64,000 nt of DNA, taken from positions 1 through 64,000 of the forward strand of contig JAFZMQ010000030.1 of NCBI GenBank assembly GCA_017551095.1, written 5' to 3'. Positions 1-64,000 of the stretch are shown piece after piece. Made by a program: the position numbers and the translations under genes. The stretch comes from Clostridia bacterium (GTDB taxonomy: Bacteria; Bacillota; Clostridia; UBA1381). The stretch's first letter is position 1. Every line of letters begins with the position of its first letter. The notes beneath the pieces are model-generated. The model ran no database searches, was not told where the DNA came from, and worked only from the letters and a program-made list of their open reading frames with translations.

Positions 1-1
1 T

Positions 2-409
2 GCAAAAATTTCCGGTCCGCTTTTAGATAGAATTGATATTCAGGTAGAGGTCGGGAATGTGGAATATGATGATTTAAGCAGGGGCGAAAAGGGTGAGCCG
101 TCGGCAAAAATCAAGGAGCGGGTAAACCGTGCAAGGCAAATTCAAAGAAAACGGTATGAGGGGCTTAAAATATACTCAAATTCCCAGCTTTCAGCAGGGA
201 TGCTCTCGGAATTTTGCAGCATAGATGAACGGGCAAACGGGATTTTAAAGATGGCGTTTGAAAAAATGGGACTTTCCGCAAGAGCACATTCAAGGATTTT
301 GAAGGTGGCAAGGACGATTGCCGACCTCGCAGGTGAGCCGGATATTAAAGCGGAGCATATTGCGGAAGCAATACAGTATAGAAGTCTTGACAGAAAATAT
401 TTTGGGTAA
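2..409 (+). CDS. ComM/YifB-like Mg-chelatase-family ATPase, C-terminal part
   Basis: Only the last 135 codons are inside the window; the reading frame is open from base 2. The visible part begins with ISGPLLDRIDI, the conserved segment after the AAA+ core of ComM/YifB proteins, and ends with LSARAHSRILKVARTIADLAG and the terminal block YRSLDRKYFG, both typical of the C-terminal helical domain. In other bacteria ComM is a hexameric helicase that promotes branch migration when incoming DNA is integrated during transformation; that role is family knowledge. The Walker motifs lie upstream of the window. The next gene has its own promoter 12 bases after the stop. Confidence 0.88.
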   Translation, partial: AKISGPLLDRIDIQVEVGNVEYDDLSRGEKGEPSAKIKERVNRARQIQRKRYEGLKIYSNSQLSAGMLSEFCSIDERANGILKMAFEKMGLSARAHSRILKVARTIADLAGEPDIKAEHIAEAIQYRSLDRKYFG

Positions 410-420
410 ATGACAAAATC

Positions 421-449
421 TTGACAAATATTTAGCGATTTGATATAAT
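421..449 (+). promoter_or_regulatory. sigma-A promoter for the deacetylase/acetyltransferase pair
   Basis: TTGACA at 421-426 and TATAAT at 444-449 with a 17-base spacer, a perfect vegetative consensus. It lies just after the ComM-like stop and 50 bases before the PIG-L gene, so the pair is transcribed independently of the upstream gene. Confidence 0.85.
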
Positions 450-498
450 ATTTTCCAAGTGTATGTAGATTTATGTAAAAACCAAGGAGTTGAACAAT

Positions 499-1191
499 AT
501 GCGAGTTTTAGTCTTCGCACCTCATCCGGATGACGAAGTTATAGGATGCGGCGGAACTATCGCGAGATATGTTTCAGAAGGGGCAGAGGTTTATGTTTGC
601 ATCGCAACAAGCGGTAAGCCCCCTGTGTTTGATAATTCCGAGGCGGTAAAAAACGGTTGGCCGTGTCTTAACTATCCGGAAAGCAAAAAATGTCACGACT
701 TGCTTGGCATTAAAGAAACCTTTTATTTGCAGTTTCCCGCCGTGTTTTTGGAGAAGGAAAGCAGATATGAGGTAAATAAAAAAATATTGGAAGTTATTTT
801 AAAAGTGCGTCCTGATATTGTGTTTATGCCGCATTTCGGAGATATGCAAAAGGACCATCTTGTTGTAGCAGAAGCGGTTATGGTAGCGGTAAGACCTAAG
901 CATGAGCATATTGTAAAAACGGTTTACGCATATGAAACATTGTCCGAAACGGAATGGAATATCCCTCATGCGACAAACGCATTTATTCCGAATGTTTATG
1001 TGGATATATCTAAATTTCTGGATAAAAAACTTGAAGCCCTTGGATGTTATGCTTCGCAGCTTGGCGAGTTTCCAAATCCAAGGTCATTAAAAGCAGTCGA
1101 AAGCAATAGCTACGTGCGTGGTTCTACAATGGGAGCGGCTGCTGCGGAAGCGTTTATGTTAATAAGGGAGTATTCTTTTGACAAAAGGTAA
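499..1191 (+). CDS. PIG-L/LmbE-family zinc-dependent N-deacetylase
   Basis: 230 residues. The N-terminus VLVFAPHPDDEVIGCGGT carries the PHPDDE zinc-binding signature of the PIG-L (LmbE) fold; family members remove acetyl groups from N-acetylglucosamine-type amides in glycans, mycothiol/bacillithiol precursors or antibiotics. MPHFGDMQKDHLVV supplies the second metal-binding block (H-x-x-D-H). The start is ATG 499, nine bases after AAGGAG; an in-frame TTG at 490 abuts that ribosome-binding site and is rejected. It is followed 17 bases later by a NeuD/PglD-type acetyltransferase, so the two probably modify the amino group of one sugar. The substrate is not evident. Confidence 0.88.
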   Translation: MRVLVFAPHPDDEVIGCGGTIARYVSEGAEVYVCIATSGKPPVFDNSEAVKNGWPCLNYPESKKCHDLLGIKETFYLQFPAVFLEKESRYEVNKKILEVILKVRPDIVFMPHFGDMQKDHLVVAEAVMVAVRPKHEHIVKTVYAYETLSETEWNIPHATNAFIPNVYVDISKFLDKKLEALGCYASQLGEFPNPRSLKAVESNSYVRGSTMGAAAAEAFMLIREYSFDKR

Positions 1192-1208
1192 GTTCGAAGG
1201 TAGATAAT

Positions 1209-1799
1209 ATGAAAAATGTAGTCATTATAGGCTCAGGAGGCCATGGCAAAGTTGTTGCGGATATAGTAAAGGCAAACGGTGATAATATCGTTGGCTTTTT
1301 AGACGACTTTGAGAAATCTGAAATGACCATAGGACGAATTTCGGATTATCAGAAGTGCTGTGATGACGTAGAATTTATTATAGCCATAGGCGATACGCAG
1401 GACAGAGAAAGAATCAGTAAGAGCATGGATTGCAGATGGTACACGGCAATACATCCAACGGCCGTGGTATCACCCAACGCAACGGTAGGAGAAGGAACCG
1501 TCGTTGCACCGAATGCGGTCATAAACAGTGGTGCAGTTGTCGGAAAACATTGTATCGTAAACACCGGTGCTATTGTGGAGCACGAGAATATTATCGGAGA
1601 TTTTTGCCATATCAGTGTGGGAACACGGCTTGGAGGAAATGTAAAAATCGGGGATTCGGCATTTATAGGCATAGGTGCAATCGTAAAAAACAATATAAAT
1701 ATATGTGAAAACTGCATAGTAGGTGCAGGAGCCGTTGTTGTTGACGACTTGACGGAATCCGGTACATATATAGGTGTCCCGGCACGAAAAAAGGACTAA
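1209..1799 (+). CDS. NeuD/PglD-like sugar O/N-acetyltransferase (left-handed beta-helix)
   Basis: 196 residues. The N-terminus VVIIGSGGHGKVVADIVKANG is the Rossmann-like nucleotide-sugar-binding half typical of NeuD/PglD proteins. From about residue 78 the hexapeptide repeats of a left-handed parallel beta-helix follow (AIHPTAVV, ATVGEGTVV, AVVGKHCIV and so on), ending in the conserved YIGVPARK. These trimeric enzymes transfer acetyl from acetyl-CoA to sugars in sialic, legionaminic or bacillosamine-type pathways. It forms a two-gene operon with the upstream PIG-L deacetylase. No other surface-sugar genes are nearby, so the final glycan is unknown. Confidence 0.88.
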   Translation: MKNVVIIGSGGHGKVVADIVKANGDNIVGFLDDFEKSEMTIGRISDYQKCCDDVEFIIAIGDTQDRERISKSMDCRWYTAIHPTAVVSPNATVGEGTVVAPNAVINSGAVVGKHCIVNTGAIVEHENIIGDFCHISVGTRLGGNVKIGDSAFIGIGAIVKNNINICENCIVGAGAVVVDDLTESGTYIGVPARKKD

Positions 1800-1810
1800 T
1801 TATAAATAAA

Positions 1811-1845
1811 AAAAATAAGCCTTGCATTACGCAAGGCTTATTTTT
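1811..1845. terminator. bidirectional intrinsic terminator
   Basis: Perfect 15-bp stem (AAAAATAAGCCTTGC with GCAAGGCTTATTTTT) around the 5-base loop ATTAC. It lies between the convergent acetyltransferase and acyl-CoA ligase genes, with A/T tracts on both sides, so it can stop transcription from either direction. Confidence 0.92.
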
Positions 1846-1849
1846 TAAG

Positions 1850-3463
1850 TTACCTTTTTATTTTCTTTGTAGTTGTTTTCTCGAACTCGGTTTCGCGGAA
1901 TTTGATTTTGTGAATCTGTTTATACTGTGCAACCGACGGATTTAACTCGTTCTTAATCGCGTCTGTTATTTTGTCCTTAAAGGACATATCCTCGGCGTAA
2001 ATTTCAGCAGTAATGAATCCGTCCTCGGCATAAACCAAGACCTCGGTAACGCCTTCAATTCTTCCTATTAAATATTCAAGCTCCTCGGGGTATACATTTT
2101 TGCCGTTGTCAAGAATTATGATGTTTTTCTTTCTTCCGGTAATGAAGACGAATCCGTCCTCGTCAATTCTTCCGACATCGCCTGTCATAAACCAGCCGTC
2201 GTCAAACACTGCTGCGGTAGCCTCGGGATTATTGAAATATCCCAGCATAACAATATCGCCCTTGACGCAAAGTTCGCCCTCGCCGTCCTCGTTTTCGTTT
2301 ATGGTTTTCATTTCAACATTTTTAATCGGTTTTCCGATACTGCCAAGCTTGTTCCCCTTTAAAAGACTGAGCGAAACAATAGGCGAACACTCGGTAATTC
2401 CGAATCCGTTAACTACTTTTATGCCCAAATCGTCAAATCCTAAGATAAGCTCATCAGGGATAGGAGCACCGCCCGTTATAATCATTTCCAGATTACCGCC
2501 GAAAGCGTCGATTACCGACTTAAAGAACTTGCGTCTGAGGTCAATGCCGCATTTGCGGAGACCGTTGCTGACTTTAATCATCTTTTTAAGGAGCTTATCC
2601 TTGCCCGATTTTTTGGCATTCTTCCAAATCGACTTGTAAAAACTTTCCACAAATAGCGGAACGACCGAAATATGTCCCGGCTTTGCCTCGTTTATGTCAC
2701 GCAGAATATATTTTAGACCGCCGTTTATAAAGACAGGGTATCCGCAATAGAATTGGCAAAGCACACACGCCATCATGCCGAAAGTATGGTTAAGCGGGAG
2801 AACACAGACTGTGCCTTTTGGGAACTGCAAGGACTCAATCGACAAAATCATATCCGACATAATATTCCTTTGGCAGAGCATAGCACACTTAGGAACGCCC
2901 GTCGTACCTGATGTAAATATGAAAATACAGGGTTTTTCAAGGTCAAGCGTGATGTCGGCAATTTTAGTTTCGTCAATTTGCGATTTTCCCTTTGCGACAG
3001 CATCAGCAAAATTGTCAAGACAAAGACTGTGCTTTAATTTGTCCTGCAAAATCCCGGCAAGTTCTGCCCTTTTAGATGAATATATAAGTGTCTCCGCACC
3101 GCAGGAATCGAACAGCTTTGCCGCCTCGGACGGCTTTAATTCCTTGTCGAGCGGAACGATTGCGTTGTCCGAAATAATAGTAGCAAAATATGTGATAATC
3201 CACTCGTAGCTGTTTTCTGCATAAAGAGCGATTTTTGCATCGGAAAGCCCCAACCCCCTAAAATAACTTGCAAGATTAAAAGCGTCCTCTTTTGTTTGCT
3301 CAAATGAAACGGACACCGTTTTGTCACCCTTAAAATAGTGAAATGCGGTTTCATTTCCAAATATTTCCGCATTTTTTACAAGCATTTCCTTTAAATCGCG
3401 GTAGTGCGGTATATCAAATCCTCTTGTGTTTGCCATAACAATTTCCATAGCCTTTCTGCCCAC
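1850..3463 (-). CDS. AMP-binding acyl-CoA synthetase/ligase (ANL superfamily)
   Basis: Up to 537 residues. IFIFTSGTTGVPKCAM is the AMP/phosphate-binding P-loop; NGFGITECSPIVS is the adenylate-binding A5 motif; WFMTGDVGRIDEDGF and ITGRKKNIII are the A7/A8 hinge motifs; the C-terminal subdomain ends with TTTKKIKR, containing the catalytic lysine region. The enzyme activates a carboxylate as acyl-AMP and transfers it to CoA or a carrier; sequence style suggests fatty acids. Three starts are possible: GTG 3463, ATG 3448 and ATG 3436. None has an ideal ribosome-binding site (AGAAAGG at 3451-3457 is only 2 bases from 3448), so the outer limit is given. Transcribed alone, downstream of prfA. Confidence 0.88.
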   Translation of the reverse strand: MGRKAMEIVMANTRGFDIPHYRDLKEMLVKNAEIFGNETAFHYFKGDKTVSVSFEQTKEDAFNLASYFRGLGLSDAKIALYAENSYEWIITYFATIISDNAIVPLDKELKPSEAAKLFDSCGAETLIYSSKRAELAGILQDKLKHSLCLDNFADAVAKGKSQIDETKIADITLDLEKPCIFIFTSGTTGVPKCAMLCQRNIMSDMILSIESLQFPKGTVCVLPLNHTFGMMACVLCQFYCGYPVFINGGLKYILRDINEAKPGHISVVPLFVESFYKSIWKNAKKSGKDKLLKKMIKVSNGLRKCGIDLRRKFFKSVIDAFGGNLEMIITGGAPIPDELILGFDDLGIKVVNGFGITECSPIVSLSLLKGNKLGSIGKPIKNVEMKTINENEDGEGELCVKGDIVMLGYFNNPEATAAVFDDGWFMTGDVGRIDEDGFVFITGRKKNIIILDNGKNVYPEELEYLIGRIEGVTEVLVYAEDGFITAEIYAEDMSFKDKITDAIKNELNPSVAQYKQIHKIKFRETEFEKTTTKKIKR

Positions 3464-3488
3464 AAAAAGTAATTAAAATTTGTGTTCC

Positions 3489-3601
3489 GCCTTATCTGTG
3501 GGCTGATAAGGCATATAATGGAAATTATGCACATCGCCGGTTTGCCAAAGACAAAATATCGGCGGTGCATCTAATAGAATAACGCGATTTTCGCGTTATT
3601 C
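3489..3601. other. run of three hairpins between prfA and the acyl-CoA ligase gene
   Basis: This gap holds three inverted repeats: GCCTTATC/GATAAGGC (3489-3496 with 3505-3512), an imperfect GCAC-CGCCG/CGGCG-GTGC pair around 3529-3569, and AATAACGCGA/TCGCGTTATT around the prfA stop (3579-3601). None has a clear U-tract on the minus strand, so they are not classic terminators. They could be mRNA-stabilising structures, a structured leader for the ligase gene or a small repeat element. Confidence 0.55.
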
Positions 3602-4672
3602 CTCCCCATCATTTCCGACTGCCATTTTTGCGGCCTGATCGGCGGTAATTAAAGCGTCAATCAGCTCGTCTAAGGCACCGTTTAAAATTTGTTCCAATTT
3701 ATATAATGTAAGATTTATTCTGTGGTCGGTAACACGACTTTGCGGATAGTTGTATGTGCGTATGCGTTCGCTGCGGTCACCCGAGCCTATTTGCGACTTT
3801 CGCTCGTCGGCGATTTGCGAATTCCGTTCTGCCTCCATAACCTCGAAAATGCGTGACCGCAAAATTTTCATAGCCTTGTCTTTATTTTTAAATTGTGATT
3901 TTTCGTCCTGACAGGAAACAACAATCCCCGTCGGGATATGCGTTATGCGGACAGCGGAATCGGTTGTGTTTACGCACTGTCCCCCCGGACCACCGGCACG
4001 GAACACATCGATTCTTAAATCGTTCGGGTTTATGTCCACCTCGACTTCCTCCACTTCGGGAAGAACCGCAACGGTTGCGGCTGATGTCTGAATACGCCCC
4101 TGCGACTCGGTAGTCGGCACACGCTGAACGCGGTGAACCCCGCTTTCAAATTTAAAGCGTGAGTACGCTCCCAAACCGTTTACCGAAAAAGTTACTTCCT
4201 TGTACCCTCCTATGTCGGTAGCATTAGAGGACAGAATTTCTATCTTCCACGCCTTGCTCTCGGCGTACATTGAGTACATTCTGAAAAGGTCAGCGGCAAA
4301 AAGAGCCGCTTCTTCGCCGCCTGTACCGCCGCGGATTTCGATAATAACATTTTTCTCGTCATTTGGATCTTTTGGAAGTAATAAAATTTTAAGTTTTTCA
4401 GAAATTTCCAAAATTGCACTTTCACTGTCGGCAAGTTCCGCCTTTGCAAGTTCGGCAAGTTCCCTGTCCCCGCTCTGCAAAATCTCTTTACATTCTGCTA
4501 CCGTTTCCTTTGCCTTTTTGTATTCACGGTACTTTTCAACAATTTCAGAAAGGTCGGAGCTTTCCTTGCAAAGCTCCTTAAATGTTTTCTGGTCATTTAT
4601 AATATCGGGCTCGGTGAGTCTTTTGTTAACATCTTCAAATCTTTTTTCGAGTGATTCGAGTTTATCGAACAT
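3596..4672 (-). CDS. prfA: peptide chain release factor 1
   Basis: 358 residues from ATG 4672, the normal length for RF1. [18 protein letters not shown] carries the universal GGQ motif that triggers peptidyl-tRNA hydrolysis, and [14 protein letters not shown] contains the PxT tripeptide region (here P-T-T) that reads UAA/UAG. The start [12 protein letters not shown] matches the family; further-upstream candidates (TTG 4693, ATG 4684) overlap or abut the AAAGGA ribosome-binding site at 4685-4690. A prmC methyltransferase gene, often next to prfA, is not adjacent here. The gene stands alone on the minus strand. Confidence 0.97.
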
Positions 4673-4875
4673 AAATAAAGCCATTCCTTTCAAAGTTACA
4701 TAAACACAGTATTATTATACAATATTTTCCTAAAAAAATCAATATGAAAGCAAAAAAAATAAGTATATATAATAGGAAGAAAGTCCGCTTTATTCTAAAA
4801 ATATGTCAAAATTCATAAAAACGACGGAAAAAAATATAAAAAAAGGGAAAAATTGCCGATAATCTTTCAAAAACC

Positions 4876-4904
4876 TTGACAAATCAGTTTAAAAGGTATA
4901 GAAT
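4876..4904 (+). promoter_or_regulatory. upstream promoter P1 of the S-layer gene
   Basis: TTGACA at 4876-4881 and TAGAAT at 4899-4904 with a 17-base spacer, about 280 bases before the SLH protein start. The intervening leader contains a perfect 9-bp inverted repeat, TTCCTGCAA/TTGCAGGAA (4958-4966 with 4969-4977). Confidence 0.72.
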
Positions 4905-5040
4905 CGTAGAGTAAAGTTGTATATAATGTAATGGTTGCCGAGGGATATTTGTTTAAATTCCTGCAAGATTGCAGGAAAATTACACAAGTATTTTTCTTTG
5001 ACAGCTATTTTACAGTTATGTTACAACTGCAAAAATAGCA

Positions 5041-5069
5041 TTGACATACCGAAATTTCGGTGCTACAAT
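5041..5069 (+). promoter_or_regulatory. main promoter P2 of the S-layer gene with palindrome in the spacer
   Basis: TTGACA at 5041-5046 and TACAAT at 5064-5069, 17-base spacer. The spacer contains the perfect 14-bp palindrome ACCGAAATTTCGGT (5048-5061), sitting exactly between the -35 and -10 boxes, where a dimeric repressor or a MerR-type activator would bind. The expected RNA has a leader of roughly 110 bases before the GGGAGG ribosome-binding site. Confidence 0.82.
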
Positions 5070-5187
5070 CAATGCATAGTCAAGGCGTATCGCTTTGACA
5101 ACACATAGTTCCGATGTGAGAAAGAAAGGGTGCACTCGGAATACAGACTACACCCTTTCAAAATAGAAAAAGGGAGGATTTGAAATT

Positions 5188-8100
5188 ATGAAAAATTTCA
5201 AAAGAGTAATTTCCGCTGTTATCGCATTGGCATTATCAGCTAGCACACTCGTTGCAGTAAGTGCAGCAACTACAAAATTTGCTGATGTAGATAGCAACAA
5301 CAGCTACGCTGAGGCTATTGAGTCTCTCGCAGCATTGGATATCGTTTCAGGTTATGAAGACGGTTCTTTCAAGCCTGACGGCGAAATCACAAGAGCAGAA
5401 GCTGCAAGAATGATCGTTAGTGCTCTTAACATGAACGCTGACGCAGCATCATCTGCTGGAACAACAAAGTTTGCGGACGTAAACGAAAAGGCTTCATGGG
5501 CAGCAGGATTTGTTAATGTAGGTGTTGCTCAGGGCTATATCCACGGTTATGATGACGTATCATTCGGACCGCAGGATAATGTAACATTCGCTCAAATGTG
5601 CGTAATGCTTACAACAATCACAGGCTACGGCGATTATGCCGCAGTAAATGGCGGATATCCGCAGGGTTATATGTCAATGGCTTCTACAGCTGGTATCAAC
5701 AAGGGCGTTGCTCTTGCAGCTGAAACTCCTTTAAAGAGAGGCCAGGTTGCTCAAATGGTTTACAACGCTGTAACAGCTCCTATGTTGGACGTAACAGCTT
5801 ACAAGTTTGACGGCAACACATATGGCAAGATGGACGGTATCTCCATAGAGAAGAAGACACTTCTTTCTGACAAGTTCAGTGCTGTTGAAGTTAAAGCATC
5901 AGTTGATAGCTTCCCTGCAGCAGGTGAAGTTAACGTAACTGTTACAGATGACAACAAGTATGGTCCTACAGCAGGAACAACAGTTGTTGGTTGTGCAGAT
6001 TGGAACACATACAGCTGGAACAATGTAATCGTTGATAACGGCTTAGACTTATCAGGTTATGTTAAGCAGGAAGTTAAAGCTATCTTCAAGCTTGATTCTA
6101 ACAACAAGACACACATCGTTAGTGCTATAGCTACAAACGCAATTTCAACTAAGGAAGTTGAATCTGCCGGTTCTTACACAGCAGCTACATTAGCTGGTGA
6201 AAACTGGATTAAGTTCGGCACACAGAAAGAGAACTTAGAGAATGTAGTAACTCTTTATGTAAACGGTGTTCAGTATACTGTTGGTGCAGATGCAACAGCA
6301 CCTGGTACTACCGGAACCAATGCTTATACAGTTAATTTAGGTACTTCAAACACAGCTCTTACAAAAATATTAAACAATGCAGTTGGTGCAATCAAACTTG
6401 CTAAGGTTCCTTATACTGTTGGTACAGTAAAGACAACTCCTTCAAATTACAACACAATCTTTATTGATGCATATCAGGTTGCACAGGTTAGAAACGTTGA
6501 ATATTTGAGCGGAAAGACAACAGTTAACTTCGCACTTTGCGGAAAGAACAACATCAGCAGCTTCGAAAGCATTGCTATTACTGATAACGAAATCGCAAAC
6601 GGCTCAGTTAAACTTGATGTTCAGCTTGACGGCAAAGCAATCGAGCTCAAAGAGCTTAAGAAGAACGATATAATTGCAATCAAGACAGAGATCACAGGAT
6701 CAAACATCACAGCAAACCACAAAGATGTAAAGATTCTTGTTTCAAGAGACATTGTTAACGGTAAGGTTACAGATGTTCAGGTAGAAGATTCTGACAACAA
6801 GTTCACAGTTGGCGGAACAGATTATGCTTCTATCGATAAGGCAAATGTTAAGCTTGGTCTTAACAAGACTTACAACGCTGTTTATCTTGATCCGTTCGGC
6901 AGAATCGCCGCATTTGACGAAGAAGATGTAGAAGAATCTCACAACTATGCTATCGTAGCTAAGATTGATGATAATGATGTAATTCTTGTTCTTGCAGACG
7001 GAACAAAGAAGACATATGAAGTAAAAGACACAGATGTTTATAAGAACGCGAAGACAACCGCAGGTGTTGCAGGTCTTTGGGCAGACGAAACCATCAAAGA
7101 CGTTAAGACCACAGTTGTAGCAGCAGCTAATCAACATGCAAATGCAGCAGTTGAAGCCAGTGTTGTTGAATACACCTTAAAGAGCGGTAAGATTACTTCG
7201 TTAGTATATCAAGCACCAGCCTATATTGATACTAATATCACTACAAAGGGCGAATACAGAGCAGAAGTATCAAGACTTGGTACTATCGGCGTAAATAGCT
7301 CAACAAACGTAATTGATGTTGACAAGACTTCTTACAAGAATTATGCAGGTATGACAGTTAGCCAACTTTCAGACGGTGAGAAGTATGCCGGTGCAGCTTA
7401 CGGTAAGATTACAGGAACATCAGTTTACTCATTAGTAATCTTGACGAATGCCGGATTCACCTATAATGCAAATTCCAGATTCGCAGTTTTGGATGCAAAT
7501 GCTTGGTCATCAGGTCTTGACAAAGACGGAGACGGCACAGTTGACCAACTCAAAGTTGTTGTAAACGGCAAGAAGACAACATTGGATGTTGCAACATCTT
7601 ATAAGTCAGGACATTCGAATAGTAATGACGAGATTATAACAGGAACCACAAAATACGGCCGCGGCGATGCATTCTTCTATACACTTGATAATGACGGTTT
7701 AGTAGATGATATTCGTTGGATTCCTAAGTCAACTATCACAGGCGGAACAGTAACACTTGCAACCGCATTCGGTGCAGCAGGTACAGCTTATGATAGCAGT
7801 GCTACAAAGTGGGGCGCAACTGATCAAACATTGCCTTCATACACAGGAACAGCAAATTATCGTCTCATCCAAGGTATCGTAGTTGGAGTAGGTTCTAACA
7901 CAGTTAAGATGATAGATATGCCTACAGCAGCAGGTCCTGTTGATGTAACGAACTATGCTTCATTGAAACTTGCAGACAACTGCCAGATCTACACCTACAA
8001 TTCAAAGGCTGATGTAGAAGAACAAGACAGATTGAATGCAACAGGCGTTCTTGTAGATTCTGACTTTGCTGATTGGAAGATTGGCGAAACACCTGGTTAT

Positions 8101-8376
8101 ACAATCGGTGCAACCGCAGGTACAGCTGCTGCTGGATACAGTGCAGCAAACCTCAGCTGGATTGCATGGACAACAGCTAATGTTCCTACTGCAACAGAAG
8201 AAGATCCGACAGCTGCTACTTGGGCAGGAAGTGCAAACGAGTGGGCAAATCAACGCGGTATCAAACAAGCAAATGTTTCAAGCATAAAGGGTAAGAATAC
8301 AGATGCAAAAGCTCAATATGCTATGGCACTTGTAATTGATGATCAGGTAGTTGAAATCTACGAAATCATTAAATAA
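5188..8376 (+). CDS. large secreted SLH-domain protein, probable major S-layer subunit
   Basis: 1062 residues. A signal peptide (MKNFKRVISAVIALALSAS, cleavage near VSAA) is followed directly by SLH repeats: FADVDSNNSYAEAIESLAALDIVSGYEDGSF with ITRAEAARMI, then FADVNEKASWAAGFVNVGVAQGYIHGYDD, and a weaker third near residues 145-195. SLH modules bind pyruvylated secondary cell-wall polymer. The remaining 850 residues are Thr/Val/Asn/Ala-rich beta-type sequence without recognised catalytic motifs. Strong tandem promoters, a GGGAGG ribosome-binding site, biased codons and a strong terminator argue for very high expression, as for an S-layer subunit. Transcribed as a single gene. The S-layer role is inference. 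Confidence 0.85.
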   Translation: MKNFKRVISAVIALALSASTLVAVSAATTKFADVDSNNSYAEAIESLAALDIVSGYEDGSFKPDGEITRAEAARMIVSALNMNADAASSAGTTKFADVNEKASWAAGFVNVGVAQGYIHGYDDVSFGPQDNVTFAQMCVMLTTITGYGDYAAVNGGYPQGYMSMASTAGINKGVALAAETPLKRGQVAQMVYNAVTAPMLDVTAYKFDGNTYGKMDGISIEKKTLLSDKFSAVEVKASVDSFPAAGEVNVTVTDDNKYGPTAGTTVVGCADWNTYSWNNVIVDNGLDLSGYVKQEVKAIFKLDSNNKTHIVSAIATNAISTKEVESAGSYTAATLAGENWIKFGTQKENLENVVTLYVNGVQYTVGADATAPGTTGTNAYTVNLGTSNTALTKILNNAVGAIKLAKVPYTVGTVKTTPSNYNTIFIDAYQVAQVRNVEYLSGKTTVNFALCGKNNISSFESIAITDNEIANGSVKLDVQLDGKAIELKELKKNDIIAIKTEITGSNITANHKDVKILVSRDIVNGKVTDVQVEDSDNKFTVGGTDYASIDKANVKLGLNKTYNAVYLDPFGRIAAFDEEDVEESHNYAIVAKIDDNDVILVLADGTKKTYEVKDTDVYKNAKTTAGVAGLWADETIKDVKTTVVAAANQHANAAVEASVVEYTLKSGKITSLVYQAPAYIDTNITTKGEYRAEVSRLGTIGVNSSTNVIDVDKTSYKNYAGMTVSQLSDGEKYAGAAYGKITGTSVYSLVILTNAGFTYNANSRFAVLDANAWSSGLDKDGDGTVDQLKVVVNGKKTTLDVATSYKSGHSNSNDEIITGTTKYGRGDAFFYTLDNDGLVDDIRWIPKSTITGGTVTLATAFGAAGTAYDSSATKWGATDQTLPSYTGTANYRLIQGIVVGVGSNTVKMIDMPTAAGPVDVTNYASLKLADNCQIYTYNSKADVEEQDRLNATGVLVDSDFADWKIGETPGYTIGATAGTAAAGYSAANLSWIAWTTANVPTATEEDPTAATWAGSANEWANQRGIKQANVSSIKGKNTDAKAQYAMALVIDDQVVEIYEIIK

Positions 8377-8420
8377 GATTTAAACCGTAGGATTTGATTA
8401 CAGATTAAATCACAAACTTA

Positions 8421-8452
8421 AAAGAGTTGGACTTTTAGTCCAACTCTTTTTT
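8421..8452 (+). terminator. intrinsic terminator of the S-layer gene
   Basis: Perfect 12-bp stem AAAGAGTTGGAC/GTCCAACTCTTT around loop TTTTA, followed by a T-run, 45 bases after the SLH protein stop. Confidence 0.93.
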
Positions 8453-8542
8453 GTGCTAATCGCCTCCCATGTAGCGGGGGCGGTGATTACTTTTCTTATT
8501 TAGAGTCCTCTCTCTTGCAAAAGGGTTTTTGCCCCTACCGCT

Positions 8543-8783
8543 AAGCCTCCCTTGTGTAAAGGTGTCAGCCATAGGCTGACGGAGGGATTGTATTTTCAAA
8601 AACTATCCTAATAAAAGCAATAAAAGGACAACCCCTCAGCCACCTGCGGTGACAGCTCCCCTTACACAGGGGAGCCAAGAAAAAATAAACCCACGAAAAC
8701 ATATTTACACAGGGGAGCCAAGAAGAAATAAATCCACAAAAACATATTTACATAGGGGAGCCAAGAAAAAAGATAAAAATCGG
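8543..8783. repeat. inverted-repeat element plus three 43-bp tandem units
   Basis: This gap of nearly 500 bases has no plausible gene. GCCTCCCTTGTGTAAAGG (8545-8562) plus a hairpin-forming GTCAGCC-ATA-GGCTGAC recurs in inverted, diverged form at 8631-8677. Its outer end is then repeated head to tail with a 43-base period: units start at 8662, 8705 and 8748 (TTACACAGGGGAGCC, third copy TTACATAGGGGAGCC), the third breaking off near 8783. The structure resembles a non-coding miniature or REP-like element whose end was amplified by slippage. No transposase is present. Confidence 0.75.
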
Positions 8784-8896
8784 CTTTAATTGATGTAAGG
8801 GGCTATGAGTTAAAAATCCAAATGCTTTGCTCTATACAATGGAGCTTTGGTGGGTAGAAATTGTGGTACTGTATTTAAGTCAAAAACCATATTACA

Positions 8897-8928
8897 AAAA
8901 AGCGTATATCCGAAGATATACGCTTTTT
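8897..8928. terminator. intrinsic terminator after the cyclophilin gene
   Basis: Perfect 14-bp stem AAAAAGCGTATATC/GATATACGCTTTTT with loop CGAA. Located 16 bases beyond the stop of the minus-strand gene; the A/T ends let it work in both directions. Confidence 0.9.
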
Positions 8929-8944
8929 AAATAGATATTTATTA

Positions 8945-9598
8945 CTATTTCACAATTTCAATAGTTTTAATAACAACCGGAGTTTCCGGAACATCAGTCA
9001 TTTGCTGCGGATATTTCTTACCCAAATACAAAACCTCGCCGTCTATTGCCGTTGTTTTGCCTGTTGCAATCTCATCAACAACTTCTATACCTTTTGTAAC
9101 CTCACCAAATGCAGCATATTGTCCGTCTAATGACGGGTAATCCTGATGCATTATAAAGAATTGACTTGATGCGGAGTTCGGAGCTTGTGTTCTTGCCATT
9201 GACAGAACGCCGCGGGTGTGCTTTAAGTCATTTTTAAAGCCGTTTGCAGTAAACTCACCCTGAATCGAATCGGTTTCCTTGGATGCGAAATTGCCCTCGT
9301 AAAAGCTCTCGTCAAATCCTCCGCCCTGAATCATAAATCCTTCTATAACTCTGTGGAAAATCAGCCCGTCAAAGAAGTTTTGCTCTATCAGTTTTGTGAA
9401 ATTCTCCACCGATTTCGGAGCTATATGCGGGTATAAATCCGCTTCAATCTCCCTGTTATCCGTCAGTGTAATTTTGATATGCACTGCGTCGGACTTGTCA
9501 AGTCCGTCCTTTTTTGCCGTGTTTCCGCCGCAACCGGTTAAGGTCATAAGCGAAAGGGTTACGGCAAGACTTAAAATCTTTCTTGCGTTTTTACTCAT
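8945..9598 (-). CDS. lipoprotein cyclophilin-type peptidyl-prolyl isomerase
   Basis: 217 residues. The signal sequence ends in the lipobox LTGC (Cys 23), so the enzyme should be lipid-anchored on the outer membrane face. The cyclophilin core follows: [19 protein letters not shown] (catalytic Arg in FHRV), [31 protein letters not shown]. It would speed prolyl isomerisation during folding of exported proteins. Its ATG lies inside the last codons of gyrA (ATGAGTAA overlap), so it is translationally coupled to gyrA. That pairing has no obvious functional reason. Confidence 0.93.
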
Positions 9599-12086
9599 TG
9601 TTTTCCTCGCTTTCTATGTTTTCCTCGCTGATATGAGGTGTTGTTGCTATGCTTACGGCTTTTACATCACCTGAAAGTTTCATAACACGCACACCCTGCG
9701 TCTGACGCCCAAAAGTGCTGATTTCTGCTGTATGCGTTCTTATAATAACGCCGTCTGAGGTGATTACCATTATATCGTCATCATCTGTAACAGCCTTTAA
9801 GCCGATAACCTTGCCCGTTTTTTCGGTCAGCTTATAGTTGAATATGCCTTTTCCGCCACGGGTCTGCTCTCTGTACTCGTCAAAATCGGTCTTTTTGCCG
9901 TATCCGTTTTCGGTAAGAGTCAAAAGCTCTGTGCCTTCCCGTATGGTTACAGCGTCAACGACATAGTCGCCGGATTTTAAGCGTATTCCGCGTACACCGT
10001 GAGCCGTTCTGCCCATAGGACGAACATCACTTTCGTGGAAGCGTATCGCCATACCGTCTTTTGTACCTAAAACAAGTTCGCTGTCGTTATCGGTAATTTT
10101 CACGCCGATAAGCTCGTCGTCCTCGGCAAGTTCAATCGCACGGAGTCCGCCTGCACGGACCTTTGAGTATGCCAAAAGGTCGGTCTTTTTGATTGTTCCG
10201 AGCTTGGTCACAAATGTGAGGTAATGATTTTCGTTAAATTCCTTAACAGAAAGCATTGCCGTTATCTTTTCACCTGCATCAAGCGGCAGAAGGTTTACAA
10301 TTGCCGTACCTTTTGCCGTTCTGCCCGATTCGGGAATCTGGTACGCCTTTAAATCGTAAACTATGCCACGCGTGGTAAAGAAAAGTATGTGATTATGCGT
10401 CGAAGTGGTAAGCAAATGACGCACGAAATCTTCCTCGCGGGTAGCAAGTCCCGAAATGCCGCGTCCGCCCCTGTGCTGAGTGCGGTAGGTATCAACAGGC
10501 ACACGCTTGGTATAGCCCGTATTGGTAAGCGTTATTACAACGTCCTCTTCTTCGATTAAGTCCTCGTCATCAATATCAATTGCGGACATAGAAATCTCTG
10601 TCCTGCGGTCATCACCGTATTTTTCCTTGATTTTTATAAGGTCTTCTTTGACAATTGCAAGAATCTTGTCCTCATGCTCCAAAATATCGCGTAAAGTTGC
10701 GATTCTCTCCGAAACCTGAGCGTATTCTGTTTCGATTTTGTCACGCTCCATGCCCGACAAACGCCCTAACTGCATCTGAACGATAGCAGTTGTTTGTGCG
10801 TCGGAAAGACCGTATTTTTCTGCCAGATTTGTCTTAGCATCAGCAACTGATGAGGATTTTTTGATGATCTCAATTACCTCGTCAATGTTTTCTACAACAA
10901 TTTTGTAACCCTCTAAAATATGCAGACGCTCTAATGCCTTTGTTAAGTCGAAATTAGTCCTGCGTTTTATAACATCCTCTTGGTGATGAACATACGCATC
11001 AATTATCTCACGCAAATTAAGCAGTTTCGGCTCTTTATCAACAAGGGCGATCATTATAACGCCGAAGGTTTCCTGCATCTGCGTAAAGCGGTACAGGTTG
11101 TTTAATACAACATTCGCGTTTGCGTCACGCTTAATTTCTATGATGAAGTGCATATTTGAGTCGGATTCGTCACGGGTTGAGGCTATGCCGTCAATTTTGC
11201 CGTCACGGACGAGCTCGTTAATATACTTTTCAAGCCGTGCTTTATTGACCTGATAGGGAAGCTCGGTTACGACAATCCGCTGTCTGCCGTTGTCAAGCTC
11301 CTCAATTTCGGCTTTTGCACGGACAATTACCTTGCCTCTGCCTGTTGTATATGCTTTTCTTATGCCGCTTTTGCCCATAATAACGCCGCCTGTCGGGAAA
11401 TCAGGACCTTTTATATAGCTTTGCATAAGCTCATCTATTGTAATCATCGGGTCGTCAATAGTGGCGATTATGCCGTCTATGACCTCGGACAGATTATGCG
11501 GCGGAATATTTGTCGCCATACCAACGGCAATACCGGATGAGCCGTTTATCAAAAGATTCGGGAATCTTGACGGCAAAACATCTGGCTCTAAAAGCTTATC
11601 GTCATAATTCGGCACAAAATCAACCGTCTGCTTTTCAATATCCGAAAGCATTTCTGCCGCAAGTTTGGACATTTTTGCCTCGGTATAACGGTATGCAGCA
11701 GGTGGGTCGCCGTCGATAGAACCGAAGTTACCCTTAGGCTGAATAAGCGGGTATCTCAAAGAGAAATCCTGTCCCATTCGCACCATTGCGTCATAAACAG
11801 ACGCATCGCCGTGCGGATGATATTTACCTAAAACATCACCGACGGTAGATGCAGACTTACGAAAATCCGCCTCATACAAAAGCCCTGATTCGTACATATC
11901 GTAGAGAATACGGCGGTGAACGGGCTTCATACCGTCACGCACATCAGGAAGTGCACGGGCAACAATTACGCTCATTGCATAGTCTATGTACGCTTTTTTC
12001 ATCTCTGAATTAAGCTCAACATCAACTATTTTTTGGTTGGCGATAGCCTCCATATCAAGTTCTTTTTCCTTAAAATTCTTTGCCAT
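9591..12086 (-). CDS. gyrA: DNA gyrase subunit A
   Basis: 831 residues from ATG 12086, eight bases after GGAGG; an extended upstream start lacks support. Catalytic Tyr 134 lies in [11 protein letters not shown]. The C-terminal beta-pinwheel contains the GyrA box QTRGGKG, which marks gyrase rather than topoisomerase IV. GyrA and GyrB form the A2B2 enzyme that introduces negative supercoils using ATP. gyrB is not adjacent. The quinolone-determining region reads [10 protein letters not shown]: Ala 95 stands where E. coli has Ser83, while the acidic partner Asp 99 is kept. The lipoprotein isomerase gene overlaps its 3' end. Confidence 0.97.
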
Positions 12087-12189
12087 TTTAAAATCCTCCA
12101 AACAGGATAAATAAGTCAAAATATTACTTGCTTATTATATCATAAAAGCAAGGAAAAATCAAGCATTTTCCTAATTTTTGCACACAAAA

Positions 12190-12211
12190 AAGTCCCGTAA
12201 AGACGGGACTT
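12190..12211 (-). terminator. intrinsic terminator of the methyltransferase gene
   Basis: Stem AAGTCCCGT/ACGGGACTT overlaps the stop codon of the minus-strand methyltransferase and is followed on that strand by a T-run (12185-12190 as A on the plus strand). Confidence 0.85.
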
Positions 12212-12953
12212 ATTTTGCAACATAAACAGTTCGCATATCGGTCTTTTTCGGAGCGTCAAAGGTGAGGGGCGAAAAGCTGTCAACAGTCTTAAAACCTGCC
12301 GATAAAAAAATCTTTTTAATTTCACTTTCGTCATATGCTTTTTGCAGATGGCGTTCACAAAAACGGCGGTATTTCCCGCCCGATTTTTCAAAAAAGTTTA
12401 TATACATATCGGATAGACCGTATTTTTCGTGGAATTTATTTTCCCAAACATAGAAAATGTTGTCTTTATCGTAAACAAAGGTGTTGTTACCGATATATTC
12501 CTGCAATTTGTACCGACTGCTCAAATCAAAAATAAAAATTCCGTCAGGCTCTAAAAAGCAGGTTTTTATTTTTTTGGCAATCTGGAAAAGGAGTGAGGGT
12601 GAAAGGACATAGTTAAACCCGTCAAGCATACACAAAAATGCATCGCAGCCGCCATATAAATCAAGCTGGGTAAAGGATTGGGACAAAAACATTATGTTAA
12701 GCCCTTCTTTTTCCGCCTTTTCCCGTGCCAAAGACAACATTTGCAGGGACTTGTCCGTGCCTATCATGTCATACCCTCTTTTTGCAAGTGGGATGGTGAT
12801 GTTGCCTGTACCACACGCCAGGTCACAGATGAGTTTTGGTTTTTTGCCAAAATGGGCAAAAATTTTCTCGATATAGTCCGCCCACTTATTATAATCGACA
12901 TCTTCACTCATCAGTTTATCATAAAGCGGTGCAAATTTTGTGTAGCTGTTCAT
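12210..12953 (-). CDS. class I SAM-dependent methyltransferase
   Basis: 247 residues. The N-terminus YTKFAPLYDKLMSEDVDYNKWADYI is the cap typical of small-molecule methyltransferases. ICDLACGTGNITIPLAKRGYDMIGTD contains SAM-binding motif I (DLACGTG) with the acidic residue at the end of beta-2. DAFLCMLDGFNYV is the post-motif region. A GAGGTGAG ribosome-binding site precedes ATG 12953. The substrate cannot be inferred; it stands as a single gene between gyrA and the divergent DUF421 gene. Confidence 0.88.
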   Translation of the reverse strand: MNSYTKFAPLYDKLMSEDVDYNKWADYIEKIFAHFGKKPKLICDLACGTGNITIPLAKRGYDMIGTDKSLQMLSLAREKAEKEGLNIMFLSQSFTQLDLYGGCDAFLCMLDGFNYVLSPSLLFQIAKKIKTCFLEPDGIFIFDLSSRYKLQEYIGNNTFVYDKDNIFYVWENKFHEKYGLSDMYINFFEKSGGKYRRFCERHLQKAYDESEIKKIFLSAGFKTVDSFSPLTFDAPKKTDMRTVYVAK

Positions 12954-13055
12954 TTTAACTCACCTCACAGTAATATTTTATCATTTCATAGCGGCAAAGT
13001 AAAGAATATTTTTGTTTATTTTCGGCAAAATATTGGTATAAAAAGGAGTGAAAAT

Positions 13056-13688
13056 ATGTTTGTACTCATAATACGCACGTTAATTCTTTACGGACTGATA
13101 ATTGTTGCGATACGGATAATGGGCAAAAAGCAGATTGGTCAGCTGCAACCTTCCGAGCTTGTTGTTGCGATTATGATTTCTGATTTGGCGGCAGTTCCGA
13201 TGCAGACCATAGATATACCCTTGCTTACCGGAATCGTACCTGTTCTTACCCTGTTGGTTGCGGAAGTGACAATGTCCTTTATATCCTTAAAAAACAAACG
13301 GGCAAGAAAATATATAACGGGCGAGCCGAGCATTATTATTAAAAAGGGGCATATTAGCGAAAAAGAGCTTGAAAAAGCAAGATTTACCTTAAATGATTTA
13401 ATGGAGGAGCTGCGGATTTCGGGCTATCCCGATGTTTCAAAAATAGATATGGCGATATTGGAGACTAATGGAGAGATAAGCATTATCGAGGAGAGCAAAG
13501 ATAATATGACCGATTTTCCGTACATTTTGATTTCTGACGGTGAGATGAACAAGGCGGAGCTAAAAAGGGCAAAAAAAAGCGAGGAATGGCTAAAAAAACG
13601 GATAAAATGCGATTTTAAAGATGTTTTTCTTGCATCCCTGAATTCAGACGGGGAACTAACTGTTCAAAAAAAGGAGAGAAAAAAATGA
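13056..13688 (+). CDS. DUF421 (YetF-family) membrane protein
   Basis: 210 residues. Three membrane segments (about residues 4-22, 31-50, 57-75) are followed by the soluble YetF domain with KQIGQLQPSELVVAIMISDLAAVPMQ and the C-terminal ARFTLNDLMEELRISGYPDVSKIDMAILETNGEIS signature of DUF421. Relatives include B. subtilis YetF/YdfS; their role is not settled, though some have been linked to spores. The start is ATG 13056, downstream of AAAGGAGTG; the open frame extends far upstream, antisense to the methyltransferase, but without a ribosome-binding site. Its stop overlaps the next start (ATGA), indicating coupled translation. Confidence 0.9.
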   Translation: MFVLIIRTLILYGLIIVAIRIMGKKQIGQLQPSELVVAIMISDLAAVPMQTIDIPLLTGIVPVLTLLVAEVTMSFISLKNKRARKYITGEPSIIIKKGHISEKELEKARFTLNDLMEELRISGYPDVSKIDMAILETNGEISIIEESKDNMTDFPYILISDGEMNKAELKRAKKSEEWLKKRIKCDFKDVFLASLNSDGELTVQKKERKK

Positions 13689-14065
13689 AAAGCTTTGTTA
13701 TAGCTATGTCAATTTTTGCTGTTTTAATAGTAGGCGGAATGGCATTTGACTATTCTTTAAACGCCACAACAGAGGAGCTTTTAAGCAGTTGTGAGGAGAT
13801 AGACAAAAATATAAGGGAAGACAAACTCAAAGCGGCATATGAAAAAGAAAAGCAGCTTTCCGAGTATATAGACGGCAAAAAACCGCTTTTATCCTCGATT
13901 TTGGACCACAGCAACATTGACGAAATCGAGGAGCAAATATCCGAGCTTTTGGGATTTACCGAGCAAAATGATGCAGAAAATGCCGTTGTCAGCATCAGAA
14001 AATTAGAGCATATGTTTAACCACCTGCCCGAAAATTATGCACTAACGCTCCAAAATGTCTTATAG
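13685..14065 (+). CDS. DUF4363 family protein
   Basis: 126 residues. One N-terminal membrane anchor (FVIAMSIFAVLIVGGMAF) is followed by a charged, mainly helical extracytoplasmic domain rich in Glu and Lys. DUF4363 proteins are commonly encoded right after DUF421 genes in Clostridia, as here with a 4-base overlap, which points to a two-protein membrane unit. No catalytic residues are recognised. Confidence 0.82.
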   Translation: MKSFVIAMSIFAVLIVGGMAFDYSLNATTEELLSSCEEIDKNIREDKLKAAYEKEKQLSEYIDGKKPLLSSILDHSNIDEIEEQISELLGFTEQNDAENAVVSIRKLEHMFNHLPENYALTLQNVL

Positions 14066-14068
14066 CTC

Positions 14069-14097
14069 TTGCTTTTGCCCCAAAAATATACTATAAT
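14069..14097 (+). promoter_or_regulatory. purB promoter
   Basis: TTGCTT at 14069-14074 and TATAAT at 14092-14097 with a 17-base spacer, 22 bases upstream of the purB start. No purine riboswitch is recognisable in so short a leader. Confidence 0.7.
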
Positions 14098-14118
14098 GGA
14101 AATGAGGAAGTGGTACAA

Positions 14119-15549
14119 ATGAAAGATAGCTATGTTTCACCGATAAATTCACGGTATGCGTCAAAGGAAATGAAATATCTCTTTTCACCCGACAAAAAGT
14201 TTTCAACATGGCGTAAGCTTTGGGTGGCTTTGGCAGAAAGCGAAAAGGAATTGGGGCTGGACATTTCAGAGGCACAAATCGAGGAAATGCGGGAGCATAT
14301 TTCCGATATAAATTATGATGTTGCGGAGGCAAAGGAAAAGGAAATCCGCCATGATGTTATGAGTCATATTTTCGCATACGGTGTGCAGTGCCCTGCGGCA
14401 AAGCCGATAATCCACCTTGGTGCAACCAGCTGTTATGTGGGCGACAACACCGACATAATCGTTATGACCGAGGCACTGCGGCTTATACATAAACGGCTTG
14501 TCAATGTAATTGCGATACTTTGCGATTTTGCGGAGAAATATAAAGATTTGCCGACACTTGCATTTACGCATTTCCAACCCGCACAGCCGACAACGGTAGG
14601 AAAACGGGCAACTCTTTGGATACAGGATCTTTTAATGGATTTAGAGGTAATCGAAGAACAGCTTAAAAAGGCAAAATTGCTCGGCTCAAAGGGTACAACA
14701 GGCACACAGGCAAGTTTTTTGGAGCTATTTTCGGGCGACCATGAAAAATGTAGAGAGCTTGACAAAAAGATTGCGGAAAAAATGGGATTTGACGGTTGTT
14801 TTGCCGTCAGCGGACAGACATATCCGAGAAAGCTCGATTATCAGATGCTTTCGATACTTTCATCGGTTGCACAGAGTGCATATAAATTTTCTAATGATAT
14901 ACGGCTTTTGCAGCATTTAAAACAGATAGAAGAGCCGTTTGAAAAGAATCAGGTTGGCTCATCTGCTATGGCGTATAAGCGAAATCCTATGCGTAGCGAA
15001 AGAATCTCGTCACTTGCAAGATATGTGATAGTTGATGCGTTAAATCCTGCGATAACGGCATCAACACAGTGGTTCGAGCGTACACTTGATGACTCGGCAA
15101 ATAAGAGAATAAGCGTACCTGAGGCATTTTTGGCGGTAGATGCGATTTTGTGCCTTTATAAGAATGTTGCAGACGGACTGGTTGTCTATCCAAAGGTCAT
15201 AAACCGTCAGTTTATGCAGGAAATTCCCTTTATGGCAACCGAAAATATTATGATGGACGCCGTAAAGCGTGGCGGGGACAGACAGGAACTGCACGAAAAA
15301 ATAAGAAGATACTCTATGGAGGCGGCAAGGCGTGTTAAAGAGGACGGCGAAGAGAACAACCTGCCCGAGCTGATAGCAAATGATACGGCTTTCGGCATAA
15401 CGCTTCCGGAGATTTACGAGCTTTTAAAACCCGAAAAATTCATAGGGCGGAGCAAGGAGCAAACGGAGGAGTTTTTGGAGGACTGCGTCATGCCCATTCT
15501 TATGAAATATAGCGGCGAAATCGGCGAGGATGTGGAAATCACAGTTTAA
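14119..15549 (+). CDS. purB: adenylosuccinate lyase
   Basis: 476 residues. SSAMAYKRNPMRSE is the fumarase/aspartase-superfamily signature with the catalytic Ser loop; HLGATSCYVGDNTD and TLAFTHFQPAQPTTVGKR hold the general-acid His region. The enzyme splits adenylosuccinate and SAICAR to release fumarate in purine synthesis. ATG 14119 is ten bases after GAGGA; GTG 14110 is too close to it. Other purine genes are not adjacent, and the gene has its own promoter and terminator. Confidence 0.96.
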   Translation: MKDSYVSPINSRYASKEMKYLFSPDKKFSTWRKLWVALAESEKELGLDISEAQIEEMREHISDINYDVAEAKEKEIRHDVMSHIFAYGVQCPAAKPIIHLGATSCYVGDNTDIIVMTEALRLIHKRLVNVIAILCDFAEKYKDLPTLAFTHFQPAQPTTVGKRATLWIQDLLMDLEVIEEQLKKAKLLGSKGTTGTQASFLELFSGDHEKCRELDKKIAEKMGFDGCFAVSGQTYPRKLDYQMLSILSSVAQSAYKFSNDIRLLQHLKQIEEPFEKNQVGSSAMAYKRNPMRSERISSLARYVIVDALNPAITASTQWFERTLDDSANKRISVPEAFLAVDAILCLYKNVADGLVVYPKVINRQFMQEIPFMATENIMMDAVKRGGDRQELHEKIRRYSMEAARRVKEDGEENNLPELIANDTAFGITLPEIYELLKPEKFIGRSKEQTEEFLEDCVMPILMKYSGEIGEDVEITV

Positions 15550-15577
15550 AAAAAGAGGCTTATTTAAGCCTCTTTTT
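15550..15577. terminator. bidirectional terminator between purB and the ABC ATPase gene
   Basis: Perfect 13-bp stem AAAAAGAGGCTTA/TAAGCCTCTTTTT with a 2-base centre, right at the ends of the two convergent genes. Confidence 0.9.
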
Positions 15578-16350
15578 TAATTTCCACATTCTATTGAGAT
15601 TTCATTAAAGATTTTAAGATAATCGTTAATGCTTTGCTGTTTCTTCTTTTCGCCCGATATATCAAGCACAATGCCGCCCTCATGCATCATAATTGCCCGT
15701 GTTCCGTATTCTACGGCATATCGGAGATTATGCGTTACCATAAGGGTTGTTATGTTCTTTTCTTTTACCACTTTTTCGGTAAGCGTCATAACAATATCGC
15801 TGGATTTCGGATCAAGTGCTGCCGTATGTTCATCTAAAAGGAGGAGCGTCGGCGTTTTCATGGTTGCCATAATGAGTGCCAGAGCCTGTCTTTGACCGCC
15901 CGATAACGCACCTGTTTGCGTTTCCATACGATTTTCAAGCCCCATGCCCAAAAGCTCTAACTGGCTGCGGTAAAAATCACGGCGTTTTGTGTTAAGCCCC
16001 TTTGTAAGATCGTAACGCTTTCCCTTGTTATCAGCTAACGACATATTTTCCATAATTGTCATTGATGGGCTTGTGCCCATAGACGGATTCTGGAATACAC
16101 GGGCAATCTTTGCCGCGCGTTGATAATTTTTCTGTTTTGTTATATTCTTTCCGTCTAACAAAACACTACCGCTATCAGGCTTTACATCACCCGAAACAAT
16201 GTTTAAGGCAGTGGTTTTTCCGGAGCCGTTACTGCCGACAATCGCAACAAATTCACCGTTTTTGACATTAAGATTAAAATTCTGAAACAGTATTTTTTCA
16301 TCTATTGTGCCGACATTGAAGCTCTTATAAATATTATTGAGTTCAAGCAT
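15577..16350 (-). CDS. ABC transporter ATPase (TrpZ-like)
   Basis: 257 residues. Walker A GSNGSGKT, Q-loop VFQNPSMG, signature LSGGQRQALAL, Walker B LLLLDEHTAALD and switch His in MVTHNLRYA are all intact, so it should hydrolyse ATP. It is the third gene of a binding protein-permease-ATPase operon and overlaps the permease end by 8 bases. Gene order and the PF04392-type binding protein match the TrpXYZ group of putative tryptophan/aromatic uptake systems in Firmicutes. Substrate assignment is by family only. Confidence 0.9.
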   Translation of the reverse strand: MLELNNIYKSFNVGTIDEKILFQNFNLNVKNGEFVAIVGSNGSGKTTALNIVSGDVKPDSGSVLLDGKNITKQKNYQRAAKIARVFQNPSMGTSPSMTIMENMSLADNKGKRYDLTKGLNTKRRDFYRSQLELLGMGLENRMETQTGALSGGQRQALALIMATMKTPTLLLLDEHTAALDPKSSDIVMTLTEKVVKEKNITTLMVTHNLRYAVEYGTRAIMMHEGGIVLDISGEKKKQQSINDYLKIFNEISIECGN

Positions 16351-17221
16351 TTTTTCTGCCTCCCTCCGACTTGTTCATTACGCTGTTTAAAAGCATTGTG
16401 AGGAGGAATAGAACTGTTACCACCAATTTTGTGTCCGAAGACCGCAGACCTGATGAAATGGCGGCGGTGATACACGCCTTATATATAATCATACCCAGAA
16501 TGACACCGGTTGTAACATTCATAAACCGTATTTTGCGGAACAGCGTTGTGCCGATAATAACGGCGGCAAGTCCCATAACCATAGTTCCTGTTCCGGAAGA
16601 AATATCAAACTGCATAGCCCGTTGACAATATAATGCACCGGACAAACTCACCAAAGCATTTGCTATCGAAAGACCGATAATTTTTACTGTTCCGGGATTT
16701 TTTCCAAGCGTTACGACTAAGCCCTCATTATCGCCAACGCTTTTTAATAAAAATCCTGACTTCGTGCGAAGATATAGGTCAAGTAAAATCTTGACAAAAA
16801 GCACAATAACAAATAAAACTATAATGTACCGGAAGGGAAATAATGCCTTTGGAAAGCGTATTCCGCCGAAAATGGTAGGCTTTTGCATCAAAAACATATT
16901 AGGCATACCGACTATGCGGTAGTTTATGGAATAGAGCCCTGTCATAACCAGAATTCCGGATAACAAATCCTTTATTTTGCACTTGATGTGGAGTATTCCC
17001 GTAATTGAACCTGCCAAAGCACCTGCAATTATGGCACACAAAAGGCAAACCCACGGATTTACGCCGCGTGTCACAAGTGCGGCACTTATTGCGGCACCCA
17101 AAGGAAAAGTACCGTCAACCGTGAGGTCGGGAAAGTTCAGGATTTTATAGCTTATGTAAATTCCGAGAGCCATGATGCCGTATATAGCACCCTGTTCCAA
17201 AATACCGATTAAAATAGGCAT
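16343..17221 (-). CDS. ABC transporter permease (TrpY-like, branched-chain permease fold)
   Basis: 292 residues with about eight to nine hydrophobic segments. GIMALGIYISYKILNFPDLTVDGTFPLGAAI is the characteristic N-terminal motif of LivH/RbsC-type permeases (BPD_transp_2), and GDNEGLVVTLGKNPGTVKIIGLSIANALVSLSGAL is the cytoplasmic coupling region. A homodimer would pair with the ATPase encoded next. It is separated from the binding-protein gene by a long intercistronic hairpin, which may lower its expression relative to the binding protein. Confidence 0.9.
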   Translation of the reverse strand: MPILIGILEQGAIYGIMALGIYISYKILNFPDLTVDGTFPLGAAISAALVTRGVNPWVCLLCAIIAGALAGSITGILHIKCKIKDLLSGILVMTGLYSINYRIVGMPNMFLMQKPTIFGGIRFPKALFPFRYIIVLFVIVLFVKILLDLYLRTKSGFLLKSVGDNEGLVVTLGKNPGTVKIIGLSIANALVSLSGALYCQRAMQFDISSGTGTMVMGLAAVIIGTTLFRKIRFMNVTTGVILGMIIYKACITAAISSGLRSSDTKLVVTVLFLLTMLLNSVMNKSEGGRKNA

Positions 17222-17244
17222 AGCGATAATCCTTTCAAAGATAC

Positions 17245-17283
17245 TTTTATGGGACGCAAGGGTTAATCTTGCGTCCCATAAAA
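17245..17283 (-). other. intercistronic hairpin between binding protein and permease genes
   Basis: Perfect 16-bp stem TTTTATGGGACGCAAG/CTTGCGTCCCATAAAA around a 7-base loop. On the transcribed strand it is not followed by a U-run, so it may stabilise the upstream mRNA or cause partial termination, as is common after binding-protein genes. Confidence 0.8.
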
Positions 17284-17299
17284 TATTGGTAAAGTTTAT

Positions 17300-18280
17300 T
17301 TATTCTACAATAGTTGCATTTTCAAGTTTTGAAGTATCAATGCCGAACTGTTCTGCAACGGTCTTATTGATTGTAACAAAGGACTCTTTCATAGTTTCGA
17401 ATGGAATATTTTCAATAGCTTCGCCCTTTAATACTCTTGCTGCCATAACACCTGCCATTTTGCCAAGCGTTACATAGTCAAGACCGCTACAAGCAAGACA
17501 ACCGTTTTTAACCTGCTCTTCTTCCGAGCCGAATACAGGCTTGTTTGCAGCGTTTGCCTTGTCAAGAACAACTGCCAAAGCTGATACGACGGTGTTGTCT
17601 GTCATATTGGAAATACAGTCAACTTTTGAAAGAAGTACATCAGCAGCCTGTGCAACCTCAGCTTCTGAGCCGATACCAAGTGCCTCGATTGTAAATCCGT
17701 AATTTGGAGCTTCCTTTTTGTAAATTTCAAGTGTGCTTATTGAGTTTGCCTCACTTGTTGTGTATAAAATACCGATTGTCTTTGCGTCCGGAAGCAAGTT
17801 TCTTATAAGCTCTAACTGTTGTTTAACAGGAAGCTGGTCGCTGACGCCAGTAATACCGGGAAGAGTTTCCGTTTCACTCTTAGCAAGTTCCGCACCGATC
17901 GGGTCGGAAACGGCATTAAATATAACAGGAATATTCTGCTCGAAACATGATGCATAAAGTGCCTGAGCCGACGGTGTTGCGATACCGCAAACCAAATCCA
18001 TGCCATTTGCTGCAAAAGTCCCGGCGATTTGAGTGTTTATTGACATATCTGCCATAGCACTCTTATAGTCAATTTCTATGTTTTTGCCCTCTTCAAAGCC
18101 TTCGCTCTTTAATCCCTCAATAAAGCCTTCGCGGCAATTATCAAGCGACGGGTGGTCGGCAAACTGTGTAATACCGATTTTGTAAACCTTTTCCTCTGTG
18201 TTTTCAGCCTTTTTTCCGCAACCTGCAAGTGAGGTCACTGCCAAAACTAAAGAAAGTACCAATGCTAATCTCTTTTTCAT
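17300..18280 (-). CDS. ABC transporter substrate-binding lipoprotein (TrpX-like)
   Basis: 326 residues. The lipobox SLAGC gives a lipid-anchored Cys 21. The mature part is a periplasmic-binding fold of the PF04392 family, with YKIGITQFADHPSLDNCREGFIEGL at the N-lobe and PVIFNAVSDPIGAELAKS and PVFGSEEEQVKNGCLACSGLDYVTLGKMAG further on. It is the first gene of the three-gene uptake operon. Homologous systems are annotated as tryptophan transporters. The upstream leader with repeated GAGATTAG motifs suggests RNA-level control. Confidence 0.9.
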   Translation of the reverse strand: MKKRLALVLSLVLAVTSLAGCGKKAENTEEKVYKIGITQFADHPSLDNCREGFIEGLKSEGFEEGKNIEIDYKSAMADMSINTQIAGTFAANGMDLVCGIATPSAQALYASCFEQNIPVIFNAVSDPIGAELAKSETETLPGITGVSDQLPVKQQLELIRNLLPDAKTIGILYTTSEANSISTLEIYKKEAPNYGFTIEALGIGSEAEVAQAADVLLSKVDCISNMTDNTVVSALAVVLDKANAANKPVFGSEEEQVKNGCLACSGLDYVTLGKMAGVMAARVLKGEAIENIPFETMKESFVTINKTVAEQFGIDTSKLENATIVE

Positions 18281-18394
18281 ACTAATCTCTCCTATTCTTG
18301 CACTTTGTGCTATAAAAATGAAAATTCTCAGAACAGATTAGTCCTGAGATAATAAGCCAAATTTTTAATTTTCTAATCTCATCTAATCTATTCT
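18281..18394 (-). promoter_or_regulatory. structured leader with GAGATTAG repeats before the TrpX-like gene
   Basis: The predicted transcript begins near 18394. Read on the minus strand, GAGATTAG occurs at 18380-18373 (preceded by TAG-AT-TAG-AT, giving four (T/G)AG triplets spaced by two bases), again over the ribosome-binding site at 18289-18282 (TAG-GA-GAG-AT-TAG) and again in codons 3-6 at 18272-18265. Between them a hairpin (CTCAGGAC/GTTCTGAG, 18348-18341 with 18334-18327) exposes TAATCT; ACTAATCT (18342-18335) is the exact complement of AGATTAGT at the ribosome-binding site. The element could be a TRAP-like protein site or a translational RNA switch. No T-box motif is present. Confidence 0.6.
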
Positions 18395-18400
18395 GGTAGC

Positions 18401-18429
18401 ATTATATGATAAAAAAAGGCATTTGTCAA
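18401..18429 (-). promoter_or_regulatory. consensus promoter of the TrpXYZ-like operon
   Basis: On the minus strand TTGACA (18429-18424), 17-base spacer, TATAAT (18406-18401): a perfect sigma-A promoter, 121 bases upstream of the binding-protein start. A promoter this strong makes control in the leader more likely. Confidence 0.9.
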
Positions 18430-18462
18430 TACTTTTTTAAATTTTTTTGATTTATGTAATGA

Positions 18463-18485
18463 TGCACCGTAAAAGGTGCATTTTT
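18463..18485 (+). terminator. small hairpin with plus-strand T-run
   Basis: TGCACC/GGTGCA stem (18463-18468 with 18475-18480) followed by TTTTT on the plus strand. No plus-strand gene precedes it; it sits just beyond the minus-strand lipoprotein stop and may insulate that gene from opposing transcription. Confidence 0.45.
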
Positions 18486-18486
18486 G

Positions 18487-18735
18487 TTATTTGCTTGTTG
18501 TGTTGTTATTGTTGTTTGTGCCTGTCAAGTCGTCTACCGCGTTTGTTACATTATTAACAGCATCACCTGCCGTATCGGAAACGGCGTCGCCCACATTTTT
18601 AACATCATTTCCGAGATTTGAGCCGTTTGTTGTAGTGTTATTGGACGGTGTTTTTGTGTTGGTATTGTTCATTCCGCAGGACGCAATAAGAAAAGCACTT
18701 AAAGCGGCAACAAGAAATATTTTTATTTTCTGCAT
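18487..18735 (-). CDS. small Asn/Thr-rich lipoprotein
   Basis: 82 residues. Signal sequence with lipobox IASC (Cys 20). The mature part is low-complexity: Asn/Thr tracts at both ends flank a central NVGDAVSDTAGDAVNNVTNAVDDL that repeats a D/N-x-V-x-D/N-A pattern and could form an amphipathic helix. ATG 18735 follows GAAAGGAG. No family is recognised; small lipoproteins of this look occur widely in Clostridia. It lies between tuf and the transporter operon. Confidence 0.72.
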   Translation of the reverse strand: MQKIKIFLVAALSAFLIASCGMNNTNTKTPSNNTTTNGSNLGNDVKNVGDAVSDTAGDAVNNVTNAVDDLTGTNNNNNTTSK

Positions 18736-18801
18736 ATAGGTAAATCTCCTTTCTATTTAAATGCGTTATTAGTATTGACAAAAAAACAAAATTTATAACA
18801 A

Positions 18802-18837
18802 AAAAACGGTTTTTGCAGTTTTGCAAAAACCGTTTTT
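18802..18837 (-). terminator. terminator of the str operon after tuf
   Basis: Perfect 16-bp stem AAAAACGGTTTTTGCA/TGCAAAAACCGTTTTT around GTTT, 13 bases beyond the tuf stop, with a T-run on the minus strand. Confidence 0.92.
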
Positions 18838-18850
18838 GAATAGTTTTGGT

Positions 18851-20056
18851 TTACGCTTCTTCTACGTCAGAAACGACACCTGAACCAACTGTTCTACCAC
18901 CCTCACGGATAGCGAAACGAAGACCTTTTTCGATAGCGATAGGAGTAATAAGCTCAACGTCCATCTTTACGTGGTCACCAGGCATACACATTTCAACACC
19001 TGCAGGGAGGCTGATAACGCCTGTAACGTCAGTTGTTCTGAAATAGAACTGAGGTCTGTAATTATTGAAGAATGGTGTATGACGGCCACCTTCATCCTTA
19101 GTCAGTACGTAAACGTCGCCTGAGAACTTTGTGTGCGGATGAATTGTTCCGGGTTTAGCAAGAACCTGTCCTCTTTCGATTTCAGTTCTCTGAACACCAC
19201 GGAGAAGTGCACCAACGTTGTCACCGGCTTCTGCATAGTCAAGAGTCTTTCTGAACATTTCAAGACCTGTAACAACAACTTTTCTCTTTTCGTCTGTAAG
19301 ACCAACGATTTCAACTTCTTCGTTAACTGTGATACGTCCTCTTTCAACTCTACCTGTTGCAACAGTACCACGACCAGAAATTGAGAATACGTCCTCAACA
19401 GGCATCAAGAACGGAAGGTCTGATGTTCTCTCAGGTGTAGGAATATAAGAGTCAACAGCGTCCATAAGCTTGTGGATACATTCATATTCAGGAGCATTAG
19501 GATCGGTTGATGTGGATTCCAAAACGCCAAGAGCTGTACCAATGATAACAGGAATGTCATCACCGGGGAATTCATACTCAGAAAGAAGGTCTCTGATTTC
19601 CATTTCAACAAGCTCTAAAAGTTCAGGATCGTCAACCTGGTCAGACTTGTTCATAAATACAACGATATAAGGAACACCAACCTGACGAGCAAGAAGAATG
19701 TGTTCTCTTGTCTGAGGCATCGGACCGTCAGCAGCAGATACAACCAAGATTGCACCGTCCATCTGAGCAGCACCTGTGATCATGTTCTTTACATAGTCAG
19801 CGTGTCCCGGACAGTCAACGTGTGCATAGTGACGGTTAGCTGTCTCGTACTCAACGTGAGCAGTAGAGATCGTGATACCTCTTTCTCTTTCTTCCGGAGC
19901 CTTGTCGATCATGTCGTAAGCTTCAAACTTAGCCTTACCTTCAAGAGCCAAAACTTTTGTTATAGCAGCTGTAAGAGTGGTCTTACCATGGTCAACGTGG
20001 CCGATTGTTCCAATGTTAACATGGGGTTTAGTTCTTTCAAATTTTTCCTTTGCCAT
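18851..20056 (-). CDS. tuf: elongation factor Tu
   Basis: 401 residues. G1 [10 protein letters not shown], switch [16 protein letters not shown]3 [12 protein letters not shown] and G4 NKSD identify EF-Tu, the GTPase that brings aminoacyl-tRNA to the ribosome. Domains II and III follow at normal length, ending in [16 protein letters not shown] 20056 is preceded by GAGGAGG. It is the last gene of the str operon (L7Ae-like, rpsL, rpsG, fusA, tuf), 100 bases after fusA, with a strong terminator behind it. Confidence 0.99.
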
Positions 20057-20156
20057 TTTACAATTTCCTCCTCATAAAATTAAATAAAAATTTCAACACT
20101 GATATTTTACAATATTTTTGCCAAAAAATCAAGTATTTTCCTAAAAATTCCTTGAT

Positions 20157-22268
20157 TTAGTTATTATTTCTTGATCTTTCGTTAATAATTTTCTCCTGAA
20201 TTGACTTAGGAACCTCGGAATAATGTGACGGCTCCATAGAATACTGTCCGCGTCCCTGCGTTTTTGAACGAAGGTCGGTTGCATAACCGAACATTTCGGA
20301 AAGCGGAACATATGCAGTAATTCTCTGTGCACCGGTAACAGCTTCCATTTCCTTAATCATACCACGGCGTGAGTTAAGGTCGCCCATAACATCACCCATG
20401 TATTCATCAGGAATAATAACATTTACAAGCATAATAGGCTCTTTTATAACAGGATCTGCCTTCTTCATACCTTCCTTGAAAGCGATAGATGCGGCAATCT
20501 TGAACGCCATTTCAGATGAGTCAACTTCGTGGTAAGAACCGTCGTACAAAGTAACCTTAACATCAACAACGTTGTATCCTGCCAAAACGCCCGACTGCAT
20601 TGCACCCTGAACACCCGCATCAACCGCAGGGATATATTCTTTCGGCACAGCACCGCCGACAATGGCGTTTACGAACTCATATCCGCCGCCCTCTTCTAAC
20701 GGTTCAAGCTTCAAGAGTACATGACCGTACTGACCTTTACCGCCGGACTGACGGGCATATTTATGCTCGATATTAACAGTTTTTCTGATAGCCTCACGGT
20801 AAGAAACCTGCGGCTCACCGACATTTGCCTCAACCTTAAACTCACGGAGAAGTCTGTCTACGATAATTTCAAGGTGTAACTCACCCATACCCGCAATAAT
20901 CGTTTGACCTGTCTCCTCGTCGGTGTAGGTCTTAAAGGTCGGGTCTTCTGCGGCAAGTCTTGCAAGTGCGAGACCCATCTTTTCCTGACCTGCTTTTGTC
21001 TTAGGCTCGATAGCAACACGGATAACAGGCTCAGGGAAGTCCATAGACTCCAGGATTATAGGATGCTTTTCATCACAAAGAGTATCGCCTGTTGTGGTAT
21101 TTTTAAGACCAACTGCGGCAGCAATATCTCCCGAATAAACGGTGGTTAAGTCCTCTCTGTGATTTGCGTGCATCTGCAAAATTCTACCCATTCTCTCACG
21201 GGTATCCTTGCAGGCGTTTAAAACATATGAGCCTGAGTCAAGCGTACCTGAGTAAACTCTGAAAAAGCAGATATTTCCAACGAACGGGTCGTTTGCAATC
21301 TTGAATGCAAGAGCGGCAAAAGGAGCGTTATCGGATGACGGTCTTTCGTCCTCCTCCTCTGTGCCGGGAATTACGCCCTTGATGTTAGGAATATCGGTAG
21401 GAGCGGGCATATAGTCGATAATTGCGTCCAAAAGCATCTGAACGCCCTTATTTCTGTACGAAGTACCGCAAAGCATAGGCACGATTTCGTTATTTATCGT
21501 AGCCTTACGGAGTGCGGTTTTAAGCTCGTCTATTGTAAGCTCCTCGCCGTCAAGATATTTCATCATAAGCTCTTCATCAGTTTCGGCAATAGCCTCAACC
21601 ATTTTTGCTCTGTATTCTGTTGCCTTGTCGAGCATATCAGCGGGGATCTCCTCCTCGCCGTACTGAGTACCCATTTCATCATAATAAATCTCAGCCTTCA
21701 TAGTCATGAGGTCTATTATGCCCTTAAAGGTGTCTTCTGCACCGATAGGGAGCTGAATCGGGATACCGTTTGCGTGTAATCTTTCGTGAACCATATTTTC
21801 AACATTGTAAAAATCGGCACCCATAATGTCCATTTTATTTACATAAATCATTCTCGGTACATTATAGTCGTTAGCCTGACGCCAAACGGTTTCAGACTGA
21901 GGCTCAACGCCGCCCTTTGCACACATAACGGTAACAGAACCGTCAAGTACACGGAGTGAACGCTGAACTTCAACCGTAAAGTCCACGTGTCCCGGGGTAT
22001 CAATGATGTTTATTCTGTGCTTAACGCCGGCGTTTGCACCTTCCTTTTTAGCCCAGAAACATGTTGTTGCAGCGGAAGTAATTGTAATACCACGCTCCTG
22101 CTCCTGTGCCATCCAGTCCATCTGTGCTCCGCCTTCATGCGTTTCACCAATCTTATGAATACGGCCGGTATAATAAAGTATTCTCTCGGTAGTAGTGGTC
22201 TTACCTGCGTCGATATGAGCCATTATACCGATATTTCTTGTATGTTCCAATGAATATTCTCTACCCAT
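20157..22268 (-). CDS. fusA: elongation factor G
   Basis: 703 residues, full length. [20 protein letters not shown] is the G1 region, [21 protein letters not shown] the G3 region and NKMD the G4 motif; domain IV carries [14 protein letters not shown] and domain V ends with [20 protein letters not shown]. It drives tRNA/mRNA translocation with GTP hydrolysis. Normal operon position between rpsG and tuf. Confidence 0.99.
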
Positions 22269-22328
22269 AAATACATTTTCCTCCTTTCACAAAATGTAAA
22301 ACAGATTTGCTTGAAACAATTAAATGAA

Positions 22329-22904
<576 letters not shown>

Positions 22905-22926
22905 CTATATGCACTTTCGCTAAAAA

Positions 22927-23349
22927 TTACTTTTTAGCAGCTTTCGGTCTTTTAGCACCGTATTTTGAGCGGGACTGCATTCTGTTTGCAACACCCTGAG
23001 CGTCCAATGTTCCGCGGATAATATGGTATCTTGTACCAGGAAGGTCTTTAACTCTTCCGCCACGGATCAAAACAACGCTATGCTCTTGCAGATTGTGACC
23101 GATGCCCGGAATGTACGCAGTAACTTCAATACCGTTTGTAAGTCTTACTCTGGCGATTTTACGAAGAGCCGAGTTAGGCTTTTTAGGTGTTGCAGTTCTT
23201 ACTGCTGTACAAACGCCTCTCTTTTGGGGAGAAGAATTGTCATTTGTTCTCTTTTTGAGTGAATTTAAACTCTTTTGGAGAGCAGGGGCAGTTGATTTCT
23301 TTACAGAAGTTTCTCTGCCTTTTCTGACTAATTGGTTAAATGTAGGCAT
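22927..23349 (-). CDS. rpsL: 30S ribosomal protein S12
   Basis: 140 residues starting [12 protein letters not shown] at ATG 23349, behind [25 protein letters not shown] and [17 protein letters not shown] contain the decoding-centre loops; the lysines at the classic streptomycin positions (K43- and K88-equivalents) are wild type. First conventional ribosomal gene of the str operon. Confidence 0.98.
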
Positions 23350-23398
23350 ATAATCATATCCTCCTTTCTTCAAAACTATATTATATGTGTAAAAACAC

Positions 23399-23638
23399 TT
23401 ATAACCGAACTATTGCGGCACATGATGCAGACACATCAATTCCGCATTCATGCCCTAATTCACGCATAGACGAAACTTTTTGGACAGGAATTTCGCCCGA
23501 AACCTCTAAAATCGTATCTGTCATATGTTGGGAACAGTCATCAGCAATAAAAATTTTCTTGCAAACACCGCTTTTTACCGACTTTAACACCTGTTTATAT
23601 CCAATAACTAATCGTTCTTCGCTTGTAGGAGAAATCAT
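23399..23638 (-). CDS. L7Ae/L30e-family ribosomal protein (YbxF-like)
   Basis: 79 residues. The small L7Ae fold is visible in [25 protein letters not shown] and [22 protein letters not shown]. In B. subtilis the homologue YbxF sits at this exact place, before rpsL, and binds kink-turn RNA. ATG 23638 is seven bases after GGAGGG; a longer frame starting at 23659 would run through that site. First gene of the str operon, which here has its own promoter and is not joined to rpoBC. Confidence 0.9.
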
Positions 23639-23678
23639 AATATCGCCCTCCTGTCCCATTTTACGCTAATACCGTGCT

Positions 23679-23707
23679 ATTATACCAAAAAAGCAAGATA
23701 ATGTCAA
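23679..23707 (-). promoter_or_regulatory. consensus promoter of the str operon
   Basis: On the minus strand TTGACA (23707-23702), 17-base spacer, TATAAT (23684-23679): a perfect sigma-A promoter 40 bases upstream of the L7Ae-like gene. Confidence 0.92.
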
Positions 23708-23748
23708 CATTTTTTTGCAAAAATAAGAAAAAAACGCCCATAAAAGCA

Positions 23749-24813
23749 TTATTTTATGTGGTCGGCGTCATTTTCTACATTATATATGTGTTCTGTCACC
23801 GTTTTGCCGTGAATAAAATCGTCAATAAATATCTGTGCCGGAACATAATCGGTGTGCTTTGGATAGGTATAGATTTTGTCGAGCTGCTTTTGAAGGATTT
23901 CAAAATCGTCTTTCGTCATAGAAGAACGGTATAGATTAAGCCTTGTATCCCGGCAGGATTTTATCATATAATTTGCAAGTTTTACTGAAAGTTTTGGATT
24001 TTTTGCAGTTTTCGGTACGCAAAAATGGTATTCATCAACAAACATGTCGCCCATTTTTCCGTTTTTTGTAGGCCAAGGGATGTAGCGGACATCAGAGCCC
24101 ACACTGATTTCATTTAAAAGTGTTTCGGGCAGGAAGCCAATTTTAAAAGCACCTTCGCTGCTATCCACAATCTCTTTATCAAAAATCAGGGTTCTGACAA
24201 AATTGAGCCATTCTATCTGTTCCTGTGTATTGTAATCAAAAAGTGTGCTGCCGTCTGACTCAAAAATAAGAGCATTTTTCATATTGATATATGATTTTGT
24301 CCAATCAACCGAAATGTTTGAGTCAAGTTCGTCCACCATATTGATAAAATTGTCCCAAGTCCAATCACCGCGTTTATAATAATCGTACGGAGAAGTAATG
24401 TTTTCAAACTGTTCGGGGTAATATACGCCATAGTTAAGATTTCCCAAAAGCACATTTGTTATACCGTAAATTTTTCCGTCCTGCGTACAGCTTTCACGGA
24501 TTATTTGCTCAGTATAAAGCTTGTTTTTGGGGTTTATATATTCATCAATCGGCTGACATAGGGAAAAGTCTTCCCCTGAGGAATAGATTAAGTCACACTC
24601 CTCGGCCGAATTTGTAAATTCAACCTTGCAGCCGTATTTCTGTGAAAACATTTCCGCGCCTGCTGCCAAGGATCCTGCTGAAATATCCTCGCTGCTAAGG
24701 ACAACAAGAGTCAAATCAGGGTACGTTGGTTTGTTGTTGTATAATAAATATGTAGCAAAGACAGAAATAATAAAAAGGAATGTTATTAAAAAAATCCAAG
24801 CTTTCTTTTTCAA
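23749..24813 (-). CDS. membrane-anchored family 1 extracellular solute-binding protein, orphan
   Basis: 354 residues, starting at TTG 24813 seven bases after GGAGG; a longer frame from 24876 has no ribosome-binding site and crosses the promoter. An N-terminal hydrophobic segment (WIFLITFLFIISVFATYLLY) lacks a lipobox cysteine, so the protein probably stays membrane-tethered. The mature part has the sugar-binding-protein style: LTLVVLSSEDI, GKIYGITNVLLGNLNYGVYYP, YDYYKRGDWTWDNFINMVDEL. No permease or ATPase gene is adjacent, so it either serves a remote transporter or acts as a sensor. Ligand unknown. Confidence 0.8.
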   Translation of the reverse strand: MKKKAWIFLITFLFIISVFATYLLYNNKPTYPDLTLVVLSSEDISAGSLAAGAEMFSQKYGCKVEFTNSAEECDLIYSSGEDFSLCQPIDEYINPKNKLYTEQIIRESCTQDGKIYGITNVLLGNLNYGVYYPEQFENITSPYDYYKRGDWTWDNFINMVDELDSNISVDWTKSYINMKNALIFESDGSTLFDYNTQEQIEWLNFVRTLIFDKEIVDSSEGAFKIGFLPETLLNEISVGSDVRYIPWPTKNGKMGDMFVDEYHFCVPKTAKNPKLSVKLANYMIKSCRDTRLNLYRSSMTKDDFEILQKQLDKIYTYPKHTDYVPAQIFIDDFIHGKTVTEHIYNVENDADHIK

Positions 24814-24844
24814 AATATTACCTCCAAAGCAAGAGTATGCATAT

Positions 24845-24873
24845 ATTGTAACACTAAATAAGAAAAAAAGCAA
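24845..24873 (-). promoter_or_regulatory. promoter of the orphan solute-binding protein
   Basis: Minus-strand TTGCTT (24873-24868), 17-base spacer, TACAAT (24850-24845); the expected start site leaves a leader of about 25 bases before the GGAGG and TTG start. Confidence 0.65.
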
Positions 24874-24877
24874 CAAA

Positions 24878-24905
24878 AAAACTGTGAGCTTTCGCTCACA
24901 GTTTT
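24878..24905 (-). terminator. intrinsic terminator of the second SLH gene
   Basis: Stem AAAACTGTGAGC/GCTCACAGTTTT (12 bp) with loop TTTC, 12 bases after the SLH protein stop; continuous T-run on the minus strand. Confidence 0.92.
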
Positions 24906-24916
24906 ATAAGCTCAAA

Positions 24917-26989
24917 TTAGTCTACACGAACTTCTCTTACGCCGTTCTCAGATCTTGCAAATACATTCTCTGTTGTAGCGTCCATAACTGTATCGAAGTA
25001 CCAAGCGTCTGCATTAAGGTCAGGCCAATCGTTTTCAGATTCATCATACTTAGCAAAACGCGTCCACATTGTATTGATTATCTGCATAACTTCTGCACGG
25101 GTAATAGGTGCGTCAGGATCAAATGTTCCGTCTCCACGACCCTTAGTCCAGCCTAAACCAAATACCTTCAAAATAGAATCTTTTGCCCAGTGACTGTCAA
25201 TATCAGTAAAGTAGTTTGTAGCAGGTTCTGCATCAGGAACGAACTTAGCAGCGATTGTTGCAAATTCTGCTCTCGTTATAGGCTTAGCAGGATTGAAGTT
25301 ACCTGCATCGTCACCTACAAGGATACCTGCATTCGTAAGTGTTGCAATAGGATCATTTGACCATCTGTCATTTGCAACATCAGGGAAGTTTTGCTCGGTT
25401 GTAGCATAAGTTTCCTTAAATGTATCGTTTAAGATATTTACAAAAGCTGTTGCAACTTCTTCACGGGTCATGTTGTTATCAGGCTTAACTCCGCCATCAG
25501 GATAACCGTTGATGTAAGGCTTATGAACGAACAAACCTTCTTCGGTAATAGGCTTTTCAAATGCTTCCGGTATTTCCATATAAGCATAGTTCTGATACTT
25601 TGTAATAGACTCTGCTACTTCGCTGACAGTTTCGGTATATGTCTTATCACCGTTTTCATCTGTATGCTCTGTAACTTCTGTTGTAACTTCAACAGGAACC
25701 TCTACGGTAATAACTGATGTTCCGTTATAATCAATATCAGGTGTTGCAAAAGGACTTGCTGCCCAACCAAGACCTATAAATCCGGGCTTTACATCATTAG
25801 GTTTGGTCTCAACGATAGTTACGGTAGTTGTTGAATATGACTTGTGCACACCTACGGTAGCATCACTGCTAACATCCTTTTCAGTTACAGTAGTTATCTC
25901 AGTAGCCACTTCGCCGTCAGCGGTTGTAGTTTCTGTCTCTGTCAAAACAGTCTTTGAACCGTCTTCATTGTCGGTTGCAGTTTCTTTTGTAGTACTTGTT
26001 GAACCGTCAGAATTTGTAGTGTTAGCGGTTGTAGTTGTAGTATTTCCGGAAGTTGTAGTAGTTGTTGTTGTGGTACTTGTTGTACCGTCGGAATTTGTAG
26101 TAGTAGCCGTTGCAGTTGTAGTATTTCCGGATTGTGATGTAGTAGTTGTTGTAGTAGATTCACCGTTTGTTGAGCTGGTAGTTGAACCACCGGTTCCGGT
26201 ATTACCGCTATCGCTGCTGCCGCCACCACCACCGGTTGTTGTGCCGCCACCGGTAGAGCTGGTGCTATAGAATGCTGTTGCAGTAGCAGAACCGTTAAAA
26301 TCAAGAGTTACAAACGGAGTCGTTTCATCTGCCTCGATGAAATCAACCGAACCATTCAAAGTAGCGGTGATGTAGGTGTTCTTGTGAGCAGCTGTAAGCC
26401 CATCTAAGCCAAGGATAATAGGAGCAAATTTCATTCCGGTATATTTTCCGGCGGCATCCTTGACACCAATATCTTTATTAAGGTCGTAAATTGTTATACC
26501 ATCTTTAACATTAAAGATAACCTTATATTCCCCAGCAGCCGTCTCAACCTTGTCAATTTCGAAAGCAGAACCACCAGGCATCTTTAAGGACAATTCTGAT
26601 TTAGTCGGTAAACTGCTTGGCCCTGTAATATCGGTAGGATATGTAATAGTAACGGTAAATTTGCCAGTAGCCATAGCAGCATCAAAAGCAGCAGCATACC
26701 CTTCAGCATGTTCACGAGCCGTATCATAGTATTCGTTGAACTTTGCCATGACATCCAAAAAATCAATGGAAGCTCTGTAATCAAATGAAGTATCAGTTGT
26801 TTGTGATACAAAATCCGTATCACCGGAACCCTTTACTTCACTCCCAATAATTACAGAAGTAGAAGTAACGCCGGCATTCTTAGCCAAGCTACTAAGCTCC
26901 TTTACAGCCGTAGTCAGCCCTCCTGCAAAAACCAATGTTTGTGATAACAAAGCAAAAGCAATTGCAAAAGATATAAGTTTCTTTTTCAT
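24917..26989 (-). CDS. secreted protein with Ser/Thr-rich linker and three C-terminal SLH domains
   Basis: 690 residues. Signal peptide MKKKLISFAIAFALLSQ with cleavage near VFAGG. Residues 25-240 form a folded N-terminal domain of unknown type. Residues about 243-365 are a low-complexity Gly/Ser/Thr linker with long Thr runs and recurring NSDGSTST-like units, a likely glycosylated stalk. Three SLH modules end the protein (VHKPYINGYPDGGVKPDNNMTREE; FPDVANDRWSNDPIATLTNAGILVGDD; FTDIDSHWAKDSILKVFGLGWTKGRGD), anchoring it to the cell wall polymer. The arrangement suggests a surface-displayed binding or adhesion protein. Strong promoter and terminator; single gene. Confidence 0.87.
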   Translation of the reverse strand: MKKKLISFAIAFALLSQTLVFAGGLTTAVKELSSLAKNAGVTSTSVIIGSEVKGSGDTDFVSQTTDTSFDYRASIDFLDVMAKFNEYYDTAREHAEGYAAAFDAAMATGKFTVTITYPTDITGPSSLPTKSELSLKMPGGSAFEIDKVETAAGEYKVIFNVKDGITIYDLNKDIGVKDAAGKYTGMKFAPIILGLDGLTAAHKNTYITATLNGSVDFIEADETTPFVTLDFNGSATATAFYSTSSTGGGTTTGGGGGSSDSGNTGTGGSTTSSTNGESTTTTTTSQSGNTTTATATTTNSDGTTSTTTTTTTTSGNTTTTTANTTNSDGSTSTTKETATDNEDGSKTVLTETETTTADGEVATEITTVTEKDVSSDATVGVHKSYSTTTVTIVETKPNDVKPGFIGLGWAASPFATPDIDYNGTSVITVEVPVEVTTEVTEHTDENGDKTYTETVSEVAESITKYQNYAYMEIPEAFEKPITEEGLFVHKPYINGYPDGGVKPDNNMTREEVATAFVNILNDTFKETYATTEQNFPDVANDRWSNDPIATLTNAGILVGDDAGNFNPAKPITRAEFATIAAKFVPDAEPATNYFTDIDSHWAKDSILKVFGLGWTKGRGDGTFDPDAPITRAEVMQIINTMWTRFAKYDESENDWPDLNADAWYFDTVMDATTENVFARSENGVREVRVD

Positions 26990-27028
26990 TGTAAATTCCT
27001 CCTAAATAAATATATATAGACACAAGTA

Positions 27029-27057
27029 ATGATAACATCAAAAAACATATTTGTCAA
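27029..27057 (-). promoter_or_regulatory. promoter of the second SLH gene
   Basis: Minus-strand TTGACA (27057-27052), 17-base spacer, TATCAT (27034-27029), 40 bases before the ATG and its GGAGG ribosome-binding site. Confidence 0.78.
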
Positions 27058-27191
27058 GAGAAATTTTAAAATATGTATAAAATTTTTAAAAAAGTCAATA
27101 TTAGTATTAAAAATATCTTGCCATTACAGCATAAAAGGCAAAGAGATAATGAATTTTTTATTTGATATCTCGGAAAGGAATGATTATAAAT

Positions 27192-27842
27192 ATGGAAAGA
27201 AAAGGAAAAAGCGGTATTTACATCACGGTGTGCAGCCTTGCGGTCATTGCCGCAGTAATAGGTTTTGCGGGTAAACGCAACAAAAAGGAAGAGCTACCTA
27301 AAAAAGTAGTAGAGAGCATCCCGGAGGTACAGCAAGTGCAGACGGTTGAGAGCGAAACAAAACCGCAAACCAAGGAAAAAAATATAAGCGTAGCAGAAGA
27401 GGCAACGGTAAGTGTAAGTAAGGCGGCAAAAGTCAACGAGGCAAAATTTGTGCGACCGGTGAACGGAAAGGTGATTGAAGAATTTTCCGATAATAACCTT
27501 ATATATAATGAAGCTTTACGGGATTGGCGTACACATAACGGGGTTGACTTAGAAGCAGAATCGGGAACGCAGGTAATAGCGGCGGCGAACGGGATTGTAG
27601 AAAATGTCTTTGATTCGAATATGGGAATGTGCGTTTTAATAGACCATCAAAACGGCTATAAAACCGTATATGCAAATCTTGACGACAGCATAGCCGTGAA
27701 AAAGGGTGATGAAGTCGCCGAGGGGGATGTAATAGGAATTGTCGGCAATACTGCACTGGGCGATGCAACCGACTTGCCGCACTTGCACTTTGAGATAACC
27801 AAGGACGGAGAAAATGTAAATCCGACAGAATATATAGAATGA
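27192..27842 (+). CDS. SpoIIQ-like LytM/M23 endopeptidase-fold protein
   Basis: 216 residues. One N-terminal membrane segment (IYITVCSLAVIAAVIGFAG), a charged linker, then a LytM domain. The zinc motif is complete: H115-x3-D119 in THNGVDLEAESG and H197-x-H199 in LPHLHFEI. YNEALRDWRTHNGVD resembles SpoIIQ, the forespore protein that pairs with SpoIIIAH across the engulfing membranes; clostridial SpoIIQ often keeps the metal site that B. subtilis lost. spoIIIAH is present at 55.7 kb, supporting this reading. ATG 27192 is used; ATG 27180 abuts the GGAAAGGA site. It could instead be a general cell-wall endopeptidase. Confidence 0.75.
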   Translation: MERKGKSGIYITVCSLAVIAAVIGFAGKRNKKEELPKKVVESIPEVQQVQTVESETKPQTKEKNISVAEEATVSVSKAAKVNEAKFVRPVNGKVIEEFSDNNLIYNEALRDWRTHNGVDLEAESGTQVIAAANGIVENVFDSNMGMCVLIDHQNGYKTVYANLDDSIAVKKGDEVAEGDVIGIVGNTALGDATDLPHLHFEITKDGENVNPTEYIE

Positions 27843-27881
27843 GGAATAAATAAAACTTTTCGGAATAAATTTATAAAAGAC

Positions 27882-27910
27882 TTGACAAAAGGGATTTTTG
27901 GTGCTAAAAT
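27882..27910 (+). promoter_or_regulatory. promoter of the initiator tRNA gene
   Basis: TTGACA at 27882-27887, 17-base spacer, TAAAAT at 27905-27910; the tRNA begins 20 bases later. Confidence 0.85.
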
Positions 27911-27930
27911 GTCCTAAGTCAAGTCGATAT

Positions 27931-28008
<78 letters not shown>

Positions 28009-28011
28009 AGA

Positions 28012-28043
28012 AAATGCTGTTTGCCGAAAGGCAGACAGCATTT
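28012..28043 (+). terminator. hairpin terminator behind the tRNA
   Basis: 14-bp stem AAATGCTGTTTGCC/GGCAGACAGCATTT with a GAAA tetraloop, starting 4 bases after the CCA end. The trailing T-run is short, so it may also serve as a processing barrier. Confidence 0.7.
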
Positions 28044-28193
28044 CTGTTATGAGAACGACGAGCGTGGCTCGTTGGGAACAGATATGCTCCGCTGCCGGTG
28101 GCAGAAAAAGGAGAATATCTGTTTCCGCAGCTATCAAAAAATCAAACACGAAAAGTGCTGGATTTTTTGGAAACAGCAAGGCGGCACGAAGTG
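28044..28193. other. structured non-coding segment between the tRNA and its partial copy
   Basis: Three further stem-loops fill this stretch: ACGAGC/GCTCGT (28056-28070); a long interrupted stem CAGATATGCTCC/GGAGAATATCTG enclosing CTGCC/GGCAG (about 28079-28122); and AAAAAATC/GATTTTTT with an inner CAC/GTG (about 28137-28169). No coding sequence or integrase remnant is seen. It may be a small RNA, a hairpin-type mobile element or debris from an excised element. Confidence 0.5.
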
Positions 28194-28237
28194 ATAACCC
28201 GGAGGTCGTGTGGTTCAAATCCCGCCCCCCGCAACCA
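28194..28237 (+). repeat. duplicated 3' half of tRNA-fMet
   Basis: Direct repeat of 27966-28008: from ATAACCCGG in the anticodon loop through the T-arm to GCAACCA, identical except for one extra C in the C-run. It carries the same bulged T-stem. The 5' half of the tRNA is absent, so it cannot fold as a tRNA. A repeat that begins in the anticodon loop and runs to the tRNA end is what tyrosine-integrase attachment sites usually leave. Confidence 0.85.
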
Positions 28238-28242
28238 ATTAG

Positions 28243-28275
28243 AATCCCACAGCCATGCGGTTTGTGGGATTTTTA
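28243..28275 (+). terminator. terminator after the tRNA 3' copy
   Basis: 9-bp stem AATCCCACA/TGTGGGATT followed by TTTTAAT. A separate palindrome TGGTCA-TT-TGACCA lies at 28299-28312 and an imperfect AAAATA-CGC hairpin at about 28331-28364, the latter next to the endonuclease gene end. Confidence 0.75.
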
Positions 28276-28379
28276 ATATTTACAAGTTTTAGACAAAATG
28301 GTCATTTGACCACAATTAGTCATAAAAAGCGAAAATACCGCCTTTATGGAGCGATATTTTTTAGCAAAATTACAAAACA

Positions 28380-29042
28380 TTATCGGGTGTTTGCTTTTAA
28401 GTCGTGTATCGCATTCAGAATTTCGTCATCGGTAAAATTATACTCTGAATCTACAAGTTTTGATGCGCTATAATACAAAATGGTTTTTCTTATTAGTGCA
28501 GGGTCTGTTAATTGTTCAAGAGTGTAATCATCGCTATCGTTTGTTGACACAAAATCATGAAAGTTTCTGCCTTTTATTTTTTTGCCAGTATCCCTAGTAG
28601 AAATCAAACATCCCTTATACTTCCCACTGGTGTTGATGCTCGTAAGCCTAAAAATCTCTGTTTCATAAACATCGACAACATTGATTATATCATTTTTGCA
28701 GATAGAATAGTTAATAAGGAATACCTTTTTATCATTTAAAAGCTTGGGGGCGTTGCAAATTGTTACACCGTTTAACGCCCCGTCTTTGCAACTTTTTACC
28801 TCATAGCCTTTTTCTGTGCCGTTATCGTATTTAATAACAATATCTGCCTTTGTATCGTTGGGATTTGTATTGATTTGCACACTACTAACCCCAAATCTTT
28901 TGGCATTATCTGTATAAAAACGCCCTACTTCAACTTGGAGTCTGATTCCAAAGTTCTCTCCCTTGCGATAACGCCAATTCGATTCATTTGACGCAATTAC
29001 GCGGTTAATATAGTTTTTAATTTCTTCATTTGTGGTTCTCAT
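28380..29042 (-). CDS. putative type II restriction endonuclease (PD-(D/E)xK)
   Basis: 220 residues. DTKADIVIKYDNGTEKGYEVKSCKDG fits the PD-(D/E)xK nuclease core, with D67 and the pair E81-x-K83 following a short beta-hairpin. It is divergent from the C5 cytosine methyltransferase with a 223-base shared upstream region, the usual layout of a type II system. ATG 29042 follows AGGAGG. The protein matches no endonuclease I can name, and the recognition site is unknown. The role rests on the motif and on the neighbouring methyltransferase. Confidence 0.75.
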   Translation of the reverse strand: MRTTNEEIKNYINRVIASNESNWRYRKGENFGIRLQVEVGRFYTDNAKRFGVSSVQINTNPNDTKADIVIKYDNGTEKGYEVKSCKDGALNGVTICNAPKLLNDKKVFLINYSICKNDIINVVDVYETEIFRLTSINTSGKYKGCLISTRDTGKKIKGRNFHDFVSTNDSDDYTLEQLTDPALIRKTILYYSASKLVDSEYNFTDDEILNAIHDLKANTR

Positions 29043-29103
29043 AGAAACATCCTCCTAAAAGTATTCTAATAAAATTAAATGCCTCATAAAATTATTCGAG
29101 TTA

Positions 29104-29133
29104 TTGACACAAGAAGTAAATAAGAGTTATAAT
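29104..29133 (+). promoter_or_regulatory. promoter of the methyltransferase gene
   Basis: TTGACA at 29104-29109 and TATAAT at 29128-29133 with an 18-base spacer, leaving a leader of about 125 bases before the methyltransferase start, enough room for regulation of the divergent pair. Confidence 0.7.
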
Positions 29134-29265
29134 ATAATCTGTAAAGTTAAAAACATATTATAAGTTGTGTGTCTCATCAGCAGTTTTTCGCAGCATTTAC
29201 TACCATATGACTTGTTTTTAAACATAACTTATATTTGCCATAAAAACTAATGGGGGTACTACAAT

Positions 29266-30426
29266 ATGAAAGTTGTATCTTATTTCGCCGGTGCGGGCGG
29301 AATGGATTTGGGTTTTTGCTTTGCCGGTCATGATATTATTTGGGCAAATGATTTTGATAAAGCGGCAGTGAAAACATATAACAGTAATATTGGAAAATAT
29401 TCAAATCATTTAGCTAATTGTGGAGATATTGTTGAGCTATTAGATAAGCCCAAAGAGGAAATAGACAAAATAATCCCCGACTGCGACCTAATCATTGGCG
29501 GCTTCCCTTGCCAAGGCTTTACAATAGCCAATTTGAACCGTAGTATGACAGACGATAGAAATTACCTGTATATGCAATTACTTAAAGGGTTGTCGGTCAA
29601 ACAGCCTCCGTTTTTTCTTTTGGAAAATGTTAAAGGTCTAGAAAACATTGACAACGGTCAAGTTCTTCTGATGATTATTAAAGACCTTGAAAATGCCGGC
29701 ACAAAAGAATCCAAAATTTTCGCCGGTGACGGAGTAGGTTACCGCGTAGTTTATAATGTTTTAAACGCCTATGATTTTGGTGTTCCTCAAAACAGGGAGA
29801 GAGTTATTATTTTAGGGATTAGAAATGATATTGAATTAGGTAGTTTAGAAAATCATATTCTAAAAACCCCTTTATCAAAAGACAAACCTAACAAAAAACT
29901 ATTTATCCAGCCTACTCATAGTGATGACTCAACAATTAAAGAAGTTGAGTTGCCAAAAGATAAAGTAAATAAAATGTATTCCGATTGGGTGGCATCCATC
30001 CCTGTCAAAGAATACTATAAGCCAACGGGAATGCTCTACGCTACAACAACATTAAGAGATGCCATTGGTGATATTCCTTGGTATTATGATGACAATGTTC
30101 CGTTTTATAATCATTATGGGAGCAAGTGTAAAGTTAAAATTGCAAATCACATTGGAAACCGAGCAACAAGCTGGGACCGCAGAGGACCAACAATAATGGG
30201 GCGTGGCAGTGGAACAGGCGGACCGTTAATTCCTCCTCATCCAGAACAACACAGACGGCTTTCGATTAGAGAGGTGGCAAGAATTCAAACTTTCCCGGAT
30301 GATTTTATATTTTATGGAAGCAATTCCGAGTGCTATCGTCAAATTGGTAATGCTGTTCCTATTTTAATGGCATATAATATTGCATTGATGCTAACAGAAC
30401 GTGAAGAGTGCGGGTTGCCGTACTGA
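29266..30426 (+). CDS. DNA (cytosine-5)-methyltransferase of a type II R-M system
   Basis: 386 residues. Motif I SYFAGAGGMDLGF binds SAM; motif IV GGFPCQGF carries catalytic Cys 82; motif VI LLENVKGL; motif VIII GVPQNRERVIILGIR; the target-recognition region lies between about residues 210 and 310; motifs IX/X are IREVARIQTFPDDF and QIGNAVPILMAYNIA. It methylates cytosine in the sequence cut by the divergent endonuclease. ATG 29266 follows GGGGGT. An AT-rich, island-like gene block beside a tRNA suggests horizontal acquisition. Confidence 0.95.
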   Translation: MKVVSYFAGAGGMDLGFCFAGHDIIWANDFDKAAVKTYNSNIGKYSNHLANCGDIVELLDKPKEEIDKIIPDCDLIIGGFPCQGFTIANLNRSMTDDRNYLYMQLLKGLSVKQPPFFLLENVKGLENIDNGQVLLMIIKDLENAGTKESKIFAGDGVGYRVVYNVLNAYDFGVPQNRERVIILGIRNDIELGSLENHILKTPLSKDKPNKKLFIQPTHSDDSTIKEVELPKDKVNKMYSDWVASIPVKEYYKPTGMLYATTTLRDAIGDIPWYYDDNVPFYNHYGSKCKVKIANHIGNRATSWDRRGPTIMGRGSGTGGPLIPPHPEQHRRLSIREVARIQTFPDDFIFYGSNSECYRQIGNAVPILMAYNIALMLTEREECGLPY

Positions 30427-30430
30427 TAAG

Positions 30431-30462
30431 ATAATGGCAAGATTTTCTGCCATTATTTTTTT
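30431..30462 (+). terminator. terminator of the methyltransferase gene
   Basis: 9-bp stem ATAATGGCA/TGCCATTAT, loop AGATTTTC, then seven T residues. Confidence 0.92.
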
Positions 30463-30473
30463 GCCTGAAATTA

Positions 30474-30683
30474 TTATTTTTCAATAAAAAGTTTATAAGT
30501 TTCAACTTCAAGAGCGTCGGCTATTCTTTGAATGTTTTCAAGGGAAATACTTCTGCGATAGCATTCAATGGCACTGATATATGTTCGGTGCATACCGCAT
30601 TTTTCTGCGAATGCTTCTTGCGATAATCCGATTGCAGTTCGATATTTTTTGAGGTTACTACCAAAAACTGTTACAATATCCAC
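30474..30683 (-). CDS. XRE-family regulator resembling R-M controller (C) proteins
   Basis: 69 residues from GTG 30683, six bases after AGGGGGT; a longer frame upstream has no ribosome-binding site. The protein is a single helix-turn-helix domain: LKKYRTAIGLSQEAFAEKCGMHRTYISAIE followed by SLENIQRIADALEVETYKLF. Length and the MHRTYIS recognition helix match the C proteins that time endonuclease expression in type II systems. It is convergent with the methyltransferase, not upstream of the endonuclease as is common, so a controller role is likely but unproven. Confidence 0.78.
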   Translation of the reverse strand: MDIVTVFGSNLKKYRTAIGLSQEAFAEKCGMHRTYISAIECYRRSISLENIQRIADALEVETYKLFIEK

Positions 30684-30849
30684 AAAGATACCCCCTAACA
30701 ATAAATATTTTAGAACGCTGAATACAATTAGTCTACATACAATAAGTATCAAAAGCGGTCTTCTAGTAATATTTGAGTGTGTAATTTTAAAGTTGCTACG
30801 CGTAATCATTTATAAAGTGGCAAAAATTGGTAACATACAAAGAAAAAGA

Positions 30850-30878
30850 TTGAAATATGGCAAAAACTGTGATAGAAT
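30850..30878 (+). promoter_or_regulatory. promoter of the sstT-like gene
   Basis: TTGAAA at 30850-30855, 17-base spacer, TAGAAT at 30873-30878; the ATG follows at 30920 after a GGGGAAGG ribosome-binding site. Confidence 0.72.
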
Positions 30879-30919
30879 AGTTTTAACAAATTTTACATAA
30901 GGGGAAGGTATATACAAAT

Positions 30920-32173
30920 ATGAAACTAATCAAAAAATACAACAGCATAAGCCTGATAATCCGTATTATCTGCGGACTTATCATAGGCATCATTTTGGGA
31001 CTTTTATTCAAAAATCTGCAAGTAGTACCGCTTTTGGGCAACCTTTTCGTAAATGCGTTAAAGGCGATTGCACCGATTTTGGTATTTGTACTCGTTGTTT
31101 CGGCACTTGCACAGGGGAATAACAAGCTGGACAGCCGTTTCGGCTTGGTTATCGCACTTTACATGATAAGTACGCTTTTAGCATCCTTGTTTGCCGTTGT
31201 AGCGAGTTTTATTTTTCCGCAAACCCTGATTCTTGCGGAAACCGCAACGGCAGAGGCTGTTCCGACAGGGGTCGGCGAAGTGCTGAAAAACTTACTTTTA
31301 AATATGGTATCAAATCCGCTCCGTGCCATCTCCGAGGGTAATTACATAGGTATTCTTTTCTGGGCGGTAACCTTCGGACTTGCTGCGAAAAATTTGGCAA
31401 ATGAAACCACGAAAAAAATGATGTCCGATTTTGCCGACATTATTTCTATGTTAGTACGCTGGATTATAAACTTAGCTCCGTTTGGAATCATGGGACTGGT
31501 TTACAGTAATGTAGCAACCAACGGTCTTTCCATATTCAAAGATTACGGAAGTCTTTTGCTATTATTGGTAGGCTGTATGTTAGCGGTTGCACTCATAGTA
31601 GACCCGCTTATTGCAGGAATTGTGCTACGCAGAAATCCGTATCCCTTAGTATTCAGATGCCTTAAAGAATCGGGAGTCACAGCATTCTTTACGAGAAGCT
31701 CGGCGGCTAACATTCCTGTAAATATGGAGCTTTGCGAAAAGCTGGGGCTTGACAGGGATATGTACGCAGTTTCAATTCCGCTTGGAGCAACCATAAATAT
31801 GGACGGTGCGGCGATTACAATAGCCGTTATGTCAATAGCTGCCGCAAATACAATGGGGATTAGTGTATCATTACCGACAGCCCTTATTCTTGCAATTATT
31901 GCAACTTTGGCAGCATGTGGCTCATCAGGCGTTGCGGGAGGTTCGCTATTATTGATACCTATGGCATGTTCGCTGTTTGGTGTGGACGCAAATGTTGCTA
32001 TGCAGGTTGTAGCAGTAGGATTTATCATAGGCGTGGTGCAGGATTCTGTCGAAACGGCACTGAATTCTTCTGGTGATGTTATGTTTGCGGCTACCGCGGA
32101 ATATGCAAAATGGAAAAAGGACGGCAAAGACCTGCCCAAATTCCTTGGCGGAAACATGGAAACAGATGTATAA
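30920..32173 (+). CDS. sstT: SstT-type serine/threonine:Na+ symporter
   Basis: 417 residues of the dicarboxylate/amino acid:cation symporter (DAACS) family, with about eight membrane segments and two re-entrant loops. FFTRSSAANIPVNMELCEKLGLD is the HP1 hairpin with the serine-rich motif, GATINMDGAAITIAVM the NMDG cation-binding segment, and CGSSGVAGGSLLLIPMACSLFG the HP2 hairpin. This combination is typical of SstT, which takes up serine and threonine with sodium. Single gene with its own promoter. Confidence 0.92.
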   Translation: MKLIKKYNSISLIIRIICGLIIGIILGLLFKNLQVVPLLGNLFVNALKAIAPILVFVLVVSALAQGNNKLDSRFGLVIALYMISTLLASLFAVVASFIFPQTLILAETATAEAVPTGVGEVLKNLLLNMVSNPLRAISEGNYIGILFWAVTFGLAAKNLANETTKKMMSDFADIISMLVRWIINLAPFGIMGLVYSNVATNGLSIFKDYGSLLLLLVGCMLAVALIVDPLIAGIVLRRNPYPLVFRCLKESGVTAFFTRSSAANIPVNMELCEKLGLDRDMYAVSIPLGATINMDGAAITIAVMSIAAANTMGISVSLPTALILAIIATLAACGSSGVAGGSLLLIPMACSLFGVDANVAMQVVAVGFIIGVVQDSVETALNSSGDVMFAATAEYAKWKKDGKDLPKFLGGNMETDV

Positions 32174-32219
32174 AAAAACGGTCTGAAACTTTGTCGGAAA
32201 AAGACGGAATGGAGGTATT

Positions 32220-33263
32220 ATGAAAAAAATTATTATATTCCTACTTATTGTAATAGTTTTAATACTGACCATTCCCCCGCTTATTTCGACTTTAAAAAGT
32301 GTGCCGACGGTTGAACCGGTTTTGACGGATGGCGAAGATGACGAGCCTGACGGCACTTTTGATATTATTATGCATTTTGCAGGAGATGTTTTGATTGCCG
32401 AAAATCTTGACGCGAGAAGAAGCGGAGGCTTTAACGAGTACGCAGACCGCGAAAATCCCGATTATTTTTTAAAAAATGCGATGCCGTACTTTACAAATGA
32501 TGATTTTACCGTGGTAAATCTTGAAAATGTCTTTTCCGACAGGGCGTTGTCCCCTGCGACGAAACCGCTTCCTGCGTATTGGTTTAAATCGAAAACAAAA
32601 AACACCGAAATCCTGACGGTTTCGGGCGTTGAATGTGTGTCGGTTGCCAACAATCATACGAGAGATTACGGTCAGGAAGGTCTTTCCGATACCATTTCCG
32701 CACTTACCGATGCAGGTATTGAGTACGGAACGGACAGCAAAACGGTTTATTTTGAAAAGAACGGCTTTAAAACGGCAATAATTTGCTGTTGTATGTGGAA
32801 CAGGAGCTGGGCAGACGGGATAATAAAGAGAATAAAAGAGGCGGAGCAGGAGTCGGATTTTCAGATTGTGTTTTTCCATGGCGGAAAAGAGGCGGAGCAT
32901 ACGCCGGAGCAGTGGAAAATCGACGCGTGTCACGCTTTAATTGATAACGGAGCGGATATTGTAGTGGGCGGACATCCGCATGTTCTGCAACGGGCGGAGA
33001 GCTATAACGGCGGTAAAATTGTGTATTCTTTGGGCAATTTCTGCTTTGGCGGCAACCGTTTTCCTGAAAACCGCACGGCGATTTACCGCCTTACCGTTAC
33101 GGTAAACGGTGATGATAAGAGCTTTTCGCATAAATCCGCAATTATTCCGTTTTATGTTTATACGGGTAGTGCGAACAACTATCAGCCCGATGTAATAAGA
33201 GATGCAGACGAGGCACAAAAAGTGCTTGAATATATGAAGGGCGGTCGGGAAAGACCGTACTAA
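32220..33263 (+). CDS. CapA-family metallophosphatase-like membrane-anchored protein
   Basis: 347 residues. A single N-terminal anchor (IIIFLLIVIVLILTIPPLIS) is followed by a PGA_cap domain with metal-ligand motifs HFAGDVLIAE, VVNLENVFSD, VSVANNHTRDYG, VFFHGGKEAEH and VVGGHPHVLQ, all intact. Relatives include CapA/PgsA of poly-gamma-glutamate synthesis, but no capB/capC genes are nearby, so a capsule role is doubtful; many Clostridia carry such stand-alone CapA proteins. It begins 46 bases after sstT and probably shares its transcript. Confidence 0.85.
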   Translation: MKKIIIFLLIVIVLILTIPPLISTLKSVPTVEPVLTDGEDDEPDGTFDIIMHFAGDVLIAENLDARRSGGFNEYADRENPDYFLKNAMPYFTNDDFTVVNLENVFSDRALSPATKPLPAYWFKSKTKNTEILTVSGVECVSVANNHTRDYGQEGLSDTISALTDAGIEYGTDSKTVYFEKNGFKTAIICCCMWNRSWADGIIKRIKEAEQESDFQIVFFHGGKEAEHTPEQWKIDACHALIDNGADIVVGGHPHVLQRAESYNGGKIVYSLGNFCFGGNRFPENRTAIYRLTVTVNGDDKSFSHKSAIIPFYVYTGSANNYQPDVIRDADEAQKVLEYMKGGRERPY

Positions 33264-33286
33264 AAGTATTTGAAAGGCGGGGCAAT

Positions 33287-33679
33287 ATGGAAAAGGTTGT
33301 TAAATTTTTGAAGGATGCAGAGGTTTATTATCTCGCAACGGTGGATGGTGACCAACCGCGTGTGCGTCCTTTTGGAACGGCACACATTTTTGAGGGAAAG
33401 CTATACATTCAGACAGGGAGAATAAAGCCGGTATCAAAACAGCTTATGGCTAATCCCAAAGCAGAGATATGTGCCTTTAAAAACGGCGAATGGATACGGG
33501 TATCGGGCGAACTTATCGAAGATGACTGTGTAGAAGCAAGGCAGTCGATGCTTGACGCATATCCGCAGTTGAAGGAAATGTATTCGGCAGACGACGGCAA
33601 CACACAGGTATTCTATTTTAAGAATGCAACTGCGGTGATAAGTGCATTTACGCACGGCCCTGAAATAATCAAATTTTGA
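33287..33679 (+). CDS. pyridoxamine 5'-phosphate oxidase-like flavin-binding protein
   Basis: 130 residues, a small split-barrel protein: VEYLATVDGDQPRVRPFGTAHIFEGKLYIQTGRIKPV-type N-terminal half (here VYYLATVDGDQPRVRPFG) and a C-terminal FKNATAVISAF strand. These proteins usually bind FMN or F420-like cofactors; substrate and partner are not evident. It follows capA-like by 23 bases with AAAGGCGGGG as ribosome-binding site. Confidence 0.85.
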   Translation: MEKVVKFLKDAEVYYLATVDGDQPRVRPFGTAHIFEGKLYIQTGRIKPVSKQLMANPKAEICAFKNGEWIRVSGELIEDDCVEARQSMLDAYPQLKEMYSADDGNTQVFYFKNATAVISAFTHGPEIIKF

Positions 33680-33708
33680 TTTAATAAATAGAGGTGCATT
33701 GGTGTATT

Positions 33709-34260
33709 ATGGAAAAAAACAGGCTTGAAGCATTTAGCGACGGCGTACTTGCAATCATTATAACGATAATGATATTGGAACTGAACCAACCGTCAGGCAG
33801 CGGTCTAAAAGATTTGTTGGCACTTACGCCGACGCTTCTTGCGTACCTGCTCAGTTTTGTATTTATAGCAATTTATTGGGTAAATCATCATCTGATTTTT
33901 CAAAAATCAGAAAGTATAAATGTAAAGATTTTGTGGTGCAATATGGCGTGGCTGTTTACAATGTCATTTATCCCGTTTGCTACTGCATGGGTGGGTTCAT
34001 ACCCGACATCATGGACTCCGCTTTCGTTGTATTTTGCGGATATGTCCCTCGCAAGTATTACATTTCATTTAACATATTACCTTATCATATGTGAGAGTGG
34101 AGAAAAGGACAATTTTAAACTTAGCGGCAGAAGCATTATCAGTTTGGTTACTTATTTTTCCGCCGCGGTTTTTGGGGGTTTTTGCCCGATTGCAGCGTAT
34201 ATTGCAGTAGCCATAGTGTCATGCTGGTGGATTGTGCCGCCAAGGGAAAACAGAGGTTGA
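33709..34260 (+). CDS. TMEM175-family (DUF1211) channel-like membrane protein
   Basis: 183 residues, six predicted membrane helices. RLEAFSDGVLAIIITIMILEL is the R-x3-FSD signature of TMEM175 helix 1, which lines the pore in characterised family members (potassium-selective in lysosomes, weakly selective in bacteria). ATG 33709 is preferred over GTG 33694, which overlaps the GAGGTG ribosome-binding site. The Dabb gene starts 3 bases after its stop. Confidence 0.85.
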   Translation: MEKNRLEAFSDGVLAIIITIMILELNQPSGSGLKDLLALTPTLLAYLLSFVFIAIYWVNHHLIFQKSESINVKILWCNMAWLFTMSFIPFATAWVGSYPTSWTPLSLYFADMSLASITFHLTYYLIICESGEKDNFKLSGRSIISLVTYFSAAVFGGFCPIAAYIAVAIVSCWWIVPPRENRG

Positions 34261-34262
34261 TT

Positions 34263-34559
34263 ATGGTAAAACATATAATTTTATGGAAATTAAAGGAAGA
34301 GTACAACAACGACGAAATTAAGCAGGGGATTAAAACCGGACTTGAAGGCTTAAAGGGAAAAATTCCGGGACTTCTTGAAATAAAGGTACAGACTGAAAAG
34401 CTTGAAAGCTCAAATTCTGATGTTATGCTTTATTCGGTTTTTGAAAGCGAAGAAGCACTTAAAGGCTACGCGGTAAATCCCTTTCATGTCGAAGTGGCAA
34501 ACGGTAAAGTCAGACATTTTACGCAGACAAGATTGTGTATGGACTTTTATGTTGAATAA
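34263..34559 (+). CDS. Dabb (stress-responsive A/B barrel) domain protein
   Basis: 98 residues: VKHIILWKLKEEY with the conserved His near the start, LEGLKGKIPGLLEIKV, and a C-terminal AVNPFHVEVANGKVRHF. Dabb proteins are dimeric alpha/beta barrels, some of them cyclases or of unknown function. Translation is probably coupled to the preceding TMEM175-like gene (2-base gap). Confidence 0.87.
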   Translation: MVKHIILWKLKEEYNNDEIKQGIKTGLEGLKGKIPGLLEIKVQTEKLESSNSDVMLYSVFESEEALKGYAVNPFHVEVANGKVRHFTQTRLCMDFYVE

Positions 34560-34577
34560 AAAAGACCGCAAATATTG

Positions 34578-34616
34578 ATATGCACCCCAAAAGTCTCTGA
34601 CTTTTGGGGTGCATAT
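34578..34616. repeat. perfect 18-bp inverted repeat
   Basis: ATATGCACCCCAAAAGTC/GACTTTTGGGGTGCATAT around a 3-base loop, 18 bases after the Dabb stop. There is no T-run, so it may terminate by another route or be a small repeat; it separates the metabolic genes from the peptide-export cluster. Confidence 0.8.
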
Positions 34617-34783
34617 CATTTGCTTATGTGGAAAATGTGGAAACTCAAACTGCACAAATATTGACATTTTCAATATTTTGTGTTAGCATATAATCATAAA
34701 ATGACTCTGTGCAAAAGGCAAGTACATGAGTATAAAAAAAGCCGTATTGTAATATAAAAATCTGCGTACGGAAAGGAGCAAAT

Positions 34784-35035
34784 ATGAAGACATTAGAGGA
34801 ATTTATCAACGAAATAAACGCTTCTAAGGAGTTGCAGGAGGAACTTAAAAACGCATCTTGCGAAATGCTGGACGCATTCTTAAAAAAACATGGTTGCGGT
34901 GCGACCGCCAAGGATTTTACCGCATTTATAAAGTCTAAGGCTGAGGGTGAAATTGAGGATGATGATGTCGAGGCGATAGCCGGAGGGATTTATTCCCAAT
35001 CAATAAAACCTCCTACACCTATGCCAATGCCGTAA
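34784..35035 (+). CDS. Nif11/NHLP-type leader peptide precursor 1
   Basis: 83 residues. The leader (residues 1-68) is helical and acidic, with the pattern ASKELQEELKNAS, FLKKHGCGATAKDF and EGEIEDDDVEAIAGG seen in Nif11-like leaders. The GG at 67-68 is the expected cut site for the C39 peptidase encoded downstream. The predicted core is IYSQSIKPPTPMPMP, Pro/Met-rich and free of Cys. Ribosome-binding site AAAGGAG. First gene of the export cluster. Confidence 0.88.
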   Translation: MKTLEEFINEINASKELQEELKNASCEMLDAFLKKHGCGATAKDFTAFIKSKAEGEIEDDDVEAIAGGIYSQSIKPPTPMPMP

Positions 35036-35048
35036 AAGGAGAATAGAT

Positions 35049-35303
35049 ATGAAAACTGCATATGAGTTTTATAAAGAAATAGTAGGTTCAAAAGAATTGC
35101 AGGAAGAGCTGAAAAACACATCTTGCGAAATGCTTGGAGTCTTCCTTAAAAAACATGACTGCATGGCAGACGCAAAAGAATTTAAAGCATTAGTAAGTGC
35201 ACAGTGTGAAGGCGAAATAGCGGATGAAGAGGCGGGAAATGCTTCCGGTGGTTATATGGTGGATTCTTGGCACTCCCGCATAGACACGAAGACGCCGATA
35301 TGA
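35049..35303 (+). CDS. Nif11/NHLP-type leader peptide precursor 2
   Basis: 84 residues. The leader matches precursor 1 closely (GSKELQEELKNTSCEMLG, FLKKHDCMADAKEF) but the processing site reads NASGG. Predicted core YMVDSWHSRIDTKTPI, aromatic and charged, no Cys. It starts 13 bases after the previous stop, the gap holding only the AAGGAG ribosome-binding site. Confidence 0.88.
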   Translation: MKTAYEFYKEIVGSKELQEELKNTSCEMLGVFLKKHDCMADAKEFKALVSAQCEGEIADEEAGNASGGYMVDSWHSRIDTKTPI

Positions 35304-35333
35304 AACGACACTATATGAGGAGGGATACTTAAA

Positions 35334-35510
35334 ATGAAACCTACAAAAAAAACAAACAAGGAATTAGAATATTCAGAGGGATTGCAGGAAAAAGTGAAAA
35401 ACACTTCCGATGGCGAACTTACAGATGACGATGCACAGGCTGCCACAGGCGGCATTTTTCCAATTTTTTCCGGTCTGGAAGAAACAGGTGGTACATATAA
35501 ACCGATTTGA
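35334..35510 (+). CDS. precursor 3 with an internally shortened leader
   Basis: 58 residues. It keeps the start of the Nif11-like leader (SEGLQEKVKNTS) and its end (GELTDDDAQAATGG) but lacks the middle 24 or so residues that hold the FLKKHDC...DF helices in its neighbours. The strong AGGAGGG ribosome-binding site and intact frame argue that it is expressed. Predicted core IFPIFSGLEETGGTYKPI, with a second GG inside. It may be a decayed copy or a leader with altered recognition. Confidence 0.8.
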   Translation: MKPTKKTNKELEYSEGLQEKVKNTSDGELTDDDAQAATGGIFPIFSGLEETGGTYKPI

Positions 35511-35552
35511 CATATCGGGATGTCTATATGAGTAAGGAGGTAATTAAGAGCC

Positions 35553-35822
35553 ATGAAAACAATGGAAGAATTCTACAAAGAAATGGCCGGTTCAAAAGAG
35601 TTGCAGAAGGAACTCAAAAACACATATGAAGAAATGCTGAAAACCTTTTTGAAAAAGCATGATTGCAATGCAAGTGTTAAGGATTTCCTCGCATATGTCG
35701 AAGCACAAAAAGAAGGCGAAATAAGAGACGGAGATGCCCAAGCGGTTGCAGGTGGAATACCGTTGTTTAGTCAGTATCATCCGCAAATAAGCATTTTAAA
35801 ATATTTTGAAAAAAAATCCTGA
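35553..35822 (+). CDS. Nif11/NHLP-type leader peptide precursor 4
   Basis: 89 residues. Leader: MEEFYKEMAGSKELQKELKN, FLKKHDCNASVKDF, EGEIRDGDAQAVAGG (GG at 67-68). Predicted core IPLFSQYHPQISILKYFEKKS, 21 residues long in full, amphipathic with a basic end, no Cys; by composition the most bacteriocin-like of the set. Confidence 0.88.
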   Translation: MKTMEEFYKEMAGSKELQKELKNTYEEMLKTFLKKHDCNASVKDFLAYVEAQKEGEIRDGDAQAVAGGIPLFSQYHPQISILKYFEKKS

Positions 35823-35848
35823 TTATTTACAAGGAGGAATATGTAACC

Positions 35849-36112
35849 ATGAAAACAATAGAAGAGTTTTACAAGGAAATAGCAAGTTCAAAGGACTTGC
35901 AGGAGGAATTAAAAAAGCTATCGGAAGAAGCCCTCTTGAAATTTTTACAAAAGCATGACTGTAAAGCTTCTGCAAAAGATTTTGCTGATTTTGCAAAATC
36001 GCAAGAAGAAGGCGAAATACAAGATGATGCCGCAAAAGCAGCGGCAGGAGGATCCTTTGCCCCGGTGATGACGCCTCAGGCAGCTATTCATAAGCCGCAA
36101 GGGGTAGTATAA
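35849..36112 (+). CDS. Nif11/NHLP-type leader peptide precursor 5
   Basis: 87 residues. Leader: IEEFYKEIASSKDLQEELKK, FLQKHDCKASAKDF, EGEIQDDAAKAAAGG. Predicted core SFAPVMTPQAAIHKPQGVV, Pro/Ala-rich, no Cys. Last of the five precursors before the export genes. Confidence 0.88.
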   Translation: MKTIEEFYKEIASSKDLQEELKKLSEEALLKFLQKHDCKASAKDFADFAKSQEEGEIQDDAAKAAAGGSFAPVMTPQAAIHKPQGVV

Positions 36113-36152
36113 GCGTATCAGGCAGTCTACGGGCGGAAAGGAAATCTCTGAT

Positions 36153-36377
36153 ATGAATAACAGTATTTTCAGACAAAAGAGTATCGACAAGGTTTCTTCA
36201 CCGGAAAAACTTGATGACTACATCAGGGTAACGACGCCGAGTGTGTGGATTACACTTGCGGCGATAGGTATCCTGCTTATCGGGACTATCGTGTGGGGGA
36301 TTTTTGGCGAACTTACGATACATAATGATGACGGAACGGCAGATACGGTCGCACCTATTTCATTTATCATAAATTAA
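36153..36377 (+). CDS. stub of the HlyD-like NHLP secretion protein
   Basis: 74 residues. The start MNNSIFRQKSIDKVSSPEKL and the membrane segment VWITLAAIGILLIGTIVWGIFGEL match the N-terminus of the NHLP-type secretion (membrane-fusion) protein, which is normally several hundred residues long with a coiled coil and beta-barrel. Here it ends 20 residues after the membrane segment. The next gene begins 12 bases after the stop, so no remnant of the missing part exists in another frame. It may be a minimal anchor for the transporter or a deletion product that is still translated. Confidence 0.75.
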   Translation: MNNSIFRQKSIDKVSSPEKLDDYIRVTTPSVWITLAAIGILLIGTIVWGIFGELTIHNDDGTADTVAPISFIIN

Positions 36378-36388
36378 GGTACTAACAT

Positions 36389-38569
36389 ATGGCAGATAAT
36401 AAAGTAAAACAGCCCGTCACAAAGGGCGTAGTAAAGGTACCGGTTGTAATGCAGATGGAGGCACTTGAATGCGGTGCGGCATCTCTTACAATGATTCTTG
36501 CTTATTACGGCAAATGGATACCTCTTGAACAGATCCGCGAGGATTGCGGTGTATCCCGTGACGGCTCGAATGCAAAAAACATACTGGTAGCGGCAAGAAG
36601 CTATGGCTTAGGTGCAAAGGCATACCGCTATAATCCGGAAAGACTTAAAGAAGTGGGCAGATTCCCAATGATTGTTCATTGGGAATTTAACCATTTTATT
36701 GTGGTGGACGGATTTAAGGGAGATAAAGTCTATGTGAACGATCCTGCCCGTGGGACTGTTGTAATGAGTTATGAGCAGTTTGACGAAGGCTATACGGGAA
36801 TCTGCCTTATGTTTGAGCCAACGGAGAGTTTTGAACCGTCCGGAAAACCAAAAAGTGTGTTACAGTTTGCAAAAAGCAGATTAAAAGGTGCATCGGTAGC
36901 GGTTACATTCGTGGCTGTTACTACTCTTATCGGTTCGCTCTGTGCTATCATTCTTTCGGGCTTTTCCCGAGTGTTTATAGACCGTATTCTTACAGGCAAT
37001 GATACAGAATGGCTGATGCCATTTATCGTAGGATTGTCGGCCCTGGCAATCGTGCAGGTGGTTGCTGCATGGATAAAGGCAATTTACTCTTTTAAAATTG
37101 ACGGTAAGATGGCAATTGTCGGAAATATGAATTATATGTGGAAGATATTGCGTCTTCCGATGAGGTTTTTTTCTCAGCGAATGGCGGGAGATATCCAGCT
37201 GAGACAGTTGTCGAATGCGAATATCGCAGGTACTTTGGTTAATACCCTGTCCCCTCTTGTGCTGGAAACATTGATGCTGATTTTTTATCTGTTTGTTATG
37301 ATAAGATATTCAATTATGCTTACACTTGTGGGTGTCATTTCCGTAATAGGACAGATATGGGTGTCCCGCATCATATCGAATAAGCGTATCAACATCACCC
37401 GCGTTATGATGCGTGATGCGGGAAAACTTGCCGGTACTACCGTATCCGGTATTGAGATGATTGAGACGATAAAAGCATCAGGTGCGGAAAACGGATTTTT
37501 TGAAAAGTGGTCGGGCTATCAGGCAAGTGTGAATACGCAGAATGTCCGATTTAAGAAAATCGACAGTTATCTGGGAATTATCTCTCCTATTCTTACGGCA
37601 CTAACCAATGATATTGTTTTGATTTTAGGAGTGTACCTGTGCATAACAGGCAAGTTTACGGTCGGTATGGTTATGGCATTTCAGGGCTTTCTTGCATCCT
37701 TCATGCAACCGGCACAGAAGATGATTGATGCCGGGCAGCAGGTGCAGGAGCTTCGTACCGAAATGGAGCGTGTCGAGGACGTGATGAAGTACCCGACTGA
37801 TGTGGATTTTAATGATGAAGAGATTGACGAGGATGCGGATTATGATAAGCTTTCGGGTAATGTGGAGCTGAAAAACATTACCTTTGGTTATTCAAGACTT
37901 GCGCCTCCTCTTATAGAAAATTTCAGTATGAAGTTAAAACCGGGCAGCAGAGTTGCTTTTGTAGGCTCATCCGGTTGCGGAAAATCCACCCTTGCAAAGC
38001 TGATATCAGGATTGTATCAGCCATGGGAAGGCGAGATTTTATTTGACGGAAAGCATATTAATGAAATCAACCGGAGCGTATTTACAGGTTCGGTTGCCGT
38101 TGTTGACCAGGACATCACTCTTTTTGAAGATACGATAGAAAACAATATAAAGATGTGGGATAACACCATAGAGGACTATGAAGTTATGATGGCTGCACGC
38201 GACGCACAAATCCATGATGATATCATGATGCGTGAGGGTGGATACAGATACAGACTCTCAGAGGGCGGCAGGGATTTCTCCGGAGGACAGCGGCAGCGTA
38301 TTGAGATTGCACGGGTTCTTGCCCAGGATCCCACGATTATTATTATGGATGAGGCGACGAGTGCACTGGACGCCAAGACAGAGTTTGATGTGGTAAATGC
38401 TGTAAAAGCACGTGACATCACCTGTATCGTAATTGCACATAGGTTGTCCACCATCCGCGACTGCGATGAAATCATAGTATTTGATCACGGTAAGGTGGTA
38501 GAGCGTGGCACACATGAGGAGTTAATGGCACTTGGCGGTGCATATACAGAATTGGTAACGAGTGAGTAG
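36389..38569 (+). CDS. NHLP-type peptide export ABC transporter with C39 peptidase (subunit 1)
   Basis: 726 residues, three domains. An N-terminal C39 peptidase (about 1-145) has oxyanion Gln 22, catalytic Cys 28 in ALECGAAS, His 102 in EFNHFIVV and Asp 118 in NDPARG, so it should cleave after the GG of the leader peptides. A six-helix permease follows (about 165-440). The ATPase has Walker A GSSGCGKST, signature FSGGQRQRIEIARV, Walker B IIIMDEATSALD and the H-loop. Gene order and fold match the NHLP bacteriocin peptidase/permease/ATPase family (TIGR03796-like). Expected to export the trimmed peptides with the next gene product. Confidence 0.93.
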   Translation: MADNKVKQPVTKGVVKVPVVMQMEALECGAASLTMILAYYGKWIPLEQIREDCGVSRDGSNAKNILVAARSYGLGAKAYRYNPERLKEVGRFPMIVHWEFNHFIVVDGFKGDKVYVNDPARGTVVMSYEQFDEGYTGICLMFEPTESFEPSGKPKSVLQFAKSRLKGASVAVTFVAVTTLIGSLCAIILSGFSRVFIDRILTGNDTEWLMPFIVGLSALAIVQVVAAWIKAIYSFKIDGKMAIVGNMNYMWKILRLPMRFFSQRMAGDIQLRQLSNANIAGTLVNTLSPLVLETLMLIFYLFVMIRYSIMLTLVGVISVIGQIWVSRIISNKRINITRVMMRDAGKLAGTTVSGIEMIETIKASGAENGFFEKWSGYQASVNTQNVRFKKIDSYLGIISPILTALTNDIVLILGVYLCITGKFTVGMVMAFQGFLASFMQPAQKMIDAGQQVQELRTEMERVEDVMKYPTDVDFNDEEIDEDADYDKLSGNVELKNITFGYSRLAPPLIENFSMKLKPGSRVAFVGSSGCGKSTLAKLISGLYQPWEGEILFDGKHINEINRSVFTGSVAVVDQDITLFEDTIENNIKMWDNTIEDYEVMMAARDAQIHDDIMMREGGYRYRLSEGGRDFSGGQRQRIEIARVLAQDPTIIIMDEATSALDAKTEFDVVNAVKARDITCIVIAHRLSTIRDCDEIIVFDHGKVVERGTHEELMALGGAYTELVTSE

Positions 38570-38572
38570 AGT

Positions 38573-40768
38573 ATGGGTTGGTTTGATGAACAAATAAAAG
38601 ACAGAATGAGAGCGGATAACGAGGCTTTCGAGGATTCCTTTGTAAGAGCTGCGGGAATTATTATGGGAAGCCGTCTTTCTGCTGCCATGAATGATCAGAG
38701 ACAGGCCGCAACCGATGCGATCGGGGAGATACTAAAAGCATATCATATACGCTCCCGAGAAGTTCCGGATAGCATTACAGATATGAATGAGACGCTGGAA
38801 TACCTGATGCGTCCTCATGGGATTATGCGTCGTAATGTTACTCTGGAAAAGGGTTGGTATAAAGATGCGGCAGGTCCAATGATAGGTACTTTAAAGGAGA
38901 GCGGCGATATTGTTGCGTTGATACCTGCCGGAATGGCGGGATACATAATGATTGACCCCAAATCAGGAACTCGGACAAAGGTCAGCCGTAGAAACGAAGA
39001 TGTGCTGGATCATGAAGCTATTGCTTTTTACAAGCCGTTTCCGTCCAAAAAGATCGGAATAGCAGGGCTTTTACGATTTATTGCAGAGAATATCACATCA
39101 GCGGATGCTGTAATGATTGTGGCGGCAACTCTTGCGGTTACACTGATCGGATTTTTGACGCCGAGGCTTAATAAGCTGCTGTTTTCGGATGTCATCGCGT
39201 CCGGCAGTATGCGTTCGCTTACCGCCATAGCGATTTTTATAATCTGTGTGTCTATAAGCTCGTTAATGCTGACAACCGTTAAGGAAATGATTGTATCAAG
39301 GCTTACGACACGCGTGGGCGTAATGGTAGACGCGGCGGCGATGATGCGTATTTTGTCGCTTCCGGCAGATTTTTTTAAGAATTACGGATCGGGAGAACTT
39401 GCAAACAGGGAAAGGTATATAAATCCTCTTGTGGAAAGTCTTTTGGAGGTTATATTTACCATAGGACTTACTTCTTTATTTTCCCTTGCATACATTACGC
39501 AGATATTTAATTACGCACCTGCCCTTGTAACTCCGGCTCTTTTTGTAATTACCGTTACGTTGATAATATCGGTAATATCCGCTATCATCCAGGTTAAAGT
39601 ATCGAGGGTTCAGATGGAACTTGCCTCCAAAGAAAGCGGCATGAGTTATGCACTTATTTCCGGTATCCAGAAAATCAAGCTGTCCGGTGCGGAAAAAAGA
39701 GCCTTTGCAAGATGGAGCAAAGCGTATAGCGAGAGTGCGAAGCTTTTATATGATTCGCCGACCTTTATAAAGGTGAATACGGCAATTACATTAGCGGTAA
39801 CGCTTGTCGGAACAATAGTAATATATTATGCTGCCGCAAAAAGCGGAGTATCAGTTTCGGAATATTATGCTTTTAATGTCGCATACGGCATGGTGAGCGG
39901 GGCATTTACGACTCTTGCCGGTATTACGCTTACTGCCGCACAAATAGGTCCGATTTTAGAGATGGCGTCGCCAATCCTTATGACCGAACCGGAAGTAGAT
40001 GAGGAAAAACAGGTAGTGGAACGACTGATGGGCGGCATTGAGCTTAATAATGTAACTTTTGCCTATAATGAGAATATGCCGAATGTTCTTGACGGTGTAT
40101 CCTTAAAGATAAGTGCGGGACAATATGTTGCAATCGTGGGTAAGACCGGATGCGGCAAATCGACGCTCATGCGAATTTTGCTTGGCTTTGAAAAACCGCA
40201 GCGTGGCGGTGTCTTCTATGACGGCAAGGATATTGAACGCATGGATTTAAAGTCGCTTCGCAGAAAAATCGGATCTGTTATGCAGTCGGGAAAACTTTTT
40301 ACAGGGGATATTTACTCAAATATCGTAATAAACAATCCCAGACTGACTCTTGACGAGGCTTGGGAAGCAGCCGAAATGGCGGGATTTGCGGACGATATCA
40401 GGAGTATGCCAATGGGAATGTTCACGCTTGTATCCGAGGGTCAGGGCGGTATATCCGGCGGTCAGCGGCAGCGGCTTTTGATTGCACGGGCGATTGCACC
40501 GAAGCCCAGAATACTGATGTTTGATGAGGCAACCAGTGCACTTGATAATATTACGCAAAAAATAGTGTCGGAGTCGCTGGAAAAACTAAAATGCACCCGT
40601 ATAGTAATTGCACACCGGCTTTCAACGATACGCCAATGTGACCGTATTATCGTGCTGGATAACGGACATATCGTAGAAGACGGAACCTATGATGAACTTA
40701 TAAATAAAAACGGGTTCTTTGCGGAGCTTGTTGAAAGACAAAGGGTAGATATTCAAGGAGGCAGATAA
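38573..40768 (+). CDS. NHLP-type export ABC transporter permease/ATPase (subunit 2)
   Basis: 731 residues. Instead of a peptidase it has an N-terminal soluble region of about 150 residues with a barrel-like segment (GPMIGTLKESGDIVALIPAGMAGYIMIDP), then six membrane helices and an ATPase: Walker A GKTGCGKSTL, signature ISGGQRQRLLIARA, Walker B ILMFDEATSALD. This is the second half of the heterodimeric NHLP exporter (TIGR03797-like). It starts 3 bases after subunit 1, and its last codons include the ribosome-binding site of the STAS gene. Confidence 0.92.
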   Translation: MGWFDEQIKDRMRADNEAFEDSFVRAAGIIMGSRLSAAMNDQRQAATDAIGEILKAYHIRSREVPDSITDMNETLEYLMRPHGIMRRNVTLEKGWYKDAAGPMIGTLKESGDIVALIPAGMAGYIMIDPKSGTRTKVSRRNEDVLDHEAIAFYKPFPSKKIGIAGLLRFIAENITSADAVMIVAATLAVTLIGFLTPRLNKLLFSDVIASGSMRSLTAIAIFIICVSISSLMLTTVKEMIVSRLTTRVGVMVDAAAMMRILSLPADFFKNYGSGELANRERYINPLVESLLEVIFTIGLTSLFSLAYITQIFNYAPALVTPALFVITVTLIISVISAIIQVKVSRVQMELASKESGMSYALISGIQKIKLSGAEKRAFARWSKAYSESAKLLYDSPTFIKVNTAITLAVTLVGTIVIYYAAAKSGVSVSEYYAFNVAYGMVSGAFTTLAGITLTAAQIGPILEMASPILMTEPEVDEEKQVVERLMGGIELNNVTFAYNENMPNVLDGVSLKISAGQYVAIVGKTGCGKSTLMRILLGFEKPQRGGVFYDGKDIERMDLKSLRRKIGSVMQSGKLFTGDIYSNIVINNPRLTLDEAWEAAEMAGFADDIRSMPMGMFTLVSEGQGGISGGQRQRLLIARAIAPKPRILMFDEATSALDNITQKIVSESLEKLKCTRIVIAHRLSTIRQCDRIIVLDNGHIVEDGTYDELINKNGFFAELVERQRVDIQGGR

Positions 40769-40769
40769 A

Positions 40770-41072
40770 ATGATTGTAACAACAAATCTTGACGGCACAA
40801 AATTGACCGTAACAGCGGAAGGAAAGCTTGGCACAACCTCGGCACCAGAGCTTGAAAATGCAGTAAAAAACAATATAAAAGATGTGACGGAGCTCATATT
40901 TGATTTTGAAAAACTCGAATATATGGCTTCCGCCGGACTCCGTGTGCTTTTGTCTGCTGCAAAGGTAATGAAAAAGCAAGGTAGCATGAAAATCATCAAT
41001 GTCACGGAACCTGTTATGGATGTTTTCACCTTCACAGGTATGGCGGATGTTATGGATATTGAGAAACTATAA
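40770..41072 (+). CDS. STAS-domain anti-sigma-factor antagonist
   Basis: 100 residues, a single STAS domain (VTAEGKLGTTSAPELENAV; LIFDFEKLEYMASAGLRVLLSAAKVM). Ser 54 in MASAGLRV is the position phosphorylated in SpoIIAA/RsbV-type antagonists. The RsbW-like kinase and SpoIIE-type phosphatase needed to phosphorylate and dephosphorylate it are both encoded in this operon. ATG 40770 is one base after the stop of the export gene, with AAGGAGG inside that gene's end. Confidence 0.92.
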   Translation: MIVTTNLDGTKLTVTAEGKLGTTSAPELENAVKNNIKDVTELIFDFEKLEYMASAGLRVLLSAAKVMKKQGSMKIINVTEPVMDVFTFTGMADVMDIEKL

Positions 41073-41097
41073 GGGACGGAATTGAAAGGGTATTTTT

Positions 41098-42963
41098 ATG
41101 AAATCAAATAAAAGGAAAATATCGCTTATCATAACAATATGGCTTACCGTGATTGTCATGGCGGCATGTGCTGTATCGGCAGCACTTACATATTTTACAC
41201 TTTCCCGACGGGCTGAGAGGCAGACAACGGCACTTATCAAGCAGAATGTTGAGGATGTCAGCACCGATATTGGCGAAATGGCAGACGACGCTCTCCTGTC
41301 CTATATTGACCAGTTCATAGAAAGCGAGTACATATATTCAGCCAAAATAGATAACCCTGATGCACTTTCAAAAGAGCTTCATGATTATTATACGGACTAC
41401 GGTATTGAAGTCAATGTCGTTAATACCGATGGGATTATTATTGTATCGTCTGTTCCGGAATATATCGGATTTGATATGCATACAGGCGAACAAGCGTCAG
41501 AATTTCTGGTGCTTCTTGACGGCAGTACGGACGAATATGTTCAGGATATGAAGAGCATATCTTATGATGAATCTATACTGATGAAATATGCAGGTAAACG
41601 ATTCCACGACGGGAGCGGATTTTTAGAAATCGGACTTACAAATAAAGTTTACTATGATGAGATAAGCAGACAGGGAAAATATGCCGCCACTAACAGAAGA
41701 ATAGGCGAGAACGGCTACCTGCTCATATGCGGTGCGGATATGAATATTCTGAACAGCTATCATAACGAATACACCGGAAAGAACATTTCAGATGCGGGAA
41801 TAGTCATAGACCCTGATAAAGAGTATTCATATGAGACTAAACGGTGTGATGTTTTTGGCGTTCCGAGCTACATAAATATCAATCAGGTCAAGGGAATATA
41901 TGTTATTGGCGTCTATTCCGTAAGGGAAGCAATCACCAGTGTCAATACTATGATGAGTGCGTCAGTTATGCTTGAAGTCATTGTATTTGCAATTCTGTTT
42001 GTGGCACTTATCATCTTATTAAGAAAACTAATTGTCAATAATATGGTAAAGGTCAACGATGCACTTGCCCAGATTACAGAGGGAAATCTTGATGAGAAGA
42101 TTGATGTGCGTGATACCTATGAGTTTGATACTCTTTCCAATGATATTAACGCAACTGTTGATAAATTAAAGGAATACATTGCAGAGGCGGCAGCCCGTAT
42201 AGATGCGGATCTTGAAATCGCAAAGGCAATACAGACTTCTGTTTTGCCGAATGTATTTCCGCCTTTCCCCGATCGGAATGAGTTTGAACTGTTTGCCAGT
42301 ATGTACGCGGCTAAGGAAGTTGGCGGTGATTTCTACGACTTCTATATGATTAACGAAGATACACTCGGGTTTTTGATTGCGGATGTATCCGGCAAGAGTA
42401 TCCCCGGTGCTATGTTTATGATGACAGGCAAAACTATTATTAAGAGTCTTGCAGAGAGCGGATTGCCTCCGGCAGATGTATTCACTATCGCAAATGAAAA
42501 GCTATGCGAAGGAAATGATGCAGGATTGTTTATTACCGCATGGATGGGATATTTAGATCTTAAAACGGGAGTTTTACATGTTGCTAACGCAGGGCATAAT
42601 CCGCCGGTTTTAATCCGTGACGGAAAAGCCGAATATGTTACGCTTAAACCCGGTCTCGTACTTGCCGGTATGGACGGTATGGTTTATAAGGAACAGACTG
42701 TGCAGCTTCAAAAAGGGGACATTCTCTATCTTTACACGGACGGTGTGACAGAAGCGATGGATGCGGAGGAAAAGCTGTACGGTGAAGACAGGCTGAAAAA
42801 GCTGCTATCCTTTGGGGAAAAATATCCTGTTCCCGCAGACAAAAACGGCGTAGCAGGAGCCGTATGCAAACTTGTCAAAGATGAGGTCGACGCGTTTGTT
42901 CGGGGAGCGGAGCAGTCGGACGATATTACAATGCTATGCGTAAAATATTTGGGCAAACCGTAA
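41098..42963 (+). CDS. membrane sensor phosphatase: Cache-like sensor, HAMP and SpoIIE-type PP2C
   Basis: 621 residues. TM1 (about 9-31), an extracellular Cache-like sensor (35-285; EVNVVNTDGIIIVSSVPEYIG and NRRIGENGYLLICGADMNIL are typical), TM2 (about 288-312), HAMP (to about 365), a short coiled linker, then a PP2C domain with metal-ligand motifs EVGGDFYD, IADVSGKSIPGAMFM, TDGVTEAMD and SDDITML. It should dephosphorylate the STAS protein in response to an outside signal. Because it is co-transcribed with the export genes, the exported peptide itself is a candidate signal; that is inference. Confidence 0.92.
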   Translation: MKSNKRKISLIITIWLTVIVMAACAVSAALTYFTLSRRAERQTTALIKQNVEDVSTDIGEMADDALLSYIDQFIESEYIYSAKIDNPDALSKELHDYYTDYGIEVNVVNTDGIIIVSSVPEYIGFDMHTGEQASEFLVLLDGSTDEYVQDMKSISYDESILMKYAGKRFHDGSGFLEIGLTNKVYYDEISRQGKYAATNRRIGENGYLLICGADMNILNSYHNEYTGKNISDAGIVIDPDKEYSYETKRCDVFGVPSYININQVKGIYVIGVYSVREAITSVNTMMSASVMLEVIVFAILFVALIILLRKLIVNNMVKVNDALAQITEGNLDEKIDVRDTYEFDTLSNDINATVDKLKEYIAEAAARIDADLEIAKAIQTSVLPNVFPPFPDRNEFELFASMYAAKEVGGDFYDFYMINEDTLGFLIADVSGKSIPGAMFMMTGKTIIKSLAESGLPPADVFTIANEKLCEGNDAGLFITAWMGYLDLKTGVLHVANAGHNPPVLIRDGKAEYVTLKPGLVLAGMDGMVYKEQTVQLQKGDILYLYTDGVTEAMDAEEKLYGEDRLKKLLSFGEKYPVPADKNGVAGAVCKLVKDEVDAFVRGAEQSDDITMLCVKYLGKP

Positions 42964-42979
42964 GAAAGGAGAAATTAAA

Positions 42980-43207
42980 ATGACAAAGGAGCAAACCTAT
43001 AAGAAAATTGTCGGATCGGAGGAACTTTCTGACAGGTTCAACAGCATAAAGGACAAATCCACATTACAATCTTTTCTTTTGGAGATTGGTTATGATGCCG
43101 ATGCGGAAGATTTTATCAGCTATGTGAAAAGTATGTATGAGGGCGAGGTCGACGATCAGACTGCACAGGATATAGCCGGTGGAAAGCAGAAATATCCGTC
43201 CCTTTGA
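42980..43207 (+). CDS. Nif11-like leader peptide 6, with a very short core
   Basis: 75 residues. It resembles the other leaders in layout (IVGSEELSDRFNSIKDK, FLLEIGYDADAEDFISYV, EGEVDDQTAQDIAGG) but is the most diverged and lacks the KKH(G/D)C motif. Only KQKYPSL follows the GG. It sits between the phosphatase and kinase genes, away from precursors 1-5, so it may be a signal for the circuit rather than a bulk product. Ribosome-binding site GAAAGGAG. Confidence 0.85.
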   Translation: MTKEQTYKKIVGSEELSDRFNSIKDKSTLQSFLLEIGYDADAEDFISYVKSMYEGEVDDQTAQDIAGGKQKYPSL

Positions 43208-43236
43208 TCGCTACGGCAGGAATTTGGTTGGGTACT

Positions 43237-43644
43237 ATGAAAGAACTAACTTTAAAAGCCATACCCGAGAATGTAGATAAAGCAATCGGGTTCGTGGATG
43301 AAATTCTCGAAGAATACGGATGCGGGATGAAGGAACAAATGGCGATTGATGTGGCGGTAGATGAGCTTTTTGCGAATATCGCACATTATGCGTATGATTC
43401 CGAAACCGGATATGCAACGGTTAAGGCAGAAGTGATAACGGAGCCGTTATCGGTGAAAATCACTTTTATTGATAGCGGAAAGCCTTATAATCCTCTTGCA
43501 AAAGCTGATCCCGATACAACACAGTCGGTTGAGGACCGCAAGATTGGCGGCATGGGGATTTTTATCGTCAAAAAGAGTATGGATGACATACATTATGAAT
43601 ATAAGGACAATCAAAATATTCTGACGATTACTAAGAAGCTATAA
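43237..43644 (+). CDS. RsbW-like serine kinase / anti-sigma factor (HATPase_c_2)
   Basis: 135 residues of the GHKL fold: N-box DVAVDELFANIAHYAY, G1 FIDSGKPYNPL and G2 GGMGIFIVKKSMD, as in SpoIIAB/RsbW. It should bind ATP, phosphorylate the STAS partner and hold an unknown target, classically a sigma factor; no sigma gene is in the cluster. The start MKELTLKAIPENVDKA at ATG 43237 suits the family, although its ribosome-binding site is weak; the open frame reaches back to TTG 43204, overlapping the stop of leader 6. Confidence 0.87.
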   Translation: MKELTLKAIPENVDKAIGFVDEILEEYGCGMKEQMAIDVAVDELFANIAHYAYDSETGYATVKAEVITEPLSVKITFIDSGKPYNPLAKADPDTTQSVEDRKIGGMGIFIVKKSMDDIHYEYKDNQNILTITKKL

Positions 43645-43674
43645 AACTATAATAATCAACATAGGAGCAAAAAA

Positions 43675-44088
43675 ATGCGTGAAATAAACGGAAAAGTATA
43701 TGAAGAAAAGAAACCGCATGATATAGCGGAACTGCTTGAAATAGTCGCAGTTTTGCGTAGCCCCGAGGGTTGTCCTTGGGACAGGGAGCAGACGCACGAA
43801 ACCATGAAAAAATGCCTTTTGGATGAGACAGACGAAGTGATTTCAGCAATCGACAAAAAGGATGACGAGAATTTGCGTGAAGAGCTTGGAGATGTACTTT
43901 TGCAGGTGCTGTTAAACTGTGAAATTGCAAAGGAGCGGAAGGCTTTTGATTTCGCTGATGTTGTGCAGACGCTTTCGGAAAAGCTGATACGCCGTCACCC
44001 GCATGTTTTTGGAGACATTGAACGCCCAAAAACTCCCGAGGAAAGCCTGAAACTTTGGCAATCGGTAAAAAAGACCGAGAAAGAATAA
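43675..44088 (+). CDS. single-domain MazG nucleotide pyrophosphohydrolase
   Basis: 137 residues. CPWDREQTHETMKKCLLDETDEV contains the ExxE-type metal-binding helix, and LREELGDVLLQVLLNC the second (E-x3-D). MazG removes pyrophosphate from (d)NTPs, possibly including house-cleaning substrates. It follows the kinase gene by 30 bases without a visible promoter, so it may be read from the export operon by position only. Half the size of two-domain MazG. Confidence 0.9.
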   Translation: MREINGKVYEEKKPHDIAELLEIVAVLRSPEGCPWDREQTHETMKKCLLDETDEVISAIDKKDDENLREELGDVLLQVLLNCEIAKERKAFDFADVVQTLSEKLIRRHPHVFGDIERPKTPEESLKLWQSVKKTEKE

Positions 44089-44094
44089 AAAAAA

Positions 44095-44130
44095 TCCGCC
44101 AGACTTATTTTTAAGTTTTGGCGGTTTTAA
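44095..44130. terminator. terminator between mazG-like and dacF-like genes
   Basis: TCCGCCA at 44095-44101 pairs with TGGCGG at 44119-44124, extended inside by ACTT/AAGT, with TTTTAATT after it. Serves the export operon and the convergent dacF-like gene. Confidence 0.78.
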
Positions 44131-45567
44131 TTATTTCTTTCTGTATCTGTCAAAGGAACGGGAATGTGCCGACGGGGTACGGCTTCTTGAATTCTGCACC
44201 ATATTCGTTCCGCCTTGGGATACAAGACGCTTTCTTCTTACTTTGCGTTTTCTGCTTCTCACCACATTCAGTCTTACCCAGATTGCCGCAATAATAAGTA
44301 CAATCAAAAGTACAATCGGGTTAAAAATGAAGTGGAACAAGGACGCCGTTATATGCAGGAAAAAGTCCCGCTTTACCTCATTTGCAGCAACAACATTTGC
44401 GGTTTTTACGGTGTTTCCGTTATAGGAATATGTTATAGTTCCGAAATAATCGCCTGTATGAATGGGAGCTTTAAGCTCCTGAATGATATTAACCTCGCTG
44501 GTTATTAAATCGGCATCTGCCGTGTTTTTTAATGTAATATAAACATCGTCCTCAACGGTAATTGCAACACGGGTGGAGTCCTTTGCCTCGCTTACCTTTG
44601 AGTCGTAAACTATATCGCCCTTTTTGGCAAGTAATACCGATTTATAGTTTTCAAAAATGTAGTTAAGCATTTTTGTTGTGTCTACAAAAGAATATGCACC
44701 GTCTTTTGCATCGGTATTCTCGCAGCCCATAACAACGCTGATTATATAAAGACCGTTCTTTTCCGCAGCAGCGACAAGGCAATAACCTGCGTCGGTGCTG
44801 TTTCCCGACTTCACGCCGATAGCACCCGAATAGATATGATACGGGTATTTATATCTGCTGACCAGGTGATTTGTGCTCAAAATGGTTTGCGGACCGTGCG
44901 GCGTCTGCATATCATATTTTTGAGTTTTAACAATATTTCTGAACTCAGAGTTCTGCATAGCATGTCTTGCAAGAGTTGCTAAGTCTGCGGCAGACATATA
45001 ATGATTTGAGTCTTGCCAACCTGTCGGGTTTGCAAAATGTGTGTTTGTAAGTCCTAATTCCTCCGCCTTTTTATTCATTTCATCAACAAAAGCGTCTATC
45101 GTTCCCGAAACGCCTATGGCAATCGTGTTTGCCGCGTCATTATCGGAGTTTAATAAAATAGCATAAAGAAGCTGCTCTAAGGTGTAGTGTTCGCCGACCT
45201 TTACACCGAGCTGAGGCTGGTCATATCTGACATTTTGCAGTGCCTCCGCCGTTACGGTAAAGGAATCGCCCAAGGACGCCTTTTCAAGTGCAATTAAAGC
45301 GGTCATTATATTTGATGTTCCGGCAGGATAGAGCTTTTTATCCGACTCCATAGCATATATGCTATCTCCTGAATTTGCATCAATAACAATAGCCGCATCG
45401 GCACGGGGCTTTGGGAAAGTAGCTTTTGATTTAGTGGTTTCGGTTGTTTCTACCGTTTCTGTTTTTTTCGCATCATCAGCAGCAGACTCGGAGGTTTTTT
45501 CGGCAAAAACCGGCGAAACGCAAAGCAAGATTGTAATAGCAAGGAATAGGGATGACAGTTTTTTCAT
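44131..45567 (-). CDS. DacF-like D,D-carboxypeptidase homologue with replaced catalytic residues
   Basis: 478 residues. Signal peptide, a Thr/Glu-rich linker, S11 peptidase fold (about 50-320), a C-terminal beta domain, a membrane helix (about 418-440) and an Arg/Ser-rich tail. The SxxK motif, normally S-T-T-K in this context, reads PAGTSNIMTALIALEKA: Gly 83 replaces the nucleophile and Asn 86 the lysine. The SxN motif (SDN, 141-143) and KTG motif (KSG, 253-255) are kept. The DNA clearly reads GGA and AAT at those codons. It should bind but not hydrolyse peptidoglycan stems. ATG 45567 follows AAAGGGT. Confidence 0.88.
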   Translation of the reverse strand: MKKLSSLFLAITILLCVSPVFAEKTSESAADDAKKTETVETTETTKSKATFPKPRADAAIVIDANSGDSIYAMESDKKLYPAGTSNIMTALIALEKASLGDSFTVTAEALQNVRYDQPQLGVKVGEHYTLEQLLYAILLNSDNDAANTIAIGVSGTIDAFVDEMNKKAEELGLTNTHFANPTGWQDSNHYMSAADLATLARHAMQNSEFRNIVKTQKYDMQTPHGPQTILSTNHLVSRYKYPYHIYSGAIGVKSGNSTDAGYCLVAAAEKNGLYIISVVMGCENTDAKDGAYSFVDTTKMLNYIFENYKSVLLAKKGDIVYDSKVSEAKDSTRVAITVEDDVYITLKNTADADLITSEVNIIQELKAPIHTGDYFGTITYSYNGNTVKTANVVAANEVKRDFFLHITASLFHFIFNPIVLLIVLIIAAIWVRLNVVRSRKRKVRRKRLVSQGGTNMVQNSRSRTPSAHSRSFDRYRKK

Positions 45568-45778
45568 AAAATAATACCCTTTCTCAACATTACCGATTAT
45601 TTCGGTATAAAAATCCGCATAAATATAATTAGCTTTCAAAATCTGTTGACATAATTCGATATAATTATATATAAATCTTAAAAAAAATGCAATAAATTTG
45701 ATAAATTTTGTCAAAAAAGTGTAGAAAAAATATTTTTTTATGATATACTAATTATAAAATGGTTTAGGGTGTATGCAA

Positions 45779-46135
45779 ATGAAAATATTAAAAAGATATT
45801 ACATATTTATATTTGTTTTCGCTTTAATTTTGGGACTTGTAATAAGGGATATAAACACATCAAAGTTTGCCGTGGTAAAAAGCTCTAAGGCATACGCTCC
45901 AACGGAAGTAAAAACCGAAATTGCAGAAGATGAAACAGGCGATAAAATAAACATAAATACTGCATCAAAACGGCTTTTAATTACCTTAGACGGCATAGGC
46001 GAAAAGATGGCGGAGCGTATTATCGAATACCGGACCGAAAACGGCGGATTTGAAACAATACAGGACATTATGAAGGTGAGCGGAATAGGCTACGATACTT
46101 TTTTGAAATTGGAGCCGTACATAACAGTAGAATAA
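45779..46135 (+). CDS. ComEA-like helix-hairpin-helix protein
   Basis: 118 residues. An N-terminal anchor (YIFIFVFALILGLVI), a short linker, then KININTASKRLLITLDGIGEKMAERIIEYR and FETIQDIMKVSGIGYDTFLKL, the paired HhH motif of ComEA that binds double-stranded DNA at the cell surface during uptake. The SLBB domain found in longer ComEA proteins is absent. ATG 45779 (nine bases after AGGG) is preferred to ATG 45773. Together with the ComM-like gene at the window start it hints at transformation capacity. Confidence 0.85.
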   Translation: MKILKRYYIFIFVFALILGLVIRDINTSKFAVVKSSKAYAPTEVKTEIAEDETGDKININTASKRLLITLDGIGEKMAERIIEYRTENGGFETIQDIMKVSGIGYDTFLKLEPYITVE

Positions 46136-46242
46136 AAGTCTGAATAAAATTGCCCATCTCACCGCTTTTTGAAAGGGGCGGTACCACTTGTACAGCACCA
46201 CTTTCTGCAAAGCGGCAATATGAACAATTTTCTTTCAGACTT
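46136..46242. repeat. 107-bp element with 17-18 bp terminal inverted repeats
   Basis: AAGTCTGAATAAAATTG (46136-46152) faces CAATTTTCTTTCAGACTT (46225-46242). Inside, CCGCTTT pairs with AAAGCGG, GAAAG with CTTTC, and GTAC with GTAC, so the whole element can fold as one long interrupted stem. It begins at the base after the ComEA-like stop and ends 39 bases before the response regulator. It is either a MITE-like insertion or a structured leader. Confidence 0.7.
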
Positions 46243-46281
46243 GGGTTTTGTGCATTTGGCACGGAAAGGGTGATTATAATT

Positions 46282-46962
46282 ATGAAAATTTTAGTTGTAG
46301 ATGACGAAAAGCTTATTGTTAAAGGACTTAAATATAATTTGGAACAAGAGGGTTATCAGGTTGTCTGTGCATATGACGGCGACGAGGCAATAAAAATGGC
46401 AGGGGACAGCAGTATCGACCTTATTCTGCTTGATGTTATGCTGCCTAAAACGGACGGGCTTACGGTGTGCCGGACTATAAGGACCTTTTCAGACATTCCG
46501 ATTATTATGCTTACGGCACGGAGCGAGGATATAGATAAAATTTTAGGACTTGAATACGGAGCTGACGATTATATCACAAAACCCTTTAATGTGCGTGAAG
46601 TAACATCAAGGATTAAAGCGATTTTAAGGCGTGTCAATCCCACATCGGCAAGAAGCCGTGATGTATTGGTTTCAGGTGATATAAAGCTTGACTACAATTT
46701 AAGACGCGTAACGGTAAAGGACAAGGTAATCGAGCTTACGGGAAAAGAATTTGACCTTTTGGATTTATTCCTGAAAAATCCGGGAAAGGTTTATACAAGA
46801 GAGGGACTTTTGGACATAGCCTGGGGTGTGGAATACCCGGGTGATGAACGCACGGTTGATGTACATATCCGCCGTTTGCGTGAGAAAATAGAGGAAAATC
46901 CCGCAGAACCATCATACATTATGACAAAATGGGGTGTTGGCTATTACTACAAAAAAGATTAA
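46282..46962 (+). CDS. OmpR/PhoB-family response regulator
   Basis: 226 residues. The receiver domain has acidic pocket DD7-8, phospho-acceptor Asp 51 in LILLDVMLPKTDG, and Lys in TKPFN; the C-terminal winged helix is VIELTGKEFDLLDLFLKNPGKVYTRE through DERTVDVHIRRLREKIEEN. ATG 46282 follows GGAAAGGGTG; an open frame upstream runs through the inverted-repeat element and is not supported. It is paired with the histidine kinase that overlaps its end. Sequence style is close to the WalR/PhoP group, but the regulon is unknown. Confidence 0.94.
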   Translation: MKILVVDDEKLIVKGLKYNLEQEGYQVVCAYDGDEAIKMAGDSSIDLILLDVMLPKTDGLTVCRTIRTFSDIPIIMLTARSEDIDKILGLEYGADDYITKPFNVREVTSRIKAILRRVNPTSARSRDVLVSGDIKLDYNLRRVTVKDKVIELTGKEFDLLDLFLKNPGKVYTREGLLDIAWGVEYPGDERTVDVHIRRLREKIEENPAEPSYIMTKWGVGYYYKKD

Positions 46963-48382
46963 GGAGTTTTTCCGCTCGATACGCTTTTCAATGATGGCAA
47001 CATATGTGGGAGTTATTTTAATTGCCATTACTCTTTTAAGCGTGTATATTTTAGGTATTCTTGCCGATAGCTTTTACAGTACCGAAAAGGTAAAGCTTTT
47101 TGCAAAGGCTAACATTATTTCGGGACTTATAACCGATACCGATAATATAACCGACGAAACACGCGAAAGTATCGGAAAAACCCTTTACGGCAGTAATATA
47201 CGCTGTATTGTGACAGGCAAAGATTTACGGGCACTGTTTGATTCCAACAACGATTCCGATATAGTGGGGAAAATTGTTATCCGTGAAGCAATAAATAAGT
47301 GTATGGCAAAGGGCGAGGAAACCTATGTAATAGGCGAAGGCATAAATGAGGTAAAAATGCTCTCGGTTGCCGTACCGCTTATGACGGGAACGCGTGTTTT
47401 GGGTGCTGTTTATCTTGCGGAATCAATATCAGGTGCCGATACGGCGGTTAACGATATACGCAGAAATCTTATCATTTTTGCGATAATTACGAGCATTTTG
47501 GTAGCAATGCTGAGTTTAGTGCTGTCCCTTATGACAACAGCACCGATTGATAACTTTATTGCCGTTTCAAAAGAAATTTCCAAAGGAAATTTCAGCGTAA
47601 GGGCAAAGGAAAAGGGTGCAAGTGAGCTTATTGAAATGGCGACGGCACTTAACTATATGTCGCAAGAGCTTGAAGATTTTGAACAAAACCGTAAAAAGTT
47701 TGTATCTGATGTTTCGCACGAGCTTAAAACACCACTTGCGACTATTAAACTGTTATGTGACAGTATTGTGACGACAGACAATCCTGATACCGATATGGTT
47801 AAGGAATTCCTGGGTGATTTGAGTAATGAAGTAGACCGACTTACACGCTTGGTTGAAAGACTTTTGACACTTACAAAAATGGACGCAAACCAAAAGGTGA
47901 AAAATGCGACGCCTGTGGACTTTACCGTTATGCTGAAAGCAATAATACGCAATCTTACGCCCAATGCACAGAGCAAAAACATTATGCTCTATGACGATTT
48001 TGGCGACATCACATTAGAGCCTGTAATGCTTGATTATGACAAAATCTGGGAAGCAATATACAATGTGACCGATAACGCCATCAAATATACGCCGGAGGGC
48101 GGATTTGTGCGTATGGGGCTGGGCATAAAGAATCAGATGGTTGTTGTAACGGTAGAAGATAACGGACAGGGAATCCCCGACTCCGAAAAGGAACGCATTT
48201 TCGATAGATTTTACCGCCTTGATGATTCAAGGGCGAGAGAAACAGGCGGAACAGGTCTGGGACTTGCAATCGCAAAGGAAGCGGTGCAGTTGCACGGCGG
48301 AGAAATATCGGTAAAGGATTCTGAAAACGGCGGAAGTATTTTCACAATAACGATTCCTTATATAAGAGAAACTGCCGTATAA
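46934..48382 (+). CDS. HAMP-containing sensor histidine kinase
   Basis: Up to 482 residues. TM1 (about 20-40), an extracellular sensor of about 120 residues, TM2 (about 170-195), HAMP, HisKA with SHELKTPLATIKLL (phospho-accepting His), and HATPase boxes N (NVTDNAIKYTPEGG), G1 (VEDNGQGIPD) and G2 (TGGTGLGLAIAK). GTG 46934 overlaps the regulator by 29 bases; ATG 46991 is an alternative but would cut the FFRSIRF segment conserved ahead of TM1. It phosphorylates the adjacent regulator. No cytoplasmic PAS domain, unlike WalK. Confidence 0.92.
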   Translation: MLAITTKKIKEFFRSIRFSMMATYVGVILIAITLLSVYILGILADSFYSTEKVKLFAKANIISGLITDTDNITDETRESIGKTLYGSNIRCIVTGKDLRALFDSNNDSDIVGKIVIREAINKCMAKGEETYVIGEGINEVKMLSVAVPLMTGTRVLGAVYLAESISGADTAVNDIRRNLIIFAIITSILVAMLSLVLSLMTTAPIDNFIAVSKEISKGNFSVRAKEKGASELIEMATALNYMSQELEDFEQNRKKFVSDVSHELKTPLATIKLLCDSIVTTDNPDTDMVKEFLGDLSNEVDRLTRLVERLLTLTKMDANQKVKNATPVDFTVMLKAIIRNLTPNAQSKNIMLYDDFGDITLEPVMLDYDKIWEAIYNVTDNAIKYTPEGGFVRMGLGIKNQMVVVTVEDNGQGIPDSEKERIFDRFYRLDDSRARETGGTGLGLAIAKEAVQLHGGEISVKDSENGGSIFTITIPYIRETAV

Positions 48383-48404
48383 CATACTGTTAGTGAGGTA
48401 TGAT

Positions 48405-49280
48405 ATGTTAAGGACAAAAAAAATAGTGATTTTAATAACAGTCTTTGTTCTTGCCGGAGTTGCAGTATTCACAATCGCAAACAAGAATAAAGGGAGAGGT
48501 AAAACGGATGTGACTTTGTATTTGTTGAGTTCAGATAAAAGCACCGTTTCAGAGTGCAGTAAGGCATTTTCCGAAAATACCGACGAGAAGCTTTACAGAG
48601 CGGTTGCCGAAAGCCTTATAAAAGCCCCGAACAGCAAAAAATATGCCGCTGTTGCGGACAAGAATACAGAGATTAGGAATATAGAAAATGACAACGGTAA
48701 TCTGACTATTGATTTTTCGGCAGAGTATGCCGATGCGGAGTTGATTTCCACATATGCGGTTATCAAAACCCTTTCGCAGCTTACGGGCGTAAATGCCGTT
48801 ATGGTTACCGTAAACGGACGCGATGTTTTGGGACTTGGATATGTAACAGGCGATGAAATCAACCTTGAATCTGATGACGATTGTGCAACAACGGTTCTTC
48901 TTTATTTTATAGATGAAGATAAGGAAAAATTAGTTCCCGAATACAGAAAAATCAATGTTTTGGATACGCAGCCGATAGAACAGTATATTCTAAATGAATT
49001 GATACGAGGTCCGAAGGTAAACGGACATATCAGGCTTTTGCCGAAAAATACCGATATTGTTTCGGTAGAGACAACAGACGGTACATGCTATGTGAACTTT
49101 AAAAAGAGCCTTGCGTCAAAAGAGAATCAGGAACTTATGATATACTCAATAGTAAATTCCCTTACCGAGCGTGGCGATGTGAATTGTGTTCAGTTTTTGA
49201 TAGACGGCAAAAAAAGCGATAATGCGGGTACGCCTGATATAAGTGTACCGCTTTACCGCAATGAAAGTCTTATAAAGTAA
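48405..49280 (+). CDS. membrane-anchored protein with two GerMN domains
   Basis: 291 residues. N-terminal anchor (IVILITVFVLAGVAVFTIA), then two GerMN modules (about 40-155 and 165-280), each with the strand pattern seen in LTIDFSAEYADAE and CYVNFKKSLASKE. GerMN occurs in the spore protein GerM and in sensor-linked lipoproteins such as LpqB. Placement directly after a histidine kinase suggests it modulates the kinase or cell-wall assembly. ATG 48405 is 5 bases after GAGGT. Confidence 0.85.
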   Translation: MLRTKKIVILITVFVLAGVAVFTIANKNKGRGKTDVTLYLLSSDKSTVSECSKAFSENTDEKLYRAVAESLIKAPNSKKYAAVADKNTEIRNIENDNGNLTIDFSAEYADAELISTYAVIKTLSQLTGVNAVMVTVNGRDVLGLGYVTGDEINLESDDDCATTVLLYFIDEDKEKLVPEYRKINVLDTQPIEQYILNELIRGPKVNGHIRLLPKNTDIVSVETTDGTCYVNFKKSLASKENQELMIYSIVNSLTERGDVNCVQFLIDGKKSDNAGTPDISVPLYRNESLIK

Positions 49281-49283
49281 CTG

Positions 49284-49859
49284 TTATATATTTTTGAATT
49301 TAAGGATATTTAAGTCCTTTCCGACATATCCTTCGATATAGTCGAGCATACTGTCAATATCGGAAAAAACGCTGTAAAGTTCACGGCATTCAGCCTTTAC
49401 GAAATTTTTATCAATAGCATTTTCCATAAGGCGTATCAGGTCATCAAAATAGCCGTTTACATTGAATACTGCCATTGCCTTTGTATGCCGTGACAGTTGT
49501 TTTAAGGTCAGCATTTCAAAGAATTCGTCAAATGTGCCTATGCCTCCCGGTGCCATAATGAAAGCGTCGGACTTTTCCTCCATGAGCTTTTTCCGTTCAC
49601 GCATAGTGCCGGTTTTTATCATTTCGTCACATTTGTCGTAGAGGATGCCGTCAACATTCAAAAAGCGTGGGACAATGCCGATAACCTTTCCGCCACCGGC
49701 GGTAACGCCACGGGCCACTCCGCCCATAACGCCGCATGCTCCTGCACCGTAAACCAAAGCATGAGACCTTTTAGCCATTTTTTTGCCGAGATTTTCAGCG
49801 GCTATTATAAAACTTTTATCTATATCGTTACTTGACGCACCGTATACACATATATTCAT
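49284..49859 (-). CDS. LOG-family (TIGR00730-type) phosphoribohydrolase
   Basis: 191 residues. VYGAGACGVMGGVARG and the active-site motif APGGIGTFDEFFEML (PGGxGTxxE), with TMRERKKLM supplying the Arg, identify the LOG family, which releases free bases from nucleoside monophosphates such as cytokinin-type or AMP. ATG 49859 is ten bases after AAAGGAG. It converges with the GerMN gene with only 3 bases between stops. Confidence 0.9.
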   Translation of the reverse strand: MNICVYGASSNDIDKSFIIAAENLGKKMAKRSHALVYGAGACGVMGGVARGVTAGGGKVIGIVPRFLNVDGILYDKCDEMIKTGTMRERKKLMEEKSDAFIMAPGGIGTFDEFFEMLTLKQLSRHTKAMAVFNVNGYFDDLIRLMENAIDKNFVKAECRELYSVFSDIDSMLDYIEGYVGKDLNILKFKNI

Positions 49860-49965
49860 ATTATGCAAACTCCTTTCAGGTACTATTAGTGTATGCAGTT
49901 ATTTTATAACAAATTAAACTAAATTTCAACTTTAAATAAAAAAAAGAAAAGAGGAATTTTTAAAT

Positions 49966-51435
49966 ATGCGTAAAGCAGGTATTCTAATGCACATTTCATG
50001 CCTTCCTTCAAATTACGGAATAGGCACAATAGGAGGAGAGGCTTTTAAATTTGTGGATTTTTTAAAAAAAACAGGTCAAAAGTATTGGCAAATACTGCCT
50101 CTTAATCCGACCGATTTCAATAATTCGCCCTATCAAAGCCCCAGCGTTTTCGCGGGGAATCCGCTTCTCATTGATATTGACGAGCTTAAAAAGGACGGAT
50201 TTTTGAAGGACTGGGATACCGACGGCATTTATTTCGGAAGCAATCCCGAGCAGGTGGATTTTGACGCCGTTAAGGGCTATAAAAAAGAGCTTTTGAAGAA
50301 GACATTAGGCAGTTTCCAAAAAAGCTATGAATATATGATGTTTGAAACGCAGAACAGCGGTTGGCTCAACGACTATTCGCTTTTTATGGCACTCAAAGAT
50401 TATTATGACGGAAAGCCTTGGTATGATTGGGACGAAGATATAAGAAAACACACAAAAAAGGCGATAGAAAAATACACAAATGAGCTTTGGGAAAGTATTG
50501 AGTATTACAGATTGGAACAGTTTTTGTTTTATACTCAATGGGCAAAACTCAAAAACTATGCAAATGAAAACGGCATAGAAATAATCGGCGATGTGCCTAT
50601 TTATGTTGCACTTGATTCGGCAGATGTCTGGGCAAATTCAAATCTGTTTCTGCTTGATGAGGATTATGTTCCAAAAGCGATTGCAGGTTGTCCGCCCGAT
50701 TTATTCTCAAAAGACGGGCAAAAATGGGGAAATCCGCTGTACGATTGGAAGACCATCAAAAAAACAGGGTATCTGTGGTGGATAAACCGTATAAAAGAAA
50801 CGAGAAAGCTTTATGATGTTGTGCGTCTTGACCATTTCAGAGGCTTTGAGGCGTATTATTCGATTCCCTATGATGCTGAAACTGCACGGGAGGGAAAATG
50901 GCAAAAAGGTCCGGGCAAAGAGTTTTTTGATGTAATAAAAAAGCATGTGCCTGACGCAAAAATAATTGCAGAGGATTTGGGATATTTAACACCCGAAGTG
51001 TATGAGCTGCTTGAAGACTGCGGTTTTCCGGGTATGAAAGTTTTGCAATTTGCCTTTGACCCGTACCGCGATAATCCGTATCTGCCGTATAATTATCCTA
51101 AAAACTGTGTGGCATACACGGGAACGCATGATAACGATACGCTTATAAATTGGTACCGGGCGGAGAATAATAAGCCGTTTATTCGTGACTATTTGAATGT
51201 AGCGGAGGATGAATGGGTACCTGCGGCTATGATACGCACAATTTTGGCAAGTCGTGCCGATACGGTAATAATACCTATTCAGGATTATTTAGGCTACGGA
51301 AGGCGTATGAATACGCCGGGAACGGTAGGACCGGAAAATTGGAGCTACCGCATAAGAGGCGATGCCCTTAATGATAATTTGGCGTATCATGTAGAGCATC
51401 TTACAAGACTTTATAAAAGAGATATTAAAGAATAA
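49966..51435 (+). CDS. malQ: 4-alpha-glucanotransferase (amylomaltase, GH77)
   Basis: 489 residues. YWQILPLNPTDFNNSPYQSPSVFAGNPLLIDI is the substrate-binding start; VVRLDHFRGFE carries the nucleophile Asp, IIAEDLGYL the acid/base Glu and YTGTHDNDT the transition-state Asp. It moves alpha-1,4-glucan segments between maltodextrins or glycogen breakdown products. No glycogen or maltose genes are adjacent. Ribosome-binding site GAGGA, single gene. Confidence 0.96.
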   Translation: MRKAGILMHISCLPSNYGIGTIGGEAFKFVDFLKKTGQKYWQILPLNPTDFNNSPYQSPSVFAGNPLLIDIDELKKDGFLKDWDTDGIYFGSNPEQVDFDAVKGYKKELLKKTLGSFQKSYEYMMFETQNSGWLNDYSLFMALKDYYDGKPWYDWDEDIRKHTKKAIEKYTNELWESIEYYRLEQFLFYTQWAKLKNYANENGIEIIGDVPIYVALDSADVWANSNLFLLDEDYVPKAIAGCPPDLFSKDGQKWGNPLYDWKTIKKTGYLWWINRIKETRKLYDVVRLDHFRGFEAYYSIPYDAETAREGKWQKGPGKEFFDVIKKHVPDAKIIAEDLGYLTPEVYELLEDCGFPGMKVLQFAFDPYRDNPYLPYNYPKNCVAYTGTHDNDTLINWYRAENNKPFIRDYLNVAEDEWVPAAMIRTILASRADTVIIPIQDYLGYGRRMNTPGTVGPENWSYRIRGDALNDNLAYHVEHLTRLYKRDIKE

Positions 51436-51439
51436 ATAA

Positions 51440-51487
51440 ATCCCCATGTACTGTGACCGAAGCGGAACGCAAGTGCATGGGGGATTT
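51440..51487 (+). terminator. terminator of malQ
   Basis: AATCCCCATGTACT pairs imperfectly with AGTGCATGGGGGATT across an 18-19 base loop and is followed by TTTTTG. Confidence 0.8.
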
Positions 51488-51499
51488 TTGTGGACATAT

Positions 51500-51631
51500 T
51501 TATTTAAAACTTTGCTCAAACTCTCTTGCCGCTTTTACAAGTTCGGGAGAAAAAAGCAAGGGAAAAACCTGCTCGGCAAGTTCGTTTAGCTTTTGTCTGT
51601 TTTTTTCCGTGTTTTCGTGAACATTCGTCAT
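51500..51631 (-). CDS. small hypothetical protein, 43 residues
   Basis: Short open frame with a good AGGAG ribosome-binding site eight bases before ATG 51631. The product is charged and probably helical (MTNVHENTEKNRQKLNEL ... VKAAREFEQSF), with no signal or membrane segment. It lies between malQ and spoIIID, downstream of spoIIID and its terminator on the same strand. Coding status rests on the ribosome-binding site and composition only. Confidence 0.5.
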   Translation of the reverse strand: MTNVHENTEKNRQKLNELAEQVFPLLFSPELVKAAREFEQSFK

Positions 51632-51774
51632 TTTTTACATCTCCTATCGCCTTTAATTACAATTTAACACACCAAAACATCTGTGTCAATACGAAATTAC
51701 ATTTTTTGCCAAAAATCGTTCGACTAAAAACAACAAAAAAACCGCTGATTTTATCGAAAAAAGGCGATTTTATA

Positions 51775-51804
51775 AAAAAACTGTCTGAATGCAGACAGTT
51801 TTTT
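51775..51804 (-). terminator. terminator of spoIIID
   Basis: Stem AACTGTCTG/CAGACAGTT with loop AATG and A/T tracts on both sides, 7 bases beyond the spoIIID stop. Confidence 0.88.
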
Positions 51805-51810
51805 AAATAG

Positions 51811-52071
51811 TTATTTAATTTTTGAAAGACGAAGATACTTTTCGCGTGTTGCCATACCTCCGCGTATGTGACGCTCTGCCTTGTTTTTGTCTAAAACGGC
51901 GTGTACCCTGACCGCCAGATGCGGATTCAAGTCGGAAAGCCTTTCAGTTATATCTTTATGTACGGTTGATTTTGATACATTATATTTTTTTGCTGCTTTT
52001 CTTACGGTAGTTTTGTTTTCCAGAATGTAGTTTGCGAGTTCCAAAACACGCTCCTCGATATAATCCTTCAT
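51811..52071 (-). CDS. spoIIID: sporulation transcription factor SpoIIID
   Basis: 86 residues starting MKDYIEERVLELANYILEN at ATG 52071 behind AGGGGG; the frame upstream is not supported. The helix-turn-helix is TVRKAAKKYNVSKSTVHKDITERL, and the basic C-terminal tail HIRGGMATREKYLRL provides the second DNA contact. SpoIIID acts in the mother cell after sigma-E to adjust early and late spore genes. Transcribed alone. Confidence 0.97.
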   Translation of the reverse strand: MKDYIEERVLELANYILENKTTVRKAAKKYNVSKSTVHKDITERLSDLNPHLAVRVHAVLDKNKAERHIRGGMATREKYLRLSKIK

Positions 52072-52227
52072 TATTATCCCCCTAAAATCAGCTATTGGTA
52101 CAATATATGAAGATTTTGGGGGAAATATGATATAACGGTATTTTTGCACAAAAACATTGACAATAAAAAGAATATAGATTAAAATGTGAGTATAATATGG
52201 AAAATAATTGGTATATGAGTGAAAGTT

Positions 52228-53397
52228 ATGATAAATTATGTGTTTTATGAGAAATGCCTTATTGGCATTATAAAAGATGCAATTTTAAATAACAATGACA
52301 GCCAAATTCCAGAAGAAATAGATATTGACATCCTTGCGGAAATTGCGAAGTGTCATAAAGTTGCGAATCTTTTATACCCTGCATTACAAAAAAGAGGCAT
52401 GGAAAATGAAAAGCTGAGTAAAGAATTTAATTTCTGGCTCACAGTTGAAAGCAACCAACAGTATTATCTTGAAAAAATAAGAAAGAGATTTGAAGAAGAA
52501 AAAATAAGGTTTATCTGCATAAAGGGTGCGTATATGCGGACGTTATATCCTGAAACATATATGCGGTCCTCCACCGATTTAGACATATATGTGGACGACG
52601 AAAACACCGAGCGTGTGCGTGAAATTATGACGGAACTCGGCGGTAAAGCGGAGAGATTCGGTCATCAGATGCAGGACGATACATATAAAATCGGAAAGTT
52701 TGTCAATATAGAAATTCACAGGAATATTGTTGACAAAAAATACCCTTGGAGTGCGAAATGCCAGGAAATCATAGACAGAACTTTGCCAAAACAAGAGGGC
52801 TCATATGAGCAAGTTATGTCAGCGGAAGATTTTTATCTTCATATGATAGCTCATATAGCAAAGCACCTTAAATATTCGGGCTGCGGCATAAGGATGGTTT
52901 TGGATATATGGGTTTATTTAAGAAAATTTGGCGATACGCTGGATAGAAATGTGCTTAACCAAAGGCTGAAAGACTGTGGATTAGACATTTTTGAAAGTGA
53001 GATATTAAAGCTTGTCGATTATTGGTTTTACGGGAAAGATGCAGACGAAAAAACGATAGCATTGGCAAAGTATATATTTGAAGGCGGACTTTTTGGGAGC
53101 AGGAAACAGTATTTTGCAACAGAGTTAGCGGAATTTGTCGGAAATGGCGGCAGTATCGGTCAAGGTACTTTTAAAAAGCTTATTCAAAACATTTTTACGC
53201 CATATAAGAATATGATTATATACTATCCCAAACTACAAAAATATCCGGTTTTATTACCGTATTATTGGTTTATAAAAAATATGAAGGTTTTGCTTTTCAG
53301 ACGTAGCAGATTTAAAGAAATAATTACGAGCTATGACGGGATAGAAATTGATGATGCAAAAAATGTTGTGGAATTCAAAAAAAGTATAGGACTATAA
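52228..53397 (+). CDS. nucleotidyltransferase-fold protein (NTP_transf_5-like), copy 1
   Basis: 389 residues. FICIKGAYMRTLYPETYMRSSTDLDIYVDDENTERVREIM contains the minimal nucleotidyltransferase signature: a G-x-Y/F segment and S-x-D-x-D-I-x-V with the paired aspartates. Further on, VEIHRNIVDKK-like (IEIHRNIVDKK) supplies the third carboxylate region and HMIAHIAKHLKYSGCGIRMVLDIWVYL the helical domain. Such proteins are found near peptide and polysaccharide synthesis genes, but their substrates are unknown. ATG 52228 is chosen because its paralogue begins alike (MINY). No partner gene other than the second copy. Confidence 0.82.
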   Translation: MINYVFYEKCLIGIIKDAILNNNDSQIPEEIDIDILAEIAKCHKVANLLYPALQKRGMENEKLSKEFNFWLTVESNQQYYLEKIRKRFEEEKIRFICIKGAYMRTLYPETYMRSSTDLDIYVDDENTERVREIMTELGGKAERFGHQMQDDTYKIGKFVNIEIHRNIVDKKYPWSAKCQEIIDRTLPKQEGSYEQVMSAEDFYLHMIAHIAKHLKYSGCGIRMVLDIWVYLRKFGDTLDRNVLNQRLKDCGLDIFESEILKLVDYWFYGKDADEKTIALAKYIFEGGLFGSRKQYFATELAEFVGNGGSIGQGTFKKLIQNIFTPYKNMIIYYPKLQKYPVLLPYYWFIKNMKVLLFRRSRFKEIITSYDGIEIDDAKNVVEFKKSIGL

Positions 53398-53425
53398 AAG
53401 TACGGCACATATGAGAGAAAAAACA

Positions 53426-54595
53426 ATGATAAATTATGAACTTTATGAAAAATGCCTCATTGGCATTATAAAAGATGCAATTTTAAATAAAAACGACACC
53501 GAAATTCCAAAGGAAATAGATATTGACATTCTTTCGGATATTGCGGAAATTCATAAAATTGCGAATATTTTATGTCCGGTATTAGAAAAAAAGGGCATAA
53601 AAAACGATAAATTGAGCAAAGAATTTAATTTTTGGCTTACAGTTGAAAGTAATCAGCAGTATTATCTTGAAAAACTCAAAAAAAGATTTGAAGAAGAGAA
53701 AATAAGATTTATCTGCATAAAGGGTGCTTACATGCGGACTGTATATCCTGAAACATATATGCGGTCCTCCACCGATTTGGACATATATGTGGATGACGAA
53801 AACACCGAGCGTGTGCGAGACATTATTACGGAGTTTGGCGGTGAAATAGGGAGATTCAGCCATCAGATGAAGGATGACACATATAACATCGGAAAGTTTG
53901 TCCATATTGAAATTCACAGAAATCTCTTTAATGAAAAATGCCCTTGGAGTGAAAAATGTCAGGAAATTATAGACAGAACCTTGCCAAAACAAGAGGGTTC
54001 ATACGAGCAGGTTATGTCAAGCGAAGATTTTTATCTGCATATGTTGGCACATATGGCATATCACTTAAAATATATAGGTTGCGGAATAAGGATGGTATTG
54101 GATATATGGGTGTACTTAAATAAGTTTTCCGATACCATGGATAGAGAAATTCTTGACCAAAGGCTTAAAGACTGCGAACTTGATATTTTTGAAAAGGAAA
54201 TATTAAAGCTTGTTGACTATTGGTTTAACGGAAAAGATGCTGATGCGAAAACAAAAGCATTAGCGAAATACATATTTGAAAGCGGACTTTTCGGAAACTC
54301 CAAGCAGAATATGGCAATGGAAATGGCTACGAATGTTGACAAATACGGCAGTGTGCAAATAAGTATATTTAAAAAACTTAAACATTATACTTTTTTACCC
54401 TATCATCAAATGTGCATAATCTATCCCAAATTACAAAAATATCCTATTTTATTGCCGTATTATTGGTTTACAAAAGGGTTAAAAATCTTGCTGTTTAACC
54501 GCAAGAGGATTACCGAAGTAGTTAAAAGCTATGACGGAATAGACCTTTCCGACGCAAAAAAATTAGTGGAATTCAAAAAAAGTATAGGACTGTAA
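53426..54595 (+). CDS. nucleotidyltransferase-fold protein (NTP_transf_5-like), copy 2
   Basis: 389 residues, a tandem paralogue of the preceding gene, roughly 70 percent identical by eye along the full length. The signature SSTDLDIYVDDENTERVRDII and the IEIHRN region are intact. Divergence is greatest in the last third (MAMEMATNVDKYGSVQISIF versus the first copy's ATELAEFVGNG region). Both end VEFKKSIGL. Duplication with maintained motifs suggests two related substrates. GAGAG precedes ATG 53426; ATG 53411 is the alternative. Confidence 0.82.
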   Translation: MINYELYEKCLIGIIKDAILNKNDTEIPKEIDIDILSDIAEIHKIANILCPVLEKKGIKNDKLSKEFNFWLTVESNQQYYLEKLKKRFEEEKIRFICIKGAYMRTVYPETYMRSSTDLDIYVDDENTERVRDIITEFGGEIGRFSHQMKDDTYNIGKFVHIEIHRNLFNEKCPWSEKCQEIIDRTLPKQEGSYEQVMSSEDFYLHMLAHMAYHLKYIGCGIRMVLDIWVYLNKFSDTMDREILDQRLKDCELDIFEKEILKLVDYWFNGKDADAKTKALAKYIFESGLFGNSKQNMAMEMATNVDKYGSVQISIFKKLKHYTFLPYHQMCIIYPKLQKYPILLPYYWFTKGLKILLFNRKRITEVVKSYDGIDLSDAKKLVEFKKSIGL

Positions 54596-54687
54596 AAAAG
54601 CTTCTGATAGAAGCTCCGCCTGCGGGCGTGGGTACAAGGTAGCTGTTTTGTTATTTCGTCATTACAACAAAATATTGTAATTTCCTA
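54596..54687. other. short gap with small hairpins behind the nucleotidyltransferase pair
   Basis: AGCTTC-TGATA-GAAGCT followed at once by CGCC-TGCG-GGCG, then an AT-rich stretch. No coding frame with a ribosome-binding site was seen. The first hairpin lacks a T-run; it may be an inefficient terminator or a small structured RNA. Confidence 0.4.
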
Positions 54688-54696
54688 CATAATAAA

Positions 54697-54725
54697 AAAA
54701 GCACCGAGTTTGATTCGGTGCTTTT
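54697..54725. terminator. terminator beside the zinc-ribbon membrane protein gene
   Basis: AAAAGCACCGA/TCGGTGCTTTT (11 bp) with a 7-base loop between convergent genes, A/T tracts at both ends. Confidence 0.9.
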
Positions 54726-54728
54726 AAG

Positions 54729-55100
54729 TTATTTGGTTAATACCTTTTTGTTCCAGCTTTTTTCGTCGCATTTAGGACATTTCATATACCGGGTTCTTCC
54801 TATATGCATAGCAAAGAACACGCTGCTATATTTCGGAATGTATCTGTTATGGCAGTTCTGGCACTCGTAGTATCCTGCTATCTGCTCAATTCTGACGGCA
54901 TAAAAAATGCCAACGGCAAAAATGACAAATCCCGCAATAATAAGCAAAACTCTTGAAATATCAGGCATACTTATAAAAGATGCCGTAAATATAAGTGCGA
55001 AAAATGAGATTGTGGAAATATAGGTTAAAACCCATTCCAAGCGAAGCATAAATCTATCGGCGTCTTCTTTCGTATAAGTAATTTCATTATAGTTTTCCAT
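54729..55100 (-). CDS. small membrane protein with C-terminal zinc ribbon
   Basis: 123 residues. Two membrane segments (about 25-45 and 50-68) are followed by a zinc-ribbon: YECQNCHNRYIPKY and YMKCPKCDEKSWNKK give two CxxC pairs. The ribbon probably lies in the cytoplasm. Uncharacterised proteins of this build are common in Firmicutes. It stands alone between the nucleotidyltransferase pair and asp23, on the minus strand. Confidence 0.75.
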   Translation of the reverse strand: MENYNEITYTKEDADRFMLRLEWVLTYISTISFFALIFTASFISMPDISRVLLIIAGFVIFAVGIFYAVRIEQIAGYYECQNCHNRYIPKYSSVFFAMHIGRTRYMKCPKCDEKSWNKKVLTK

Positions 55101-55138
55101 ATTTTTATCTCCTCAGTTTTTCGGTAATATAACAGTCT

Positions 55139-55170
55139 AAAAATGTGTATGGATTTCCATACACATTTTT
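55139..55170 (-). terminator. terminator of the asp23 gene
   Basis: Perfect 14-bp stem AAAAATGTGTATGG/CCATACACATTTTT with a 4-base loop, 10 bases beyond the asp23 stop. Confidence 0.9.
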
Positions 55171-55179
55171 AATGCAATA

Positions 55180-55659
55180 CTATTCTTCTTCCGAAAGGTC
55201 AAGACCGTCCAAAAGGTCCGGAGCGGCTTCCGTTTCGGGTTTTTCCTGCTTTTTGGAAGTCTTTTTAGATGGCTTTTCCTCATCTTTAAAGTGTACGCCG
55301 TCAATGTGTATGTTAACTTTTGAAATGCTTATTCCCGTCATTGTTTCGACGCTGTTTTTTACATTTTCCTGAATATTCCAGGAAAGCTCCGGAATACGAA
55401 CGCCGAACTCAACGGTTAAATACAAATCTATTATTGAGCCTTCGGGCTTAATGTCAACCTTAACGCCCTTTTGCAGACTCTTTTTTGCTCCTAATTTTTC
55501 GGCAATCCCTGCGGCAACGCTTCCTGACATACAGTAAACGCCGTCAATTTCACTTGCGGCAATACCGGCTATGGCAGCAACAACATCATCGGAAATATTT
55601 ACATTTCCGCCGTCTTCCTTCAAGGTAACTTCATCAATTATCTTTTTGTTATCTTCCAT
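55180..55659 (-). CDS. Asp23/Gls24-family envelope protein
   Basis: 159 residues. The Asp23 domain (about 8-115) has NVNISDDVVAAIAGIAASEIDGVYCM and GVKVDIKPEGSIIDLYLTVEFGVRIPELSWNIQENVKNSVETMTGI. The C-terminal 40 residues are a charged Lys/Glu tail (KKTSKKQEKPETEAAPDLL). The family includes Asp23 of Staphylococcus and AmaP partners linked to cell-envelope stress. In many Clostridia an asp23 gene follows spoIIIAH, as here 76 bases downstream. ATG 55659 is preferred to the upstream start at 55707. Confidence 0.9.
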   Translation of the reverse strand: MEDNKKIIDEVTLKEDGGNVNISDDVVAAIAGIAASEIDGVYCMSGSVAAGIAEKLGAKKSLQKGVKVDIKPEGSIIDLYLTVEFGVRIPELSWNIQENVKNSVETMTGISISKVNIHIDGVHFKDEEKPSKKTSKKQEKPETEAAPDLLDGLDLSEEE

Positions 55660-55735
55660 AATTATTTTCAATCCTTTCTGAAAACAGGTATGCTTATCCT
55701 TAGACAATTATATCAAACGGCGAAGAAGATTGCAA

Positions 55736-56290
55736 CTATTTTGCCTCAATTATTTTAATATTCTTAGCAGAGGTATCAAGCTCCGATGTCACAATTTCTT
55801 TTAAGGTTTTTGCATCATCGCTTGAAAAATTGTCCTTCTTTACTATTATTTCCACACTTTCGCCGTCAATATACACGGAAATATTTTTATATCCTTTCGC
55901 CTTTGCTAAATTTTCGATTATTGTTTCCTTTTCGGTATTTTCGGCGATAGAAACTATTTTATCCTGTGCCTGACGCCTGACATCGCCGTCAAAGCTTTCG
56001 TTTGTTGCGGTTTGGTTTAAAATTTCCAAAGCCCGTGAGCGTGAATTATCCTTGGAAAGCTTCGCTTCGGAAAAATATTCCTCCAAAATGGGATTTGCGG
56101 AAACATCGGTAACTTCACTTTGAGGGTTTGAAACAAGCTCTGCTTCACCGAGCTTTTTTGCCTCCTCTAAATAGCTTTCTCCGTCAGATACCTTTATTGT
56201 GTCCTGATATGACCAATTCAGGTATCCCGCAACCCCGATAAGTACGACCAGTGCCGTTGCAATAACTTCCTTTTTTTTGAGAACCATCAT
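55736..56290 (-). CDS. spoIIIAH: stage III sporulation protein AH
   Basis: 184 residues. A single N-terminal membrane segment (VIATALVVLIGVAGYLNW) is followed by an intermembrane region with a YscJ/FliF-like ring-building fold (DGDVRRQAQDKIVSIAENTEKETIIENLAKAKGYKNISVYIDG). SpoIIIAH on the mother-cell side pairs with SpoIIQ from the forespore to form the feeding-tube channel; a SpoIIQ-like gene is at 27.2 kb. Last gene of the operon. Confidence 0.95.
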   Translation of the reverse strand: MMVLKKKEVIATALVVLIGVAGYLNWSYQDTIKVSDGESYLEEAKKLGEAELVSNPQSEVTDVSANPILEEYFSEAKLSKDNSRSRALEILNQTATNESFDGDVRRQAQDKIVSIAENTEKETIIENLAKAKGYKNISVYIDGESVEIIVKKDNFSSDDAKTLKEIVTSELDTSAKNIKIIEAK

Positions 56291-56293
56291 AAT

Positions 56294-56776
56294 TTAATTC
56301 CTTTCCTTTCCTTCTAAAACGCATATTTTGTGTGACGAAACTTCAAGCACAGCCGCCGCCGCATCGGAAAGCGATTTTTTTACCGTACTGCTTACAGGTC
56401 CGCTTGAAACAATGATTACACCCTTTACCTTTGGGTAAAACTCGGATTTGATAAAAGGTGAATTTCCGTCCATAACAACCGAGTTTTCAGAGGAAACCTC
56501 GCCTCTCTTTTCCTCAAACTCCAAATCATACCCCGTAGTACCGTAATATGTAATCATAACGCTTACCTTACCCGCTCCCGAAACCTTGGAAAGTATTTCA
56601 GAAAGCCGTGCCTCGTCTGAATATTCATCATACTTTTGCGGTTTTGAATTATCGTTTTTTTCTCCGCCAAAGCTTGGCAGAAGCATAAAAACAATTCCAA
56701 TTATAATTATTATATACAGGCTTTTATTATTCACATATTTTGATAAAAAGTCATTTAATTTTGAATTCAATTCTGT
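56294..56776 (-). CDS. spoIIIAG: stage III sporulation protein AG
   Basis: 160 residues from GTG 56776, nine bases after TGAGG; a GTG at 56794 is the alternative. One membrane segment (SLYIIIIIGIVFMLLP), then a ring-forming domain with LSEILSKVSGAGKVSVMITYYGT and KVKGVIIVSSG, typical of SpoIIIAG. It forms an oligomeric ring in the mother cell-forespore channel. It overlaps spoIIIAF by 26 bases. Confidence 0.94.
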   Translation of the reverse strand, partial: TELNSKLNDFLSKYVNNKSLYIIIIIGIVFMLLPSFGGEKNDNSKPQKYDEYSDEARLSEILSKVSGAGKVSVMITYYGTTGYDLEFEEKRGEVSSENSVVMDGNSPFIKSEFYPKVKGVIIVSSGPVSSTVKKSLSDAAAAVLEVSSHKICVLEGKERN

Positions 56777-57185
56777 CACAGCCGTAAACCTCACTAAGTC
56801 TTTTTACTGCATTTTCAGGGACTTTTTTTGATAATGCTATCCTTGTAACGCCCCGTATTTTATGCTCCTTGTCTATATCTAAAAGGACATCGGCGTCTGC
56901 TTTTATGCCAAATTCTGCCCTTAGTCTTTCGCTGATGTCCGCCTCAACATTTTCTTTGAGCTTTTGCGAAATACCGTCTAAAAAAAGGGCGGTGTTTTGG
57001 GCGGATTCGCTTTTTAAGGGTTCGAGCTTTAAGCTCTTTATTTTAGGCAGGGGCGAAAGAATGACAAGCATTATCAAAAATCCCAAAAGCACACGGATAT
57101 ATTTTTGATGCTCTTTTGGCGAAAGAATGTCGGACAAAGCGGCAATAACCGCAGCTATGCAAAGGCTTATTACATATCCTTTCAA
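56751..57185 (-). CDS. spoIIIAF: stage III sporulation protein AF
   Basis: 144 residues. Two N-terminal membrane helices (VISLCIAAVIAALSDIL; VLLGFLIMLVILSPL), then a soluble domain of about 90 residues ending RLSEVYGCDRIEFKI. Starts at TTG 57185, overlapping the spoIIIAE stop by four bases (TTGA), which implies translational coupling. Confidence 0.93.
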   Translation of the reverse strand: MKGYVISLCIAAVIAALSDILSPKEHQKYIRVLLGFLIMLVILSPLPKIKSLKLEPLKSESAQNTALFLDGISQKLKENVEADISERLRAEFGIKADADVLLDIDKEHKIRGVTRIALSKKVPENAVKRLSEVYGCDRIEFKIK

Positions 57186-58246
57186 AAGCTCACCCCCGAC
57201 GATAAAAGGATTATAGAAATTGAAATAACAAATAAAAGGGTTGCCGTTATTACCGCCACAAACAGCATTTTTACGGCTTCCGATACCGATAGGAGCATTT
57301 TTACAACACGCTTTTCGGAAAAGGGCTCGATAATTGCGGCAGTTGCTTTTAATAAAAGCATCATAATTAGTATTTTAAGGGCGGGTGAAAAAGCAATCCC
57401 AAAAAGCGTAATCATACCCGCTGTTCCGACTGCGTTTTTCAGTAAATTCGCACCTGACAAAACCGTTTCAACAGTATCGGAAAGGATGCCTCCAACTATC
57501 GGCACAAGACTTCCGACGGCGAATTTAAGACCTTTTGTTGCAACCGCGTTAAAGGCTTTTGTGCTGAATCCGTAAAGCGACAAAATGGCGGAAAAAAGGG
57601 TTAAAAGCCCTGTCAAAAGCCATTTTGAAACGGAAGAAAGAAATTTTGTGAGCGTTTCTATTTCTATTCTGTCGCTTATATTCCCTGCAAAAGCCAAAAT
57701 GGCGGAGAAGCAGCAGACGGGAAGAATACATTTATCTATCAAAAGCCCCAAAACATAAACACTTGCCATAAGCACAGGCTGAAACGCCGCCGCCTGAGTA
57801 ACCGCTCCGCTCGTTATAAGCATTGATATAAAAATCGGCTCAAATTTAGTTATGAAATCGCAGATATTATGTATCGCCTGTGCAGCATAGCCGAAAGTTT
57901 CCGAAAAGATTTTGACAAGGGGCAGGGAGATAAGCAGAAAACAGGCAAGTCCTGCCGTTTCAGCAGTTCCCGAAGCCTCAAACGAGCTTGAAAGTATACG
58001 CACGATACCTGCCGCAACCGATAAAACTAAAACGGTTTTCAAAAGACTTTTTGTATTATTAAGCTCTTTAAAAAAACTTGAAAAAAGACCGTTTATAATG
58101 TCAATGGGATTCAAGCTGAAATCCCCGCTTGTAATGCTTTTTACAGTAGTATTAAAGGTTTCGTTTCCCGTTATTTCATAATCTTCCGCATAGACGGGGG
58201 ACAGGGTTATCAGAAAAATGAAAATGCAAAAAATGATTTTTCTCAT
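57182..58246 (-). CDS. spoIIIAE: stage III sporulation protein AE
   Basis: 354 residues. A signal-like N-terminus (IIFCIFIFLITLSPVYAE) is followed by about eight membrane segments, with the conserved AAGIVRILSSSFEASGTAETAG and VGSLVPIVGGILSDTVETVLSGA regions. It is the polytopic channel component of the SpoIIIA complex. ATG 58246 is behind AGGAGC. Confidence 0.95.
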   Translation of the reverse strand: MRKIIFCIFIFLITLSPVYAEDYEITGNETFNTTVKSITSGDFSLNPIDIINGLFSSFFKELNNTKSLLKTVLVLSVAAGIVRILSSSFEASGTAETAGLACFLLISLPLVKIFSETFGYAAQAIHNICDFITKFEPIFISMLITSGAVTQAAAFQPVLMASVYVLGLLIDKCILPVCCFSAILAFAGNISDRIEIETLTKFLSSVSKWLLTGLLTLFSAILSLYGFSTKAFNAVATKGLKFAVGSLVPIVGGILSDTVETVLSGANLLKNAVGTAGMITLFGIAFSPALKILIMMLLLKATAAIIEPFSEKRVVKMLLSVSEAVKMLFVAVITATLLFVISISIILLSSGVSF

Positions 58247-58254
58247 TGCAGCTC

Positions 58255-58647
58255 CTAAAAATCGGCAAGTGTGTCCAAAATTGCGGATAACAGTCCGCTT
58301 ATAATCGGCATCATAAGTGCAATTATGCTTATTTTTCCGGCGAGTTCGAGTTTTTTTGAAAGCAGACTCTCATTTGCGTCCTTTGCAAGTTCTGAGGCAA
58401 ATTGTGTTATGTACGCAATACCGATAATTTTTATAACCGCCTTTACATAAACGCTGCCCAAAAGTGCATTTTCCGAAAGATTTTTTATGCCCGACACAAT
58501 ATCCTGCATTGCGGGAACGGTATAAAAAAGCAGCAAAAATGCCGTAGAAAGTGCGGTTAAAACGCCAAGCTCCGCCTTGTATGCACGAACAGTCATTGAA
58601 AAAAATGTACCGATTATGCCGATTGAAATTATCTTAAAAATGTCCAT
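58255..58647 (-). CDS. spoIIIAD: stage III sporulation protein AD
   Basis: 130 residues, four membrane segments, with LGSVYVKAVIKIIGIAYITQFASELAKDANESLLSKKLELAGKI as the family region. A membrane component of the spoIIIA channel. It begins 2 bases after spoIIIAC ends. Confidence 0.95.
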   Translation of the reverse strand: MDIFKIISIGIIGTFFSMTVRAYKAELGVLTALSTAFLLLFYTVPAMQDIVSGIKNLSENALLGSVYVKAVIKIIGIAYITQFASELAKDANESLLSKKLELAGKISIIALMMPIISGLLSAILDTLADF

Positions 58648-58649
58648 AG

Positions 58650-58844
58650 CTATAAGTCAAAAATCTGCTTTATAGACTCAAAAAGACCGCCTATTTCGGA
58701 GGTTAAGACATAAAGCACGACGATAAGTCCTGCGATTGTTGTTAAAAGTGCCTGTTCCTCACGTCCCGAGCGGATAAGGAGCTGATTTAATACTGCGACG
58801 ACAATTCCTACACCCGCAACCTTAAAAATCAAGTCAACATTCAT
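58650..58844 (-). CDS. spoIIIAC: stage III sporulation protein AC
   Basis: 64 residues from ATG 58844 behind GAAAGGAA: MNVDLIFKVAGVGIVVAVLNQLLIRSGREE and LTTIAGLIVVLYVLTSEI form two membrane helices, the standard size and sequence of SpoIIIAC. The longer frame starting at 58883 overlaps spoIIIAB and is rejected. Confidence 0.95.
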   Translation of the reverse strand: MNVDLIFKVAGVGIVVAVLNQLLIRSGREEQALLTTIAGLIVVLYVLTSEIGGLFESIKQIFDL

Positions 58845-58855
58845 AGTTTTCCTTT

Positions 58856-59350
58856 CTATACCATAAGAAGTGCGATTAAACAACCTAACAAAAAGCCCAT
58901 ATTCCTGTATAATTTCCCGTATTTTTCATAATCGGAATAAGCGGAAACGCGTGAAGACGCCAAAAGCTCTTTTGTATGCAAAATACTGCTTATTTGAAAA
59001 TCCTTATTGATAGAGCCCAAATTTTGCGAAAACTCCAAAAGAATTTCCCTGTCCGACTTTGAAAGGCACATATCGTCATTTTTAAGTGCATTTGAAAATG
59101 CCTGAAAGGCGGACGAGTTTTTGAGATTTTCGGCAATGCTCCTGAAAAAAGGAAGATTTTCCATAACCCCGACAGATAATAGTGCTGATGAAATATCCTT
59201 TTCGCAGTAGGAAATTTCGTTTTCCAAAAGATTTAATGAGGATATTATTGTCAGCAGACTGTCACACCGCTTTTTGAGCCTTTCTGATTTTGAAACGCCC
59301 CATATTCCAAAGGCGGAAACTATTAAAACCGCTCCGAAAAATTTAAGCAT
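58856..59350 (-). CDS. spoIIIAB: stage III sporulation protein AB
   Basis: 164 residues. N-terminal membrane helix (FFGAVLIVSAFGIWGVS), a helical cytoplasmic region related to GspF-type proteins, and a C-terminal helix (MGFLLGCLIALLMV). Overlaps the end of spoIIIAA by 8 bases. Confidence 0.93.
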   Translation of the reverse strand: MLKFFGAVLIVSAFGIWGVSKSERLKKRCDSLLTIISSLNLLENEISYCEKDISSALLSVGVMENLPFFRSIAENLKNSSAFQAFSNALKNDDMCLSKSDREILLEFSQNLGSINKDFQISSILHTKELLASSRVSAYSDYEKYGKLYRNMGFLLGCLIALLMV

Positions 59351-60194
59351 AAATGCCTATTCCTTTAAGATTTATTGTTTCGTCAAATTCGGGAAGAGTT
59401 ATGTTTTTGCCGTGAATACTTGTGATTATGCTGACGCCACGCCGTTTTATTTCAGCTATTGCGGAAAAATCGCCGCTGTCCCCGATTTCGTCGGTTATTA
59501 TGACATCAGGGGACATAGACCGTAACATAAAGAGCATACCGTCCGCCTTTTTTGTGCCGCTTAATACATCACAGCCATACCCCAAATCAAAAGGCGAAAA
59601 ACCGCCGTGTAAAGAGGCAATTTCACCACGCTCATCAACGATTGAAACACGCTTTCCCATAAGGGAAAGATTTCTTGCAATATCCCGAAGCAGTGTGGTT
59701 TTTCCGTACATTGGAGGGGAAACAATAACGGTATTTTTAATAAATCCGCCTCCCGCAATCCTGTCCATAAGCCCGTCGGAACAACCGACAAATTCCCGTG
59801 CAAAACGGTAGTTAAGAGCCTGTATGCTCTTTAAATGCGTTATTTTTCCGTCCGATAAACACGCCTCGCCGCATATGCCGACACGGTGACCGCCGGGGAG
59901 AGTGACAAACCCGTTTTTTATCTCATTTTCATAAGCGTACATTGAAAAGTTGGTTATAAGCTCCAATGCCCGTTTTATGTCCCGCTCATTCACGATAATA
60001 CCGTCTTTATTTTCGGGTGAGGTGACAAAAAAGCATCCGTTTTGGCTGACGGCACACAGTCTTCCGCCAAGACGCAGACGAAGCTCCAAAAGCCTGTCCG
60101 TATCGACATATTTCAGCTGCTCCCGTATCCTTTCGGGAAGAGCTGAAAGTAGGGAATATGTGCTTTTTGTACTTTCTTTTGCAAGTGTAAACAT
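59343..60194 (-). CDS. spoIIIAA: stage III sporulation protein AA, secretion-type ATPase
   Basis: 283 residues from ATG 60194, behind AGAGGTG. The ATPase core reads SPPMYGKTTLLRDIARNL, then VSIVDERGEIASLHGG and PDVIITDEIGDSGD (Walker B-like). The first Walker A residue is Ser where homologues usually have Gly, but GKTT is intact. SpoIIIAA is thought to energise the channel that supports forespore transcription. First gene of an eight-gene operon in the standard order AA to AH. Confidence 0.95.
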   Translation of the reverse strand: MFTLAKESTKSTYSLLSALPERIREQLKYVDTDRLLELRLRLGGRLCAVSQNGCFFVTSPENKDGIIVNERDIKRALELITNFSMYAYENEIKNGFVTLPGGHRVGICGEACLSDGKITHLKSIQALNYRFAREFVGCSDGLMDRIAGGGFIKNTVIVSPPMYGKTTLLRDIARNLSLMGKRVSIVDERGEIASLHGGFSPFDLGYGCDVLSGTKKADGMLFMLRSMSPDVIITDEIGDSGDFSAIAEIKRRGVSIITSIHGKNITLPEFDETINLKGIGIYA

Positions 60195-60244
60195 TTTGTC
60201 CACCTCTTTCACAATATACTATGCCGAAAAGCAAAAAGTAGAAC

Positions 60245-60267
60245 AAAAAAAGAAGGCTTTTGCCTTC
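60245..60267 (-). terminator. terminator of sigG, before the spoIIIA operon
   Basis: GAAGGC/GCCTTC stem with an AAAA loop on the minus strand and a seven-base T-run. It overlaps the last codon of sigG, separating it from spoIIIAA, so the spoIIIA operon needs a promoter within 60195-60250; GGCATAGTATATT there (60207-60219, minus strand) resembles a sigma-E -10 region. Confidence 0.85.
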
Positions 60268-61033
60268 ATATATATTTTCGCATATGCTTTAACGCACTTT
60301 TTTCAAGACGGGAAACCTGTGCCTGAGATATTCCGACCTCGTCAGCAACCTCCATTTGTGTTTTCCCCTGAAAAAACCGCAAATCCAAAATATGCTTTTC
60401 ACGCTCACATAAATGCTTCATCGCCTCGGAAATTGCTATGTGGCGAAGCCAGTTTTCGTCGGTGTTTTTGGTATCTTTGACCTGGTCCATAACAAAAATT
60501 GCCTCGCCTCCGTCATGATAAACAGGCTCGAAAAGGCTTATAGGCTCACATATGGCGTCAAGTGCAAAAACGACCTCTTCCTTTGGAAGATTTAACATAT
60601 TTGCGATTTCCAAAACGGTAGGCTCTTTGGAATTGGCGTTTATGAGGCTTTCCTTTGCGTAAAGTGCCTTGTAGGCAATATCCTTTAAGGAACGGCTGAC
60701 ACGAATGGAATTGTTATCTCTTAAATAGCGGCGTATCTCGCCTATAATCATCGGCACGGCGTATGTGGAAAACTGAACATTCAGGGTAGTGTCAAAATTG
60801 TCAATCGCTTTGATTAACCCAACGCAGCCGACCTGGAATAAATCGTCCGCATTTTCGCCGCGTCCGGAAAACCGCTGGATTACACTCAAAACAAGACGCA
60901 GATTTCCGCGGATAAAGGTTTCACGGGCCTCCTTGTCGCCCTTTTGGATTTTTTCAAAAAGCTCCTCCTTTTCTTTTCGCGTAAGAGTCGGGAGTTTTGT
61001 GGTATTAACACCGCAAATTTCGACTTTGTTCAT
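60266..61033 (-). CDS. sigG: RNA polymerase forespore sigma factor SigG
   Basis: 255 residues. MNKVEICGVNTTKLP is the signature SigG start, followed by region 2 (NLRLVLSVIQRFSGRGENADDLFQVGCVGLIKAIDNFD; TYAVPMIIGEIRRYLRD), region 3 and region 4 (GKTQMEVADEVGISQAQVSRLEKSALKHMRK). It directs late forespore transcription, which in turn depends on the SpoIIIA-SpoIIQ channel encoded nearby. In many Firmicutes sigG follows spoIIGA-sigE; here it directly precedes spoIIIA. ATG 61033 is eight bases after AAGGGGG. Confidence 0.96.
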   Translation of the reverse strand: MNKVEICGVNTTKLPTLTRKEKEELFEKIQKGDKEARETFIRGNLRLVLSVIQRFSGRGENADDLFQVGCVGLIKAIDNFDTTLNVQFSTYAVPMIIGEIRRYLRDNNSIRVSRSLKDIAYKALYAKESLINANSKEPTVLEIANMLNLPKEEVVFALDAICEPISLFEPVYHDGGEAIFVMDQVKDTKNTDENWLRHIAISEAMKHLCEREKHILDLRFFQGKTQMEVADEVGISQAQVSRLEKSALKHMRKYI

Positions 61034-61130
61034 ATACATATCCCCCTTTTTTGAAATTATGTAACGGGATATATCGGAAAATATGTATATCTTTATTATT
61101 TTCAATTTTTTTGTGGGTTATACTTTTTGC

Positions 61131-61165
61131 AAAAAAATATCCCTGTGAAAATTTACACAAGGATA
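61131..61165 (-). terminator. terminator of the trk operon
   Basis: TATCCCTGTG/CACAAGGATA stem with one mismatch, followed on the minus strand by ATTTTTTT; 16 bases beyond the trkH stop. Confidence 0.82.
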
Positions 61166-61181
61166 CTAACAATTTATAATT

Positions 61182-62618
61182 CTATTTCCGCCATGCACTC
61201 GGTGAAAAAAGCACTAACATTGGGAAAATTTCAAGTCTGCCGGCCAACATATCGAAGGTAAGAATTATCTTTGAAAATGCTGAAAACAGGCTGAAATTTT
61301 GTGTCGGTCCGACTTTTGCAAGTCCCGGACCGATATTGTTAAGCGTTGCGACAACTGCCGTAAAGTTGGTTGTATAATCCATGCCGTCAAGGCTTATTAT
61401 GAGTATGGAAATTACATAAATAACTATATATGCCGCCATATACACATTTACCGCACGGATTACGGTATGTTCCACGGGGCGTCCGTTCATAGTCACTTTG
61501 TGGGTACTTTTCGGGTGTGAGGCAATTTTTATTTCTTTAAAAATGCTCTTTACGAATATCATTATTCGTGAAACTTTAATTCCTCCGCCCGTACTTCCTG
61601 CACATGCACCGACGAACATAAGCGTAACCAAAAGCGTTTTTGAAAACTCGGGCCAAACATCAAAATCGGCGGTTGAATAACCCGTAGTGGTTATAAGTGC
61701 CGCTACCTGAAATGCGGAATACCGCACAGTTTCAGAGATCGTATTATATAGCGGACGGATATTTACCGTAACCAAAACTATGGCGAAAAATACTATGCCA
61801 AGATATGCCCGAACTTCCTCGGAGCGAAATACCGAGCGGATTTTTCCAAGCAGAATCAGGTAGTAAATGGAAAAATCAACACCGAATAAAATCATGAATA
61901 CGGTTATTACATTCTGGATATAGGGCGAATAGCCTGAAATCCCTGAATTTAACACGCCGAAGCCTCCCGTACCTGCCGTACCGAAAGAAAGGGTAAGTGA
62001 GGAGAATATGTCAAGTCCGCCCGCATACAGCAAAACTGCTTCAATCAAGGTCAGAATGGTATACATAATATATAGGATTTTTGCGGTTGTACGCACCTTT
62101 GGCACGAGTTTGCTGACAGACGGCCCGGGACTTTCCGCTTTTATCAGGTAAAGGTTATTCCCGCCTGACAGGGGCAAAATAGCAACTAAAAATACCAAAA
62201 CGCCCATACCGCCTATAAAGTGGGTAAAGCTACGCCAAAACAGCATACATTTAGGCAAAGCCTCGACATCTTGAAGTATCGACGCACCCGTTGTCGTAAA
62301 GCCGGAAACCGTTTCAAATACGGCGTCGATAAAATTCGGAATCGCACCGGAAATTACAAACGGTAAAGCACCGAAAATACTCATAACTATCCACGAAAGA
62401 GCAACTATTGTAAAGCCCTCTTTTGAGAACATCGTCTTATCCTTCGTTTTAGGAAGCGTCAAAAGCATACCTAAAATTCCGCAAATTAATATGCATATCA
62501 CAAATGTAAGTACATACGGCTCGGAAAATGCCAAAGCACATATGAGCGGAAGAACGAGTGCTGCCGCCTCGACAATAAGCACCCAGCCGAGTGTGTTTAA
62601 AATGACTTTATAGTTCAT
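61182..62618 (-). CDS. trkH: TrkH-family potassium uptake membrane subunit
   Basis: 478 residues, ten or more membrane segments in the M1-P-M2 repeated pattern of TrkH/KtrB. Selectivity-filter-like segments include VSGFTTTGASIL, GTAGTGGFGVLNSG and ALITTTGYSTADF, each with the key Gly. GACAGSTGGGIKVSRI is a conserved intramembrane loop region. It takes up potassium with the cytosolic gating subunit TrkA, encoded 12 bases upstream. Confidence 0.94.
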   Translation of the reverse strand: MNYKVILNTLGWVLIVEAAALVLPLICALAFSEPYVLTFVICILICGILGMLLTLPKTKDKTMFSKEGFTIVALSWIVMSIFGALPFVISGAIPNFIDAVFETVSGFTTTGASILQDVEALPKCMLFWRSFTHFIGGMGVLVFLVAILPLSGGNNLYLIKAESPGPSVSKLVPKVRTTAKILYIMYTILTLIEAVLLYAGGLDIFSSLTLSFGTAGTGGFGVLNSGISGYSPYIQNVITVFMILFGVDFSIYYLILLGKIRSVFRSEEVRAYLGIVFFAIVLVTVNIRPLYNTISETVRYSAFQVAALITTTGYSTADFDVWPEFSKTLLVTLMFVGACAGSTGGGIKVSRIMIFVKSIFKEIKIASHPKSTHKVTMNGRPVEHTVIRAVNVYMAAYIVIYVISILIISLDGMDYTTNFTAVVATLNNIGPGLAKVGPTQNFSLFSAFSKIILTFDMLAGRLEIFPMLVLFSPSAWRK

Positions 62619-62630
62619 ATCTTTATTCCC

Positions 62631-63989
62631 TTATATCAAAATATCTGAAATGTCTTTTGAGCCTCTGTGTGTAGTTACTACAATAACAGTATCTTTTGGC
62701 TCTATTGTATCCTTGCCGTGAGGAGTTATGATTTTGCCGCCTCTGTTTATACACGCAATACGGGTATTATCCTTTAATTTCAACTGTTCAAGAGGCACAT
62801 TTGCGATAGGTGAGTTTTCCTGAACACGAAATTCCAAAGCTTCCGCTTTTCCGTCTAAAATGAGATGCATTGTCTCAATGTTACTTCCCATTGAATTATG
62901 CTTAGCACGTACAAAACGGAGGATATAATCGGCTGTAATATTCTTTGGATAGATTACTGTATCGAGGTCAAGTCCGTCTAAGACCTCGTCATAGGCAATC
63001 CTGTTCACCTTTGTCACGATTTTGCCGGTCATTTTTGTTTTTGCAAATAGCGAAAGAAGCACATTTTCCTCATCAATGTTGGTAAGTGCGACAAAGGATT
63101 CCGCTTTTGAAAGTCCCTCCTCCAAAAGCACACGGTTTTCAGTGCCGTCAGCGTTTATTATGGAAGCACTTGGGAGCATTTCACAAAGCTTGTCGCAACG
63201 CATAGGATTCTGTTCGATAATTTTTACTCTGATGCCTGTTGCAATAAGCCTTTTTGCGAGATAATATGCGGTTGCACCGCCGCCTACAATTATTGTGTCT
63301 TTTACGCGGTTGGTTTTAACGCTGATTTTCTTAAAGAACTCCACACTTTCTTCGGGAGAACATACAATGCTCACAAAATCGCCGCTTTTTATGATAAAAT
63401 CACCGTTTGGAATATACGCGTTTTCGCCACGCTCAACACCGCATACCAAAACTTCACCGCCGAACTTATTGCTCATATCGGCAATTTTTATATCTGCAAC
63501 GGGTGACTCGGGAGCAACCTTAAACTTTAAAATTTCAACTCTGCCCTTGGCAAAGGTATCTATTTTAATAACAGACGGGAACCGCAAAATTCTTGCAATT
63601 TCCCGTGCCGCCGTGTCCTCCGGGTTAATAATCATGGCAAGACCTAAATCTTCCTTAAAAACATTCAGCCATTTTGCGTATTCGGGATTCCGTACCCTTG
63701 CAATCGTTTGGCAGCCGCCTGTCTTTTTTGCCATAAAGCAGGTCAATAGATTAAGCTCGTCGGCTCCTGTTGCGGCAATTAAAAGGTCGGCATTTTCAAT
63801 CCCGGCGTCATTCAGGGTATCAATATCAGAGCAGCTTCCGCATACGCCCATTATATCGTATTCGTTTATAAGGTCCTGAACGACATTGTATTTTAAGTCA
63901 ATTACGGTTATATTATGCTCTTTTTCCTGCGATAGCTTTTCCGCAAGTTTGTGACCTACCTTTCCGCAACCAACAATGATTATATTCAT
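62631..63989 (-). CDS. trkA: TrkA potassium uptake regulatory subunit
   Basis: 452 residues, a duplicated RCK protein. First Rossmann half MNIIIVGCGKVGHKLAEKL, second half DTIIVGGGATAYYLAKRL, each followed by a TrkA_C domain (about residues 140-220 and 370-450). It binds nucleotides (NAD(H)/ATP) and gates TrkH. First gene of the trk pair; the sequence upstream lies at the window edge, where GAGGAAG is its ribosome-binding site. Confidence 0.95.
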   Translation of the reverse strand: MNIIIVGCGKVGHKLAEKLSQEKEHNITVIDLKYNVVQDLINEYDIMGVCGSCSDIDTLNDAGIENADLLIAATGADELNLLTCFMAKKTGGCQTIARVRNPEYAKWLNVFKEDLGLAMIINPEDTAAREIARILRFPSVIKIDTFAKGRVEILKFKVAPESPVADIKIADMSNKFGGEVLVCGVERGENAYIPNGDFIIKSGDFVSIVCSPEESVEFFKKISVKTNRVKDTIIVGGGATAYYLAKRLIATGIRVKIIEQNPMRCDKLCEMLPSASIINADGTENRVLLEEGLSKAESFVALTNIDEENVLLSLFAKTKMTGKIVTKVNRIAYDEVLDGLDLDTVIYPKNITADYILRFVRAKHNSMGSNIETMHLILDGKAEALEFRVQENSPIANVPLEQLKLKDNTRIACINRGGKIITPHGKDTIEPKDTVIVVTTHRGSKDISDILI

Positions 63990-64000
63990 AATACTTCCTC

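Follow-up and report, generated by a model that had tools for sequence, protein, structure and literature searches.

Layout of the operon and its peptide exporter

The window, the whole 64,000-nucleotide stretch of Clostridia DNA that was analyzed, comes from a 1.37-Mb assembly that is 80.7% complete. Between genes for translation, transport, and sporulation, it carries one operon (about 34.66 to 44.13 kb) shared by the genes of a peptide exporter and by a trio of genes encoding a STAS protein, a SpoIIE-type phosphatase, and a serine kinase. The gene order is five Nif11-like precursors, a 74-amino-acid (aa) HlyD-like protein, two NHLM exporter subunits, STAS, SpoIIE, a sixth precursor, the kinase, and MazG; from the first precursor through MazG, neighboring genes are 1 to 42 bases apart. 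The features of the operon and its borders are as follows.

34576..34618 (+), terminator-like hairpin of 20 pairs, just upstream of the operon
34661..34694 (+), housekeeping-type promoter-like site at the operon head (TTGACA, 17, TAGCAT with TG; TATAAT overlapping; consensus match only)
34784..35035 (+), Nif11-like precursor 1, leader ...IAGG, core IYSQSIKPPTPMPMP (TIGR03798, E 5e-6; sequence)
35049..35303 (+), Nif11-like precursor 2 (leader similarity; sequence)
35334..35510 (+), Nif11-like precursor 3, shortened, 58 aa (sequence)
35553..35822 (+), Nif11-like precursor 4 (leader similarity; relatives in locus L041)
35849..36112 (+), Nif11-like precursor 5 (leader similarity; relatives in locus L041)
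36153..36377 (+), HlyD-like protein with one helix, 74 aa (TIGR03794 positions 1 to 44 only)
36389..38569 (+), NHLM exporter subunit 1 with C39 peptidase (TIGR03796, 938.8 bits; cut-off, 853.3)
38573..40768 (+), NHLM exporter subunit 2, ABC2 (TIGR03797, 745 bits; cut-off, 709.4)
40770..41072 (+), STAS switch protein with predicted phosphosite Ser54 (TIGR00377, PF01740)
41098..42963 (+), membrane phosphatase: transmembrane segment, dCache (aa 36 to 284), transmembrane segment, HAMP, PP2C/SpoIIE (aa 420 to 617)
42980..43207 (+), Nif11-like precursor 6, 75 aa, lying within the trio, core KQKYPSL (leader resembles those of precursors 1 to 5 by eye; double glycine)
43237..43644 (+), predicted RsbW-like HATPase_c_2 serine kinase, 135 aa (PF13581, E 3e-23; active-site residues kept)
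43675..44088 (+), MazG, final gene of the transcription unit (PF03819)
44095..44127 (+), terminator-like hairpin 3' of the operon, after MazG (fold, -16.3 kcal/mol)

The exporter is of the NHLM type, with both subunits exceeding their curated cut-offs. The HlyD-like protein scored 41.8 bits against TIGR03794 (cut-off, 156.2) and falls short of a full-length HlyD-like fusion. Forms of 72 to 96 aa are the usual ones and recur in many related loci, and this conservation rules out a pseudogene. Precursor 1 scored 26.8 bits against TIGR03798, below the cut-off of 32.3, and the other precursors were assigned by their similarity to it. Precursor 6, which ends in GGKQKYPSL and gave no family match in the profile search, lies between the phosphatase and kinase genes and was omitted from the preliminary description of this DNA. 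No gene for a peptide-modifying enzyme was recognized among the ORFs read (about 20 to 52 kb), so the cores may be exported without modification, as plain peptides.

A scan returned 11 terminator-like sites (8.0 expected by chance) and 32 promoter-like sites (22.9 expected; standard deviation, 4.6), and some weak sites of both kinds are internal to the operon. Since the promoter-like total is about two standard deviations above chance, internal promoters may exist within the operon. Comparison of the promoter regions of the window and of the related locus L041 revealed no clear common -35 and -10 boxes. MazG is probably unrelated to the switch and does not accompany the trio in L041.

The partner-switching trio and its sensor

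The preliminary description placed the trio directly after the exporter with short gaps, and the intervals agree: 1 base between ABC2 and STAS, 25 between STAS and SpoIIE, 16 between SpoIIE and the ORF of precursor 6, and 29 between that ORF and the kinase. Profile matches and catalytic residues bear out the three protein types named there, a STAS protein, a membrane SpoIIE phosphatase, and an RsbW-like kinase. Judged by its phosphosite and active-site residues, the trio is a real and intact partner-switching module. The STAS protein scored 68.1 bits against TIGR00377 (cut-off, 53.45) and matched PF01740 with an E value of 8e-13. The serine of its MASAGLR motif is residue 54, as had been proposed, and the phosphosite serine is kept in 59 of the 60 STAS domains found in exporter loci. 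The phosphatase matched PF07228 (E 6e-46) and HAMP at 23.9 bits, slightly below the cut-off of 25. It retains the invariant PP2C aspartates (D411, D429, D548, D608, and D609 in an alignment of 14), and its modelled phosphatase domain matched the RsbU domain of Rv1364c with a Z score of 27.4 and an rmsd of 2.2 over 223 residues. The kinase likely starts at the ATG at 43237, as a TTG at 43204 would overlap the preceding ORF, and it keeps the equivalents of the SpoIIAB catalytic residues Glu46 and Asn50.

Although Pfam made no call in the sensor region of the window phosphatase, the sensor modelled by itself with AlphaFold2 (pLDDT 87, pTM 0.74) adopts a tandem-Cache fold, in agreement with the Cache label given earlier. 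The model matched tandem-Cache structures, best among them chemoreceptor dCache domains and Chlamydia RsbU (E 3e-10 to 6mni; Z 14.3 to 6iop and 12.2 to Chlamydia RsbU; rmsd 8 to 9 over about 220 residues). According to this model, the sensor has a dCache fold.

The sensor bears on the closed secretion-sensing loop proposed in the preliminary description, in which the dCache domain would bind an exported core (e.g., KQKYPSL) and the switch would report export, whichever output it has. The position of precursor 6 inside the trio is consistent with such a loop, as are the precursors directly upstream of the STAS gene in loci L068 and L071, the extracellular location of the sensor, and the possibility of plain-peptide cores. 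Against it, amino acids and other small molecules are the ligands of the most similar dCache domains of solved structure, and the L041 sensor is 83% identical to that of the window, yet L041 has no precursor between phosphatase and kinase. Similar sensors also occur on other proteins: 4 of 17 phosphatases unlinked to an exporter gave weaker matches, and a mechanosensitive-channel protein from a different exporter locus gave a strong one. We consider a closed loop quite unlikely. The unlinked phosphatases, together with L202, which was not called as a phosphatase and matches the window sensor at 215 bits, rule out that this sensor type is exclusive to exporter-linked phosphatases.

Linkage of the trio with NHLM exporters

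NHLM-type loci were gathered from the family, from a class-wide sample of 391 genomes, and from named GTDB contigs. Profiles made for this analysis were used to read the flanks of loci in which sequence was available for 7.6 kb before and 6 kb after ABC2, and trio counts include phosphatase-kinase fusions. Among 43 loci whose ABC2 was at least 50% identical to that of the window, 31 had at least one trio gene, 20 had at least two, and 14 had all three. More distant NHLM loci had at least one trio gene in 2 of 14 cases and at least two in none of the 14, and the giant-protein-linked related exporters that served as a control had trio genes in 0 of 13 (Fisher p of 0.0003 and 3e-6 for the close loci versus the distant and giant-protein sets, respectively). 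Similarity to the exporter family of the window was the basis for choosing the named set, which is therefore not representative of NHLM systems at large, among which the trio is rarer (3 of 18 in the class sample). Relatedness among the loci makes them non-independent observations. When they were clustered at 75% identity, 22 of 43 clusters contained one or more trio genes and 13 of 43 contained two or more.

Nearly all trio genes (79 of 80) were co-directional with the exporter. The 43 loci contained 18 PF13581 kinases versus about one by chance, a figure calculated from about 4.1 such kinases per genome (148 class genomes) and an assumed mean genome size of 2.45 Mb. A close kinase was present in 9 of an estimated 16 NHLM genomes versus 31 of 275 others (p about 4e-5), an approximate comparison in which the overlap between samples was inferred. 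The link between trio and exporter thus exceeds chance. The preliminary description had treated the two as one circuit, and among close exporters they were not found apart in most relatives or under separate promoters.

The position of the trio varies. It lies 3' of ABC2 in L041, L068, L069, L071, L073, and L133 and before HlyD in L085, L091, and L108, and the trio gene adjoining the exporter is STAS in 19 loci, the kinase in seven, and the phosphatase in three. In a kinase tree, the window sequence falls in a supported clade of six that contains only exporter-linked kinases. The tree, built from a short alignment and with many weak forks, needs 14 changes of linkage, which suggests that on several occasions the trio either came together with the exporter or parted from it. 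Such repeated joining and separation is in keeping with a functional tie between them.

STAS domains fused to enzymes are found among the relatives. STAS-APH fusions occur in L107, L137, and L192, as well as on contig C39 of the genome that the window comes from, where the STAS-APH protein accompanies a second trio. In six loci (L131, L179, L181, L187, L196, and L197), STAS, APH, and kinase are combined in one chain, and a fusion of STAS with an AMP-binding enzyme was found once, in L117. These fusions suggest, from domain composition, that a STAS domain partnered with this kinase class can hand its state to an enzyme.

The second trio also bears on the possibility that the trio is a neighbor without a direct role in export, steering for example the STAS-APH protein of contig C39 and sharing the operon for co-expression. 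Kinases of this class are often present where there is no exporter, with a close kinase in 40 of 291 class genomes, which is in line with a separate role. Repeated co-directional linkage in varied gene orders nevertheless exceeds what the inheritance of a single joining event would produce, and we regard a mere neighbor as quite unlikely.

The kinase and the output of the switch

The kinase differs from characterized anti-sigma factors in the residues involved in sigma binding. Residue numbering follows B. subtilis reference sequences. At the positions of SpoIIAB Arg20 and Lys41, the window kinase has Ile and Asp, respectively. Arg20 is absent from all 36 exporter-linked and all 31 unlinked kinases of the class (0 of 67) and present in 4 of 4 controls. 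The controls were B. subtilis SpoIIAB and SpoIIAB/RsbW-like kinases from other Clostridia, of which two lie beside a detected sigma gene. Lys41 is also replaced in the kinase class. Arg20 of SpoIIAB has been described as a sigma contact near the antagonist site (PMC10345196), and the matching residue of RsbW, Arg23, binds Asp23 of RsbV (PMC7340262). Asp23 is lost in 10 of 60 STAS domains, including those of the window clade. Paired loss of Arg20 and Asp23 was rejected as a marker of the class, since only the kinase side is lost throughout. Loss of Arg20 is also compatible with another way of binding a sigma factor.

Against the curated SpoIIAB/RsbW equivalog profiles, the kinase scored 39.2, 34.2, and 32.5 bits (cut-offs of 145, 155, and 135, respectively), and a structure search with its sequence gave only weak SpoIIAB matches (E 0.11). 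Of 39 kinases from the exporter loci that were fetched, none had a sigma gene within 1.5 kb, and loci of unlinked homologues likewise lacked one. By these low scores, lost residues, and the lack of an adjacent sigma gene, the kinase is not a standard anti-sigma-F or anti-sigma-B factor as far as its sequence tells. The lost residues and the absence of adjacent sigma genes make a sigma-type target less likely, and the kinase probably controls something other than a sigma factor.

In the contrary reading, the kinase acts as an anti-sigma factor on a sigma factor whose gene lies elsewhere, either of the SigB/F type or an ECF sigma, and the regulon under the switch may include the operon. The RsbU/V/W architecture of the trio favors this reading, and candidates exist. 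The genome carries an orphan SigB/F/G-type sigma gene on contig C5, and in many related loci an ECF-type gene (about 160 aa) lies immediately 3' of ABC2 or at the operon head, occurring together with the trio in L068, L069, L081, L091, L108, and others. The C5 gene was rejected as the partner, since it is near-universal across 70 family genomes and not tied to a close kinase. ECF sigma genes were present in about a quarter of exporter loci irrespective of the trio (8 of 33 with it versus 6 of 24 without; p = 1.0), which likewise rejects them as its partner, and none was found in the window locus or in L041. Besides the residues and scores above, the housekeeping-type promoter-like site at the operon head speaks against this reading, and we judge a sigma factor elsewhere to be an unlikely target. 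The earlier statement that no sigma gene is present locally is true of the operon. SigG (60266-61105, minus strand) lies 17 kb from the trio, and its place in the spoIIIA cluster, on the opposite strand, marks it as sporulation machinery rather than a local target. Further PF08281 matches in the genome were one on contig C22, which is YlxM, and those on C37 and C35 and a second on C22, all below the cut-off.

Our preferred reading, held tentatively and at slightly less than even confidence, is a non-sigma partner switch that acts on the peptide-export system, its output most likely not being of the sigma-B/F type. The operon would make, cleave, and export short double-glycine peptides and have a phospho-switch of its own. 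At the dCache domain, an extracellular ligand would alter the PP2C phosphatase activity through HAMP and a helical linker, and phosphatase and kinase would together set the phosphorylation state of Ser54 in the STAS protein. The STAS protein, or the kinase freed by it, would then act directly on an associated enzyme, the precursors, or the exporter itself, and protein binding would thereby switch export. The steps from ligand to phosphatase to Ser54 would follow from known families, with the direction of the signal inferred. We infer the export system as the target from linkage, adjacency, and the missing sigma features. Two observations run counter to a non-sigma output: the operons of related exporters do include ECF sigma genes, and a partner may be missing from the incomplete assembly.

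A wider proposal is that sigma-free partner switches are widespread in Clostridia, with a kinase that has lost the sigma-docking surface and a free or enzyme-fused STAS protein as output, and that in the exporter family of the window this output responds to an extracellular ligand by switching a peptide ABC exporter or its precursors directly. We consider this doubtful at present, though conceivable. Linkage to an exporter family, a kinase without the known sigma contacts, and STAS-enzyme fusions together provide concrete candidates for non-sigma outputs, and the operon offers an entry point to what turns on Nif11-like peptides in Clostridia of the gut and rumen.

Sigma-factor control is the role for which partner switching is best known, and the outputs of the Btr and Syp systems are unknown. 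The component families at this locus are all known. A search of the open-access literature found no description of the trio paired with an NHLM exporter and no paper linking NHLM or Nif11 systems with STAS or SpoIIE, and the NHLM study of Haft (2010) does not mention a partner-switch trio (PMC2887384). The window resembles the NHLM/Nif11-type export described there in that both subunits exceed the cut-offs and the leaders are Nif11-like with double glycine; it differs in its HlyD-like protein of only 74 aa, the lack of a recognized modifying enzyme nearby, and the added trio. Bacillus RsbU/RsbV/RsbW and SpoIIE/SpoIIAA/SpoIIAB share with the window the three protein types, the phospho-serine, and the PP2C metal and kinase catalytic residues. 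The window kinase differs in having neither Arg20 nor Lys41, in falling far short of the curated cut-offs, and in having no sigma gene next to it. The STAS motif is SAGLR in the window and DS[ST]G[LIM]G in Bacillus.

The closest precedent is Bordetella BtrU/BtrV/BtrW (with the ECF sigma BtrS), in which a SpoIIE phosphatase, a STAS protein, and a serine kinase are likewise encoded with a secretion machine, the likeness being taken as an analogy. BtrU/V/W reportedly influence type III secretion through a mechanism that is unknown, and none of the three is described as a negative regulator (PMC7498569, PMC8256260). The Btr proteins serve a Gram-negative type III machine with protein cargo, whereas the locus in the window has a peptide ABC exporter with precursor peptides and no ECF sigma. 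In Vibrio fischeri, the STAS protein SypA is itself the output, with an unknown target (PMC8256260). SypE combines kinase and phosphatase in one protein and serves biofilm formation, whereas in the window the two are separate proteins encoded with a peptide exporter.

Kinase region and exporter subunits

The kinase genes of the window (43237-43644) and of its close relative L041 (6087-6494) encode proteins that are only 75% identical, with identities between the same two loci of 95% for the STAS switch protein and 91-95% for the exporter. The extra precursor (a Nif11-like double-glycine peptide) that the window has relative to L041 lies directly 5' of the kinase gene. The window kinase region may represent a local replacement relative to L041. 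In many such loci, among them the window (36153-36377), L041, and L066-L073, the HlyD-like subunit is a conserved one-helix protein of 72-96 aa, which makes it far shorter than its family model (421 positions).

Sigma genes in NHLM exporter operons

An ECF-type sigma gene (~160 aa) was repeatedly found within NHLM exporter operons, independently of the trio (STAS protein, SpoIIE-type phosphatase, and RsbW-like kinase):

After exporter subunit ABC2: L042, L081, L096, L108, L120, L141, L155, L161
Operon head: L068, L069, L071

The dCache sensor type of the window's phosphatase also occurs (367 bits) on a 1321-aa mechanosensitive-channel protein of L126 (15769-19731), an NHLM locus that has an ECF sigma as well.

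STAS domains fused to enzymes

At several related loci, STAS, APH-type phosphotransferase, and kinase form a single protein:

L131, 13068-14663
L179, 331-1899
L181, 313-1899
L187, 1501-3105
L196
L197, 1495-3108

These proteins are possibly one-chain partner switches with an enzyme as output. An AMP-binding enzyme was fused to a STAS domain that has lost its phosphosite (L117, 3463-5382), and in L128 (13672-14982 and 20135-21370) the proteins fused to STAS domains give a weak methyltransferase-like match.

Other loci of the window's genome

The organism has sporulation genes despite its small genome: a spoIIIA-like cluster that includes SigG lies on the minus strand of the window at 55180-61105.

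Neither SpoIIAB nor SigF was found in the genome's incomplete assembly. Its second trio (L062, contig C39, 8750-12851) lacks exporter linkage; after it come genes for an HD-domain protein (HD_4) and a STAS-APH fusion. Another exporter pair of the same superfamily (L057, contig C11, 1537-13951; also L044-L061) had no trio at its loci; its usual neighbor is a protein of ~2,000-2,750 aa, with upstream proteins of ~290 and ~390 aa.
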